Origin: Pelobates cultripes
Taxonomy: Eukaryota; Chordata; Amphibia; Anura; Pelobatidae
DNA: 64,000 nt
Reading direction: 5' to 3'
Assembly (NCBI GenBank): GCA_933207985.1
Contig: OW240921.1
Coordinates: 92,823,537 to 92,887,536 of the forward strand
Position 1 is the first letter of the stretch; every line of letters starts with the position of its first letter. The position numbers and the translations under genes are program-made. Below the pieces are notes generated by a model. That model was given only the letters and a program-made list of their open reading frames with translations, was not told where the DNA came from and did no database searches. Below are positions 1 to 64,000 of this stretch, in pieces.

Positions 1-1557
1 TTTGCATGCTCATAAGCTCATGTCTTGCGCTGGTCCTCAGTTTGGGAGAAATTTTTGTTAACGAAAATATAGCACAGGAACACAGATAGAAGTGTTTCAA
101 GCTAAATAGTCAGAGGTAGTAGGAAAAGACGGAAAATAGGTAAGATATAGTGAGAGAAATAGCTCTAAAACTGGAAGGAGTGTCACCAATCCTCTAAACA
201 TACATAAGAAAGAAAAAATATCACTTACTTAATAAAGTAAATAATCCAGGAGTTACAATAAAGTCACATAATCACCCAGGGCATACTTGAAAATGAGAGA
301 AATCTCAATGTATCCTTCCTAGTAAAATATTTTATGAATTAATAAATATAGCTAATAACCAGTGATGTACATAGAATGCAAAACTAAAATGCAAAGTCCA
401 ATTATAAATAGTAAATCCACAATATGGCACAAAACTTATTTGAAGACTGGATATAAATGTAAACAATTATTTTAGTTAACGACTATTAAATTGTACCTCT
501 GGAAATCCTAGTTTCACTGAAAACTGAATTATTTCAGTGGGTTGTCTATAAACATAAAATTACACATTTATTTGTGCATGTCCAAAGGGTCCACCATGGG
601 GCCATAATTTGATGATATTTAATGTTATTCTGTATGTCTAAGTTACACCGGTATATTATTATCAATGAGTTGGAAACAAAATTGAAAACTTGTATTACAG
701 TAAATCTGCATATGTCTGTTATCACAAGATAAAGTATTTAATTATAGCCTGTATTTTCTTTATATCCTTACAGTATATATATATATATCTTCATATCCTT
801 ACAGTATATATATATCCCATTTAGGAGTTGTTATAATAATACTCCCCTCCTTTCCAGCATAACAGAGGGATCTCGGTCTCTCCTCCTACTTAATTGCCAG
901 CACACCAGTGTCATTACATTGATATGTACTCCTTTCCTATTAATCTCTAGAGTGAGGCATGCTTGCCAGAGGAGTAATTACAGCCACTACAGTCCATAGT
1001 TTATGTGATTGAAAGCAATAGGACAACCTGTTGGAGGGTTCTCCTGCTTACTGCTCAGTCAGTTGTCACCATAGAGAGTTAGGTTATCAACATTGTCCTG
1101 TATGCAAAGAATTGATTGACTGGTGGGGAATGACCACATTTTTAAGTTTATTGACTCAAACATTCTAAACTATTAATGTATTTTTTTTTTCAAAATAACA
1201 AAATACCAATTTTTGCTCAACGATGGACAGATGTATTTAATTAGGCACTCAATATTCATACACTTTATCTTACCACACAAATATAAAACACAATTGTGTT
1301 ACGGATACAATTAAAAGGTGAGTATTATATTATAAAACAAATCTGAGTGGAAATGATCAAAAAAGGAACATACCAATAGAATAAATAAAATAAAATACAA
1401 CAGGAATCTATAATAGCTGTGTGTTAACTCTTCACAATCTAGAATTAGCTTTAAGATGTAGAATAAAAATATACACAGTGTAAAACCATTACATGAATAT
1501 AAAATGTTTAAAATATACATGCAAAGAGCGCTGAGGATTAGACAGCGCAAAAAGCAT
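1..1557. other. AT-rich non-coding stretch
   Basis: No coding signal or recognised repeat family was seen. A short direct duplication (a copy of CCTTACAGTATATATATAT near 765-788 and again near 796-816) and a poly-T run near 1179-1190 are the only visible structures. Short ORFs on the minus strand near 1311-1550 have low-complexity, T/L/F-rich translations and look like chance. Confidence 0.6.
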
Positions 1558-1701
1558 ATTCTAATCCTCTGGACACACTCTGGTAATCTGTATCAAAGTC
1601 CCTTACACGAGGCCGACTATAGGTCCGGACCCCGACCTATAGTCGGCCTTGGGTAAGGGATTTTGATACAGATCGCCAGAGTGTGTGCAGAGGACTTTAA
1701 T
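1558..1701. repeat. Foldback (inverted-repeat) element, 68-bp arms
   Basis: Arms 1558-1625 and 1634-1701 are reverse complements over 68 bp with 9 mismatches by hand alignment, separated by 8 nt. The arms contain the palindromic block GGCCGACTATAGGTC at the hairpin tip. The short spacer and lack of coding capacity suggest a MITE or hairpin-forming repeat; no clear target duplication was recognised, so the superfamily is not assigned. Confidence 0.8.
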
Positions 1702-4260
1702 ATATCTTCTCATTGAGTGTTGGGGAGAAGATATCTATCACGGTCTTTGATCATAAACTTTGGGTAATAAAGTGCAATGCTCTGGTCCAACCTGTTTTGT
1801 CTAAGTAGGTTTACACCAGATAACGAAGCAAGTAAAAAAATGTATATATTTAAAAGTGGGAGTAAGGATGTAAATAATGGACAAGAAAGACAAACTGTCC
1901 ATCCATTAAGGCGTACCTAGGTGCTCCAATGTTCAAAATACTTTACTGGATAATTTACGGTATTCAGTAGTCTGGGAGTTTAAGAAAAAACAAAATATGC
2001 GAAGATTGAAACAATTTATAACTTTTTAACATATTGCTGAAATATCACATTCGCTTCTTCTTTTTTTTTTTTTTACAAAAGCCCATTTAGAGTGAAATTG
2101 GAGCAATTGCTTTCAATCTTGTGAAAATATATACCTTTTTCCATAATCAAGACTCAATTATCATCCATACGTTTTGCTGAAAATATGAATTGACATCTGC
2201 ATAAGCTCTCTTCATTCCTACTTGGCAGTCGCTTGGTTAATGGGTACACTAAGTGGCCCATTCTATCATTTTTATTATTTGCAGAACTGTAACGTATCAT
2301 AAAGGTTGAGAATAATTATAGGAAAGTGAATTTACAGGAAGGGCTGAAAAAATGAAAAACACCACCAAGTGCCAAATGTCTTTTCAACATATCACCGTAT
2401 TTACATTCCCAAATCACCCCCTCAGGCCTTGCCCCTCCTCCTGTTCCTTGGCAGGTACACCAAGACAAAATCAGGTTTTGCACTTGTAGCACTTCAGTCT
2501 TGCTGTCGTCAGTCTGATCTCATTCATTAAAAATGTTCCAGTCACATACACCTCTGCCCACCAGCCTTGGCACCGATTATTTCCCAGCAAAATCTGTTCA
2601 CTGCATCATTTTCCAGTAATCTGTCTCTTTTATTATTCGGATGGGTCCAACTGATACTGGGACAGAAGAGCGTGGAATTTGTTAAGCAATTTTTCATCTT
2701 TTGAAAGCATGACTTTCTGGAACCAGCATTGTATTTACAAATTTGGAAGGCAATGTTTGGGCAAGCCATCTAAATGGTTAGACCAAGGATGAAGAAGCAG
2801 GCACCCAGTACCCCCAGCTTTTTGAACTTTTAGATGATTGATTGTGATGAGAGTTGCAGTGTGAGAATAAGTCTGTCCTGTCTGCACTCTTCCCAACTGG
2901 CACCTACAGAGACCCACTCCCGAATTTTTCTGATCCCAACCTCCTCTGCCACGGTATCAAGTGCAAAGACAAAAACCCTTGTAAAGTTAAGACGAGGACA
3001 GTGAATGTACTTACAGAATACTTTTAATTTTGACTCCCAAGTGCCACCTGTGCAGAACCATCATTATAGCTTACCTGCTGAAAACAGTTAGTAATTCGCT
3101 AATGTGTGACATGTCTTAAAAGTTCTGAAAATGACAATTGTTATTTTGGGACTGTTCCCTTATAGCGATGTGATTACTATCCACCCCTATTTGTTCTGTA
3201 AAATAATGATTACTCATCTTGTGTCCAGGGCCAGGACTTATCCGCTGCAGGTTTCAGTTCCTCATACAATGAGGTCAGCATCCAAGCTGATATAACTCAC
3301 AATCTCCTCCATTCCATTGCTTATCATAGAGAAGCAGTAGATTGGAATTAAGCATGCGAGGCCAGACGCCAAGCTCCTCTAATCAAACTGTGCTATCAGC
3401 AACATTGATTCCAGGACCAAGATTAATCTCTGGAGGAAGAAGTGCGTCTAGTGGTTGTCAGAAAGACTGCCACAAGAGGTGTATTTAACCATGTTTCTAC
3501 AAAAGTGCAATATTTTACATTACAGGACCACTGCACCCATACCACTTTATTGAGTCTTTAGTGGTCCTATAAAACCAACGTGAATTTCAAATTTTAGGCA
3601 GCAGCTGCCAAATTGTCCATGTTTTGGCCTATTGAAATTCAGAGCATCCCTTTTGGCAGGCTCTCTCCCTGCTCTGAGTCTATACCACTTAATGTCAGGA
3701 GGTATGTATACCTGATTTGGAGTCTTTTCTTCCAATCAAATGCCTCCCAAGTGTTGGGTGCAATCCATCTGTCCCACTTTTCTGTCTTAATGTCCCACTT
3801 TTATATTGGCTTAGTTCTCTTGGGGTTGTGAATTTATATCAGAGACCCACAGCTCTAATACTCACAGTAATGTGTCTTTGAACTGCAACAAATGTATTTG
3901 GAAATTAATCTGTTTAAATAAGATTCATTGGTCTTATTCTAAATTACATTTCTGATCGCATAAATTGTTATTAATATGTTACCTAAAACCTTTTCAGAAC
4001 AGCACAGCTACTGGCTATACCTCACTCAAACCCCAAAAATGAAAGTGTTCCTCTGTCAATTTGGAATATGAGGACGTATGCAAATAAGCTGTCTGCTTAC
4101 ATTTTTGAAATGCGGTTTTCAATTCACTACAGTAATGAATAAATTGCCTTTTTTAAGACCTCAATTTAATATTTTTGGATGAGCTTTTACATTTTTTTTC
4201 AATGTTTTATTTTTGTAGTACAGGCACATACTAACATGTCACCTTGAGACAAAGTGGATT
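1702..4260. other. Non-coding stretch, nothing recognised
   Basis: Contains a poly-T run near 2061-2074 and scattered short ORFs (for example minus 2542-2769) with no recognisable protein similarity. A short inverted pair GGACCACT/AGTGGTCC flanks about 3525-3567. No gene or repeat family could be supported. Confidence 0.5.
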
Positions 4261-4306
4261 TCATGTGGACCTAGATACACATGTTAAAAGACTTGCACAA
4301 AGCCTT

Positions 4307-4345
4307 CACCTCTGATGAAGGTTTTGTGCCGAAACGCGTCAGGTG
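4307..4345 (+). ncRNA. Hammerhead ribozyme motif (PLE type)
   Basis: Stem I is CACCT (4307-4311) pairing with AGGTG (4341-4345). The core CTGATGA is at 4312-4318, stem II is GGT/GCC (4320-4322 with 4328-4330), followed by GAAA (4331-4334) and the cleavage triplet GTC (4338-4340). Stem III is minimal, as is known for hammerheads of Penelope-like elements, which often need a dimeric form. One extra A sits between CTGATGA and stem II. All conserved core bases are present; activity is inferred, not shown. Confidence 0.75.
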
Positions 4346-4479
4346 GATCCTGAGGACATTTTGGGACTTATTTTATATTCATATGGGACTTTCCTCATTT
4401 TTTATTATTTTTGTAGTTGCATAGTGTTTATTAAAGTTTATGTTCAACCTTTTATTTGTTTTCCTGGTTTGTGCAACTT

Positions 4480-4580
4480 TGGGAAGATACCCACTACAAC
4501 TTGTGTTCCAGTCCTTAGGAAGATTTCTGTTCAAGGCGATCATCTTGAGCCAGCTCCTAATTGGCTCTTCGTATGTGAGT
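4480..4580 (+). other. Diverged two-hairpin module ending in GTGAGT
   Basis: A TGGG/CCCA hairpin (4480-4483 with 4490-4493) is followed by a GAGCCA/TGGCTC hairpin (4547-4552 with 4562-4567) and then GTGAGT at 4575-4580. The order matches the better-preserved modules at 45792-45857, 45990-46053, 60479-60541, 60735-60799 and 60926-60990, but the distance between the hairpins is longer and the first loop is only 6 nt. Read as a decayed relative. Confidence 0.45.
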
Positions 4581-4845
4581 GCAATTTATCCACTACGTCA
4601 CTTTAATTTATTTGACGTTATTACCCTATGTTGTATTTTTCTGCTTTTCTTTCAGAAATTTATTAACCAATGGGTAAAATAATTTTATTGTAATTTTATT
4701 TGAGTGCTCTCACCATTTCTTTTATTTTCACTTAAGTCTATTGTAGTGGTTATTGTGGCCCACTAAGGTGATTGTAGCACCAGTGTTTATTCATTTATTT
4801 TTTTCACCGTGTGTTTTATTGTTCACATACCTCTCACCTCCCAAT

Positions 4846-5052
4846 GTTTTCCTACGGGAAAGCATTGGATTGGCTGAGATGATCAACATGAGGCGGAGCT
4901 TCATCGAGGAAACCAGCGCTGTGAGGGAGTAAACGTAAGCAAAACACCTCGTTTAAACCTGGCAGAGCTGGTCCCGGTCACCGAAACTGTGACTATGCAC
5001 TATAGCGTTAGAAATACAAATATGTATTAATAACACTATAGTGTTCCTTTAA
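4846..5052 (-). mobile_element. T2/Kolobok-type MITE fragment
   Basis: Ends with CTATAGTGTTCCTTTAA at 5036-5052, the reverse complement of a T2-type terminus (TTAAAGGAACACTATAG). The interior near 4848-4875 (a block with GGGAAAGCATTGG) recurs in opposite orientation at about 5790-5830. The left end is truncated against the PLE relic. Confidence 0.65.
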
Positions 5053-5613
5053 GGAAGTAGGCATTATAATTCAACAACATCTGGATATATAGCTTTTGGC
5101 CACTATCAGCACATTTGTTACCATGGCTCCTATAAATACTTACTATAGCTACTCATTTTTATATATAATTTCTCTTCGAAAAAGATGCTTTACATAATAA
5201 GCATGAATGGGAAATGACATATAAGAGTGCCAGAAAGTAAATATAGAAGATACCAAACACCTCATTTTCCCCACCTGATGTTATCCAGGACTGTAGAAGA
5301 ATGATATTATATTTTGTAATGAGTTTGGAATGTGGAAGTGTGACTGTAACATCTACCAAAGAATGTAATGACTAAAAACCTCTGTCATCTGATACGCATA
5401 GAATACAATGAATGTCCCTGCAGGAGGGCAGTATCTTGGCAGTGATCTGTATTATTTTGACTCTGCGACACAGTGCCATGGTGTGAATTGTACTTGTCTA
5501 ACAGTCTTATCAAAAGTTCAGCAATAAAACAAATTAAAGACAAAGACATGACCTCATTAAACTGTGTTCTATGGCTTGCTAGTAGCACATTAGCAATAAT
5601 TTGGTTTGTTTAC
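5053..5613. other. Non-coding stretch, nothing recognised
   Basis: No repeat family or gene was recognised between the two T2-type elements. Short minus-strand ORFs here have no recognisable domain. Confidence 0.5.
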
Positions 5614-5974
5614 TTAAAGGAACACTAAATGTGTATTCCTCACACTATAGGGCCCTTGTAGCCATTTAGGTCACCGGCCCTCACCTGTAAGGAGTAAAAA
5701 AGTTTTTGTTTACTTACCTTTTCTCCCTTGTAGCACTGGTCTCTGCGTTGCTTATCCGTCTCCTTGACTGAGATCATCAAGGTCAATAATCTCAGCCAAT
5801 CCAATGCTTTTCTATAAGAAAGCATTGGGAGGCTAGTGCTCATTTTACTCGGCTATTTCTCCAGAAGTGCCTTTAGTGACAGTCTGGATGACAGCCTATA
5901 AAGACATGTAAACCGTGGAAATGGAAACACTGACTTTCTGCAGTACAGCAATGTTTTCACTTGCAGGGTTAAAA
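5614..5974 (+). mobile_element. T2/Kolobok-type MITE, left-end copy
   Basis: Starts TTAAAGGAACACTAAATG at 5614 and continues with the family interior, including the AGCCAATCCAATGCTTT block. The right side runs up to the 5' end of the L1-like LINE at 5975 without a recognisable terminal repeat, so the copy is truncated or the LINE inserted into it. Confidence 0.65.
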
Positions 5975-6059
5975 TGGGGCGGGGAGGCGTGGTTTGGGCT
6001 CTAACCAAGATAGCCGCATAACCTGGGCACTCCGCTCCACCGGTCCCCTAATCAGCACT

Positions 6060-6995
6060 TTATACCCAGCCACCTACGTTAATGGGACGTACCAAGCGTT
6101 CAGAACCCCTGCAGACCCCAAGGAGCTCGCAAACGGAGCACCAAATAGGCCCCATGGATGGCTATCTTCAATCCCAGCTGGGCACGAGTGGAGAGGTCGG
6201 AAGTCCCCAAATTGCGCCATCCTCCACAGCCTCGATAGTAGGATCGGAATCCTATGCCTTAGACTGTATCGTAGAGTAACTGAAGAATATGGCAGCTTCC
6301 ATAGTGACCAAAGCTAACCTACTTACCCTCACTACCATCAAGGACATGCTGAGAACGGAGATGGCGGGCTTCTGGACAAAGGTGGCTGCGCAGGGAGACC
6401 GCATTCAGGCATTGGAGCAGTCAGCCGAGGCCAAATCCACAAAGTCTGCAGGAAACCAACACAGCGGTATCCAGACAGGGGGAAATAATCCTTGCTATGA
6501 GGAGATCCCTGGAAGACCTGGACAACAGGGGCCGTCGATGAAACATTCGGGTCCGTGGGATACTGGAAGCTGAAGGGGAGGAAAATGTTGAGGAGGTGCT
6601 CACTGGCCGCTTAGAATATGAGAGGGCCCATAGAGCCTTATGACCGCACTTTATAGAAGAGGGGCCGAGAGAATTGATATGTTGCCTTCATTCCTTTCCA
6701 GGGAAGGAGGCTATTATGAAAAAAGCCCGCAACAGGCCAACATGGAATTACCGAGGCGCCCAGGTATCCTTATTCAACGATCTATCCCCATCACGCTGGA
6801 AGCCAGATGGGCTCTATGGCCGGTGACGTCGGCACTAAGAGAATGCAACATTGCCAATCGATAGGGATTCCCCTTCGCATTACTTGCACGCGGTCGGAAT
6901 GGATGGGCCTCTATTCGCTGGCCTGAAGAGGTGCTGCAGTTCCTGGAGGAGCTGGGCCTGCTACCTGTGACAGTCACCAACTAGGTCCTGGCGCC
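6060..6995 (+). pseudogene. L1-type ORF1 (nucleic-acid-binding protein) relic
   Basis: Fragments in several frames follow the order of an L1 ORF1 protein. First comes a poorly conserved N-terminal part (ATG at 6082), then a segment with KANLLTLTTIKDML (about 6308-6350) and a helical stretch (AAQGDRIQALEQ), then LDNRGRR.NIRVRG-like residues near 6515-6560, a motif typical of the RNA-recognition region of transposase_22 proteins. Further on are EYERAHRAL (about 6615-6640) and a decayed C-terminal part to about 6995. In active elements this protein binds element RNA and acts as a chaperone. At least three frameshifts and several stops break it. The family call is from motif order, not from a search. 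Confidence 0.7.
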
Positions 6996-8675
6996 CTTGG
7001 GGTTGAGGCCCTGACCCAGGAAACCGGAGGTATGAGTTTGTGTGCTGGCTCCCGTGGGCCTGGGGTTACCTCTGCTCAGTGGGAATTATCCATTCCCTCT
7101 GACGCCTTACCATTAGGTAACCACCCTACCAGGATCTAGTCAGAGGAAGCCGTTGGACGTGAGCTACAAATAATATAGTGTCACCACCTGATGTGATCCC
7201 CATTAGGGCAGTATTGGGTGGGGGGAAAAGCATACGGGGGTCTGCAAATCTATACCTCCTTCTATTGCGGGCTTTGGGCAGGGAATTATCTGGGATGTCT
7301 GTCTATTAGCCGAGAGAAAGGAAAGGGAGGTCTGCATGCAGACACGGTCAGGCCGCTGTTACCTCCCTAACCGGCTACTCCGCAAATGAGGAAAAGGGTA
7401 TGGAGGCTATTTAAGCCTAAGACTGGTAGGGATCGATGGGACCAATGGAAGAAAAGAGATACAACATGGGTCCTATACACCGCTCCGCTACCTTGAGCTC
7501 GATAGCCCCACCCCAAGGCCTCCGGCATATAACTCTTATTACTGGACTCCTTTCCCTTTTCAACTTATATAGTTTGCTAAAGCGTGTACAATTGTGTGTA
7601 CAATTATGTGTTGATTTCTGTGTTGACTTATGATTTAATTTATGAGCGCATTAAGGCAACATAACGTGACATAACGCGACTTGCTGGAGACACACAAAGG
7701 GAGGGGGAGGGGGGAAGAAAGAAGAGGGAAGGAAGAGGGGGGAGGGACAAAAAAAGGGAGGGGAAAAGAAACATGTGGAGGAGGGAAGGAATTGGGAAGG
7801 AGGTGGGAGGGAAGAGGCGATTCGTTGAAATATTATACCTAATGCTAAATGTGGAGCCTTGGGTGGATGGCGTAGAGTGCATGGTATGTGAGGTCAGTCC
7901 AACAGGGTGTGTAGAGCAGGGGTACATATTGCCCTGGCTGGGAAACACTAGGATTGGGGGGGGTAGGAAAGGAACTTTCTCGTGTTAAACTATGACTGCT
8001 CAATTATTGCTGACAAACTCTCAGGGTATATAAATTGTTGCTATGTGCTGTAACTGATGTAATGGAAATGCATCACGGGAGCACATGGTGAAGTGGTCCT
8101 GACATGTACTACACTTGTTGTAATACCCTTTGGTGGAGACTGGGCTTCTTTACTCAACCCATACTCGTGCAGATTTTCCTACTCTGGGCTTGGTACCGGT
8201 GCGGGCTCCTAGTGATTCCCGTTGTAGCACGAGTCCCCTCCCTTAATGGGGGGAAGATACGGGACATCTCTTGCTCCGCTGGGGGTGTCCCTTAAGGGGA
8301 GTCCTCCTTTTTTCTACAAACTATTTTCCTTCTTTCCACTACTCTCTACCTATCTTATTAGGAGACATCCTATTCATTCCCTGCTCCTCTGGGTGTTCTC
8401 GTCTCTCAGTATATAGGGGAAGGGGCCCAGGTTTTCCAACATATTCTCCCACTAATCTGCTAGCCTTTTCCACTTTTACATTCCTTAATTCTCTCCTCTG
8501 TCCTGTGTTGTTCCTGTCTTTCTTCCTCTCCTCATTTCTTATGCTGACTCGGGAGGTCGGATCCCTCGGGGTTACTGAAACAGAGCAAAGAGTGCTTAGG
8601 AGGTTGGCGACGTGCCTCCTGCATGGGTTGGGCCTAGCTCGGGGCTTAACTTGGCTTACCGCCGCGCTCTTCTGA
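6996..8675 (+). other. LINE inter-ORF spacer
   Basis: About 1.7 kb separates the ORF1 and ORF2 relics. It holds a purine-rich block (about 7685-7825, long runs of G and A on the plus strand) and a C/T-rich block (about 8290-8550). ORFs of up to 148 residues here occur on both strands and are low-complexity, so I do not read them as genes. Confidence 0.6.
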
Positions 8676-11600
8676 ATATCCTCACTCTTAACTGTAGGGG
8701 ATTGAATATCAGAGAACGCAGAACACATCTGTAAAGGGAACTGAAGAAATAACATGTATCGGTAACTTTGCATCAGGAAACGCATTTTATGGAAGGTGCG
8801 GCGCCAAAATAGACACTACCCGGTTAACTTCTTTAGCAACTACCTATCGGCCCGTAAAGTTGGAATTGCAATCATAGTTGCCCCCAACCTGGAATTCCAG
8901 GAACTAGACTGCTTACTCGACTCGCACGGACGTTTCCTATTTCTGAAGGGCACCATCGCCGACAAACTATACACCTTCGCATCAATATATGTCCCAACTG
9001 CAGACAGGCACACTTTATTAGGAATACGTTGGCTAAACTATGAGACTTCTCAGAGGGCGCTCTAATAGTGGGAGGGGACTTTAATGCTCCCCTAGACCTG
9101 CTGCTTGACTCATCCACAGGACATACTTGCATCCCCCAATGGTGCATTCGTTCCATCTGCAGAACATAGGGAAACATGGGACTGGTGGACTGTTGGAGGA
9201 CACTTTACCCTACCGTCAAGGAATTCACGCATTACTCTGCTCTTCATGACCGTTATTCTCGCATTGACTATCTCTTTATTAAACAAGAAGGTCTCTCTCA
9301 GCTCTTAAGAGCCACTATTGGACGCACCACCTGGTCGGATCATGGGCCGGTCGGCATAGAACTCGAATACCCTTTATCCCGACCCTCAACTTGGACGTGG
9401 CAGCTCAATGAGGCCCTCTTGTTGGATCCCGAAGTGCAGGAGCAAGTCTCCCAAGCATTGGATCTTTATTTCCAGGAAACGGTCGGGGAAAATGTAACCG
9501 ATATCGATCTAGGAAGCCTACAAGAGCGTCATCCGAAGCACACTTATTTGGATTGCCACACACACAAAAGAGCGGCCCTACAGGAGATGGCTGACCTTTA
9601 CAAATTTATACTGATTTTGGAACTCCAGCATAAACGAACCCACTTCATGGAAGTATACGGAGAACTGATGCAAGCCATGTGACAGCTGAAGGAACTGCTT
9701 GCGCACAGATATTTTCGATCTATACAATGCTCCAAGGGCTTCTTTTGCTCCTATGTGAACAAAGGAGACAAATATCTCACCCATCTTTTGAAAGGTATCT
9801 CCCCCGAACATAGGTCTGCAAAATACACAGCACCTCAGGGACTATATCCTCCATCCCAAAGGATATAGCAGAAGAATTCCGACGCTACTATAGCCCTCTG
9901 TAAAACCTGCCCACACCCGAGATGAATCAATTAAGCCTGATCGTACTGGCGCATGTCACCATTTACCTAGATACCAACGTCCCGACAGAGGTAACTCCAG
10001 AAATAGCGGCTGTTTTGGATGCCCAGACAAGTACCAAGGAACTCTCTGTAGCTCTGAAAGAGACAAAAACCGGCAAAGCACCGAGGCCTGACGGATTCTC
10101 AACGGGATACTATAAAAATGTTTCCACAATGCTCCTGCCATGGCTGATGAAAGCACTCAAAGCAGTCAAGGAGGGGACGAACTTTGGAGCGGAATTGTTG
10201 GCAGCGACCATAATGGTCTTGCTTAAATCAGGGAAGGATCCGGCAAGCTGTAGCAGCTATCGCCCGATCTCTCTCCTGAATGTGAACGCTAAGCTGTTTA
10301 CAAAAGTTCTGGTGACCAGAATCCAATCAGTCTTACCAACCTTAATTCAGGCAGACCAGACAGGTTTAATCCAAGGGCGGGAAGCACAGGACAGCACATT
10401 GCGTTTCTTTTCCAGTCAATACCACGCAAGAAAGATGCGGAAATACCTAATTTTACTATCAACCGACACTGAAAAGGCATTTGACCAAGTCAATTGGTCA
10501 TATATGATAGCCACTTTAAGAAAGATGGGATTGGGATACAGAATGCTTACTTGGATTTCCACCTTGTACAACAAGCCATGAACCTCAGTGAGAGTTAATG
10601 GGGCATGGTGACAGGAGAAAGGGATGCCCTCTTTCACCGCTGCTATTCGCCATATCACTGGAACCGCTGCTCCAGGCGATCCGCTGGAATCCAGACATCC
10701 GGGGCTACACATGGCAGAAGGTGGAACATAAGGTTGCCGCTTACGCAGATGACCTCCTCCTCTTTATATCGGAACCCCGGATCACACTTCCTTGCCTTCA
10801 AGCGGAATTCGAATGATTCAGTGGATTTTCGGGATGTAAGCTTAACCTATCAAAATATGAAGTACTCAATGTCACAATCCCGATGGAGATATATATATGG
10901 CTCTGGAATCGCTGTTCCCATTCCACTGGTGCTTAGGCAAAATTAAGTATCTTGGACCGTGGGTATCCACAGATCCGCGGGACATATACCAACATAACTT
11001 TATACCCCTGCTGAAGATGCTGTTGGCGGATCTGAACAGATGGGTTACCCTCACGTGATGTGGCATGGGCGAATAGCAGTAATCAAAATAAATATTCTCC
11101 CAAGGGCCCTCTATTTCTTCCAAACCATGCCGCTGACACTACCAGCATCCTTTTCCTCCACATTAAAAACTGTGATCATCCGCAACGTGTGGCGAGAGGA
11201 AAGGTCAAGGCCATGAGCTGTTATGTCTACCTAGACATAGGGGACTGGCGCTACCAGACTTTAAAAAGTACCATCAAGCCACGATTCTGCAACGAATCCT
11301 TGACTGGTACGCTGGAAACACACACAAGCAATGAGTGGTATTAGACACTGGAGGCGTAAACACTAGCCTGGAGTCGGCGGTGTAGTTGGGGGGAAAAGTG
11401 GGGTCAAAAGAGAGGAACGAAGGGGAACCAGTGTCTCACGCACTTTGCACCTGGTAGTTGGTTAGCGAACAGACACACGTCTCACCCACTCCCAGCCCCT
11501 TACTACCGATAACGAACAACGGCAAATTAGGTGGGGGAGGGGGCTGCCCTTGAGGGCATGGCCCTTTTCTTGGGGGTGGAGAATACATCCCGATCCATAA

Positions 11601-12392
11601 GACCTTACGAGACAGTAAAATACGGAACATAGACTTCCTATTAGAGGGTAAGGCATGGACCCCACTGATCTCTCTCCGATATACACAATTAATACACTAA
11701 TACTCGCTCCCACATAAAGAACGGTTACATAGGGATCTTACGTGGTTCGAGGTCCATCATGCTTGACAAGGCTATATCAACGCTATACCAACACCTTTTG
11801 GTTGGCAACCACTTGACAAAAAACACTTTCCAAATGGGAACACATGCTAGGCTGGACTTTTTCACCCTCACTGTGGGACAAGGCATTACTATAGCAGCAT
11901 AAGAGTTCCTTCAACTCCCAATACCAGGAGATGAATTATAAACTCATATCACTCTGTTATAGGACTCCAGTCCTACTCCATAAGATATTCCCGATGGTGC
12001 CCCTGACACGCTGGAGATGCCAGGCGGAAAGGGGGACAATGATACACCTTTGGTGGGACTGTCGGGACATTATCTGGGAAGCGGTGAGGAAGGATGTGAC
12101 AGCTATCTTAGGAGACATAAATGAATGGTCTGCTGAACTAGCTCTGTTACATATATTGTCGCTACCTGTCGCGTTCTATAAGAAATCTCTCCTTCGCTAC
12201 TTATTGAATGCAGCCAAAGCCCTTACACCGATCTTTTGGAAGCGGACCAAGATCACCACTAGAGAGGAGTGGATCCACAGGGTCGATTACATTCAGACGG
12301 CGGAGGTGCTTCATGCCACACTGATGGGAAGTGGGACCAGACATGCAGAGACATGGCAACCATGGTTTAGGTTTATAGCTCAAAGCCAATGA
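8676..12392 (+). pseudogene. L1-type ORF2 relic: endonuclease and reverse transcriptase
   Basis: The reading begins near 8676 with an endonuclease start (ILTLNCRGLNI). The AP-endonuclease core follows: IVGGDFNAPLD near 9066-9098, DRYSRIDYLFI near 9248-9280 and WSDHGPV near 9333. The best-kept open part, 9922-10581 (219 codons), is the reverse transcriptase fingers and palm: [18 protein letters not shown] and DTEKAFDQVNW. After a stop come GCPLSPLLFAISLEP and the catalytic YADD at 10742-10753. The C-terminal region (11931-12392) retains a CxxxxG..HLWWDC zinc-knuckle-like motif. The protein would nick target DNA and prime reverse transcription. Numerous stops and frameshifts make it a pseudogene. 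Confidence 0.85.
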
Positions 12393-12452
12393 GACACAAT
12401 TTTGTATTTGCCTCTCACCTACTAAAAAGGAAATACAGCAACTGATAACAAA

Positions 12453-14607
12453 GTTAAAAAGAAAACACATGCGCCTCTAATTTATGTCCAACTAAATTAA
12501 GTGCAATCAGTTGCCTACTGCTATGATGCTTAGATTCTGGCTTAGATTGGACACTGAGCCAATCCCTTGATAAACCATTGTAACAACAATCAACCTCGTC
12601 CAATGGTGGTTTTATTTTATTTTTTTACAAAATTTACTTAGAAAAGGAGTTTATATTTATAATCACTGCCACTATGCATAGTTATAGTTTAAAACATATA
12701 TATGTAAAGTACGCTGTCTATTCAGTAAAAAAATGCATTCACTTTACAGACAATAATCTTTCATCTTGAAATTGTTCTAGAAAAAATTCAAGTGTATAGA
12801 TACAGTTTTGTTCAGTATTGAATATTCAAGTTTATAGGTGGATAACGGCATAGGTAATATATGTAGATTTCTTCTATAAGACATTCTTCTCTCACATCAC
12901 CCTGTGTATATTATACCTACAAGCTTAGTCTTCCAAATTAATCTTTCCTTAAACTGTTTCCGTACCCATAAACCCAAACAAATTCCTCCTAGCTTTCATT
13001 TTTCAAAGCTTGAAATTCAAACACAGCGATATGTAAAGATCACCTCTGTGCAATGTAATTATTATAGCGTGCAAGCATTGAATCTCACAGGGAGAAAAAT
13101 ATGTGGCAATGATGTAATATTTAGCATTTAAATAACCACAATTGATTTGTGACCCAGATTGCACTGAACTATAAAAAAACCTGAATATCACAGTAATATA
13201 TACATATATATATATATATACATACATACATACATACACACGCACACACACACCTTATCTTATCTTCGAATTCATAGAAACATGTGTTACACTTTGATTT
13301 ATTTTGTTACACGAGTGAATTCTTTAATGATCTCATTAGGTTCGTTAGGTTCTCGTAACTTTCATCCCATTGATCTCCATCTTACTTTCATTTCCCAGTT
13401 CATGTGCAGCGAGGATAATTAGTCCCAGTGTCCTCATTCACAAAGAATCTTGGGCAGAAACATTCAAGTTAGGACTGGCTCTTCCCTGGCACCGTGTGTT
13501 TTACATTGTTGACATGCTGGTTGAGTGAGGATTATTTGTGTACTCCAGTCATTCATTTTATGTGAAGCCCGGGGGAGCTTAGAATCAGTGATCGCAAATT
13601 ATTACATTTGACTCTTTTGTCACTTAATGACCTCCAGGAGTCAGAATTGTGCAAACTCGTAATTGTTTTTGTAAATTCTTTTCTTACATTTATTTTGTTT
13701 TATTTTAAGGTCAGTGGTGCAGGGACACAATTTCTGTTGATAAGCCTTTAGAATTATATTTATATACAATATTGCCCAGTCACTAATATATCTAAGAAGA
13801 AAGGTTGTATATTTTGTTGTGTATTTCAAATTGCTGTTTTCCGAGATTATTTTAATGTCAAAATGTAATGATCATTTTAAAGCATGCTGTATTCCTTTAC
13901 GCTAAATTCATTATTGCGTCCTTTTCAGATTTAAAAATAAATGACTATAACATGTGGAATATCTCAGAGAAATTATTAAAATATGAGATTAGAAATGCTA
14001 TTGTAACTTTTTCCTGAATGATGCTTTTTTTCTTTAGATTCTATCATGGCTTTAGTATACCTTCCACCTTCTGGCTATTTTAAGAATATGCAGATACCTA
14101 GCTCTGCCTCCTCACTGTCAGTTAAATCTGCAGCTTTGACAGTTTCTACGTTCTTTGAGAATGATTATTTTACGGGGAGTAACCAGAATCCTACATCTCA
14201 TTGTATAGCTGACTCACAATTTCTATGGATTTGTGGGTTCCTAATTATATTCTCTTTGGGAAAACCACATTGATGAAAATATTGAGGAAAAAATATAGGA
14301 AGTCTTTGCTAAAGTTTCAAAATGATCTGTCATTGATAAACGACTCCAGTACATATATGTCTGTGCATATGGATCTCTGTTGGTGGTTTTGTGGTCTGAA
14401 AATCACACCTTACCATCATTACAGAGGTAATTCTGGGGGTAAGCATTGGGAAAAATGCTCCCCCTGAGAAGCTGTCTAGTAGTAGAGACTGTGGCGTCAC
14501 CCACACTGTCCCCAAACGCCTGCTTCCAAGCTAATAAAAGAATATTCCGGTGCCAGACTCTGTAAGCCTGTTACACATACCGAGAAAAGTGTCATTGAAT
14601 TGACTTG
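12453..14607. other. Non-coding stretch
   Basis: Apart from the TA/CATA/CA microsatellite listed separately, nothing was recognised. The region is AT-rich with only short chance ORFs. Confidence 0.5.
13193..13253. repeat. Compound microsatellite (TA)n(CATA)n(CA)n
   Basis: A run of alternating TA is followed by five CATA-like tetramers and then CA dinucleotides. It explains a low-complexity minus-strand ORF that overlaps it. Confidence 0.9.
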
Positions 14608-14960
14608 TTAAAGGAACACTCTAGACCCCTAAAGCACATAAGCTTGCTTGAGTGCTAAATGTGTGGAGTGTGTCATTTTTTTTTCCATTTTTCAAAAAGT
14701 GCAGATTTCAATAGGAATTTGCACTTTTTATAAATTCACCTTGTTACATCCCCCAGGCTGTCAACCAGACAAAAGGTTCTGTTACTTCCTTGTTCGGTTA
14801 GCTCAGTGGAGCTAATCTTGAGAGGCAGCAACTGCCCAGAGACTTTGCAAAGTCTTCTCATTGCACTACATTGCAAAGTCTGTAATTGGACAGCCACAGA
14901 AAGTCTGGGCTGAAGAAAAATGGGAGGACTTGCAAGCTCTTGCAAGCTCTCTCTGTCTCT
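14608..14960 (+). mobile_element. T2-type repeat, left end, divergent interior
   Basis: Begins TTAAAGGAACACTCTAGA at 14608, a T2-type terminus. The interior contains an inverted pair AAAAAGTGCA / TGCACTTTTT (about 14695-14730) and differs from the main family here. The right limit is set where a 10-bp duplication (TGCAAGCTCT twice, 14931-14950) gives way to unrecognised DNA, and is uncertain. Confidence 0.5.
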
Positions 14961-16009
14961 ATATATATACCCAACTAAAATGCCTAATTAAATGCATGCA
15001 TGGTTTCATTGGGGGTATATTTACCACACACTGATTATTTATTTAGTTTTCTTAGGCAGTGGAGTGTCTATTTTAGCAAGAAGCAGGGAATCAGTATAAC
15101 TGCAATAGTTGCATGATTAAGTGTGCGTTCTTGTTTGTGGTTACTGTATGCATATTTGTAATTCTGTGTATCTGTGTTATATTTTATCATGAACTTTATA
15201 AATTACTTTTCACAGGTCCCTGGAAGTCATTGCTGGAATGGAGAGTAACAGCAAAGTATTCACTGTTCATGTTCAGGGCTTGTTACAACTGCAGGTAATT
15301 TGAAGATTGTAATCACTGTTAGCATGTGTACATTATGCTGTTACCTAAACTCATTAACACATAGACCAAACAAAAACAAACAATAAATTGTTATTTATTC
15401 AGAAGACAAGGTTAGCAGTTGGTTTCAGTAATTTTCTATTAACATGATTGAACACACTTGAATAAAATGTCAGAAAGTAAAATGTATATTATTATTATGA
15501 TTCATTGATGGTTTAGTGGTTAAAATAGTAATAATCCGATCTTCGAAAACTATTTTCTGAATTTATTCCCCTAAGTCACTCTTTCACTCCAGAACTTCAT
15601 CACGAAGGGGCCCTGTTGTATGGTAATAGGAGAGGCAAGATGTACTTTTGTAGTCAAGCTGTTTCACCCAGTGGACCCATCTATAAGGCCAACATAGTTG
15701 TCCACGTCTTTTTCCTTCTATTTTGTACTGATTTAAGCAGTGAGAGTATATACTGTCTAATTCTATTGCCCTGTGCGCAACAGAGCACACAGAGCAACAC
15801 AGTCCAAGAAAAATACCAGAGTAACTCCTATACAACACCTCTCTACACCACAAACCCTACCTCTTGGGGGGAGAGTTACTGGTGGGGAAATATATTATGA
15901 GAATATGAGGGAAGGCAACAAAAATGTGCATACCCCTCGTTACATCTGTGGTAAAGCAAAGTTTTATTTGTTTTGGCAGCCATCATTTTTTGCGTGCATA
16001 GCGACAGAT
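14961..16009. other. Non-coding stretch, nothing recognised
   Basis: ORFs near 15584-15900 overlap on both strands and show no domain. No repeat family was recognised. Confidence 0.5.
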
Positions 16010-16246
16010 TTAGTTTGCACATACAGATATTCATAACCAAAAATATCATAGGTAAGGTTTACAATGTCATGGATTTGGTCAGCACTTTAGTTTATCACAT
16101 ACAGATATTCATAACCAAAAATATCATAGGTAAGGTTTACAATGTCATGGATTTGGTCAGCACTTTAGTTTATCACATACAGATATTCATAACCAAAAAT
16201 ATCATAGGTAAGGTTTACAATGTCATGGTTTTGGTCAGCACTTTTT
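16010..16246 (+). repeat. Tandem repeat, 78-bp unit, three copies
   Basis: The block ACAGATATTCATAACCAAAA recurs at 16023, 16101 and 16179, giving a period of exactly 78 bp, and the three units are nearly identical. Because 78 is divisible by 3, a plus-strand frame stays open across it (15973-16293); that is a by-product and not evidence for a gene. Confidence 0.9.
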
Positions 16247-19200
16247 CAAAGAATAATAATAAAACAATGTTAAAACATCATGTTGATAACTAGCTTTGCT
16301 CCTACTGAAAAAAATTATAATTTAATATTGGTAGAGCGAGATATACGTTAATCAAGATACACCGCCTCCAGGGAACAAAAATGTAAAAAAAAAAAAGAAA
16401 GAAACATTCTCTTTAAATTTTGTCATCTTTTACATAAAGACACGTATATCTTCATATGTAAACAAGATAAGAACTGGCTCGGCCATTTTAATTGTAGCAT
16501 AGCTGTCATTTAGAATTCCGTCACTGCTTTCATCCACCACGTTCAGTGTATTGTATCTCAAAGTTGTTTAATTTCCCAGGATTCTCTTGGCTGTGGTATT
16601 TTGTTATTGACAGAGTCCTATAACAGCCTATGTTTGTTCAATTTTTTTTTCGTATCATTGAAAATCTTGGAATCATAAAAGTCCGTAAAGCCAGGCTTTC
16701 TTCAGTTACTTTTCTGGAACATTAGCAGTTGTGTCCATGAGACAGCTAGAAATTACTATTATTGTTTTTGGAGCAAGCAGACGGCGTTTTGCTCCTGCTG
16801 TGCCATTTGTTTTTCTAGCAGATGATCTGCTTTAAAATAGTCCTGAAGCGTTTGATTTGCTACTTAGTCTCTGTTCCAAGAACACTACACTGGGAAATGT
16901 TATTGTAGTGACAGTTTATAAAAGCGATGATCCGAGTTTATACGCCATTTGCAAATACCATTTCAGACGTGTTCATTCAATACTCTGGAGTTGTTTTCAA
17001 TGAAAGATTTTATAAAAGCAAAAGAGCACTCTCTATATAATTATATCACCACAATTGTAAAATAGTCACTTATTATTATTATAATTTATTAGACATATTA
17101 TCAAATATTACCGTACAAACATATTTACACACAGTCAGTGTTTCAACCTAGTTTACTTGGGGGATGTATTTACTAAAACAAATTAAAACTGAATTTGCGA
17201 AATATAAGAGAAAATACCTGTGGTGGAAATATTCTTAAACTCACAGCGTTATTTACTGAATGGAGAATTCAATGTGAATTTTAAAAATATAGATAGAGAA
17301 GTTTAACTGAAACTCTAGCTGACTTACGGAACTATTCCAGTTTAACTACTTTGACCTTAAATTTAAAAATACACTTTGATTTCTGACTTTAGTGGATAAC
17401 CCTGTCAGTTATATCTCTAACAATCGGCATTATTCACTAAAGTCAGTATTCAAACTTTATTTCAGGATAAAATGGGGTGCATAGATGTAATGGACAGTAG
17501 ACTTGTGTATTTGTGGACACTCAGCTCTTCTACTAAATTCTGTTTCTCCAAAGCATTGTAGAGACATATAACCATACAAATAACTAGTGCAATGGTGTGT
17601 TGGTATGATTCCGTGTTTGAAGTTCCCCCCAAGGTGCCAGAAAAAGATGATTAATTGGGATAAAAATAATTGATGGCTAGGGGACAGTCATTAAATGTTG
17701 ATTATACTCACATATCAAGTGAGAGGTGACCAATAAAGATAGCAAAATAAGAAGCAGTAAAAAATATATACATATTCATGAACATATGATATATAAATAT
17801 AGAATTTTTGTTTTACTGACCCTCCTCTTTTTCTTTCTTTTAGTAAAATTTTCTCACTTGATTTGGGAACCAAACGGCTGGAAAATGCGCCTATCAATGT
17901 ACTGTAAAATATATATAATATTTATATTATGTATATATTTTGAAGTATACTGAGTGGCCCGTTTTCGCAAACTGTTTTGTTAATCCGAATTGTTTCCGAG
18001 AATTTTTTTTCATGCACAATATTTCATGGACGAGAGTTGGAGGTCACAAACCTCCACAAATTTAATTTTTGGAAGAATAGATTTTGGCCAAATGGAGTTT
18101 GTCCTTCATGCACATGTCTAGTTGACAGTAAAAGCATTTTATGGAGATAATAATGCAACTAAAATTCGACTATATTATGTGAATAAAACAAACACTTTTT
18201 CCACTTTCTTTACAGTCTGGACAATACACATCTATATTTGTGGACAACAGTGCCGGGGCACCAATCACTGTTCAAAATGGGTCTGATTTTATGGGCATTC
18301 TAATGGGGATTTAACCAAAACCCCAAGAGAACAAGTTCTTCTTTCAACACCAAACCATCATGATATTGACACAGAGTCGTGCATCTACAATGGACAAACA
18401 TTCAATTTTCCTGATCATCTGGGATCTGTTGCTGTATAACTGCTTGCCACCTTCATCACCTGGAGAGACTTTATGCAAGCCCCTATCTTCATTCATTGCC
18501 TCTGCTGCTTGTAAGCCTCAAACTGCCGAGAGGTCTGCAATACATCGAAATGGTATTATTAAGCAATGCATTGCAGAACTCAGTTTAATATTTCCATATC
18601 AGACTCTGTAAAGAAAATACCATCAATTAGGACAAGTTATCCTTTTTTGTATATGCATTTTTGCTACTTGATTTAGAAAAAGAAAGAAGGATGTAGAGCC
18701 TCAGCAGATATGTTCTCATTGTTGAAAGCTGAATGTGGATCTCTTCTACAATGGACACTTTGTTTCTATAATTGAGTTCCGAGGGCATTTGGAGCCAGTT
18801 TTGTGTGGTCTGGTTAATGAGGGACTCAAGAAGAACATCAAGTAACCTGACCGAAAAATGAGTTACTGCTGTTGGCTCCAAAATGGACACTTGTATTTGT
18901 GCCTCAGATTGTACCCTCTTCTGATCACCTATGTTGTTCTATATTGTTTTATTCTATAAGATACTGCATAATATGGCTGTTTGCTAATAAACAGTCTTTT
19001 AACCATCATCAATTTTGGTGCCAAAGGCTCAGATTTATATACAACGGGCTTAGGAGGAAAGACTAGTGAGTCTGCATGAAAAATGTGCACATTTAAAAGG
19101 AGTCTTCAAACTCTTGAGCACTTTGAATAAGTTTGTTGTTCCAGTGAGTTGCAAAAATCACCTTAGCTCTGTTTTCACCCCACCTGCATGCTGTGATGTA

Positions 19201-20269
19201 ACACTCAATGCCCCTATAAGACCGAATACATAAATATCACAGGCTCTTAATAAAAGCATCTTTAGCAACTGTGCAGATGAATGGCTGAAAGTAAATTCAG
19301 TCTTGAAAGTATGTTCAGTCTTGAATGAAGCTGATTGGAAAGCTATCAGAGGCCAAAGACATACCCTTTCAAGAATGAATATACTTGACTCTGCTGAACT
19401 ACATTTCCCATATACTCTAGCAATGTAGGGGTTTCTGGAATATGCAAACAATGGGACTATGAGAACAGTAATATCAGTCACTTACTGGTCCCTTTAGCTT
19501 CAACTTTGAAGCAAATAAGGGAATTATACCGGTGAATGATATTTCTTTTGGGTTTAAACACAATACACTGTTACATATGGAAAGGTTGTTTTGACTCTAA
19601 CACAGACTGATGTGAGTATGGAAAATGGAAATGGTTCCCCAACTCCATAAATATACAATAGCATTGCTTGAGATAGTGAATGCAAAAAGGCTTAGTCAAT
19701 GATTGGATAATGAGTCATAATTTCAACTATATTTCATTCTAAAATCAAGGTGTACACACTGCACAGTCAATATGAAACACAGGGAACAGAGCTACACAAA
19801 AGTTAAAAATAGTAATATATTTATATGCTAATATATGCAAATGTAAACAATATAAAACGACATATTGGTAGTGTTCTTGGACCCCTTAAATGTACAAAAT
19901 GCTGAGCATTTCAAATCAGACATATTACCTTTTAGAAAAAAAAAAACATAAAATAACATTGTTAGATTATTTGCCATTCATTTAAACCCATCTGAAGCTT
20001 TTACTGCATTGCCTGTTCATGTTGGCTGACATCAATGCAATATGAATAGGTGCCAATTTATTAATGAGTTTGAGTACTTTAAAATGAAAGTGAGGGCCTC
20101 TCATAGATATGCATTGGTTTTTACGATTTCTCTGTAATTGGATGGCTTATAGAGAAACTTTGGATTGTCTAGGAGATCATCACCAATGATTATCTCACAG
20201 AGGAAGAAGACAATCTCACAACTGGATAATAATTAATTTACTTATTTGTGAATTGTAGCATGCCAAAGT
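16247..20269. other. Long AT-rich non-coding stretch
   Basis: No repeat family or gene could be supported in about 4 kb. An 83-codon plus-strand ORF at 18360-18611 was considered and rejected. The stretch may be intronic or intergenic unique DNA. Confidence 0.5.
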
Positions 20270-20634
20270 GGGAACATAGTGGAGATTGTGCATAGTCCCC
20301 TGCTCTGTCTGTTAGTGCAGTTCCAGGCTCCGGGTCAAGCAGTGTGCTTTGTGAGTGGAGAGAGGGCAGTATATGATGTTCATTCACATCTCCAGCCCAC
20401 TCCCCTCACTCACCAATCGTAGGCTGGAAATGCATTGACAGACCGGCATAGGGACATACAGAGCCTCTTCTACATTAGCCAGGGCAACAGAAAGACATCA
20501 GACTGCTTCTCATTCAATGTCAAACTCTTAACAAATAGTTTAACACTGAGCAGTGGGATTGCACCAGGGGACTCCAGGAACTAAAACCACTTCAATGAGA
20601 TGAAGTGTTAACGCTGCCTACAGTGCCTCTTTAA
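20270..20634 (-). mobile_element. T2-type repeat fragment
   Basis: Ends GCCTACAGTGCCTCTTTAA with TTAA at 20631-20634, the reverse complement of a T2-type terminus of the TTAAAGNGGCACTGTAGG form. The preceding 100 bp (GATGAAGTGTTAACGCTG and neighbouring A/C-rich text) resembles interior T2 sequence. The left limit is approximate. Confidence 0.45.
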
Positions 20635-21348
20635 GAACAAAATTATTTTGATTAGACATATTCTCATTCTTTTCTCAAGCCTCCTCTAAGTCTTTGTACG
20701 CTGAATAAATCAATCCTCACTAATAATACAAATTGAAATACATATAAATTATTTTTTTTCTTGCATGATCAGTACAGTGAGAATACTGCTCAAAGTGTTA
20801 TTTAAATGTTGGACCTTTGTTTGTCTTTTTCATATTAAGATGTTTAATTTGTATTTTGAGTGATTTTTATGCTTCATACTCATAATTCGAAAATTAATAT
20901 TACCGGTTCCATTATGCACAAATTAAACACATGATAATCATAACAGTTTATGTATCATCTTACATCAAGAGATGCCAACGAGTGGATTTTGAACATATAT
21001 GGACTCTTTTTGGAACTCTGACTTCTGCCAACATTTTTCTAGTAAAATTTAAATTTCTGATCCAGATCCGCCTAACTGCACTCATGGTTAAATAAACATT
21101 GACTATTGTGCAAATTATGCTCAAGAACATCTAGAAAAATCTATGAAAACCCAGTGACAATATTATAGAATATTTAGAAACAGTTTATGAGAGAATATAC
21201 CAGGTGTATAGAGCAGAACATAAAATAAAAAAATGTCTGGGGAGTTTTGCTTATTACTGCTACCTAAAGGACTATCTTAAATTTCAAAAATATTAATATA
21301 TTTCTACTTCACCTTACCACTGACAACCAAAACACATGCCCTATTCCC
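20635..21348. other. Non-coding stretch, nothing recognised
   Basis: AT-rich, with no ORF of interest and no recognised repeat. Confidence 0.5.
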
Positions 21349-21594
21349 TTAAAGGAACACTACAATGTGAGGAATACAAAGTGTCTTCCTGACACCACAG
21401 TGTAAAACACATTTAGGGGGCTTGCTCCCCTAAAAGAGGGTTTAAACTTTTAAAACTTACATTTATTCCAGCACTGCGGGAGTCAGCCAAGGCTGGTCCA
21501 CCCCCGCTCTGCCTCTTTGGCTGCAATCATCAAACCTGACATTCTCAGCCGATCTAATTCTTTGCCATAAGAAAGCAGTGGGAGGCTATCACGC
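21349..21594 (+). mobile_element. T2/Kolobok-type MITE, left half
   Basis: Starts TTAAAGGAACACTACAATG at 21349. It shares the AAGAAAGCA.TGGGAGGCTA block with the copy at 5614, and stops where the CR1-like 3' end begins at about 21595. Confidence 0.7.
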
Positions 21595-21745
21595 ATAGAA
21601 ACATAGAATGTGACGGCAGATAAGAACCATTCGGCCCATCTAGTCTGCCCAATTTTCTAAATACTTTCATTAGTCCCTAGCCTTATCTTATAGTGAGGAT
21701 AGCCTTATGCCTATCCCACGCATGCTTAAACTCCTTTACTGTGCT

Positions 21746-22362
21746 AGCAGAATGCTTGGCTGTATAGGGAGAGGTATTAGCAGTAGATAGAGGGAAGTGC
21801 TCATGCCATTGTACAGAACACTGGTGAGACCTCACTTGGAATATTGTACACAGTACTGGAGACCGTATCTCCAGAAGGATATTGATACTTTAGAGAGAGT
21901 TCAGAGAAGGGCAACTAAACTGGTTCATGGATCGGAGGGAAAAACTTACCAGGAAAGGTTAAAGGATCTTAACATGTATAGCTTGGAGGAAAGACGAGAC
22001 GGGGGGGGGTATGATAGAAATATTTAAATGCATAAAGGGAATCAACACAGTAAAGGATGAGACTATATTTAAAAGAAGAAAAACCACCACAACAAGAGGA
22101 CACAGTCTTAAATTAGAGGGGAAAGGTTTAAAAATAATATCAGGAAGTATTACTTTACTGAGAGGGTAGTGGATGCATGGAATAGCCTTCCAGCTGAAGT
22201 GGTAGAGGTTAACACAGTGAAGGAGTTTAAGCATGTGTGGGATAGGCATAAGGCTATCCTAACTATAAGATAAGGCCAGGGACCTAATGAAAGTATTTAG
22301 AAAATTGGGCAGACTAGATGGGCCGAATGGTTCTTATCTGCCGTCACATTCTATGTTTCTAG
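21746..22362 (+). pseudogene. CR1-like reverse transcriptase C-terminus and 3' end (inverted segment)
   Basis: The plus-strand frame from about 21747 reads MLGCIGRGISSR, a stop, then [34 protein letters not shown] and [17 protein letters not shown], the conserved end of jockey-superfamily LINE reverse transcriptases (CR1/L2/Rex1 group). Frameshifts follow a G8 run near 22002-22010. The remainder is a decayed coding tail and 3' end, finishing in AGACTAGATGGGCCGAATGG and CATTCTATGTTTCTAG. The segment is inverted relative to the rest of the element; see the finding on the fold-back. Confidence 0.8.
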
Positions 22363-22604
22363 CATTTCCTGCTGCTGTATTACATTGTCTGCCTAACTTT
22401 AAGTCATCTGAAATAATTACATCTAAATTCCTTTCCTCAGATGTTGAGGTTAGGACTCTATCAAATATTCTGTACTCAGCCCTTGGGTTTTTACGTCCAA
22501 GATGCATTATCTTGCACTTATCCACATTAAATGTCAGCTGCCACAACTCTGACCATTTTTCTAATTTTCTTAAATTATTTGATAAAAATGATAAAAACAC
22601 ACAA
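22363..22604 (-). pseudogene. CR1-like reverse transcriptase, internal piece
   Basis: The minus-strand translation reads NNLRKLEKWSELWQLTFNV then DKCKIMHLGRKNPRAEY and ERNLDVIISDDLKLGRQCNT, the stretch just after the catalytic palm in CR1/L2-type reverse transcriptases (W...WqL.FNv.KCk.mh.G..n). It stops at AAGNAR, exactly where the inverted plus-strand segment resumes with MLGCIGRGI. The catalytic YADD region and everything upstream in ORF2 are absent. Confidence 0.8.
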
Positions 22605-22781
22605 GTAATATTATGGCCATCTGAGGAGTGGCCACTTGGAGGGGTCCTTAGAGGCAATGTAAACACGGCCTTTTCTCTGAAAAGGCAGTGTTTATATGAA
22701 AAAGCCTGAAGGGAACGATTATACTTACCAGAACAACTACATTAAGCTGTAGTTGTTCTGGTGACTAAAGTGTCCCTTTAA
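22605..22781 (-). mobile_element. T2/Kolobok-type MITE fragment inside the CR1 element
   Basis: Ends GACTAAAGTGTCCCTTTAA, with TTAA at 22778-22781. Its interior (GGCCATCTGAGGAGTGGCC and the following region) matches, in the opposite orientation, the full-length copy at 27633-28221. A 15-bp perfect inverted pair, ACCAGAACAACTACA with TGTAGTTGTTCTGGT, lies near its end. Confidence 0.75.
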
Positions 22782-24150
22782 AGTTCCTAACACGCATCCG
22801 TCTGTCGTTCTGAGTGTTATGCACAGACAGAACTTCCGAAAATGACAGTGTGGAAGCAACCTGCTGTATATCATTGGCAAAAACATAAAAAACTTCCTTT
22901 ACGTCTGAAACCTCATTGCAAGCCAAGTCATTTGTCCCTAGATGGACAAGTACATCAAATTCTCTTCCTGCTTTGCTTGCTTAACAATGTTACTAATACG
23001 TCTCCTGTCTCTGTGAGCAGTAGTTCCAGGAAGACATCTCACAAGACCACTATTGACCAGCTCCACACCTCTTATGATAGAATCCCCTAACAACAACTGC
23101 TTTCTATTAGGCCTCACCATGGTCTCCAAGCCTGTCTCCATAATACCCGGTGCCTGAGAATGTCTCCACAACACCACTACACTCTGTTCCTTAGCCTGTC
23201 TCCACAACACCACTACACTCGGTGCCTGAGCCTGTCTTCACAACACCACTACACTCAGTTCCTGAACCTGTCTTCACAACACCACTACACTCAGTGCCTA
23301 AACCTGTCTCCATAACATCACTACACTCGGTGCCTGAGTGTCCCACAACACCACTACACTCTGTCCTTAGCCTGTCTCCACAACACCACTACACTCAGTG
23401 CCTGAGCCTGTCTTCACAACACCACTACACTCAGTTCCTGAGCCTGTCTTCACAACACCACTACACTCAGTGCCTAAACCTGTCTCCATAACACCACTAC
23501 ACTCGGTGCCTGAGCCTGTCTTCACAACACCACTACACTCAGTGCCTGAGCCTGTCTTCACAACACCACTACCCTCAGTGCCTAAACCTGTCTTCACAAC
23601 ACCACTACACTCAGTTCCTGAACCTGTCTTCACAACACCACTACACTCAGTGCCTGAGCCTGTCTTCACAACACCACTACACTCAGTTCCTGAACCTGTC
23701 TTCACAACACCACTACACTCAGTGCCTGAGCCTGTCTCCATAACATCACTACACTCAGTGCCTGAGCCTGTCTCCATAACATCACTACACTCAGTGCCTG
23801 AGCCTGTCTCCATAACATCACTACACTTGGGGCCTGAGCCTCTCTCCACAACACCATTACACTCTGAAAGTGCAGAAAATGAATTATGTAGAGCAACAGA
23901 CTGTGCAATATGCCTTTTATCCACAACTCTAAGTCTACCAGATCCTACAGTAATCCATCTGCCATTCCTAATACGTCTCTGCGGCAGTTCCAGTCTGTTC
24001 ACCAGATAATTTACAAATCTCAGACTTCAAAAATACAATCTCCTGCTGCAATATAGAGAACTGTCTACAGATTAGACAGCAACCAAACCTCCAAAAAGTG
24101 GAACGTGAAACAAATGCATAACAACTATTACACGGAACTAAGTCTGTCAT
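22782..24150 (-). pseudogene. CR1-like ORF1 relic: zinc finger, minisatellite, esterase-type domain
   Basis: The minus-strand start at 24150 gives MTDLVPCNSCYAFVSR and then a second C-x2-C pair (CCLICRQ), a PHD-like zinc finger as in CR1 ORF1 proteins, followed by a predicted coiled coil (FSILQQEIVFLKSEICKL). A frameshift near 23980 leads to a segment with RNGRWITVGSGRLRV, then about 21 copies of a 12-residue repeat (TECSGVVKTGSG type), then RKQLLLGDSIIRGVEL and LVRCLPGTTAHRDRRR, the start of the SGNH/esterase-like domain (GDSIIRG block). Further down, HLGTND-like residues can be read with errors. The protein binds nucleic acid in related elements. It is broken by frameshifts, and the repeat array sits between the conserved parts. 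Confidence 0.75.
23108..23868. repeat. 36-bp minisatellite in LINE ORF1, about 21 copies
   Basis: On the plus strand the unit is CCTGAGCCTGTCTTCACAAC followed by ACCACTACACTCAGTG (36 bp). Units differ by a few substitutions (TCTTCACAACACC versus TCTCCATAACATC types) that occur in blocks, as expected from unequal exchange. The unit is divisible by 3, which leaves long open frames on both strands (plus 23398-24009, minus 23367-24002). Neither is a host gene. Confidence 0.9.
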
Positions 24151-24190
24151 TTTAATGAGGTGAGTAATTTAAATTAAACAAAACGTAACT

Positions 24191-24687
24191 TTTTTTTTCC
24201 TCCTACATACCTCAGATTACCTCCAGTTTATCTCCAGAATATCTCCAAGTACACACTTTGAAGCAGCACTTAGAAGTAGCAACCAAGCTATATTAGCCAA
24301 ACTAATGACCACAACCCTTACATAACTTCTAAAAGCACCACCCACTAGGAATTTTTAACACCTGGGTAGGCCTATGCAAAACAAGGTGCTGCATCAATCA
24401 GCGTCTTCTCATAGAGATGCATTGATTCAAGTTCAAATTCTTGCAGTTGGTGGAGACACGGAACGTCAGTGCTGCACACTGTGCAGCACTGACCCAGGAA
24501 GCACCTCTAGTGGCAGTCTGAGTGACTGCCACTGGAGGAGTCCCTAGGCATTAATGTAAACACTGACTTGTCTTTGAAAAGGCATTGCCTAGCCATAGAT
24601 GTAAATTAAAATGGAAGAAATTATAAAAAAAAAAAAAAAAATAGTTTTAGCTATTAGATTGTACTAAAATGAGATGAACATTTCTTT
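24191..24687. other. Possible LINE 5' flank and internal T2 fragment
   Basis: 24191-24380 is C/T-rich and may hold the 5' untranslated part of the CR1-like element. About 24395-24600 resembles interior T2 sequence (CTCATAGAGATGCATTGATT and a TAGTGGCAGTCTGAGTGACT block) but has no termini. A poly-A run lies at about 24627-24642. Confidence 0.45.
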
Positions 24688-24767
24688 TTAACTCCTTAAG
24701 GACCAAACTTCTGGAATAAAAGGGAATCATGACATGTCAAGCATGTCATGTGTCCTTAAGGGGTTAA
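24688..24767. mobile_element. piggyBac-like MITE, 72 bp, TTAA flanks
   Basis: TTAA (24688-24691 and 24764-24767) flanks a 72-bp palindromic body that begins CTCCTTAAGGAC and ends GTCCTTAAGGGG. The TTAA duplication and C-rich ends fit the piggyBac superfamily. The same element, also with a 72-bp body, is at 60655-60734. It is too short to encode anything. Confidence 0.8.
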
Positions 24768-26243
24768 AAGAAAACTCTAAGAACCAAAAACACCATATTT
24801 TAATTTATAAAAGTGTCAATTTCTATTGATCTACTACTCTGGCACTAGAATGGTTAATGTTTTATCTCAGGCTTTGACAATAAGGTTAAAAGCAGCTGGG
24901 CTTTCGGTTTTATTTGCAGCTAAAATAGTTTTTCCAAATATATTTGACATTGCAAGTAGTGGATCATAAATCAACATTGTCTGTTCTTTTCTTTACCCAG
25001 TGTGTTCAGACTGTGGTTAAATCTCTCCAATATTTCATTGTTGCTTTGTAAGTGCACGGGAATTTCAATTGGATCAATGCCAGAGTTTCTTTGCCAAAAT
25101 TGAGACAGATAAAAACTGCTCACACCATCACCTTTAGGGGGAAGATTGAATATGATACTCATCTCTGGTACTCGGAGATTTATCTTGCAATCCAGCACAG
25201 AGTCGACTGTCAAAATAATTGGCTTTTCTACAAATAATCAATAACCACTACTCTCTTTCAGTCCAAGTGCAGTCATTTTCGGTTTTCTCTTGCAATGCTT
25301 TCTTACACAGTGGCATCTATAAGCTTTCTTATATTATAGTCAATTAATTTCGGCTGTAAAATATTTAGGTTAGTGCAAATATGTGTTCATCTATCTTTGT
25401 TTGTTTTATTACAGTACTCCATAAAGTAACGAAAAAGGCGGTCGAGGTGGTGAGCACAAATCCGCACACAGTGCCCTATTTTTTTTACTTCAATAATTGT
25501 TTATATTACAAGCCTCTATGTTCACATTTTGTTAGCACTGCAGAATTATTTTTTAAGTAAAAATATTTCCTAATCTTGGTGTAACAGAAATTTGGACCTA
25601 TGGGCTGCTTAAATGCTTCTTCTTGTAACCTGGAAACCTAGGACAAAGTAAGCCATTTGTGGCAACTGTGGAATGATCGAGATATCTTTAAAGTAACACG
25701 GTTACCCTCTTGGGACTTTGCATTATTTGAAATACTCCCTAAGGTGACATTGTCGCTAGTGGTCCTGTTGCCAGAGGGGTGGAGGGGGGGGAGGGGGATT
25801 AGGGAAAGTTGAGATTTACTTACCTGATTACCTGAACCTGTCCATCATGGGTGCTGCCATTTTCTTATGGCCGATCCTCTTCTGAAGCAGCAGGAGCCGA
25901 CGTCACTGCTGTACTCTTGCGCATTTGTGAGAGTAGAGCATTGAGGTCTATGGAGGTTCCTGCGAGACCGGAGATCCTCAATAGATGCAGCTAATATCTT
26001 TACATCCGTCACTGGTGACGGCTAAGAGATTGACAATTCTAGATAGCAGTAGCCTTGCCCAGTGTCTAGAAGTGTCAGGTGTAGGAGAAATACTGCTTTG
26101 CACTGCATATCCTCACAGCCGTATCCTCACAGCCAGAACCAGATATCTTTGGACATCTGAAAAATACAAAACAACTGTCAATAGTGCTATATCGTGAGAT
26201 AAAAACCAAATAATGTAATTGAATAAGTAATAAACTCATGTAG
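24768..26243. other. Mostly unassigned stretch
   Basis: No gene recognised. A G-rich run lies near 25780-25798. Part of 25800-26000 (a TTACTTACCTGATTACCTG block followed by GC-richer text) resembles interiors of T2-type repeats, but no termini were found. Confidence 0.4.
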
Positions 26244-26298
26244 CAAAAGGGTCACTGTAGGCATCATAACCATTTCAATTAATTGAATTGGTTATAGT
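26244..26298 (+). mobile_element. T2-type terminus fragment
   Basis: AAAAGGGTCACTGTAGGCATC at about 26245-26265 matches a T2-type left terminus with a damaged TTAA (GCAA), and an inverted AATTGAATT-type stretch follows. It is cut off by the hAT-like element at 26299. Confidence 0.45.
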
Positions 26299-26769
26299 CA
26301 GGGCCGGATTAACATAGGGGCTGATGGAGCTGCAGCTCCAGGCCCAGGCCCATGGAATAGGCCCATAGATTTAAAAAAAAAAAAAAAAAAATTTTTACAT
26401 TTTTTTTTTTTTTTTACATTTTTTTTTTTCTCCACACACTACTCTTAGGGATTCCACCTAGCTTTTATTTTATTGGCACAGCCAGTATTTGAGGCTGCCT
26501 GGCTGGTGCCAATATTGCAGTGATACTGGCAATATAAATGTTGGTATTTTTCTCAGTATAAACAAGAGATTACTATGCAATACCAACACTGGCCAGTAGG
26601 GGTCGCTGTGTGTGGAGACAGACAGGGATAGGAAGTTCCAGCATATCCCTCCCTGCCTATCTATACTCACTGATCTGCAGGGGTGCAGCTACAGAGAGTC
26701 CAGACAGCAACTCCCACCCTGCAGAGACAGCCTACAGCTCAGGGAAGTAATGGATGGGGGGAAAGGCTG

Positions 26770-27370
26770 CAAGGAGACATGGGGACACTGAGACACTAAG
26801 GGACATTGGGAGACATTATGACACAGACACATGGGGACACAGTGTCCCCATGTCTCCCAGCCAGTGTCCCTGGTGTCTCGGTGCCCCCTAGTCTCCCAGT
26901 GACCCCAGTCTGCCAGTGTCTCACTGTCCCTATGTCTCCTAGTGCCTCCATGTCTCTCAGTGCCTCAAGTGTCACAATGTCCCCATGTACCCCAGCCTGT
27001 GTCTCTAGTGTCTGTGTCCCTGGTGCCTGTGTCCCCATGTCTTCAAGTGTCCCCTATTTTCCCATTGTCCCAATGTGTCCCAGCCAGAGTCCCCTAGTCT
27101 TCCAGTGTCACTGGTGTCTACGTGTCCCAAGGTCTCCCCATGTCCCCAGGTCTCCCCATCTTCCTAGTGACATGGGGACAAAGGGAGACATGGGGCATTG
27201 AGACACTGTGATACATAGGATCATAGGATCACTGGGAGACCTGGGGACACGACACTAGGAGACACTGGGAGACATGGGGCACTGAGACACTGATACATAG
27301 GAACACTGAGACCTGGAGTAATCGACACTTGGGGGCACTGAGTCATGAGGGCACTGGGAGACATGGGGGC
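26770..27370. repeat. Degenerate minisatellite that switches strand twice
   Basis: Short units of the GGGAGACACTGAGACAT type run G/A-rich on the plus strand at about 26770-26840, then appear as their complement (CTCCCAGTGTCCC type, C/T-rich) at about 26840-27170, then return to G/A-rich until about 27370. A perfect palindrome, CATGGGGACACAGTGTCCCCATG apart from its centre, marks the first switch near 26831-26853. ORFs across it are repetitive and not genes. Confidence 0.8.
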
Positions 27371-27632
27371 ACTGGGAGGAATCCATCTATACTGTAGAAT
27401 CAAACTAAGTAGTTTTTTGGTGATTTTACAGAATTTTCTCTTATGTCACTCCTTGTGATTTACATGTGATGTCATCCATACATATTTAATTATGCAAATT
27501 AGTAAGGCCGGTATGTTTTTCCAAGAAAGGTGGTAACCCTAACTACTTTTCACATACTCTTACTTAAGTATGGAAACTTAAGAGTGAAGTATGGGAACAA
27601 AACTTGTGTGGACTGGCTGACAATGAATATAG

Positions 27633-28221
27633 TTAAAGGGACACTTTAGTCACCAGAACAACTACAGCTTATTGAATTTGTTCTGGTGAGTAGAATCATT
27701 TCCGTCAGGCTTTTTGCTATAAACACTGTCTTTTCAGAGAAAATGCAGTCTTTACATTACAGCCTAGTGATAACTTCACTGGCCACTCCTTAGATGGCTG
27801 TTAGAGATCCTTCCTGGGTCATGGCTGCCTAAAATGCATCCAAACATTCAGTGTCTCCTCCCTCTGCATGCAGACACTGAACTTTCCTCATAGAGATTCA
27901 TTAATTCAATTCATCTCTATAAGGAGATGCTGATTGACCAGGGCTGTGTTTGAATCATGCTGGCTCTGACCCTGATATGCCTCTTTGTCAGTCTCAGCCA
28001 ATCCTATGGGGAAGCACTGTGATTGGATCAGGCCACCACTTCTAATGATGTCAGCAGACTGCTTGTTTTTATGAGTCTAACAGCATTCAGAGTTACAGCT
28101 TCAGGCTTGAATATAGTAAGATTATGGAGGCATGAGGGGCCCAGGGGGGCTAGATGGTGGTGTTAACACTATAGGGTCATGAATTCATGTTTGTGTTCCT
28201 GACCCTATAGTGATCCTTTAA
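27633..28221. mobile_element. T2/Kolobok-type MITE, complete, 589 bp
   Basis: Starts TTAAAGGGACACTTTAGTC at 27633 and ends ACCCTATAGTGATCCTTTAA at 28221, so both termini are T2-type and inverted, with TTAA at each end. The interior contains CAGAACAACTACAGCTTATTGAA, split here only by divergence, and a second internal hairpin near the right end (ATGAATTCAT). It has no coding capacity. It is the best reference copy in the window for the other T2 pieces. Confidence 0.85.
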
Positions 28222-28793
28222 GGTAATGCTGACTTTGGTCTCTCTAACACTGTGGCATGTTCCCTTTCTTCTACACTCACTACATACAGCTTTTCTCTGT
28301 CCCAGACTATATACCAGGAGCTTCTGCCTGCTAGTAAGAAGGTAAGGAGACAAGTGGACCAGCGAGTACAAGGGAACAGTCCTTAGAAAGCGTTGAGTGA
28401 GCGCATCATTAGATGCATTTATGCCAAGCTCAGGGTGCTGTCTGCATAGTATGCCCTTAGTTGGCCAGCTGCATGATTGGCAGGCAGCTGGCCTTCTAAT
28501 TCTTTGGGCAGACATGTCCTCTTTTTGGGCATGTTCGCCCCTTTTGACAGGTTACGTAATTTGTGTCAGTGGCACACCCTTTTACCATGCCCATTGACTT
28601 CCTGCTTGACTGGACACTGCTGTTGGGGGTTATGGATTTACTTGAAAGATGAAAACATAAATTAGAGAGAGATTAGCCTAGGGTATGTGTTTTCTTATAG
28701 CTGCTGTTTTACTGTTTTTGGTCGATATGATTCTGTAATTAGGCCCGTCCTAATTGTCAGCACCAGGCCCACTGGGCTCTTAATCTGGCCCTG

Positions 28794-29505
28794 ATTGCAA
28801 TGCTTTAAGTAGAACAGGCTTAGTGTCTCACTGGTAACACATTTTCTAGCTTAGGGAACTGACATGTTGCTCATACCAGTCTGCTAGGTATATAAAAGGG
28901 TGGCACCCCTGGAGCTCCACTTTTGCTGGTTATGCATCAGACTCTATCGGTAATAAAATAAACTGTTGCAATAAATCAAGTTAAGAAACTCGACAGAACT
29001 GATACAACTACTGGAGTCCCGGTCATTAAGCCCCGCAGTTCTCTGAGTGCAGTACTCTTTGATGACTGTCCAGTGCACGCTTATTAGTCCCTACATCTAA
29101 CAGGCTTCGGCTCACTTTCATCGCTGACTCCATTGAGGGAGGTAGCTGCAGCCTGTCAGCCGAGTTCTTGTAACTGAGGGTATCCGAACTGAGTGCTGTT
29201 CTGTTAGCCCTAGGCTCCATATGAGCCCTCCTCCTGTGCCCTCAGCTCCATCTCTTCAAGTGGCGAGCGAGGAGGTCTTGGGTGGGATGCTCTGTGCATG
29301 CGTTGGGCTGCGGTGTGAGAAACATCCTCCCAGGCGGTCATGAGGACCGGTCCTGGTCTCTGAGTGCTACGGCTTGGGCGTCCATTAGATCCGTCAGGTG
29401 CTGGTGTAGTGAGGACGTCCGGGGATGTGTGTGTCTGGCGGCACCTCACTTTAGTGTTCAATCTGCGCCCAGAGCAGACCGCGAGGTGCAGTGGGGTCGG
29501 TGATC
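28794..29505 (+). other. Unassigned; promoter-like segment
   Basis: At 28889-28900 a strong TATA-like box (TATATAAAAGGGTGGC) is followed about 65-80 bp later by AATAAAATAAA and then GCAATAAATCAAG, an arrangement of TATA box and polyadenylation signals that resembles a compact LTR. No boundaries, target duplication or internal retroelement coding were found. The sequence becomes GC-richer toward the assembly gap. Confidence 0.35.
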
Positions 29506-29605
29506 NNNNNNNNNNNNNNNNNNNNNNNNNNNNNNNNNNNNNNNNNNNNNNNNNNNNNNNNNNNNNNNNNNNNNNNNNNNNNNNNNNNNNNNNNNNNNNN
29601 NNNNN
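29506..29605. other. Assembly gap (100 N)
   Basis: Exactly 100 unknown bases. The round number suggests a gap of unknown true size. Flanking sequence is GC-rich and hairpin-forming, which probably caused the break. Confidence 1.
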
Positions 29606-30032
29606 CTCCCCCTTCTTTCTCCCCCTCCCCCCTACCTCCCTGTAGCGTGGCCGAGCCCTGTATAGTCCGCGGGTACAGGGAGCTTTTGTTTCCTGTACCC
29701 GGCCGGACTAACAGGAAGTGCACACACTCTGTGCACTTCCTGTTAGTCCGGCCGGGTACAGGAGACAGCTGCTCTCTGTACCCGCGGACTATCATGCTGC
29801 AGTGAGGGAGCTGACAGGAGCGCTCCCTCCTGTCAGCCCCTCTCCCCATGCTGCGCCCGGGCGGTGCGGTCCGCCCTCATGGACGCACCGCCCGGGCAAT
29901 GCTGCAGCCGCCTGAGGCTCTCTACAGAGCGCTCGGGCGGCTGCAGTCTGGGGGGGGCTGGCCATGGCACCCCCCACCCGGCTGGCACCCGGGGCGGACC
30001 GCCCCCCCCGCCCCCCCCTTAGTACGCCACTG
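29606..30032. mobile_element. Right part of a hAT-like element, GC-rich hairpins
   Basis: The right end CCTTAGTACGCCACTG (to 30032) matches the right end of the element at 48511-50565, preceded in both by a GGGCGGACCGCCC-type block. Before it lie a near-perfect 63-bp-arm hairpin (29662-29724 with 29730-29792) and two shorter GC-rich hairpins: GCCCGGGCGGTGCG with its complement CGCACCGCCCGGGC near 29857-29899, and CTGCAGCCGCC with GGCGGCTGCAG near 29900-29946. The left end is not visible and may lie in or beyond the gap. Confidence 0.6.
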
Positions 30033-30315
30033 CAGACAGATACAGACAGACACACACAAGACACAAATACAAAGATACATACACACAAGCACATACAGAC
30101 AGACATACACACAAGACACAAATACATACAAAGAAACATACATACGAACAGACACACACACATACAGACACACACACACATACAGAGAGACACACACATA
30201 CAAAGACACATACATGCATACATACACACAGGCACATACAGACAGACAGACATACACACATATAGACACACACACACACACAAGACACATACATACAAAG
30301 ACACACACATATACA
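30033..30315. repeat. Degenerate ACA/CAGACA-rich microsatellite
   Basis: Irregular ACACA, ACAGACAG and ACATACA motifs fill the segment. Overlapping ORFs of 100-174 codons on both strands arise from the strand asymmetry and are rejected as genes. Confidence 0.9.
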
Positions 30316-30654
30316 AAATATTTTAGTCACCCTCCTGTTTCCTACCTTTTAGGTGCAGGAGGGTGACATTCCCTGGGGTCCAGTGGTGGCTCTGACTCCC
30401 TCCTCTGCTTCCTCCCGCACGGGTTCTGTGTCACAAGGGGCCCGGTTGCGCTGATAAAGCGCCCAGCGCTGACCGGGCCCCCTAAAAAAACATCTCCATC
30501 GGCTGGCCCTTACAGCATGGGCCACCCGATGGACCCCTGGAATGGCAGCCCCGGCGGTACAGGGTAGCAGGGGTCCGCATGGCCACTCCAGGGGGCCCGG
30601 TCGCAGCTGCGACCCCTATATGTATGCCAGTGGACCCTTGTATGTATGCCACTG
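30316..30654. mobile_element. hAT-like right-end remnant
   Basis: GC-rich text ends in TGTATGTATGCCACTG at 30654, the reverse complement of a CAGTGGCATACATACA terminus of hAT type. A near-copy of the same terminus (TATATGTATGCCAGTG) lies just inside, at about 30617-30632, so the end is partly duplicated. No left end or target duplication was identified. Confidence 0.45.
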
Positions 30655-31681
30655 CATAAAGTACTGTGCATAACAATCTCTAAAATTAGTTTATTTATTT
30701 TGTTGATATGAATGATTTAAAGGGTGTCTGTTAAAAATGTATAATTTAAATATACATGTTCAATAGAGTGACATTCTAAAGCTACTGCATACATATGAGA
30801 TTTATACAAAAACCAAGAGATAAGTCAGCGCTAATTAACACACAAAATACCAGAAGGCAGCAACCTAAAAAAGGGGAACCCTCAAGACCATTAAAACTAA
30901 TATAAGACAAGACAAGGAAAGGTTGCGCCAAAGATAAAAATATATATACAGATAATATCAATAGTATATTACTAGGACTATCTCTACTATTGGTATTATC
31001 TGTATATACATTTGTTTGTTGCATTGTCATTAAACAGCAAAGAAAGACAATGAGTTATGAATTCTCACTATAGTGAGTATTGTTTAGAATACAAATTTAC
31101 TTTTAAATTGAAGACAAACATAGCCAAACTGGAAAAATTCTCAAAGTCAGCTCTATTTCTAGTTCAGCAACTTTGGCATTACATTTAAAATTCATTTTGA
31201 ATTCCTAGCAATTCTTACCTTAGTAAATAACCCTTACTTTGAGGAAAAGGATGTACATAAGAGAAGGTCCTATTCAGCATGATCAGGGTTATTGGGGGAA
31301 TAGGGTTGGTTTAGCCTTTTGGAGTTGGTAGATTTGGGGTTTGCATAGCATTAGGGTGACTCAGGGTTAGCTAAAGGTTAGGGTTAAGAGGTTTTAGAGC
31401 TTGGTGGCATTCGAGTTGGGTGATTTAGCGAGAACCTGCCTTTAAGCTGTTGTGTAGTGTACTATAACTCCTATAATTCTCAGCCAGGAGATGAATGAAT
31501 TTTTTAAGTGTCTAATTACGTTCTGTGAAGATGTGAAATGAAAATAATGTATTCAATTGAATATAATAAAATATTTTAATATAGAAATGTTATCTTTTTT
31601 TTAAGTATCATCCTTAATATTCCTGATTTAGTTTTATTTATTTTTTTAGATCCACTATAGTCTTTAGTTTGTCATTTACAT
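30655..31681. other. Unassigned stretch with one hairpin
   Basis: Contains the hairpin listed at 30943-31008. At about 31280-31400 the plus strand is G/T-rich with a few TTAGGGTT-like words, too irregular to call a telomeric tract. No gene recognised. Confidence 0.45.
30943..31008. repeat. Inverted repeat, 24-bp arms
   Basis: Arms 30943-30966 and 30985-31008 are reverse complements with one mismatch in 24, separated by 18 nt. The surrounding 250 bp (about 30780-31030) looks like a decayed repeat but I could not name its family. Confidence 0.8.
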
Positions 31682-31762
31682 TTAAAGGATCACTATAGTG
31701 TCAGGAAAAAAAAAGCGGTTTTCCTGACACTATGGTACCCTGAGGGTGCCCCCAGATTGCAA
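31682..31762 (+). mobile_element. T2/Kolobok-type terminus fragment
   Basis: TTAAAGGATCACTATAGTG at 31682 starts a T2-type end. It is followed by an imperfect hairpin, GTGTCAGGAAAA with TTTTCCTGACAC, closing near 31731. Confidence 0.7.
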
Positions 31763-34020
31763 AAGTAGGTAAGAGATGAGAGAAGGATGCAATAAGTAAT
31801 GAGACAAACAGAAGGAATGGAGCATAGACAAACACGGAGAGAGATAGCACAGTCAGGCTGTAAATCTTGCAGAGGATTAGGGATTTACTTCAGATAGAAT
31901 AATGTAAATGTTACTGGCTCCACTGTGACTGGAAATGTTCTCTCACAGCCAAAACTTGGTCCGTACTTGGCTGGGGAGGCTGCTTTGTGTGCCCTCCTAA
32001 ATTGGAAGCTTTTATTTTTTCATAGTGGCTGGAAAACTGGAAAGTTGGTTTCTGTGTCTCCGGCAAAATATAGTCATGCCACGAAGAGATTATTATCAAT
32101 ATTAAAATTATTTATAAAGTGCCGTTGAATTACGGGCTATGTTAGACAGACATAATACGCACGTAATTAATAACCTTACAAGCTAACACGCACTGGAACG
32201 AAAGCAGAGTTGACAATGATCGTTTATTTTATTTATTTTAGAGGTTGCAGCCTTCCTGTCGACATTTCTCAATTCAATCCAATTTGGACAACAGCAATCA
32301 AAAACAACTAATATTTGGAACGCGCGTTTTTGATGAATATGTTTCCTATTCACTTTATCCAACATCCTAACATACCAAAATGTCAAAGGTTAGCCCTCAA
32401 ATTAGATCACAATAGGTTCAGTGCCAAAAAGTAGCAGTCTTTGGGCTAAAGTATCAAGCCTAAATGTGGTGCACCTCTGTATGTGTATCACCATGGCCAA
32501 TATTATTTATAAGCCATAGATGGCTTATGGGCAACATTCATCCCTCCAATTGATGATGGACTAGGATGCCCCAGGAACCCTGAAAAGTACCCAACTGGTT
32601 GAAAATGATAGGAATTCCAATACAAAAACATCAGGCAGTAGCAAGACTTCCTATATAGTAAATGGGTTCAGGACACTGGTATATTAAATGGGTGTTAAGT
32701 CACCTGCAATATCCCCATGTAGGTGCCACAAAACTCTTTGGAGAGTAGGTTATCTAGTGGTACTAAAATATACCATTTTGATGGTGGACGACAAAAAACA
32801 TGTATTCAAATTTCAGAATGTTACCTCATGAATCACATATGGATTATTTTTCAGAACATGATTACTCTGTCATTTAAAGTAATTTTTGTATCGTTGTACC
32901 TCATTGTTCTATTAACAGCACAGATTCAAATTTTTCGACTGCTGTACCATGAAACTGTTGAGATGGCCTACCAATGATATATTGTCCACATACTTTTCTC
33001 ATTGGTTCCTGTACTGTTATTCATTGTCAATGTATACTGACTTACCTGCTGTTCAAGCGTAAATAAAGTAGAAAAATAAATAAATAAATCTATTGACCTA
33101 CAACATTTACCTGCTTTATAGTGTCTGCTAGCTTTGCAAGAACCGATATATACTCATACTGTAACCATCTAAGAAGCTCTAACTGTAGAATTCCAAAAGT
33201 AGAGGTTGATTTTAAAAAAATATGATACACATCTCAGAGGCAATAAATGTTTTGTTCACAACAGTGCATTATAACTATGTCACGCATATGATGTTTTAAA
33301 TAAATATATTTCTCAGTGTTAGAGTAATATCATAAACCTTGTTACCTTTATTTTAGTCATGCATGTTCATCCCTAAAAATTTGTACAGGTAATAGATAGG
33401 GATGTAAGGTGTGAGAAGTCATGGCATAAGTCCAACAGTTTATATTACACCTGTACAAATATCCGTGATAATCTACAGCCTGGACATTTTAGTTTAGTTT
33501 ATAACGCCCCTGATCAATTCAGTTATTTTACATTTCTCATGTGCTACCCTTATCAATAATGTCTCTGTGCACACTCACTATACAGTCACCAACATTAGGA
33601 TCAGGTACAATAATATTGTCAACTGGGGCAAGGAGAGCTTAGAGGTTGAGTGACAGGTATACTGATGGATATATCGGTCCGATGGTATGGAAAGGAAGAG
33701 TGAATGGTAGAAAAAACAACATATAAGGATCATTAAATAGTGAGGCTGGTTAATTTAGATTGTTCAGAGCTAGGAGAAGGAGGTATGTTGAAGTTAGAGA
33801 AAGGACATCTGGTGAAGGAGGATTATGGACATTTTTAATATAACAATGAGTTTTCAATAGTTTAAAAAAGGAAATGAAGGTGATAGCCAACTGGACACGA
33901 TAAGAGTGTGTTCTAATAGTGTAGCATAAGAAATAACATTTGTGTAACCAGGGTAATGCACAGGGAGATGACTTGAGGTGACTCTCTTAGAGGAAAGAAT
34001 GTCACCAGGTAGAAATGTAG
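31763..34020. other. Non-coding stretch, nothing recognised
   Basis: No repeat family or ORF of interest, apart from a short AAATAAATAAAT run near 33071-33088. The last 8 bases (34013-34020) are the left target duplication of the next element. Confidence 0.5.
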
Positions 34021-34528
34021 TAGACTTGTGCAATTTGTTCGGTCCGAATTTAAATTCGAATGAATTTTGGCGAATTAACGAAGTGCCGTACCAAGCCGAA
34101 TTACCGAAGTCCCGAATTGCTGAAGTGCCGAACCGAACCGAATTGCTGAAGTGCCGAATTTCTGAAGTGCTTCGGATTTCTGAAAAGTGGCAAAACAGGA
34201 GAGTGAGGGAAAATTAAGGGAATGATGACAGGAATCTAACACTACCCACAACCCTAACCCTACCCTAACTCCTAACCCTAACCCCTACTCCTACCTCCTA
34301 ACTCTACCCCTGCCCATATACCTAACCTCTAACCCTAGTAGGGTTGGGTTAGTTTAGGGGTAGGGATAAGGTTAGGGGTAGGGTTAGGGAATTACCGAAG
34401 TCCCAAAGTGCCGAATTCCCGAATTGCCAAAAACCCAAATTTCGGAAGTGCCAAACCGAAGTGCTGAATTGCCAAAGTCCCAGATTTCAGAAGTGCCGAA
34501 CCGAATATTTTGCCCATGCACATCCCTA
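34021..34528. mobile_element. hAT MITE, 508 bp, with telomere-like core
   Basis: The 8-bp duplication AAATGTAG lies at 34013-34020 and 34529-34536. The termini TAGACTTGTGCA and TGCACATCCCTA are inverted with a few mismatches. An 8-bp duplication and TAG-type ends fit hAT. Inside, both flanks are rich in CCGAA words (CCGAATTACCGAAGT type) in the same orientation, and the centre is the telomere-like palindrome at 34238-34389. No transposase. Confidence 0.85.
34238..34389. repeat. Telomere-like repeat in inverted orientation
   Basis: About 100 bp of degenerate CCCTAA words (34238-34337) is followed by about 52 bp of TTAGGG words on the same strand (34338-34389), meeting at AACCCTAGTAGGGTT (34331-34345). 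It lies wholly within the hAT MITE. Confidence 0.85.
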
Positions 34529-36017
34529 AAATGTAGCAAGAAATAAGTGTGGTGAGGAAAAGATAAGGAGGTCAAGCTTGTAGAGTAATTGTATTTGAGA
34601 GTAATCAATTTAAAGATAGACCACTGGTAGATAGGAAGCCAAAGGAGTTATTGCAGTAACAGGGTGACTTGAGATGGTAGAGGTATGCTAAAGATTGTAT
34701 AAGCAAAACATTTTGGATTTGTTGAAGGTCTACATAGATTTTAAGGAGGGCCAGAGAGATGGAGATAATCAATGAGCTGTAGAAGCTCTAATTTTTACTG
34801 CACTTGAAGAAGTAATGATGATGGAAAGATTAACATATGTCCAGCTTTTATTTAGAGGGATGTGACTTCCAACCACATTCATCGATTGTGAGTGGTTAAG
34901 AGGCTGATAAGTTAAAAAAAGGAGGATAGGACAATGATGCAGGATTAACCAGCATTATGGTATATTGCTTAGTAGCATTAAGAACTGGAAGATAAAATGT
35001 GGACAAAATTTTGAATAATAATGAATAAGAGATGAAATCTGAAAATACAGGAAATCTGAAGTCAGGATATGGTCAAGATGGCAGAATTGTATGGGAAAGG
35101 GGATAGGGTGATGGATTGACCAAAGAGGGGGAAGGTAGATGCAGTAAAGACTTTGGCGATCTAGGGTGTTAAAAGTTAAATGTTGTTTTATATAGAGGTA
35201 AGGATGTAGCAACAATACAGATTTAATTCAGCGAACAGTGAATGATGCAAAGTGAAAACTAATTTGCAAAATTCTGCTATTTTGACCCAAACTTTATAAT
35301 TCGGTTTTCAATTCACTATAATTCACTTTTCATTGAATAAAACTTCATTGCTTTCTCTTCAGTGTATAATAATTGTAGTTTGAGATAGCTTTGGATTGAA
35401 GAAGTGAGTCTATATTGAAACGAAAATGGAAAATGGTAGAGGCATGTAGACAGTAATCAGGAGAAGAAAGTTAATGTTATCAAGAGAGAATTACTCCTTC
35501 TTTGTATTTCCTACAGTTATCTCGTTGCATTCTGTCTGTGGAATGCTGTCTCCCTACATTACAATCACCGTGAACTTTCATAGCTTAGATTGTTCACTGG
35601 TCCCTTATCAACCTTGCAATGAATAATGAAACTGGCACACTCCTCAGCAGAGAAATATATAAAAATACATTTCAGCTCTTAATACATTTTCCTTAGACAA
35701 AAAGCAGGCAATAGCATTTATGTACTAGAGTTAATTCACTAGCCAATTAACTGAAGTGAATTAAAAAATAAAATAAAAAAAATTAAGCTAAAACTGTTGA
35801 AAAAATTGCTCAAATAAGTTACAGTAACAGCTTGGCTTGTTGAACTAAATTCTGAAATTCCGTTTTTAATTTAATTTAATTTAATTCAATCTTTGGTGAA
35901 TAAATCCCATTGTGCTTTTCTATATCTGTGCTGAATGTATTTTTCCTGCCAGGAAAAAAAAAAGAATACAAAAAAAGGATTGCTATTTTTGGAGTGATCA
36001 TCTCTCTCTCTTTACAC
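34529..36017. other. Non-coding stretch, nothing recognised
   Basis: AT-rich, with an AATTTAATTTAATTTAATT tract near 35867-35889. No gene or named repeat. Confidence 0.5.
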
Positions 36018-36276
36018 CAGTGGATCTTAACCTTGGTGGACAGGAACTCAAATCATGTGCATTGCATTAGCTTAGAAATTAATTCTTCAGTTTTAAAATT
36101 AGCTCAGTAGCCCACAGTTCAGACGGATTATAGTGTATAACAATACATTGCGCAAAACATCTTCTTTAGCTTTTTAGATTTTTCCCAGTTTCAGAGAAGA
36201 CACTGGAGAGCAATGCCATTGTATGGGGAGTTGGAGACCCAATTATTGGTCCTGACCCAACACTTAAGAACATCTG
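36018..36276. mobile_element. hAT MITE, 259 bp, old
   Basis: The left end CAGTGGATCTTAACC and right end ACTTAAGAACATCTG are imperfect inverted repeats of the CAGTGGTTCTTAACC type known for hAT elements. The left flank CTTTACAC (36010-36017) matches CTTTAGAC (39248-39255) in 7 of 8 positions once the L1 insertion at 36282-39236 is removed, so this is the probable target duplication. No coding capacity. Confidence 0.65.
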
Positions 36277-36281
36277 CTTTA

Positions 36282-39236
36282 CAAACATATGTCTCATTCC
36301 AAAACCGGGCAAGGACCACTTAGACCCCGGGCACTACCGACCAATCTCCCTATTAAACACTGACATAAAAATCATAGCAAAAGTACTAACCAACAGACTC
36401 AACCCATCTTGGCCCAAACTAATCCACCCAGACCAAGTGGGATTCAACCCCAGCTGACAGGCAGTGGACAACTCACAGAACGATCAACACAATCTGGTAC
36501 GGACTCCACTGGCAAATCCCAACAGCAATTATCTCCCTAGATGCCGAAAAGGCATCTGACTGTCTCCTATGGCCTTATCTATTTCAGACCCTGGCCCACA
36601 TAGGCATTCCCACAAACTTTACTAATGGCCTTCACTCACTCTACAACCGCCCCAGCGGACACCTCCTACTCCCCAATATCTCAGCCCCAACCTTCCATTA
36701 AAAACGGGACGAGACAGGGATGCCCCCTATCCCCACTGTTATTTGCCATTTCATTGAAATCCCTTCTCCAAGCCATTCAAAGCCACCCAACTATTACAGG
36801 ACTACAGATAAAACAAGACAAACACACACCGTACCAGCATACACCGACGATATCTTCTCACATTGACTAACTGAATAAATCACTTCACACAACTGTAACT
36901 CTCACTGATGGCTACACAGCCCTCTCCAGGTACAAAATAGATGTAGCCAAGTCCAAACTAATGCCTCTGGCCCTCGCAGGAGATCAACTCCACACCATCC
37001 GCACCATGTTCCCAATCACAATAGCAAAGACCTGTCTCGTGTATCTGGGCATCCATGTCTCACCAACATTAGACACCCTCAATGACCTCAATTACACACC
37101 ACAGCTCAACAAAGTGTACACCAACCTTCAACGATGAAACACCTTAAGTGTGTCTTAGCTAGGATGTGTGACCACAGTAAAAATTACCCTTCTTTCTGAT
37201 TCATGTACCTCTTCCAAACCCTGCCAATACCGTTGATCCATTCATACTTCAAACAACTACACGCTGCACATTGACAGGTTTATTTGGAAGGAAGGCAGTC
37301 CCAGGGTACGCAGGTCCACTATGTACACCCCAAAGACACATGGCGGCCTGGGACTCCCCAACTTCTTTCACTATTACCACGCGGCCCATCTGGCAAAACT
37401 CCAACAATGGCATGCACCAACGAGAGAAAAGTGCTGGGTGGACCTCAAACATAATATTCTTGGTTGGGAGCTCCCCAAATATTACCTCTGGGTTCCAAGG
37501 GAACAACAACCGCTCCCACCTCCGACCTCCCCAGCTGTTACACAAACCCTTGACCTCTGGGACAAACTTAAAATTAAATATGACCTCTCCTCTTTCCACT
37601 CCCTGCTAAACCCCATATAACACAACAGACTATTCCCACCGAGACTGTCCCTGATACACTTATGTAGCTTCGATCAAAGAGACGCCTCGAGATTGCAACA
37701 TCTATATCACAACTCTGAAGTGATCGCCTACTCCGACCTTTCAAACCCTGACACGCTACACACATCAGACTTCTTACGATACTTACAACTTAGAGACTTT
37801 GCCGCTACCCACTGCATCAAACAAGCAGGCATTGCACCGCCTACAGAGTTCGAAAAACAATGCTTTGACGCCCCCGTACAAACAGGGCAAGTTTCTACGA
37901 TCTACCATACACTCACCACACACTCCTCGCAAATTAGCATCACATACGTAGCGGCCTGGGAGCGCAATCTGGGCCCACCGGATGACCCCACACACTGGCT
38001 GGATATCTGGGAAGCACTAAGCTCCCTAACTAACTGCGTCACACACAAGGAACAGGTGTCCAAAACGTTATTCTGGTGGTACCTCATGCCCACTAGACTT
38101 CATAAGATGGGCCGACTCCCCATCAATCTCTGCTAGAAACAGTGCGGTGAACCTGGCACATAGGTACCATTCTGGTGGCAGTGCCCTAAACTCAAACATT
38201 TCTGTACACAAGTCCATCAACTCATTGAGCAAAACCTCTTCCACCAGACTCCCTTACCAGAAGCGAAAATAAGCTTGCCGCTAGAATTACGCTGGCTGCG
38301 CGCAGGGCACTGGGAGAACTGTGGGCCGACACACGAATCCCTACAAAATTAAAGAAACACATAAATTAGATAAAGTGACCGCTCATATACACAACACCCC
38401 TAAAGCATTCCATAGACTCTGGGATCCCTGGGTCACCAATGGCCCGTAACCAACAAACAACTACACACACACTCATATTGCTGCACCACTGTCCACCCCT
38501 CATACCACCGAATGCAGCTCCACTCCGCGCCAAGACAATCCTGAACTGCTTACCACATGGGAAAACCCCACTCCCCTTATTTTTTATTTTTTACTCTCCT
38601 ACCTGTCCCCCTGCCGTAACCACTCTGCATAACCCCAGGCAACGACACAACTCACTGCAAATGCTCCCTCCAAACCCACCAGATACAACCTAAAACTCAC
38701 CTAACCTAAGGTGAGCCATGCTAACCACGGTCCTATGAGGTACCATGAATGCTATCCCGGTTACACCCTAATATGATAAGACTGTCACCAAACAGTCGAC
38801 TCTTGTTCTTAACTCGTTTTCACCCCCCTCCTTATTTTGAATTTTATTGTTACACTCCTGTTTATCCCCCACCCTCCCTGTGCACCACCAATGCCACATC
38901 GCCTTGCAGAACCGTAGCTTACACCACAGAAAGCCAGACGGCCTTCACTACCAAGGGCCAACGGTGTGTCCAAAGTGCACAGCTCGAATGGATTCAACCA
39001 TTATCGAACCTGACACTTAAAGATGGCTGTATATCTGTACTGCTTGCAAATACGCACACAAGACCTGTTATGCAAAACCTACAAATGCCAGGACCAGCCT
39101 AATCTCAGCCATGGATAACCAGACCCCGCTTGCGCTGCGAGACAAAATGTTCTTTATCTGTAACCCATAAATTGTTGTGCAGAACAACCTGTATACTATT
39201 GTTATCCTGTTATAAATATATATATATTTTTTTTTA
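36282..39236 (+). mobile_element. 5'-truncated Tx1/L1-like LINE with 16-bp target duplication
   Basis: AAGAACATCTGCTTTA is present at 36266-36281 and again, without mismatch, at 39237-39252, immediately outside the element. The insert starts inside the reverse transcriptase domain (5' truncation) and ends in an AT-rich tail (TATATATATTTTTTTTTAA). This is a textbook target-primed insertion. It interrupts the right edge of the hAT MITE at 36018. Confidence 0.92.
36290..38135 (+). pseudogene. L1-type reverse transcriptase and C-terminal domain, truncated
   Basis: The reading starts in the fingers domain with [20 protein letters not shown], then LIHPDQVGF. Across frameshifts come GTRQGCPLSPLLFAISL (36706-36759) and the catalytic YTDD (36840-36851, in another frame). 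Downstream are YTPKTHGGLGLPNFFHYYHA (from 37321) and a long open stretch at 37693-38136 with FLRYLQLRDF and WWYLMPTRLHKM, matching the C-terminal part of L1-type ORF2. Endonuclease and the N-terminal part of the polymerase were never inserted. Stops and frameshifts confirm it is dead. 38137-39236 is the 3' untranslated part. Confidence 0.85.
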
Positions 39237-39252
39237 AAGAACATCTGCTTTA

Positions 39253-41085
39253 GACAGCAGTCCTTTTTATTGACACCTGTAAATACGGTGGGCTTGTAAA
39301 CGCTGTTGGCGTGTTATACATAAAAGATACTAAACATATTCTAAAAGGACAGCCTTAAATGTGCACTGTAAGGTATAGTGCAGATCCAGAAAAAACTAAG
39401 TAGCCCACAGCACCGTAAACGACATGAGCTTTCACTGCTTCTGACAATTTACATACTTTGCTAAATCGAGAAAAAAAAACACCATCACATCTAAACTTCT
39501 TAGTAGAGAAGCATCAGGTGCCGATCACTTTAGTACATCTGCCCACTTTGATCCTCTTAGCTTCACCCATACTCACGGAGATATCACTGAACGTTGTCGT
39601 TGACTTGTTGGTGGGTGGTGGCCACATGTAGAAGCAAAACAGCCGATAGCTCAGTTAAAGCAGAAAGCTAGAAATTGATTTTGCCAGTCTTAACTAAATC
39701 CCTGTTCTTAGTCTTGCTTCTGATCTACGTTATGCCCAGGATTATTGTACATTTTTGTTCTGTTTTTAAGCCGGTGGGTTTTATTTTGGTATTCTAACTG
39801 GCACATTTACAGATATTCTCCGTAGCTCAGCATGAACAAATGGAGCCCAAACACAAACAGATGTGTTTCCATCTACTGAGCTCCTTAATTCTCTCACTGC
39901 TTTCAGATGCAGAGCATTATACTATGAACACATGTAGGTAATCGTATATCTCAGTAGGACATGTGCATTACAGATACTGACACTGATTATGATCTACCAG
40001 GATTTGTTCTCCTGTATCCCCTACTCGTTACCTGTCTGCTCTGCTTTACTTCTTTTATATTAACGGGTCTCTCCACCCTCAAAACAATCTCATCTTTATA
40101 AAGTTATTTTGAGGTGTAAACCTTTTTTAAACAGTTTAACACCTAAGAAGCTCTTGAGATGCCCGTCCATGCTCTCCTGTCCTTTTCCTGCTGTTGGGGT
40201 TTGACAGGAGGAGCCCAAGTTGCAGAAATAAGCCAAAGCGAGGGACCAATAGGGATAAGCGTAAGCTTGGTCAGGAAAAGTCCAATGTCAGGACAAGCAG
40301 TACATGTTCAATAATGGGAAAATATGCAAAAATGGGTCAAATACCAGGAAGTCAACAGAATGCAATGGAGATGTGCACAAACTGAGAGCACAGTATAACT
40401 GAGCATAGGGGACATGGTTAGACGTGGTTATATAGGTGAGAGGGTCACACCTCTCCCACTCTATTGGTAACCATGTCTCCACCCCCTAATGTAATCCTAT
40501 CTCCTGCCCCTTTAAGAGACTGTCCATCGGTTGCGTGCATGCCTATTGAATATGCAATACATACGTCCCAATCGAGGGCAATGCTGCAGGCCATAGCGAG
40601 AAGTGGAGAGCCCTGGTGGGAGAAGACAACCATCCTCCTTCCCTGGCAGTGAACATGCCGAAGGACTGAGCGTGCGCTGAAGAGGAGCTGCGTTGGACGA
40701 TGAGGGAGGGGCAGCAAGAGAGTCACAGGTGAGTAAGTTGGAGGCCTGACACCTGCATAGCCACCATACAGAGCAGAAAACGGTAATCATTGAGAAGCAT
40801 CGGGTGCCAATCACTGGTCTCCCATTCCGAGTAACAGTACGTTCGTAATGGGCAGCCAAAGATAGGATGAGAGAGAGATGGAGAAAGTAATTTTAGTTTG
40901 ACTATCCACCCATTCTCTATGATACTAATTCCAGTGCTCCTTTCTGTTACTTTCCTTGCTAGAACAATAGTAAAGAATATCACTTGAGTAAAGAAGTAAT
41001 TTCTAGTGGATATAAATTGAATATATTGTGTGTAGCAAAAATGTATTATTAATACTAGTTTTAAGGACAAGTCCAGAGAGGTTTT
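39253..41085. other. Unassigned stretch
   Basis: No gene recognised. About 40190-40760 has moderate GC, ORFs on both strands and a repeat-like style (AGGGACCAATAGGGATAAGC), so it may be a repeat I cannot name. 41086-41100 is the left target duplication of the next element. Confidence 0.4.
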
Positions 41086-41367
41086 AGAAATTGTTTAATG
41101 TGGGGGCGGAGCTAGCAAACAAACTACTCAGACGCCATTTTTAGCAACTCCTCAAGATCGCCATAAAATCGCCCTTATTCGAACCTATCCAGCTCCCTAG
41201 ACCTGATATTCCTCCCCATCGCATCAACCCGCATCGACAGATGCCATTTTTCCAGCGGCCCAAACAATCTAAGCCAGTCCAGGGCCTTCCTTACTCTGTC
41301 GAACACAAACCTGGCCATGCTCCTTGGCGGCTCAGTACTAGAGGAATCGGCGTAAACATCCTTCCCG

Positions 41368-41706
41368 TTGCCACCAATGCCTGACCGTATGCTTGCCATG
41401 GGACACTGCTCAAAAAAGCCAAATGCCACGACGGACATCAGGGGTATCGGGGCTATGCTGCAAAGACCCACACAGCCTAAGCCGACTCCCGTGGAACTCC
41501 TGAGCACCGCCACACCGCCAGAGAGCATGGTGCCAGAGACGGCACCAGACCCTCAACTCATCCCACAGCACCATCCCTACCCCTTTGACAGCTTGCAACA
41601 ACCACTAAAAGTGACCTGCGAGATCTGCTGGTAGACATCCAGAAAGTCTGGGCAGCTGACCTGACACTTATTATATCCGATGTGGCAAACCTAGCCACTT
41701 ACAGAA
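41368..41706 (+). pseudogene. L1-type ORF1, N-terminal part
   Basis: The frame reads MPPMPDRMLAMGHCSKKPNA, runs through a proline-rich, low-conservation region (PTQPKPTPVELLS), and reaches, with one frameshift, DLRDLLVDIQKVWAADLTLI and SDVANLA, the start of the coiled-coil segment. It is interrupted there by the nested insert. It resumes at about 46252 with SDMQAVKVRITSEEETLKDT. Confidence 0.65.
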
Positions 41707-42640
41707 TGTCTTTATATATACCTGACTATTACTACCATTGCAATGTTTATCTGTGGAAAAACCCACCACTGTTAAGATATCTGTATGTAAAAGAGTTAAT
41801 CTGGTTTATCTTCTGCATTCATGTGCTTACAGCACACGAATGCAGCTAGCATTCCATTTCCAGTTTCACAAACAGTGGATTCCTACACTGTTCGTGAAAC
41901 AAACTAAGGACCAAACGGGAGACCGCCCCAGTAGCTCGCGTGCCGCTCATTAGTGAGGTTGCAACATTGTGTCCAGCCGTTAATGGGCTTTCTGTGTGTG
42001 GCCGCCGTTCGTGTACTGAACACGTGGTCGCGGCCACCTTTGCTTTGTTAGAGTTCAGCGGTGTTTGGTCTTCGAGTGCCTGGAACCGAAATTGGCCACT
42101 AGATTTCCAAACACCGCTGGACTTCCATAATTCTCAGGAAACTCGCTCCTTTGGGGAAATAAAGCTATTTGTGAGTTTTCTCTTCCAAACCCAAGTTCGT
42201 GGAAATGTATATCACGAGCGGCGCTTGGTTAATTCTGCAGGGATCAGAGCGGTACTTTGGTATATTGTACCTGCCAATCCCTACTTTCGGTTGAGAGGTC
42301 ATTCATACAAATCGGTGGGAAATTGGGAGAATTATAGATTTTAATGTAAAATATTGCATGTTACTGTAACCACTGGTAATCTAATTATCTGTACTTGCTG
42401 ATGTCATCTTGGTGCCTGTACAGCAGGGGCTGCTGGGAAACAACCTTGCATGGTCAGTTTCCCACACAGTCCACCTGATTAAAACCCCTGCTGGAAACCC
42501 TGGACAGTAAAAACCACATAAATTGGGGATTTTTCATTAAAGCTCTCAGTTGACCTCCAAGCTATGTGTCGTGTAGTTCTTGGGAGAAAAGGATTGTAAC
42601 TACGCTACCTACATTTTACCTGCTTCATCCTGTCTACCAG
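41707..42640 (+). other. Left flank of the nested insert; LTR-like or PLE 5' region
   Basis: No coding is recognised. The right part looks like a promoter/polyadenylation unit: an A/T box (ACATAAATTGGGG, about 42516-42528), then CATTAAAGCTCTCAGTTG about 10 bp later, and then the PLE coding frame. GC-rich inverted pairs (GTGGCCGC... with GCGGCCAC near 41998-42036) lie upstream. It could be a solo LTR or a 5' region belonging to the PLE. No boundaries or target duplication were found. Confidence 0.35.
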
Positions 42641-43905
42641 CGGAGATAACGTGGATAATACTAAATAAAGGTCTTAAATATGCCCCCACAAAAACTTTTA
42701 ACCCTTTTTTGGCATATATAGACATAAATAAATTTGTAAGAAATGCTACTATAAAAAGATTTTATATAAGCAAAAATAATACGATAAATAATCAAGTTAC
42801 AGATATTAACAATACTAGTGACGATATGTATGTCAAAAGCTCTCTAAAAAATAAAAGTAAGTTTTATCCGTCAAATTTTAAGTCAAGCACAATAGATATA
42901 TTTGAAAAAAAGGTATCTAAAGGTATAAGAAGTTTGAGTGAAAAATATATAGGAGATAAAAATAACCTAACAAAAAGGGAGAGAGAAAGCCTTAAAGAGT
43001 TACAAAACGATGATACTATTGTTATAAAACCAGCCGATAAGGGGGGAGGTTTAGTGATTTTATCTACAGAAATGTATGAAGAGGAGGCCTTTAGACAATT
43101 GAATGATATAAAGACATATGTTAAACTTACAAGGGACCCCACCTCTGATATCAAAAATATGTTAGAGAAATTTCTGAATCAAGGCAAGGATAAGAATATA
43201 CTAAGTACGGATGAATTCAACTACTTAAACAAGAAATTTCCAAAGATACCGGTCATATATTTCCTACCGAAGATTCATAAAGACACTGAAAGACCCCCAG
43301 GAAGACCTATTGTCTCCGGTATAGATTCTATCCTATCAAATATGTCAGAATATATAGACATTATGTTACAGCCTTATGTAAAATTGTCCCGATCCTATCT
43401 TAAGGATACTATGGACCTACTTAATAAATTAGAATCAATAGAGTGGGAGGATGATTATGTACTCATAACTTGTGATGTACAATCTCTATACACTATAATT
43501 GAACATACAAGGGGTTGTAAAGCTGTAAAAACTATTCTAGAGAGACAAAAAAAGATGAAAGAAGAACAGATAAATTTTATAATTGAAGGTATCTTTTTAA
43601 TTCTAAATAATAATTATTTTTGGTTTAAAGACTCGTTTTATTTACAGAAAAACGGTACAGCGATGGGGACCAGGTTCGTGCCCAGCTATGCCAACCTCTT
43701 CATGACCGAGTGGGAAGAGAGAATGGTGTGGAGCGGGCATGGCTGGGTGGGGAGCCTGGTGGCCTATTTCCGCTATATAGATGATCTCCTTTTTATATGG
43801 AAAGGTCCAATCTCTACAGCAAAACTTTTTTTAGACTTTTTAAATACAAACAATGATGGTATAGTTTTAAAAGCAGATTTTAGTCAGACCCACGTCACTT
43901 TTTAG
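42580..43905 (+). pseudogene. PLE reverse transcriptase half (frameshifted from the endonuclease)
   Basis: 441 codons are open. The conserved order is ILNKGLKYAPT, VIKPADKGGGLVIL (KPADKG at 43027-43044), YFLPKIHKDTERPPGRPIVS, LITCDVQSLYT (motif A), NGTAMGTRF (motif B) and YFRYIDDLLFIW (motif C; YIDD at 43774-43785). KPADKG and the DVQSLYT form are typical of Penelope-like reverse transcriptases rather than LINEs or retroviruses. All catalytic aspartates remain. The frame ends in a stop at 43903-43905, in a T run where one missing T accounts for the shift to the downstream frame. The first codons (before about 42640) are probably not native to the protein. A GC-rich patch covers motifs B and C. 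Confidence 0.88.
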
Positions 43906-43907
43906 AT

Positions 43908-44915
43908 TTGGATATTTATATTAAAGATAAGAGATTAAATACAAAAACTCATTTTAAACCGGTTCATGTTAATAATTTTATTGGAACAGATAGCTGTCAT
44001 TATAGGAGCTGGCTTGACAGCATCCCTAAAAGCCAATTCCTTAGATTGAAGAGAAATTGCTCCGATGCTAATACTTTTAAAACTCAGGCGAACATGATGA
44101 AGAATAAGTTTATTGAAAAAGGTTACGATAAAGAGAAAATAGATAAAACTATAGAAAATATTACAAACACAGATAGAAAGGATCTTCTAACCCAAAATAA
44201 GGGTTCAAAAAATACTAAGAATAATGGGAAAGAGTTTGTATTGCCTATTGTCTTAGATTATAATAATAAAAATAAACAAATAAAAAAAGTAATTAGGAAT
44301 AACTGGCATTTATTGAAAGAAGATCCTGTATTAGGAAAAATTATTCCAGACCAGCCAAAAATTGTATTTAGAGGAGCTCCAAATTTGAGAATGCAACTCA
44401 CACAAAATTATACAAAACAGAAAAAGTCAGAAGTTATAAATAATTTTATGAAAAACAAGAATGGATTTTTTAGATGCAATTGCTGCGTAGCGTGCAAAAA
44501 AACTAAAAAAATGGACCGATATATCCATAGTTTTAAATCAAATAATACAGATAAAAGTTACAGTATTAAAAACACAATTACATGCATGAGTAAAAACGGG
44601 ATATATTTATTAGAATGTCCATGCGGACTGCAATATATAGGGAGAACTATAAGACCGTTGAAGGTCAGGATTGGGGAACATTGTAGAAACATAGAAAAAG
44701 GGCTAAAAACCCACTTGGTATCCTCACATTTTGAGTTACATGGTAATGATCCACAGCACTTAAAATTTATGGGCATTTCAAAATTGTCCCAACACTGGAG
44801 AGGTGGTGATATAATTAATAAATTGGGCAAGAAAGAAATGGAGTGGGTCTATTTTTTAGACACACTACACCCTAAAGGTCTTAATGCAGAGTTTGATCTT
44901 TTTAATTTTTTATAA
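43908..44915 (+). pseudogene. PLE C-terminal half: RT thumb, linker, GIY-YIG endonuclease
   Basis: 335 codons. It begins with DIYIKDKRLNTKTHFKPV, the continuation of the polymerase after motif C, then a lysine-rich linker, a cysteine cluster (RCNCCVACK, about 44474-44500, with a further C in NTITC), and the GIY-YIG nuclease: GIYLLECPCGLQYIGRT (about 44598-44648), RIGEHCRN with its conserved arginine, and KEMEW carrying the probable catalytic glutamate. This domain cuts target DNA in Penelope-type elements. The length and domain order are normal. The apparent start is not a true initiation site, since the frame is the shifted continuation of the reverse transcriptase. Confidence 0.88.
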
Positions 44916-45337
44916 TAAATATTAAAAGAAAAAAATCTTTCACACCAGTTTTTATATACTTTGCATATTTATATACTATTGTTATTGCTTACACACCACC
45001 TCCCCTGTGTATCACTTTAAGATCCCCATATATGTGCATGGTTCACTTTGTGTATAGCATATTTTTATAATATTGGTTATTTTTATAGATTTCTATGCAT
45101 GCTTATTTTCTGGTATGCAACACCTGGTATAAACCTATATATTTTGTGTGTATAGCTCTATAATGTCTTTAAAAAAAAAAGTGCTGGCTATCTTTTGTAA
45201 TTAAACATATGTCTTATTTGCTTTTATTATATGTTTTTATATTTACATTCTTTCTTTAAATTTTATCACCTTGTTAATTACATAATTTACTTATTTTATT
45301 CTTATATGTATTGTATCCCATATCGGCAATTTGCCGA
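44916..45337 (+). other. AT-rich 3' untranslated part of the PLE
   Basis: Strongly AT-rich, with A/T runs and no ORF. It separates the coding region from the terminal regulatory block. A short inverted pair CGGCAA/TTGCCG (45324-45336) sits at the edge of the factor-site array. Confidence 0.6.
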
Positions 45338-45557
45338 ACTACAATACCAGATCGTGATACATCACTTCCGGGTGACGAAACAGTGTTTATAGAGAAATGG
45401 ACAATGTAAACTACATGTCCCATCAACCATTGGGAGATACGCTGATGCCACTTCCGGGAGCCGCACACAACATGAATGGAGGGATACTACATATCCCAGC
45501 AAGCTATGAAAAGACTCGCTGACATCACTTCCGGGTGACACACGCGACCCGGAAGTA
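45338..45557 (+). promoter_or_regulatory. Three ZNF143-like plus ETS-like site modules in the PLE terminus
   Basis: ACTACAATACCAG (45338), ACTACATGTCCCATC (45410) and ACTACATATCCCAGCAAGC (45486) resemble the ZNF143/STAF motif ACTACAnnTCCCA. Each is followed by CACTTCCGGG (45363, 45449, 45526), the reverse of the ETS site CCGGAAGTG, and a forward CCGGAAGTA sits at 45549-45557. Module spacing is 72 and 76 bp. The block lies just upstream of the TATA box at 45603. Binding is inferred from motif match alone. Confidence 0.55.
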
Positions 45558-45602
45558 GGAAGTGAAATTGCATCAGGACTAAATCACATTAATCAGGAAC
45601 AC

Positions 45603-45612
45603 TTATATAAAG
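45603..45612 (+). promoter_or_regulatory. TATA box of the PLE terminus
   Basis: TTATATAAAG lies about 30 bp upstream of the hammerhead motif. A start about 30 bp downstream would place the ribozyme at the very 5' end of the transcript. The relic at 60283 shows the same spacing. Confidence 0.6.
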
Positions 45613-45637
45613 AGGACTCCATTGAATTTTGGACTTA

Positions 45638-45681
45638 TTACTTCTGAAGAAGCCCCAGACCGGGCGAAACGCATTAAGTAA
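45638..45681 (+). ncRNA. Hammerhead ribozyme motif (PLE type)
   Basis: Stem I is TTACTT (45638-45643) with AAGTAA (45676-45681). The core CTGAAGA is at 45644-45650, stem II is GCCC/GGGC (45652-45655 with 45662-45665), GAAA is at 45666-45669 and the triplet ATT at 45673-45675. Stem III is minimal. An extra A follows the CTGAAGA core, as in the copy at 4307. The stem I sequences of the two copies differ completely yet both pair, which supports a conserved structure. Confidence 0.75.
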
Positions 45682-45791
45682 GAGATCTGATACTTTTATT
45701 ACATATTTTTTATTTTGTAACAATAAAGTTATAGTTTTTACTACTTTATTTGTTGTTCCTGATACATCTTGAATCCTGACTTATATCCTTT

Positions 45792-45857
45792 GGTGGGGAT
45801 CATACCACCACATGCTGTCTATACCAGAGCAAGATATTTGCTCTGAAATTTGTAAGT
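45792..45857 (+). other. Two-hairpin/GTAAGT module, PLE copy 1
   Basis: Hairpin 1: GGTGG (45792-45796) with CCACC (45805-45809), loop GGATCATA. Hairpin 2: CAGAGCAA (45825-45832) with TTGCTCTG (45838-45845), 8 bp perfect, loop of 5 nt. GTAAGT follows at 45852-45857. Located about 110 nt after the hammerhead. Confidence 0.75.
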
Positions 45858-45989
45858 AGGATACTTTTCCTTTATTTGCACACTTTTTAATAGATATACT
45901 ACACTATTGGATTTTATTTCTATTTTTATCTTTCCATATACCACTGTGGAGGATTGGATACCGCATTATACCATCACTTGATATCCTGA

Positions 45990-46053
45990 GACGGGGATTA
46001 TACCGTCTAGGCGCTATACGGCAGAGCTCTGAGTAGCTCTGCAAAGTGTGAGT
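45990..46053 (+). other. Two-hairpin/GTGAGT module, PLE copy 2
   Basis: Hairpin 1: GACGG (45990-45994) with CCGTC (46003-46007), loop GGATTATA. Hairpin 2: GCAGAGCT (46021-46028) with AGCTCTGC (46035-46042), 8 bp perfect, loop of 6 nt. GTGAGT follows at 46048-46053. It starts 198 bp after copy 1. Confidence 0.75.
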
Positions 46054-46247
46054 GAGTCTTTTATAAGCTTTTATATACTCTTATTTCACTTGACATATTG
46101 CACTATTATTGTTCTGTACTTTTTTGTCTTGAAGGTTTTATACATTCCTAATTAGAGGACTCTCTGTATGTATATATTTTAATTATTATTTGCACTGTTT
46201 GGGCGCGGTTTACCACTTTTGTCTCTTCTGTAATACTACTACTCCGC

Positions 46248-46788
46248 TACATCCGACATGCAAGCAGTCAAAGTACGCATAACCTCAGAGGAGGAAACCC
46301 TCAAGGACACTCAGAATGACCTTATAGTCTTCAAAATTTCCATGCAGCAGCTCTAATCACAGCAAATGGCCCTGGCCATCAAATGACAGCCATGGAAGAT
46401 CGACAGTGCCAAAATTACAATTTGAGGCATACAGGCCGAAATAGCAGCTGACGAACTCCCACACTACATCAGGAGACTGCTAGCAACTAGTCTACCACAT
46501 CATGTGGCCAAGAAAGTGGCTGTAGATGGAGCGTACCACATAGATGGCCCGGCCACATGCTCACCCTCTCTAAGCAGAGATGTTATCCTCTGGTGCCAAT
46601 CCTACCCAGATAAAAGCCTAATCATGCAAGCCCTGAGAGGAAAAGCACAAATGGCTATCAAGGGCACATCTCTCTCCTATCAGGATCTCACGAGGGCCAC
46701 ACTCCAATGGCGCAAGACCCTTGGACCAGTCACCATGAAACTGAGAACTGCAGGAGTAGCCTATAGATGGGGACACCTGGCTCTGTAA
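46248..46788 (+). pseudogene. L1-type ORF1, coiled coil to C-terminus
   Basis: From the right edge of the nested insert, SDMQAVKVRITSEEETLKDT continues the coiled coil. Then come GIQAEIAADELPHYIRRLLA, the RNA-binding C-terminal domain with VDGAYHIDGPA, SRDVILWCQSYPDKSLIMQA, YQDLTRATLQWRKTLGPV and LRTAGVAYRWGHLAL, ending at 46788. The order matches transposase_22 ORF1 proteins. Three in-frame stops occur before 46440. The open part from 46504 (94 codons) is the most conserved domain. Confidence 0.75.
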
Positions 46789-46824
46789 CGGTCACCCACA
46801 ATAGAATTACCCACACACTTACTT

Positions 46825-46925
46825 AGAAACATAGAAACATAGAATGTGACGGCAGATAAGAACCATTCGGCCCATCTAGTCTGCCCAATTTTCTAAATAG
46901 TTTCATTAGTCCCTTATCTTATAGT
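46825..46925 (-). mobile_element. CR1-like LINE 3'-end fragment
   Basis: About 100 bp identical in type to the CR1 3' ends at 21595-21745 and 22210-22362 (reverse-complement motif CATTCGGCCCATCTAGTCTG). It is inserted within the L1-type element. A short TTACTT flanks both sides (about 46818-46823 and 46926-46931). Confidence 0.8.
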
Positions 46926-47794
46926 TACTTCTGTGGAAGAAACGACCAACTTCTTAGAATCCATGGAACTAGCTGATCCTAATTCTCACCCAACTGCAGG
47001 GGTATCAGGAGTGTCCTGGAACCCCACTACCATCACCCCCTTTGTGCTGAGAGCTGGAGGCCCACAGACCACAGTAACCTGATCACAGCATGGGGGAATC
47101 ATAGTGATCGCCAGAGTTTGACTAACAGCAGTTTCTGTGCAATTATGTCCAATATGCTGGTTCTGAAAAGTTATTGTTCTCTCCTCACTTTATTAAGACC
47201 ATAATTTTCTTTTATCTACTTATCTCTCGCTAATATGAGGACTAAGAGCCGACAACTACAATACCCAACACGCAACATAGAGGCGACTTTACCCACATAG
47301 ACTGACAGATGATGGAGAACACTTCCAAACCCCTCCCCTCCATCCCCCCCAGTACCCACATAGTTAGGGGTAATCGAACCTACGGTTGAGGCATTCTCAC
47401 ACCACTACTAATCCTGACTAGACACTACCACTCACTCACACACAATCTCTAATACTACACTCTGCCTTTCCCTAAAACCACGCACCTCAATACGGGGTAC
47501 AATACTTCTTCATCTACGCTCACCTTATGCACCAATAACGCTATGTCCCTCTGTTACCTTCACAAGCATAACTCTCACATCACACAGGTAAACCTCAGAT
47601 GATATTCACACACAACCCTGGCATTCTTATGATCACTCCTTACGAGGACCCGGCTGATACTCCTGTAAAATGTAAAATAGTACTTTGTCCACATCAGGTA
47701 TATATCTATGCATGTCTTTCATTCTGTAATGATGGTTTTAATTGCTTACTGTGTCTGATAAAGCACTACAAAAATAAAAATAAAAATTATAAGA
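46926..47794 (+). other. 3' region of the ORF2-less L1-type element
   Basis: This holds the residue of the ORF1 3' flank and an untranslated tail, C/A-rich at 47280-47580. No reverse transcriptase or endonuclease motif can be read on either strand. It ends with the A-rich tail and the right target duplication. Confidence 0.6.
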
Positions 47795-47809
47795 AGAAAT
47801 TGTTTAATG

Positions 47810-48510
47810 CATTTAATGTATTTGGAAAAATATGCTAGTTGTGGCAATTTATTTCTTTAGAACTGCTTGTGTCAGGTAATGTACATTGTCAGGGTCGTCT
47901 GTTCACTTGAATGAAAAAAATGGTAGGCACGCCTTTTAGACGGTTATCAAGGTAATGTTTTCTGCTTGGGTTTCATCAAGTCTCCTGTTAAAGAGATATT
48001 CTAATTTATTTTAACATAATATCCATTTTTCTTTAAAAAAGTTGATAGTGACAGAATTTGGCCACGGCCCAGCCATAAATACACCAATTTAATGGAATAT
48101 AATTCCTAATAACATTTATGTCGATCTAATTTTGAATGCGTAGCTAATTTTCTCTCTAAGAAAACTGAAACCTAATAATTTGATGTCAAACAACTGGCAC
48201 CTTGAAATTCTGACTCACAGTAGCTATTTTTGCAAACAAATCATCCAACTAAATTTTTGCTGCATAGGTCCCTTTGTCCTTACTTTAGTTTACAGCAAAA
48301 TGATTGTATCAAAGGCAAAATAGCATCATATTTTGTAAGTGCCATTAACAGAAAAGGATTAAGCTCCCATGAGCCTCTAGGTTAGGTTACCTTTTTGACT
48401 CTCCCAACCCCACCCCTTCATTCTTCACATAGGGATGGTAAATGGGGACAAGCAAATTAATGGTTCTGTGGCCTCTGTTTAACACTTGGGTCCAAAGGGG
48501 CCACCTAGGT
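47810..48510. other. Non-coding stretch, nothing recognised
   Basis: No gene or repeat family recognised. Confidence 0.5.
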
Positions 48511-49009
48511 CAGGAGCGTACCTAGAAAATTTGGCACCCGGGGCGGGTCCTATTTTTGGCATTCCCCCTTACTCCCCCCCTCAACTTTAAATATAAAAAC
48601 AACTAAAAAAATGTTTTAATGTATTTAGCACTAAGCAATGTTTGTGATGTATTGAATGTATGCATGTTTTTGTATGGAGTATATGTGAGTGAATGTAGCG
48701 GTGTGTTTGTATGTAGTGTTGGAGTTTGAATGCAAGCATGCATTTGTGTGTTGTGTGGTATTTGTGGTATTTGAATGCAGTGGTATGGTTATATATAATG
48801 GTGGGGTTTGTATGTAGTGTTGACGTTGAAATGCAAGAGTGTATTTGTGTGTAGTGTTGGCTAAATTTTTAGATGTCTGCACATATACACATACACGGAC
48901 ATAGACACCCAAACACAGATACACATTGACTACACATTTGCATATAATTCACATTAGCCACCCAGATTTCGTGTTGTGGGCTGGCTGACACCTCTTAATT
49001 TCAATCTTT

Positions 49010-49289
49010 GTTTAGCAGATAACTCCTCTATTTGCTATCATTTGTGGGATTGCCATATTTAAGGACACCAAATAAGGTGCTATCTGCTAAACAGTACCCT
49101 CATTTGGTATCTTTTAAATATGGAAATCTCACATACGGGCACCAATTCAGGGAATGATCTACTAAACAGCTAGGATAAAAAAAGCCCTTTTCTTATTTTC
49201 AGTTGTTTAGTAGATAAATCCCTTATTTGTTATCCTTATGTGGGATTGCAATATTTGAGGACAGGAAATAAGGGAGCTATCTACTAAAC
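49010..49289. repeat. Three consecutive palindromic units
   Basis: GTTTAGCAGATA...TATCTGCTAAAC (49010-49092), a related middle unit ending ATCTACTAAAC (about 49085-49167), and GTTTAGTAGATA...TATCTACTAAAC (49205-49289) are each near-palindromes of 80-90 bp. They share CAAATAAGG-like and GTGGGATTGC.ATATTT blocks; the middle unit is in the opposite sense. Confidence 0.7.
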
Positions 49290-50185
49290 ACATACGCAGA
49301 GATACACACAATCACACACATAATCACAGATATACACAAGCACAATCACTGACCCACACACATACAATCACAGACACACAATCACATACACACACAAACA
49401 TTACATACATACACACATTTAATAAGTAAGAGGTCCACCCAGCCTCCCTACCTTGCTCTAGAAGGGCTGGAGTGGATCCTCAGACCCTGGTGGTCAGTGG
49501 TTGCTGCTGGGATCTCTGTGCTCTTTTGCACAGGTCCATCGCACGCCCTGTAATGACGCCGAGGCCGTGATGAAATCATATCCTGGCTGCCGGCTCACTG
49601 CAGGACGAAGACCGTCAGACACAGTCAGATGCACACAGTCCCACACACAGTCACTCACACACAGTTACAGGCAGACAGTCAAATACACAGGCAATCACAC
49701 AGGCAGACAGTCACACATACACAGATTCACAGACAGTCACACACACAATCACAGACAGTCACACATACACACAACAGTCACACATACACACAACACAGTC
49801 ACAGACAGTCACACACACACACACACAATCACAGGCAGTCACACACACACACAGTCAGTCACTCACACACACACACACACAATCACAGGCAGACACACAC
49901 ACACACACAGAGTAACACAGACAATCACAGGCAGACAGTCACACACACACAGTGACACACACAATCACAGGCAGACAGTCATACATACACATAACACAAT
50001 CACAGACAGTCACACACACACACACACACACACAGTCAGACAGTCACACACAGAGTCACACAGACAATCACACAGACAATCACAGGTAGACAATCACAGG
50101 CAGTGACACACACACACAAGCAGACAATCACACACAGTCAAAGACAGTCACAATCACAGTTACACACACACAGCACACACTCTCT
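49290..50185. repeat. CA-rich degenerate microsatellite arrays
   Basis: Two arrays (about 49290-49420 and 49617-50185) of CACACA mixed with CAGTCACA, CAGGCAGACAGTCA and ACAATCACAG words. Long plus-strand ORFs here (to 201 codons, T/H/S/Q-rich) are by-products. Confidence 0.9.
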
Positions 50186-50565
50186 CACTTACAGTAAGCT
50201 TGGGCTGGAGGAGGTGTGGATTCAGTCCCTCTGGCTCCTGTGCTGTAGTTGGGGAAGCAGGGACTCCTTCCTGCTTCCCCTCTGTGTGCAGCAGTATAAG
50301 ACTGCATTTAGCTCCGCCCCCCCATCCGGTTTGGCTCCGCCCCCGCAGACAATCTGGCTCCGCCCCCAAATCTCTGTGCAGGTCTCCTGCTATATTCCCA
50401 GCCCCTGCGTGTGAGCTGTGTCGGCTGCCCAGTGCCTTTGCTGCTATGGCACCTGGTGCAGCCACACAGCTCACAGACTCCTAAGCCTGGCCAGCCCTGG
50501 TGGCACCCCCCTACCTGATGGCACCCAGGGCGGACCGCCCAACCCCCCCCCTTAGTACGCCACTG

Positions 50566-51437
50566 CTTATGGTTATTCCTGGTCTGGCCATTAATCTATA
50601 CAGTAAATCGGTCTTACATGGAGGAGATAACTCGGAAAAGTGAAGAGAAAGACTGAGTTTCAGGAAAGGGGAAGCATGCTGACACTTGTTCTATGCAGAG
50701 GCATTTATAACCACAAATAGGCATTTTCCCTGCAATACCGCATAAGTCTGTTCACGTTATATTCATTTTTATCCTCGATACTGATGTTGGGTTCCTCAAA
50801 GAACTGCAGTCTTATTCCCCCATAAACTCCCAAACTGCGAACAGTAAATTTCAACACTCAAAACTGTCCACTTTCATTCAAATATGTAAAAACAAATAAC
50901 TGTGAACAGGGGATGTGAATTACAGGAAACTTCTACTGAACCTTATCATCTCAATATAGAAATGATCAACGTAACAAAATGAAAAATGTAATGCTATAGC
51001 ATATGATATTTACTTTAGTCATTAGGACTTAGATTTTTATCATCAACATGTTCAAGTAAATTGTTTCACATGCAAAACCATGTATAATAAAATCTGTATT
51101 TAAAATAGGTATGATTTTTCTTTAAAAAAAATTTTTTACCACTTCTATCGCTACAAACAACAAAAGAACACTGTAAACAACATTTCCATTACACTTCATT
51201 CTACTATGCAGGTATGGTTCTTTGAGAATACAGACACATTGTTGACACAGTGATTTTCCTACACTCTCATCAAGTACAATCTTTTATCTCTTTTTTCTTT
51301 TTAATAGTAAGTCACTGAAAACAAAGATCAACAGCCTTGATAATTTGTAAATATATAAATCCAATACATTAATATAAATAATATAAGTATTAGATTGTTT
51401 TCTACGGGGGCCTGAATATTAGGCAACTTTTATGAGC
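50566..51437. other. Non-coding stretch, nothing recognised
   Basis: AT-rich, no gene or named repeat. Confidence 0.5.
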
Positions 51438-51485
51438 TTAATGGGATACTATAAGTGCCAGGAATAGAATGCTGTATATACTATA

Positions 51486-53063
51486 CACCCTGTTCCAAAT
51501 TATTATGCAAATTCTATTTAAGTGTCACAAATATTAAATAGTTTGTTTTTCAGTTTAACTCATGGATGGCATTGTGTCTCAGGGTTCTTTTGATCACTGA
51601 AAACAAGCTTGGACACCTGTGATAATTAGATTGTCAGGTGAGCCCAATTTAAGGAAAAACTACTAAAGGAGGGTGTTCCACATTATTAAGCAGAGCATTT
51701 CACGCAATATGGGGAAGAAAAAGGATCTCTCTGCTGCCGAAAAGAGTGAAATAGTTCAATGACTTGGACAAGGTATGAAAACATTAGATATTTCACAAAA
51801 ACTTAAGCGTGATCATCACACTTTTAAGAGATTTGTGGCTGATTCAGAGCACAGACGGGTTCGTGCAGATAAAGGCACATTGAGAAAGATTTCTGCCAGA
51901 TCCATGCATGGGATCAAGAGAGACGCTGCTAAACTACCATTACATAGCAGCACACAGATATTTGAAGCTGCTGGTGCCTCTGGAGTCCCACGGACATCAA
52001 GGTCTAGAGTCCTCCAGAGTCTTGCAACTGTGCATAAACCTTCTATTCGGCCACCACTAACCAATGCTCACAAGCAGAAACGGCTGCATTGGGCAGAAAA
52101 ATACATGGAGACTAATTTTCAAGCAGTCCTGTTCACTGATGAGTGCCATGCAACCCTGGATAGTCCAGATGGATGGAGTAGTGGATGGTTGGTGGATAGC
52201 CACCCTGTTCCAACAAGGCTGCGTGTCAGCAAGGCGGTGGTGGAGTCATGTTTTGGGCCGGAATCATGGGAAGAGAGCTGGTCGGCCCCTTAAGGGTCCC
52301 CGAAGGTGTAAAGATGACCTCTGCAAAGTATGTGAAGTTTCTGACTGACCACTTCCTTCCCTGGTACAGAAGGAAGAACTATGCTTTCCGTAATAAAATC
52401 ATCTTCATGCATGAAAATGCACCATCTCATGCTGCAAAGAATACCTCTGCATCAATGGCTGCTATGGGGATAAAAGGAGAGAAAGTCATGGTGTGGCCTC
52501 CATCCTCCCCTGACCTCAATCCTATTGAGAACCTTTGAAGCATCCTCAAGCAAACTATCTATGAGGGTGGGAGGCAGTTTACATTCAAACAGCAGCTCTC
52601 GGAGGCTATTCTGACATCTTGCAAACAAATTCAAGCAGAAACTGTCCAAAAACTCACCAGTTCAATGGATGCAAGACTTGTAAAGCTGCTATTAAATAAG
52701 GGGTCCTATGTTAAAATGTAATGTGACATGTTAAAATGTTTAAAAAGTTAAAATGTTGTTATAAGTTTGATTGAAATAGCGTTTGATTTCAGTAAATATG
52801 CTGCAAACACAACAAATGACAATTTTCAGTTCTTTACAACCTATAAAGTGTTTTGAAACTTACTGTGCGTAATAATTTGGAACAGTGCATTGCAAGTTTT
52901 TTATGTTTAAAAAAAATACTGTTATTGTTAGGAGGTTTGTTCAATAAAATTTGAATTGTACTCTTAATAGTTGATAACATGAGAATTATGCTGACCGTTA
53001 TTTACATGAATTATTTAGGTAAATGAGAAAAATATCATTTGCATAATAATTTGGAACAGGGTG
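51486..53063 (+). mobile_element. Tc1/mariner-superfamily transposon (Tc1-like), 1578 bp
   Basis: The target duplication is TA (51484-51485 and 53064-53065). The terminal 27 bp (51486-51512 and 53037-53063; outer part CACCCTGTTCCAAATTATTA) are perfect inverted repeats. Inner, imperfect copies of the same motif lie at about 51674-51692 and 52863-52885, giving the IR/DR layout (two direct repeats per terminus) known in several Tc1-like elements. A single transposase gene fills the interior. Confidence 0.95.
51709..52721 (+). pseudogene. Tc1-like transposase, inactivated
   Basis: The start at 51709 reads MGKKKDLSAAEKSEIVQ, then a TGA stop (51760-51762), then the paired-type DNA-binding helices (TLRKISARSMHGIKRDAAKL). 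The catalytic domain follows: LFTDECHATLDSPDGW with the first aspartate; after a frameshift near 52250, FMHENAPSHAA, where the usual second aspartate of HDN is glutamate; then SPDLNPIENL with the third acidic residue and a TGA in place of the usual tryptophan (about 52537). It ends at 52721. The length fits a 330-340 residue family. At least two stops, one frameshift and an altered catalytic residue show that it is dead, even though the termini are perfect. Confidence 0.92.
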
Positions 53064-53500
53064 TATATGCTGTAAATGCTATAGCTCCCTCTGCCTCCCC
53101 CCTCCTTCGCACCACCCCCCTCACCCCAAGTAAATAAAGGGTTAAATAAAGGGTTAAATAAAGGGTTAAAAACCCTTTATTTACTTACCTTTTCCGAGTG
53201 CAGATGTCCCTCAGCACTGGGCCAATGCTCCACCCCATCCGACGGCCCGCAATGAGTGGGTGATAATGCTCATGCGCGGCAAATGCCACGCGCGCATTAG
53301 ACCTCCCCATAGAAAAGCATTGAATCAATGCTTTCCTATGGGGAAAAATCTAACGCTGAATGTCCTTATGCAGAGTGTGAAGACGTACAGCGTCAGATAC
53401 CGGACCAAAGATCTGTTTCGATTCAGGTAGCCATCTAGTGGTAGACAGCCATTGTGGGCAGACTTTGAGCTGCAATGTAAAAAAAATCTGAAAGTATAAA

Positions 53501-53814
53501 ACAAAGCATAATAGAACAAATAATAATCTTAGATTAAAAACTGATATTTGCATTTAGAAATATGTGGTTTATTGCGAAAGCAGTAATGGGTGAGTGCAAA
53601 ATATAGTAAAAAAAGACACCTGATATTAATCCTTACTTTTGTAAAGATTTTTTATCTTAGGGGAAGCTCAGCAGTTACTCTGGATCCCACTGTTCTACCA
53701 TCCTACAGCTAACCTGGGTATTCTGACAGACACCGGCATCAGGTAAGAAAAAAAGCAGTACTACCTTATTAATTAAAAATCAAAATTGTAAAGTGCTTAG
53801 AGCTTTCCGGAATG
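53501..53814. other. Non-coding stretch, nothing recognised
   Basis: Short AT-rich spacer between the T2 copy and the LINE remnant. Confidence 0.4.
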
Positions 53815-54470
53815 TTCTGTGGTGCTAACCTAAGCTGCATAGTTACATAGCATTCTATCCCCCTCTGAGATGCCTTTTTACTTAAGAAAATAAATACAGT
53901 TTTTCAAACTGTTCTTCATTAGAGATGTCGCGAACCGTCCGCGAACGTCTCGCGAACGGTTCGCCACGGTTCGCCACGAGCTGTTCGTGGCGAACTCCGG
54001 TCAGCTGACACGTCCCGGCCAATCTCCAGCAGATCCTCCCTCCCAGACCCTCCTACTTCCTGGACAACATGGATGCTGTCCAGGAAGTAGGAGGGTCTTG
54101 GAGGGAGGGTCTGCTGGAGATTGGCTGGGACGTGTCAGCTGACCGAAGTTCGCCGCGAACAGCTCGTGGCGAACCGCGGCGAACCGTTCGCGAGAAGTTC
54201 GCGAACGGTTCGCGACATCTCTATTCTTCATATGTACCGTTTTCCATTCCCCTTATTAATTTTGTAGCTCTTCTCTCCACTTTTTCTAGTTCTGCAACAT
54301 CTCTCTTTAAAACTGGAGAACAAAATTGCACAGCATTATCAAGGTGGGTTCTTACCATTGATTTACAAAAGGCAAAATTATGTTTTAATCCCATGACCAA
54401 TAGTTGTTTTGCTGTTTGTCTTAAATGGTTTTTATTTTGATTGCAAAGTAATATCGAACATCTCACAAAT
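53815..54470 (-). pseudogene. Rex1/CR1-like LINE reverse transcriptase C-terminus, split by a MITE
   Basis: The minus strand from 54466 reads KSMVRTHLDNAVQFCSPVLK, DVAELEKVERRATKLIRGM and NGTYEE. It then meets the hAT MITE (53920-54223 plus the 8-bp duplication) and, beyond it, continues with the F.KLYLFS..KRHLRG text expected to follow (YEERLK.L.lFSLE.RRLRGD in related proteins). It is a short C-terminal piece of a jockey-superfamily LINE with stops. The left limit is approximate. Confidence 0.75.
53920..54223. mobile_element. Palindromic hAT MITE, 304 bp
   Basis: The perfect 8-bp duplication TTCTTCAT lies at 53912-53919 and 54224-54231. The ends are TAGAGATGTCGCGAACCGT and its inverted partner. 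The whole element is one near-perfect hairpin of about 150-bp arms that meet at CCAGG/CCTGG near 54070, and it is rich in CGCGAAC words and so in CpG. It interrupts the LINE remnant. Confidence 0.93.
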
Positions 54471-55241
54471 TAAGACAATAGACATGTTCGCCTAAGTAGA
54501 GGCATAGCTGGTCTGTATGTAAATAGTATATACGTAAACAAATCAGACCCCGTGTGTGTTCGGAACAAAAATTTTCAGTACATCAAGGTAAACATGTGGG
54601 TCAAAAGATGTCATATAATGATGTAACCAAATGTCGACAATTATAGACAAAAGTAACTGACATGGCAATATTTGTTTTGCTGTTTGGACACATGCAACAA
54701 CTGTTTATAGATACAGTGTTAGTGTCAATAGGGAAAGAGTTAAACGTCTATTCTCTTATAACTACCATCAATCAAAGCCATGTCAACGTGGCCAAACCCT
54801 TGCAGAATATGATGAATAATGATGGCTTCACAACTAGACAGCCAAGCATGGCTATGAATTCTAGGTCCCCCACCTCCTAATGAGAGACTGGAAATTCTTA
54901 TACACAAGACTGACATATCTGAATTTAAAGTAAGAGTCACACATAGCAGATTGACATCCAATATTCTGGAAAAACGAAACATTGTGACTAAATTGCATGT
55001 ACTCTAGCACTGCAAAAAATAGATTCTTACGTGTCTTTTCGCACATCTTCCTCCTAGAAGCAGAACAAAAACACAATTGTACAAATAAAGTGAAGGCATC
55101 ATTATTTTTCAGTCCTTAAAAGCAAAGTCCTCATTAATTGTGGTACCTGTAAGTAGAGATTTTTTTTTATATTTATTGGTGGATTTTGCAGTAGTAAAAG
55201 TTAGTGAACAAATGTCATAACACCATATTTAGTATTACACA
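54471..55241. other. Non-coding stretch, nothing recognised
   Basis: No repeat family or gene recognised. Confidence 0.5.
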
Positions 55242-55921
55242 TATGATGTGTGTTAGGAAAAAAATCCAGCCAATTTTAATATAATGAGTTTGAACGGTTT
55301 GCATGATAACGATGTAACCTGGCAGCCAAGGAGAGTGGACTGGAATGTGCATGCGTGAACAATGACGACTTCACTGTACAAGACAGTGGGGGCGCTAGAT
55401 GCTGTTGAGTGAGCATTTTTACTGTGTGGCCTTTGCATTCAAAATGGCTGAGCGAGTAGAGCAACGAATATGCATCAAACATTTTGTTTAAGATTGAACA
55501 CTCCTCCACGGATGATTCAGAAGGCTTTCGGGAACAATGCAATGAGTACAGCGCAAATAAAAGTGTGGCATTAATGCTTTAAAGATGGTCAAGAATCTGT
55601 TGAAAGATTTGGCACCCTGCAACTTCTGGGTTTTCCAAAAACTAAAATCACCTTTGAAAGGGAAGAGATTTCAGACTGTCAATGAAATTTAGATAAATAC
55701 GACGAGGCAGCTGATGGCGATTCCAACAAAGGAGTTTGCAGAGTGTTTTGAACAGTGGAAGAGACACAGGGAGAACTGTGTGAGGTCCCAAGGTGCCTAC
55801 TTTGAAGAGGGTGGAGGCGTCATTGTCCTATGTACAATGTTTTTTGTATCTTGTATCTTCTTCAATAAATGTCTCTATTTTTCATATTAAATGGCTGGAT
55901 ACTTTCTGGACAGACCTCGTA
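55242..55921 (+). mobile_element. mariner-like transposon, internally deleted
   Basis: The right end GGATACTTTCTGGACAGACC followed by TCGTA (to 55921) and the left end TATGATGTGTGTTAGGAAAA (from 55242) are imperfect inverted repeats with TA at the edges. At about 680 bp it is roughly half of a full mariner, and the missing part is the middle of the transposase. Confidence 0.75.
55444..55845 (+). pseudogene. mariner transposase relic (N- and C-terminal ends joined)
   Basis: MAERVEQRICIKH at 55444 is the N-terminal DNA-binding start of a mariner transposase, and decayed text follows (HSSTDDSEGF, frameshifted). At about 55605 it jumps to LAPCNFWVFPKLKSPLKGKR and CFEQWKRHRENCVRSQGAYF, the C-terminus. 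The first two catalytic aspartates are deleted. The third, normally in a P-S/C-D-F/Y context, is asparagine here (PCNFW). Also has stops and frameshifts. It cannot be active. Confidence 0.85.
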
Positions 55922-58181
55922 CACTGATGTTATAGAGTATTAGAAAGAAGGAAAGTTTCTAAAATTACTTTAGGTAACCTAAGAAGTATTTGGTAAAGTT
56001 AGTATTCCATTAAGGAGAACATGGTTATTTGCAGGGTTGAAAAGTATTATCGTCTTATAATTATAAAAGTGATGCAAAGGTGATGTTGTTGTTTAAGTGA
56101 GCGGGTAAAAACGGCACACCTTCAGGATAAGCCGTTGTGTCGTAGCATTGTTCAGATAGACTGACTGTTGCAACAAATATCTTAGTAGTCAACTAGCCAT
56201 GTAGTAATGATCAAAATGCATGAGATGAAAGCATAGGGATGGACCAGTCATGTACCAAAGGGTTGTAATCCTAAGACCCTTGATAGTGTCACAAGTAAAC
56301 ATGTAGGACTGATTTCTTTCAACTTAGTAAGGGTTTACACTGCTAAGTGGATATCAATTTCCAATAGTCTTCAATTGCGGAAAAGCTATTCAGTAAGTGT
56401 AGTAAACACTTACTCTGCTACAAGAACACAGACATGCTTTTTTGAAGTGTTTTCTTTTTATGTGGAACCATCAGAACAGTTGTTTTAAAAAAAGATTATT
56501 CTCTGAACAGTGATCTGCAGTGAGATGACAATCAAGTTGAAAAAAATGATTGAAAAAATGCCAAATGAGAAAAAACTTGGCACCTGTGTTGGGTTTAAAG
56601 TTTCCATCCAGTCGTCAGATGACCAGAACGCACTGTTCGGTGAAATAACCCATGTATTAACTAGTTATGAATCCGATTCCCAAGTCATTAACCTAAGGAG
56701 CCCTAGGGGGTTAAAATGACTGGTTACCTATTGAATGGCATCATCTAAGCCCTATATTTGTTCAGGAAGACTAGAATGATGTCATAGATGAGAAAAAGAT
56801 GTCCCCAGCCCAACTGATTATTTTAATGAGCACATAGCTGAAATTTCCTAGCACAAACACACTTACAAACAGAGGTTTATTTCTCCACATAATCCCCCAG
56901 CCTTGCCTAGCTTGTGACTGTGTTTGTAAGAGTTGCTGTAAACAAAATTCTACCTTTCACAAAGATGTCACTTATTGCACTGGCCTTGGGTCTTGCTAGA
57001 ATTAGTGTTTACAGCTACATTACCTAACCCATTGCTAAGCACTAGAGAACACTGGGGGGTCTGTTTGCTAAACAGTGGGCTATGGTGATTGGACAGACAA
57101 TTTAGACCAAAATAGAACATTTAGGGAAAAATAAACTCCATCTTGGCTGAGATGAGAATATTTTATAACTCTGGAAGGTCGGCCTAAATTTTCCAAGTTG
57201 GTGTGCAGTCCATAACCCACTATTCAGTAATATCACTTTGAAGATTCTTCCTCACAGAGTGTAAAACAAAGGCTGCTGATTTAATACAATCTACCAGGAC
57301 TAGACACGATATTTACTAGGAGAATTCGCAAAATTAATTGCTTGCCCTTAAAAGTCACGTCTCAAGTATAGTTATTAAATTACAAGGACAGATGGGATAT
57401 ACATGGAAAAAAAATACAGGTTATCAAATTTCAAAGTCTACAAAAGAAAAATGGTAGTAGGTGACCTAATTAGTTCTTACCTACACGTTTTCACTGATCA
57501 CAGTTTAAATAATAGATGTAGTGTGTCATCAAGGTCTTTCTTTTCAACAGGATAGCCACATTGAGAAAGGTCTTTTCACTCAGTGAGTGCATGGAAAAAT
57601 TAATTGAGAGGAAAAACAAGAGAAATACAATTGTATCTTAAATTACATGTCCGTCCCTTTGAACAGGGCCAATTACCTCTGCCAACTGGCCTATCCCCTT
57701 TACCCCCTACCATCGGTGTCCTGATTCTCTGTTTGGACATATGGAAACGTATTTTAGTAAATTGCAATCCACCGGCTTGTTCTCTTTACTCCCCTTCCCA
57801 ATGGCGTCCTGATTTTTTTGCCATCACAATCCAGTTCAGCCCTGGCAGAGTGATGTCATGCATTGCATTAGAAACAGAAGTACTGATTCTAATGTCACTA
57901 ATTTGAAACGCATTTCAGTTCATTATGCACCATCATGTTACACTTTGTAAAGATGTGATATGAGCCAGGGACAGGCATAGACAGAGTGTTGATGTATAGC
58001 ATGCTTTTCAATGCACAAATACCCCAACATTGTTAAAAGAAGTTCATTTTACGTAGGGCTTAAGAGAGGTGACATAAATTCGTTGTCATTGAAGCATTCT
58101 ATATAAATATTTACAATGGTTCATACAGATATAGCGCAGTAAGGTTTAACTGGCACACACTGTGACTGTAACATAAATTCC
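55922..58181. other. Non-coding stretch, nothing recognised
   Basis: About 2.3 kb without a supported gene or repeat. Short ORFs (for example plus 57604-57906) show no domain. Confidence 0.5.
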
Positions 58182-58289
58182 TTAAAGAGCAACTGTCATA
58201 TTTTTGTTCATTAATTTGCTCCAGAAAAGCCTTGACACATTTACATCGATGTTTAATTCATGTAAGTAAATTTTCTGTAACAACACATT
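58182..58289 (+). mobile_element. Possible T2-type terminus fragment
   Basis: TTAAAGAGCAACTGTCATA at 58182 resembles a T2-type left terminus. No matching right end. Weak. Confidence 0.3.
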
Positions 58290-58955
58290 ATTTATGCATA
58301 AAATATTTTACCAGGAAGGATACATTGACATTTCTGTCCTGGGTCCACAAAACATTGCATTGATACATTAGGGTACAATAAAATACAAAAACAATATTAA
58401 TACACAATAAATACAAAATTTAACATAGAACAGGTAGAAAATATATAATCAATCATGACAGGTGCATTCTGTTTTGAGATATGTAGAGAGGGATCTCTTA
58501 AAGGATTTTAGGCCTGGAGAAGATTTGAAAGTGTGCAGGAGGTCGTTCCATAATTGCGGTGCTCTGTAGGAGAAGGAGGATCGGGCCGTTTTCTTTTTGT
58601 ATTGAGGTAGACTAAATAAAGTGCTGGTACTGGATCGGAGGTTATAGGAGGTGGGAACAGCCGGGGAAAACATTCTCTCAGGTAGTGTGGGAGCTTCCCA
58701 GAAAAGATCTTAAACACAAGGCTGGAAAAATGAAGGGTGCGTCTGGATTCCAACGACAGCCAGTTTACTTATTTTAGCATGTCACAATGGTGGGTCATGT
58801 AATTACATTGTAGCACAAACGGCAGAACAAGTTATACAATGTATTAAGTTTATTAAGATGGGTTTGCGGTGCAGGTGCATATACTACAGCCCCATAAGCA
58901 ATTATTGGCATCAGCTTTTGCTGTACAATCTTTTCCTTCAAATAATAATAATGAA
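58290..58955 (-). pseudogene. L2-like LINE reverse transcriptase C-terminus and 3' end
   Basis: The minus strand reads ESRRTLHFSSLVFKIFSGKL, LPHYLRECFP and, in an overlapping frame, SYNLRSSTSTLF, SSFSYRAPQLWNDLLHTFKS and LKSFKRSLSTYLKTE. LPxYL..., YNLRSS and SF.yRAP.LWN..P are the conserved C-terminal words of L2-type and related LINEs. One frameshift separates the halves. Downstream (lower coordinates to about 58290) is an A-rich 3' region with the block TTTTACCAGGAAGGATACAT. The 5' part is missing. Confidence 0.75.
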
Positions 58956-58974
58956 TAATAATGCATTGTAAGGG

Positions 58975-59475
58975 TACCTAAAAAGTGGGGTGCAGGAGTG
59001 AGACAGTCAGTGTTGCAGGGGTTACTTGAGATCAGAGCCAGAGACGACCTAATAAGTGGGGTGCAGGAGTGAGACAGTCAGCGTTGCAGGGGTTACTTGA
59101 GATCAGAGCCAGAGACCACCTAATAAGTGGGGTGCAGGGGTGAGACAGTCAGTGTTGCAGGGTTTACTTGAGATCATAGCCAGAGATTACCTAATAAGTG
59201 GGGTGCAGGGGTGAGACAGTCAGTGTTGCAGGGGTTACTTGAGATCAGAGCCAGAGACGACCTAATAAGTGGGGTGCAGGGGTGAGACAGTCAGTGTTGC
59301 AGGGTTTACTTGAGATCATAGCCAGAGATTACCTAATAAGTGGGGTGCAGGGATGAGAGAGTCAGTGTTGCAGGGTTTACTTGAGATCATAGCCAGCGAT
59401 TACCTAATAAGTGGGGTGCAGGGGTGAGACAGTCAGTGATGCAGTGGTTAATTGAGATCAGAGCCAGAGGTTACA
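58975..59475. repeat. Tandem satellite, 71-bp unit, seven copies
   Basis: GTGGGGTGCAGG recurs at 58985, 59056, 59127, 59198, 59269, 59340 and 59411, exactly every 71 bp. Two unit types alternate (GATCAGAGCCAGAGACGACC and GATCATAGCCAGAGATTACC), suggesting past amplification of a multi-unit block. Confidence 0.95.
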
Positions 59476-59750
59476 TGTGGATGAGAGTAGAGGGATGCCA
59501 GATTAGTTTACATTAGTCCAGGTGTGTGGAAGAATGCTGAGTTACTTCCCTTGGTAAACTTCTAGGATTCATGGCACTTATTGGAAGTTGGCACTTGATG
59601 GATAGTGGCACACAGATGGAATGTGGCCTGCGCTCCCTACGGTCCCTATGGTCACATGCATCAATCTTGTGCTCAAACTCCCAATACTCTTGGACTGCAA
59701 TGGCTCTAGTATTCAATCCCATATATGTAACTCCCCCTGCCCTCCTATAT

Positions 59751-59866
59751 ATGGCCGCCGCCATTTGCGGCTACTCTATCCTCCTATCAATCTTATTGAC
59801 TTCCTTAACATGGCCGCCTCCATTTTCAGCCACTTTATGACCTTCCTAATATGGCCGCCGCCATTT
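59751..59866 (+). promoter_or_regulatory. Three YY1-like sites
   Basis: ATGGCCGCCGCCATTT (59751-59766), ATGGCCGCCTCCATTTT (59810-59826) and ATGGCCGCCGCCATTT (59851-59866) match the YY1 motif GCCGCCATTTT and are partly palindromic. ATGGCC and ATGGTC remnants follow near 59879 and 59951. Binding is inferred. Confidence 0.5.
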
Positions 59867-60046
59867 GCCCTCCACAATATGGCCACTAATACTCACAGCT
59901 AACCCTTACCCTCCCCTTAAGTGTTACATTACACTTTAGACCTCCACAATATGGTCGACAATACTCGCGGCTAATCTATCCTTTTTCCTGCTGATCACCG
60001 GTATAAAGTGAGTAAATACACGCCCTTCCTGTTACCATTCGCACTG

Positions 60047-60060
60047 ACTACATATCCCAT
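60047..60060 (+). promoter_or_regulatory. ZNF143-like site
   Basis: ACTACATATCCCAT resembles ACTACAnnTCCCA and matches the site at 45486. It lies about 235 bp upstream of the TATA box. Confidence 0.4.
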
Positions 60061-60282
60061 GTAGCATTGCAACCTATGATGCTTTTGCATCACGTGACTA
60101 ATTTTCCACTGCGATTTCCACTTTATTTAACCCTCATTTTTATTATAATTTATGATATTTAACCTTTATACTATGTAAAGAATGTAATGTAATACCTCTT
60201 ATGTACTTTTAATATGTTTATAATATGTTGAATTCTAATTGGAAATTATAATTTTGGCGCCAATTTTAAACACAGTTATCCC

Positions 60283-60290
60283 TATATATA
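60283..60290 (+). promoter_or_regulatory. TATA box of PLE relic 2
   Basis: TATATATA, about 35-40 bp before the degenerate hammerhead core, the same spacing as at 45603-45638. Confidence 0.5.
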
Positions 60291-60318
60291 CCTCTATAGC
60301 CAGGTTGAATGTTTTTTA

Positions 60319-60352
60319 TTCCTTCTGAAAAAGCCTGCAAACGTGAAACACG
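60319..60352 (+). ncRNA. Degenerate hammerhead core
   Basis: CTTCTGAAAAAGCCTG then TGAAACACG keeps the position and outline of the PLE hammerhead. However, the core reads CTGAAAA (the invariant G of CTGANGA is changed) and stems I and II do not pair. A decayed copy, not expected to cleave. Confidence 0.5.
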
Positions 60353-60478
60353 ATATGGACTTTTAATATTGTGTATTTTAACTTATTAAAGATGTTATGG
60401 TTACCTTTTTGTGCCAAACATCTTTGTTATATGCACTTTTCCTGGCATTTTAAAGTTTTATACTTCAAGTAATCCCAA

Positions 60479-60541
60479 GGTGGGGATAATACCACCAACG
60501 CTGAGTTCATAGAGCAGTTAGCCTGCTCTATCCTTGTAAGT
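60479..60541 (+). other. Two-hairpin/GTAAGT module, relic copy 1
   Basis: Hairpin 1: GGTGG (60479-60483) with CCACC (60492-60496), loop GGATAATA. Hairpin 2: ATAGAGCAG (60509-60517) with CTGCTCTAT (60523-60531), 9 bp perfect, loop of 5 nt. GTAAGT follows at 60536-60541. Confidence 0.75.
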
Positions 60542-60654
60542 ATAATTTTACTTCCTTTTATTGGAGATTATTCCATTTTATTGAGAGCACTATCGGTTGC
60601 CTTTTTTATTCCTTCCTGATTGTGTGGACGTGGTGGACAGTTGCTGCATATCCT

Positions 60655-60734
60655 TTAACCCCTTAAGGACCAAACTTCTGGAATAAAAGGGAATAATGAC
60701 ATGTCACACATGTCATGTGTCCTTAAGGGGTTAA
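60655..60734. mobile_element. piggyBac-like MITE, 72 bp, TTAA flanks
   Basis: TTAA (60655-60658 and 60731-60734) flanks a 72-bp body, CCCCTTAAGGAC...GTCCTTAAGGGG. The paralogous module at about 60917-60930 keeps the uninterrupted site (CATCCTTTAAAGCAGG), so the insertion point and the TTAA duplication can be read directly. The second copy is at 24688. Confidence 0.9.
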
Positions 60735-60799
60735 AGTGGGGATTATACCGCTGTACGCCCATACTGCTAGAGCTGGCTATAGCTCTTTCAAATGTAAGT
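60735..60799 (+). other. Two-hairpin/GTAAGT module, relic copy 2
   Basis: Hairpin 1: AGTGG (60735-60739) with CCGCT (60748-60752), one U-G wobble, loop GGATTATA. Hairpin 2: AGAGCT (60769-60774) with AGCTCT (60781-60786). GTAAGT follows at 60794-60799. Confidence 0.75.
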
Positions 60800-60925
60800 G
60801 TTCTATCGTTATTTTATACTTTTATCTGATTGTATCCAACAATCTGCACTATCACGTGCCACTGTCTCCTGTCTTTTACATAATCTTGGTGTGGACATAG
60901 TTGACAATTGCCGTCCATCCTTTAA

Positions 60926-60990
60926 AGCAGGAATTATACTGCTGTACACCTATACTGCTAGAGCTGGCTATAGCTCTTTTAAACGTGAGT
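60926..60990 (+). other. Two-hairpin/GTGAGT module, relic copy 3
   Basis: Hairpin 1: AGCAG (60926-60930) with CTGCT (60939-60943), loop GAATTATA. Hairpin 2: AGAGCT (60960-60965) with AGCTCT (60972-60977). GTGAGT follows at 60985-60990. It starts 191 bp after copy 2. Confidence 0.75.
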
Positions 60991-61255
60991 GTTCCATCGC
61001 TAGTTTTTTACTTATAAAAGACTGTACTTAACAGGCTTCACTATCACTTATCCCTGTCTCTTGTCTTCCATATTATCTGTGTTCAAGTCGAACTGAGCAC
61101 AATACATCCTATAAAGTACTGACTTTCATATTTGGATAATAAGAACTTACACTGTGAGACTGCTTTGCACTAGCCCTATCCTTGCTTGTGTGCTAGATAC
61201 TGTTGTATCACTAGATTTTTTACTTGTGGCGCAGCCCTTTCCTTTTCTCTTGTCT

Positions 61256-61440
61256 TTACAGGAAGTGTTTAGGAAGTCTGTGCAAGTCACATGCAGGGAG
61301 GTGTGACTAGGGTCCATAAACAAAGGGATTTAACTCCTAAATGGCAGAGGATTGAGCAGTGAGACTGCAGGGGCATGATCTATACACCAAAACTGCTTCA
61401 TTAAGCTAAAGTTGTTCAGGTGACTATAGTGTCCCTTTAA
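61256..61440 (-). mobile_element. T2/Kolobok-type MITE fragment
   Basis: Ends GTGACTATAGTGTCCCTTTAA, with TTAA at 61437-61440. The preceding CTTCATTAAGCTAAAGTTGT matches the T2 interior. The left limit is approximate. Confidence 0.7.
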
Positions 61441-62027
61441 ATGTGAAATTCCCTTTGAATTCAAATTTTAGTAAAGAAACCTGATTATGCTAACACTTTT
61501 CTTTCTTTGACAATTATCAACTTTCATACTCCTTGTGTACTGTACTTGGAATCCTTTGCTAAAAGGTTGGGGTAGTGTTTGCATCTTAATAGTAACACAT
61601 ATTTTGGCACCAGGGTTTCTACCAGAGCAAATGTATACAAATTAACAAAAATATATTGCTGTTTTTCTTATTTTGGATTGTTTTATTACTACAGGCAAAT
61701 TTGTGAAGTGTTGCATAGATAAAATAGCACACAGTCAAATGTGTACTCGAGCAAGACTATGCAGTTCAGAAGAATGGACTATATCTTTACAGACTGGACA
61801 ATATGGCTGTTTATTTACAAATAAAGCAATTTATTAATGCTTATTAGTATGCTTTTTTCTGTCACACCAGATAATTGATGCAAAAAAAAAAAAAAATGTG
61901 CTTATTTTGTGCCTCATTTCTTAAGTTTAACATTTGTAATTAGTTTATTTGCATTTTTCTAAAATACATATAAGTTTAATAACCCTTTGTAAGTAAATTT
62001 CCAATAGCTGTTCATCTTTTATTTAAC

Positions 62028-62062
<35 letters not shown>

Positions 62063-64000
62063 TTACAAATGAATAACTGGGTTGATATAAGCTTTATTTG
62101 CAGTTGTTTTGGCATATATACATGACTCTTGTTTCTTTTCTTTATTGTTCACAATTGTTGTATTGAAAACCTTTAATAAATACTTTAATTGCACAAAAGA
62201 AATCTAATAAAACTGAGGTGCAGGGCCTATCCAAATGTCTGACAGAAAAGTTATTGAATTCACAACCTTGGGAATTACATTGTAACAATATTTTTTGGTT
62301 CAATTAAATTCATTACACCTCTTACACTAGGTCAGATTGTATGATCAGTCATAATGTTATCTGTTTTCAATAAAAAGTGGTAAACTTGAGGGGTCAGTTT
62401 CAAACGAACTGGGAGTCATCTGAATTTTGGGTGACAGGCAGGTCGTCCGAAAATGATAACCCCGAAGAGCCATATGGATCTACCACAAACAAATGGACTG
62501 GACAGTGGACGAGCATGTCTACCACATATGTCCAAACTCCTGCAGTCCAATGATGCGGGTAGGAGGGTGATTAGGTGAGTGGGCCAGTGACGTGATTGCA
62601 GTATTGGCCACCACGCCAGGATGCCTTCCAAGCCAGCCAACTGACAGCCACCCTCCAGGAACCACTCTTTCAGTGCTCTCTGCATGGTCCCAGTGCCCTG
62701 AACTTAGCATGAGTACATCTAATGATGTGCTTGCACTATGCTGATTGGGGACAGTTCCCTCATGTCCCCAAAAGCAGGAAACCGTAAAACAAACTTAGAA
62801 CGGCAGGACATGGCCCAAATATCGGGACAGTTTGGAGGCATGGATGTCCCTAGCATTCGCCCCTGGGTTGCCCCTCTTTGGAGAGATCTTGAAATCCAGG
62901 TCTGTTGAAGGTCTGAAGAACACTGATCTAGAACACTTGCAAACAATCTACCATTCTAATAATAGGGCCTATAATGGCACCTGAAAATCATTGTTCAGCT
63001 TTTACTAGTAACATCTCACGCTTCTCTCTAACTCTCATGTATCTGTCTGTCTTTACAAGTATATCTTTTTTCAATCTCCCATCTCGCCTTTACGACTCCA
63101 GCTCTCGCTTTCTCTCATTTCAGTCTTGTTTACACAGTTTTATGTTAATCCCGGCTCCCTTCTCATGTCTCAGACACGAGGCAGAGATTAATGAGGGAGG
63201 CGTAGAAATATCAAACAATATCTACCTTCAGACTTCAGGACTCTTGGTGTGTGTTTGGAATGGGGGAAGGAGTCACACTCTTGTGTTCACAGCCTTGTTC
63301 TATCGCTTGCTGATTAATGTATATATATATATATATCTGGCTTGGCAGCTCTAAGTTAACCCAATAAGATCCAACATGTGTAGTTAGACCACAAAGAAAA
63401 TAATAATGTGGCCAAAAAATCAATTTGGAATCGCATTCACTTTAAGTGGATTATAATACATTTTTACCAATTAGAGAATAATAATACTGTAACTGAAAAA
63501 GGATATATTTTGACCCATTGATTGCTATGGCCTACTATACTATGGATTCAGATTTTTTTTTTTACAATGCTCTTTTTTTCTTTTAAATGTATATTAAAGA
63601 TTTAATAATTCACATAACAATCCAGTTCAGTTCAGGCACAGCCAAGGCACACATTGCATTGGAGGATGAGAAAAAAAGAAACATTGTTTATGTTTCTGCT
63701 CTTTCCTCTATGCTTCCTCTGCTCTGATTGACAGGTACAAAAGGTAGAGCTTGTAACAATGATTGACAGTGAGCTAAAATAGAAGTCTGATAGTATTCTA
63801 TACAGGGGTTTTAATGATCTTACTTTAAACTTTGTTAGGGGACACTGAGGCTTTAAATGCAAGGTACAAGTTCATAATATTGAACATTTTTAAAGATTAT
63901 AATTCTCAGTTTATCACAGTTTATCATGGCCATTTATTTTGAGTAACAGTAAAAAATGTTAAAATGTTAATGATATGCCAGTGACAGGCTAGAATTCAAG
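61441..64000. other. Non-coding stretch to the window end
   Basis: Contains an (AAT)n microsatellite at about 62028-62062 and a (TA)n run at 63319-63338. About 62400-62950 is GC-richer and contains a CGGGACAGTTTGGAGGCATG block that looks repeat-like, but I cannot name it. No gene supported. Confidence 0.45.

Follow-up and report, generated by a model that had tools for sequence, protein, structure and literature searches.

A tandem, covarying RNA domain in Penelope-like leaders of Pelobates cultripes, possibly a platform for the element's own reverse transcriptase

Why should a short hairpin motif be repeated in the leaders of two retroelements, and what would it do there? The question was raised by an earlier note on a 64-kb window of the Pelobates cultripes genome (the window is the whole stretch of DNA analysed), which claimed that Penelope-like elements carry a two-hairpin RNA module ending in the hexamer GTRAGT and kept by selection on RNA structure. 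When the sequence is re-read, the five copies are where the note placed them: 45792-45857 and 45990-46053 (M1 and M2, in element 1), and 60479-60541, 60735-60799 and 60926-60990 (M3, M4 and M5, in element 2). The family members examined are these five copies, in two elements of one window. Their features are collected in Table 1.

Table 1. Features of the two elements and their modules (positions of the window)
Feature	Position	Strand	Basis
Penelope-like RT ORF, element 1	42577..43905	+	ORF call, 40% identity over 197 aa to P0004
Penelope-like GIY-YIG endonuclease ORF, frame differs from RT ORF	43884..44915	+	
Promoter-like stretch, element 1	45364..45556	+	ACTTCCGG/CCGGAAGT octamers
TATATAAA octamer, 34 bp upstream of hammerhead match	45604..45611	+	
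Minimal type I hammerhead-like motif, element 1	45638..45681	+	Rfam Hammerhead_1
M1 P1 5' strand	45774..45784	+	fold, strand re-dealing
M1 ATCC, possible pseudoknot partner of loop GGAT	45785..45788	+	
M1 P2, loop GGATCATA	45792..45809	+	re-read, covariation
M1 P3	45825..45845	+	re-read, covariation
M1 P1 3' strand, GTAAGT + 4 nt	45852..45861	+	strand re-dealing
M1 CACTAT box	45902..45907	+	
M2 P1 5' strand	45974..45980	+	fold, strand pairing
M2 ATCC	45983..45986	+	
M2 P2, loop GGATTATA	45990..46007	+	re-read, covariation
M2 P3	46021..46042	+	re-read, covariation
M2 P1 3' strand, GTGAGT + GA	46048..46055	+	strand re-dealing
M2 CACTAT box	46101..46106	+	
Approximate 3' end of element 1	46236..46250	.	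translations read by eye
Degenerate hammerhead-like motif, element 2, CTGAAAAAGCC...GTGAAAC	60325..60368	+	alignment to element 1 alone
M3 P1 5' strand	60458..60469	+	fold, strand pairing
M3 ATCC	60472..60475	+	
M3 P2, loop GGATAATA	60479..60496	+	re-read, covariation
M3 P3	60509..60531	+	re-read, covariation
M3 P1 3' strand, GTAAGT (60536-60541) within	60533..60545	+	fold, strand pairing
M3 CACTAT box	60588..60593	+	
M4 P1 5' strand	60635..60644	+	strand re-dealing
M4 ATCC	60650..60653	+	
Insert, 76 bp, TTAA-flanked inverted repeat, MITE-like, outside module	60659..60734	.	repeat comparison
M4 P2, loop GGATTATA	60735..60752	+	fold with flanks, covariation
M4 P3	60769..60786	+	re-read, covariation
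M4 P1 3' strand, GTAAGT + 4 nt	60794..60803	+	strand re-dealing
M4 CACTAT box	60847..60852	+	
M5 P1 5' strand, weak	60903..60911	+	strand re-dealing
M5 ATCC (loop GAAT, one mismatch)	60917..60920	+	
M5 P2, loop GAATTATA	60926..60943	+	re-read, covariation
M5 P3	60960..60977	+	re-read, covariation
M5 P1 3' strand, GTGAGT + 3 nt	60985..60993	+	strand re-dealing
M5 CACTAT box	61039..61044	+	

The pairing of the first hairpin, P2, is shown by covariation. Its bases change and its pairing is kept: all 25 cells are standard pairs, one of them U-G, and 4 of the 5 pairs are altered on both sides. The loop GRATNATA and the hexamer GTRAGT are each present in every copy. Over the 8 pairs counted in the second hairpin, P3, 92.5% of cells are paired; 2 outer pairs are altered on both sides, and the core AGAGC/GCTCT is invariant, so the core is uninformative on pairing. 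In 500 shuffles, which ignore the relatedness of the copies, the covariation score of both stems (0.477) is never matched, the 6 pairs with double changes are matched 4 times, and the 9 further pair types are ordinary, being matched 277 times. A covariance model built from M1 and M2 alone recovers M3, M4 and M5 in the other element (E 8.7e-9, 3.0e-8 and 4.1e-6), with its next match at E 0.23. This cross-element detection and the covariation in P2 support the claim of selection on RNA structure. With the five-copy model a further, partial match (E 0.0056) falls on the opposite strand at the M3 hairpin, as expected of a near-palindrome. Folded bare, the 65-nt M4 module takes up other structure, from which P2 is absent.

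It could be argued that all this is a phylogenetic echo, neutral duplications that happen to form hairpins. There are only five copies in two elements, and M4 and M5 are recent duplicates with 86% identity over 85 nt, so the five copies are not independent. Against this, the two elements share 59% identity over the module, against 42% over the spacer and 36% over the 5' flank, and stems that differ still pair. We consider an echo very improbable. Counted without gaps, M1 and M3 differ by 5 mismatches, M2 and M4 by 9, and M1 and M2 by 12; two module types (M1/M3 and M2/M4) are probably older than the split of the two elements, and M5 is probably a later duplicate of M4. The repeat period of 180-198 bp given by the note holds only after a correction. 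Module starts within the elements are actually 198, 256 and 191 bp apart, and 256 becomes 180 because the 76-bp insert before M4, which has a second copy at 24687-24768, is subtracted. The same insert separates the 5' strand of M4 P1 from M4 P2. A possible sixth copy, decayed, was considered at 61134-61141 (GGATAATA, element 2) and rejected: by eye it lacks a proper stem, and the covariance model misses it.

Both hairpins of the note stand, but the picture they make is probably incomplete, since a strand on the 5' side of P2 is able to base-pair with GTRAGT and the bases after it. With this third, closing helix (P1), each copy would become a three-way junction spanning about 85-95 nt. The outer part of P1 has 17 of 20 cells paired against a mean of 10.2 when the strands are re-dealt, a value reached in 2 of 120 re-dealings with the cognate pairing counted among the 2, and the whole of P1 (43/49 cells paired) ranks 2 of 120. 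Under six window settings the cognate strands rank 1, 1, 2, 2, 3 and 4 of 120 pairings. The mean duplex energy is -7.6 against -4.2 at 28 GTRAGT sites elsewhere in the window, similar in geometry (Mann-Whitney p 0.006, the copies not being independent). These sites are the control used; a random-position set was dropped for its mean energy of 129, probably due to N runs.

Minimum-energy folds close P1 in 3/5 copies with flanks of -20/+10 and in 4/5, M5 being open, when the sequence is cut at P1; with wide flanks (-45/+30) P1 is kept in 1/5 (M3) and P2 in 4/5, the z-scores being, in order, -2.45, -1.74, -2.87, -0.85 and -0.51. Long-flank P1 duplexes are better than shuffles in M4 (p 0.008 and 0.043) and not in M1 (0.057/0.098) or in M2, M3 and M5 (0.12-0.25). 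With short strands M1 and M4 are better than shuffles, M3 is borderline, and M2 and M5 are not better. We regard P1 as a moderately supported part of the predicted module.

Two more conserved sequences belong to the module as well. ATCC lies just upstream of P2 in 5/5 copies, and CACTAT lies 50-54 nt downstream of GTRAGT in 5/5. ATCC could pair with the GRAT of the loop in 4/5 copies; the M5 loop reads GAAT, and its one mismatch to ATCC breaks one possible pair. The arrangement is consistent with an H-type pseudoknot. A pairing of the P3 loop with downstream sequence was sought by eye, and none is consistent across the copies.

The modules could also be structured 5' splice sites. The unit would then be a mini-exon ending at GTRAGT and followed by a short intron, with P1 hiding or exposing the donor and so setting the balance between unspliced genomic RNA and spliced mRNA. 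GTRAGT is fixed in 5/5 copies even where its P1 partner mismatches, at g1 in M2, t2 in M3 and g5 in M4 and M5, so something besides P1, perhaps the splicing machinery or a protein, reads it. Pyrimidine tracts follow CACTAT, a good acceptor-like TCCTTTTCTCTTGTCTTTACAG is seen by eye downstream of M5 (61240-61261), and the Penelope element of Drosophila reportedly has an intron in its 5'UTR. However, a typical donor has a G before GT, and here that base is T, T, T, T and C. The tracts are modestly enriched, 1.7 to 12.7% of the window's 60-nt stretches equalling them, no conserved AG or fixed acceptor was found by eye, and CACTAT departs from the usual branch motif. We hold splicing to be unlikely.

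The link to Penelope-like elements is supported by the endonuclease and RT ORFs of element 1 and by the alignment of element 2 with element 1. Both appear on sequence grounds to be old Penelope-like retroelements, element 1 being 5'-truncated and degraded. The RT ORF itself has no RT match in Pfam; P0004, the protein it matches in Table 1, carries an RT domain (RVT_1, E 2.1e-7). A Pelobates cultripes protein shares 51% identity with the endonuclease ORF, and the ORF matches GIY-YIG at E 4.4e-4, its 20.9 bits lying slightly below the Pfam cut-off of 22.6. The pair of RT and GIY-YIG endonuclease that marks a Penelope-like element is found in element 1 only, in two ORFs of different frames; no coding part is seen for element 2, which is tied to element 1 by alignment and covariance model. 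The alignment, from upstream of the hammerhead region to past the first module, is without a shuffle control, and the controlled link is the element-1-only model. An interrupted ORF around element 1, which we take to be an L1-like ORF1, has a left part that ends near 41699 and seems by eye to resume at the approximate 3' end in Table 1. No second pseudo-LTR is among the repeats of 42000-48000, and element 1 is cut off on its 5' side. A common 3' end of both elements in the same repeat phase was dropped because its alignment score of 35 is no better than shuffles (mean 28, maximum 48).

The note also placed the modules downstream of a hammerhead motif. Counted from the CTGA of that motif, the first module of the two elements starts after 148 and 154 nt. 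The motif is weak in element 1 (Hammerhead_1, 15.6 bits, E 2.1, against a gathering score of 34 for type I), and in element 2 Rfam gives no hammerhead at E<=5. The hammerheads of Penelope-like elements are described, in the part of PMC7229834 used here, as atypical minimal variants.

The modules might instead be DNA-level promoter monomers, repeats of about 190 bp in which CACTAT is the initiator and the hairpins are incidental. Mouse L1 offers a parallel, the period is 180-198 bp, the spacing of CACTAT is near-fixed, and TATAAAAG lies at 61013, 26 bp upstream of the M5 CACTAT. We think this improbable, since an RNA, and not a DNA site, is expected to show compensating changes around a fixed loop, and there is a better promoter candidate upstream of the hammerhead. 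The window has four ACTTCCGG/CCGGAAGT octamers, candidate ETS-factor sites, and all lie in one stretch (45364, 45450, 45527 and, reversed, 45549). The TATATAAA at 45604 is a candidate TATA-box; this octamer occurs 7 times on the window's + strand.

Is the module a known RNA? Rfam gives 0 matches in the whole window at the gathering threshold and 0 for M1 alone at E<=10; in the two element regions at E<=5 it gives the weak hammerhead and four others far below their gathering scores. CyVA-1 (16.2 bits of 41.4, 60728-60785) and mir-616 (16.7 bits of 100, 60642-60752, opposite strand) overlap M4 and are taken as chance. A DNA pattern for P2-P3 has 2 matches in viral contigs and 6 in genomes of bacteria and archaea. 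At E<=1, model R1 recovers 5 of the 8, and we take them as chance because the best (L007, E 0.026) reaches 16.8 bits where the modules score 65 to 80. A protein-guided search of the viral and the bacterial/archaeal collections gave 79 and 33 pattern stretches and no relative. Among the open PMC papers listed by our searches, no title or abstract opening describes the module. Animal retrozymes occur beside Penelope-like elements, but carry type I hammerheads in their repeats, as far as PMC7229834 was drawn on, and the Rfam matches at E<=5 include no hammerhead inside the module repeats.

The junctions invite comparison with the exonuclease-resistant RNAs (xrRNAs) of flaviviruses, three-way junctions that are often tandem (PMC3968743, in part). 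Probable three-way junctions in tandem, lying 3' of a self-cleaving-type motif and perhaps holding a pseudoknot, could guard the uncapped 5' end left by the hammerhead, or recruit ribosomes for cap-independent translation. But no xrRNA family is among the Rfam matches (M1, E<=10; both regions, E<=5), and the possible pseudoknot is placed otherwise: in xrRNA the loop pairs with sequence 3' of P1, in the module the upstream ATCC would pair with the P2 loop. In the portion of PMC11167929 consulted, moreover, a lizard Penelope-like element has no RNA-seq reads starting or ending at its hammerhead (HHR) site. This makes such a role quite unlikely.

That lizard element, Poseidon of Anolis carolinensis (PAc), was studied in vitro, and what follows is from the same portion of PMC11167929. 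It is a Penelope-like element with a minimal hammerhead, cut at +26, whose cleavage was seen only with protein. The minimal RNA for template use runs from +20 to +172 and RT starts at +111 to +118. The RNA shortly 3' of the hammerhead holds the RT-start region and, as the study's authors hypothesise, the protein-binding motif. PAc differs from our elements in that its ORF begins at the hammerhead and its RT starts in an AC-rich stem loop. Our folds of PAc RNA (+20 to +172 and +27 to +172) contain no such three-way junction, and neither the GRATNATA loop nor GTRAGT is seen in it by eye.

Since this same part of the RNA is needed for template use in PAc, we propose that the element's RT/endonuclease binds the domains. 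On this reading the leader (pseudo-LTR) of a Penelope-like retroelement would hold folded domains of about 85-95 nt, one per copy, each made of P1 (its 3' strand GTRAGT and the next bases), the 5-bp hairpin P2 with its fixed loop, whose GRAT may pair with the invariant ATCC, and P3 with its AGAGC/GCTCT core. In element 1 the domains have the hammerhead motif on one side and the inserted copy's 3' end on the other. The RT/endonuclease would bind them and so position its RNA for priming, and several copies would raise avidity or give alternative start points. That these domains are a platform for the element's own RT/endonuclease is the reading we tentatively prefer, at somewhat under even chances.

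A bolder version, for the Penelope-like elements of frogs, is a long shot: tandem junction/pseudoknot domains gripped by a telomerase-related Penelope RT would set the template start, and GTRAGT, within the closing helix, would be a switch between splicing and reverse transcription. Telomerase RNA, with its three-way junction and pseudoknot, would be a parallel in serving an RT related to those of Penelope-like elements; in our module the junction is probable and the pseudoknot possible. Telomerase RNA differs from the module in hairpin order, sequence and size. No telomerase family is among the Rfam matches (M1, E<=10; both regions, E<=5). TERT and the RTs of Penelope-like elements fall in one clade in the part of PMC12632851 used. 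If this version were true, a retrotransposon would have in these domains its own equivalent of the telomerase RNA junction and pseudoknot.

How Penelope-like RTs, as relatives of telomerase, recognize RNA is little known; we found one in vitro study, on the lizard element (PMC11167929). A covarying tandem domain 3' of a hammerhead would be a defined, mutable target for studying this recognition, and the module would also serve as a motif for classifying vertebrate Penelope leaders.

Pairing in the two hairpins of the module exceeds chance. The earlier note had claimed that the stems change while their pairing is kept, and this holds: in P2, the 5-bp hairpin with the GRATNATA loop, all 25 cells are paired and 4 of the 5 pairs are changed on both sides, while in P3, the second hairpin, 92.5% of cells are paired over the five copies. 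The covariation score for P2 and P3 together (0.477) was matched by none of 500 shuffles, and 4 of the 500 had at least as many pairs changed on both sides; the number of further pair types is unremarkable, since 277 of the 500 shuffles equal it. When the partners are shifted by 1 to 3 columns, 24-58% of cells pair instead of 95.4%. Since shuffles ignore relatedness, we also trained a model on just M1 and M2, the copies in the first of two Penelope-like elements. It recovers the copies of element 2 (M4, E 8.7e-9; M3, E 3.0e-8; M5, E 4.1e-6), and its next match lies at E 0.23. Judged by aligned letters, the module is better conserved between elements than its surroundings: 235 of 395 are identical, as opposed to 113 of 266 in the spacer 3' of it and 36 of 100 in the 5' flank, where M4 contributes none; the CACTAT columns reach 38 of 42. 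The sample is five copies in two damaged elements within a single window. No related loci were found in viral contigs or in bacterial and archaeal genome contigs.

The two-hairpin picture is right about P2 and P3 and probably incomplete about GTRAGT, which would form part of a third, closing helix, P1. We believe P1 is likely in M1, M3 and M4 and possible in M2 and M5, because of the single-copy shuffle tests and the fold results. With flanks of -20/+10, RNAfold pairs GTRAGT and the following bases with the upstream strand in M1, M2 and M3, and gives no P1 pairing in M4 (insert left in) or M5. In a common register all five copies can largely form P1: 43 of the 49 cells pair, which ranks second among 120 dealings averaging 36.2. 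Sequence varies in the outer pairs, x7 to x10 (T-A/C-G; C-G/T-A/A-T; C-G/T-A/G-T; T-A/G-C), of whose 20 cells 17 pair. Exchanging 3' strands between copies gives 10.2 on average, and 17 is reached in 2 of 120 dealings, one of them the cognate one. This register was picked after inspection, so register-free duplex energies are the fairer tests. Across six settings these energies place the cognate strands at ranks 1, 1, 2, 2, 3 and 4 among 120 dealings, and the module mean is -7.6 kcal/mol, compared with -4.2 for the 28 GTRAGT sites elsewhere in the window (p 0.006). Against shuffled upstream strands p is 0.012-0.036 for M1, 0.048-0.08 for M3 and 0.004-0.012 for M4; it is 0.378-0.62 for M2 and 0.122-0.874 for M5, and with longer flanks falls below 0.05 in M4 only. 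The minimum-energy fold keeps P1 in M3 alone with flanks of -45/+30, and in 4 of 5 copies when windows are cut at P1, a choice that favours P1.

GTRAGT is invariant even in copies where P1 mispairs. Because of this constancy a direct reader of the hexamer, whether a protein or U1 snRNA, is likely to act besides P1. The same constancy is the best argument for the rival reading that GTRAGT is a 5' splice site. Against that reading, the base preceding GT is not G in any of the five copies and by eye no fixed acceptor lies downstream of them.

Other parts are fixed as well. ATCC lies 3 or 5 nt upstream of P2 in all five copies. Its possible partner is the opening tetranucleotide of the loop, GGAT in M1-M4 and GAAT, with one mismatch, in M5. 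The 5-bp P2, the 3-5 nt linker and NATA as crossing loop have H-type pseudoknot geometry. We only infer such a pseudoknot, since the ATCC/loop pair never covaries and its single change is uncompensated. CACTAT is present in all five units, 50, 53, 52, 53 and 54 nt downstream of the GTRAGT start. At 61134-61141 stands GGATAATA with just about 3 possible stem pairs, possibly a decayed sixth module.

Positions of coding and non-coding features in the window
Feature	Position	Remarks
RT ORF	42577-43905	element 1
Endonuclease ORF	43884-44915	element 1
Minimal hammerhead motif, weak	45638-45681	element 1, 3' of TATATAAA
CACTAT boxes	45902, 46101, 60588, 60847, 61039	

The DNA reads as anuran-like. 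A protein search with the endonuclease ORF gave 19 matches, including a predicted Pelobates cultripes protein (51% identity) and proteins of Xenopus laevis and Ranitomeya imitator. The RT and endonuclease ORFs mark a 5'-truncated, degraded Penelope-like element, element 1. Downstream of them lie the octamers ACTTCCGG/CCGGAAGT, all four that the window contains, and, at 45604, TATATAAA; the hammerhead motif follows, then M1 and M2. The 3' end seems to be near 46245, where an interrupted ORF1, presumably L1-like and broken off near 41699, resumes. Its halves (41100-41699 and 46250-46790) look continuous in translation by eye, with stops in both, and it seems that a composite insertion some 4.5 kb long, with element 1 inside it, interrupted ORF1. 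Just 5' of the RT ORF, 41767-42610 resembles by eye a solo LTR (AATAAAG and CATTAAAG signals). Element 2, its coding part absent from view, carries M3, M4 and M5. Without a shuffle control, 60300-60649 in it aligns with 45619-45966 of element 1, from 5' of the hammerhead region to 3' of the first module. Five imperfect 42-nt repeats (59738-59979) lie 5' of the hammerhead region of element 2, three with GGCCGCC..CCAT cores that we take to be YY1-like. A tandem repeat of about 70 bp (GTGGGGTGCAGG...GAGACAGTCAG) was spotted by eye at 58980-59480, and a 176-aa ORF at 51763-52293 presumably resembles a Tc1/mariner transposase.

Mismatches (gaps) between copies are 5 (15) for M1-M3, 9 (9) for M2-M4, 9 (0) for M4-M5, 12 (12) for M1-M2, 9 (17) for M1-M4 and 14 (7) for M2-M5, so M1 is closest to M3, M2 is closest to M4, and M5 groups with M4; the M2-M5 comparison by itself would not reveal this. 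The inner P3 pair supports the grouping, being A-T in M1 and M3 and T-A in M2, M4 and M5. On these grounds two module types probably existed before the elements diverged from each other, and a duplication within element 2 probably followed, though the numbers are soft. The long step before M4 is explained by a 76-bp TTAA-flanked inverted-repeat insert with CCCCTTAAGGAC ends (60659-60734), which we take to be a piggyBac-type MITE; a second copy, 95% identical, lies at 24687-24768.

The modules' covariation, repetition and position are direct observations, and the first module starts 148 and 154 nt after the CTGA of the hammerhead in the two elements. In PAc, the Poseidon element of the lizard Anolis carolinensis, the template RNA required in vitro runs from +20 to +172, reverse transcription begins at +111 to +118, and the hammerhead cuts at +26, with cleavage seen only when protein is present (PMC11167929). 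The modules occupy the corresponding RNA region, 3' of the hammerhead; however, the stretch is longer here and PAc's own fold looks different. We suggest that the element's RT/endonuclease would bind the modules.
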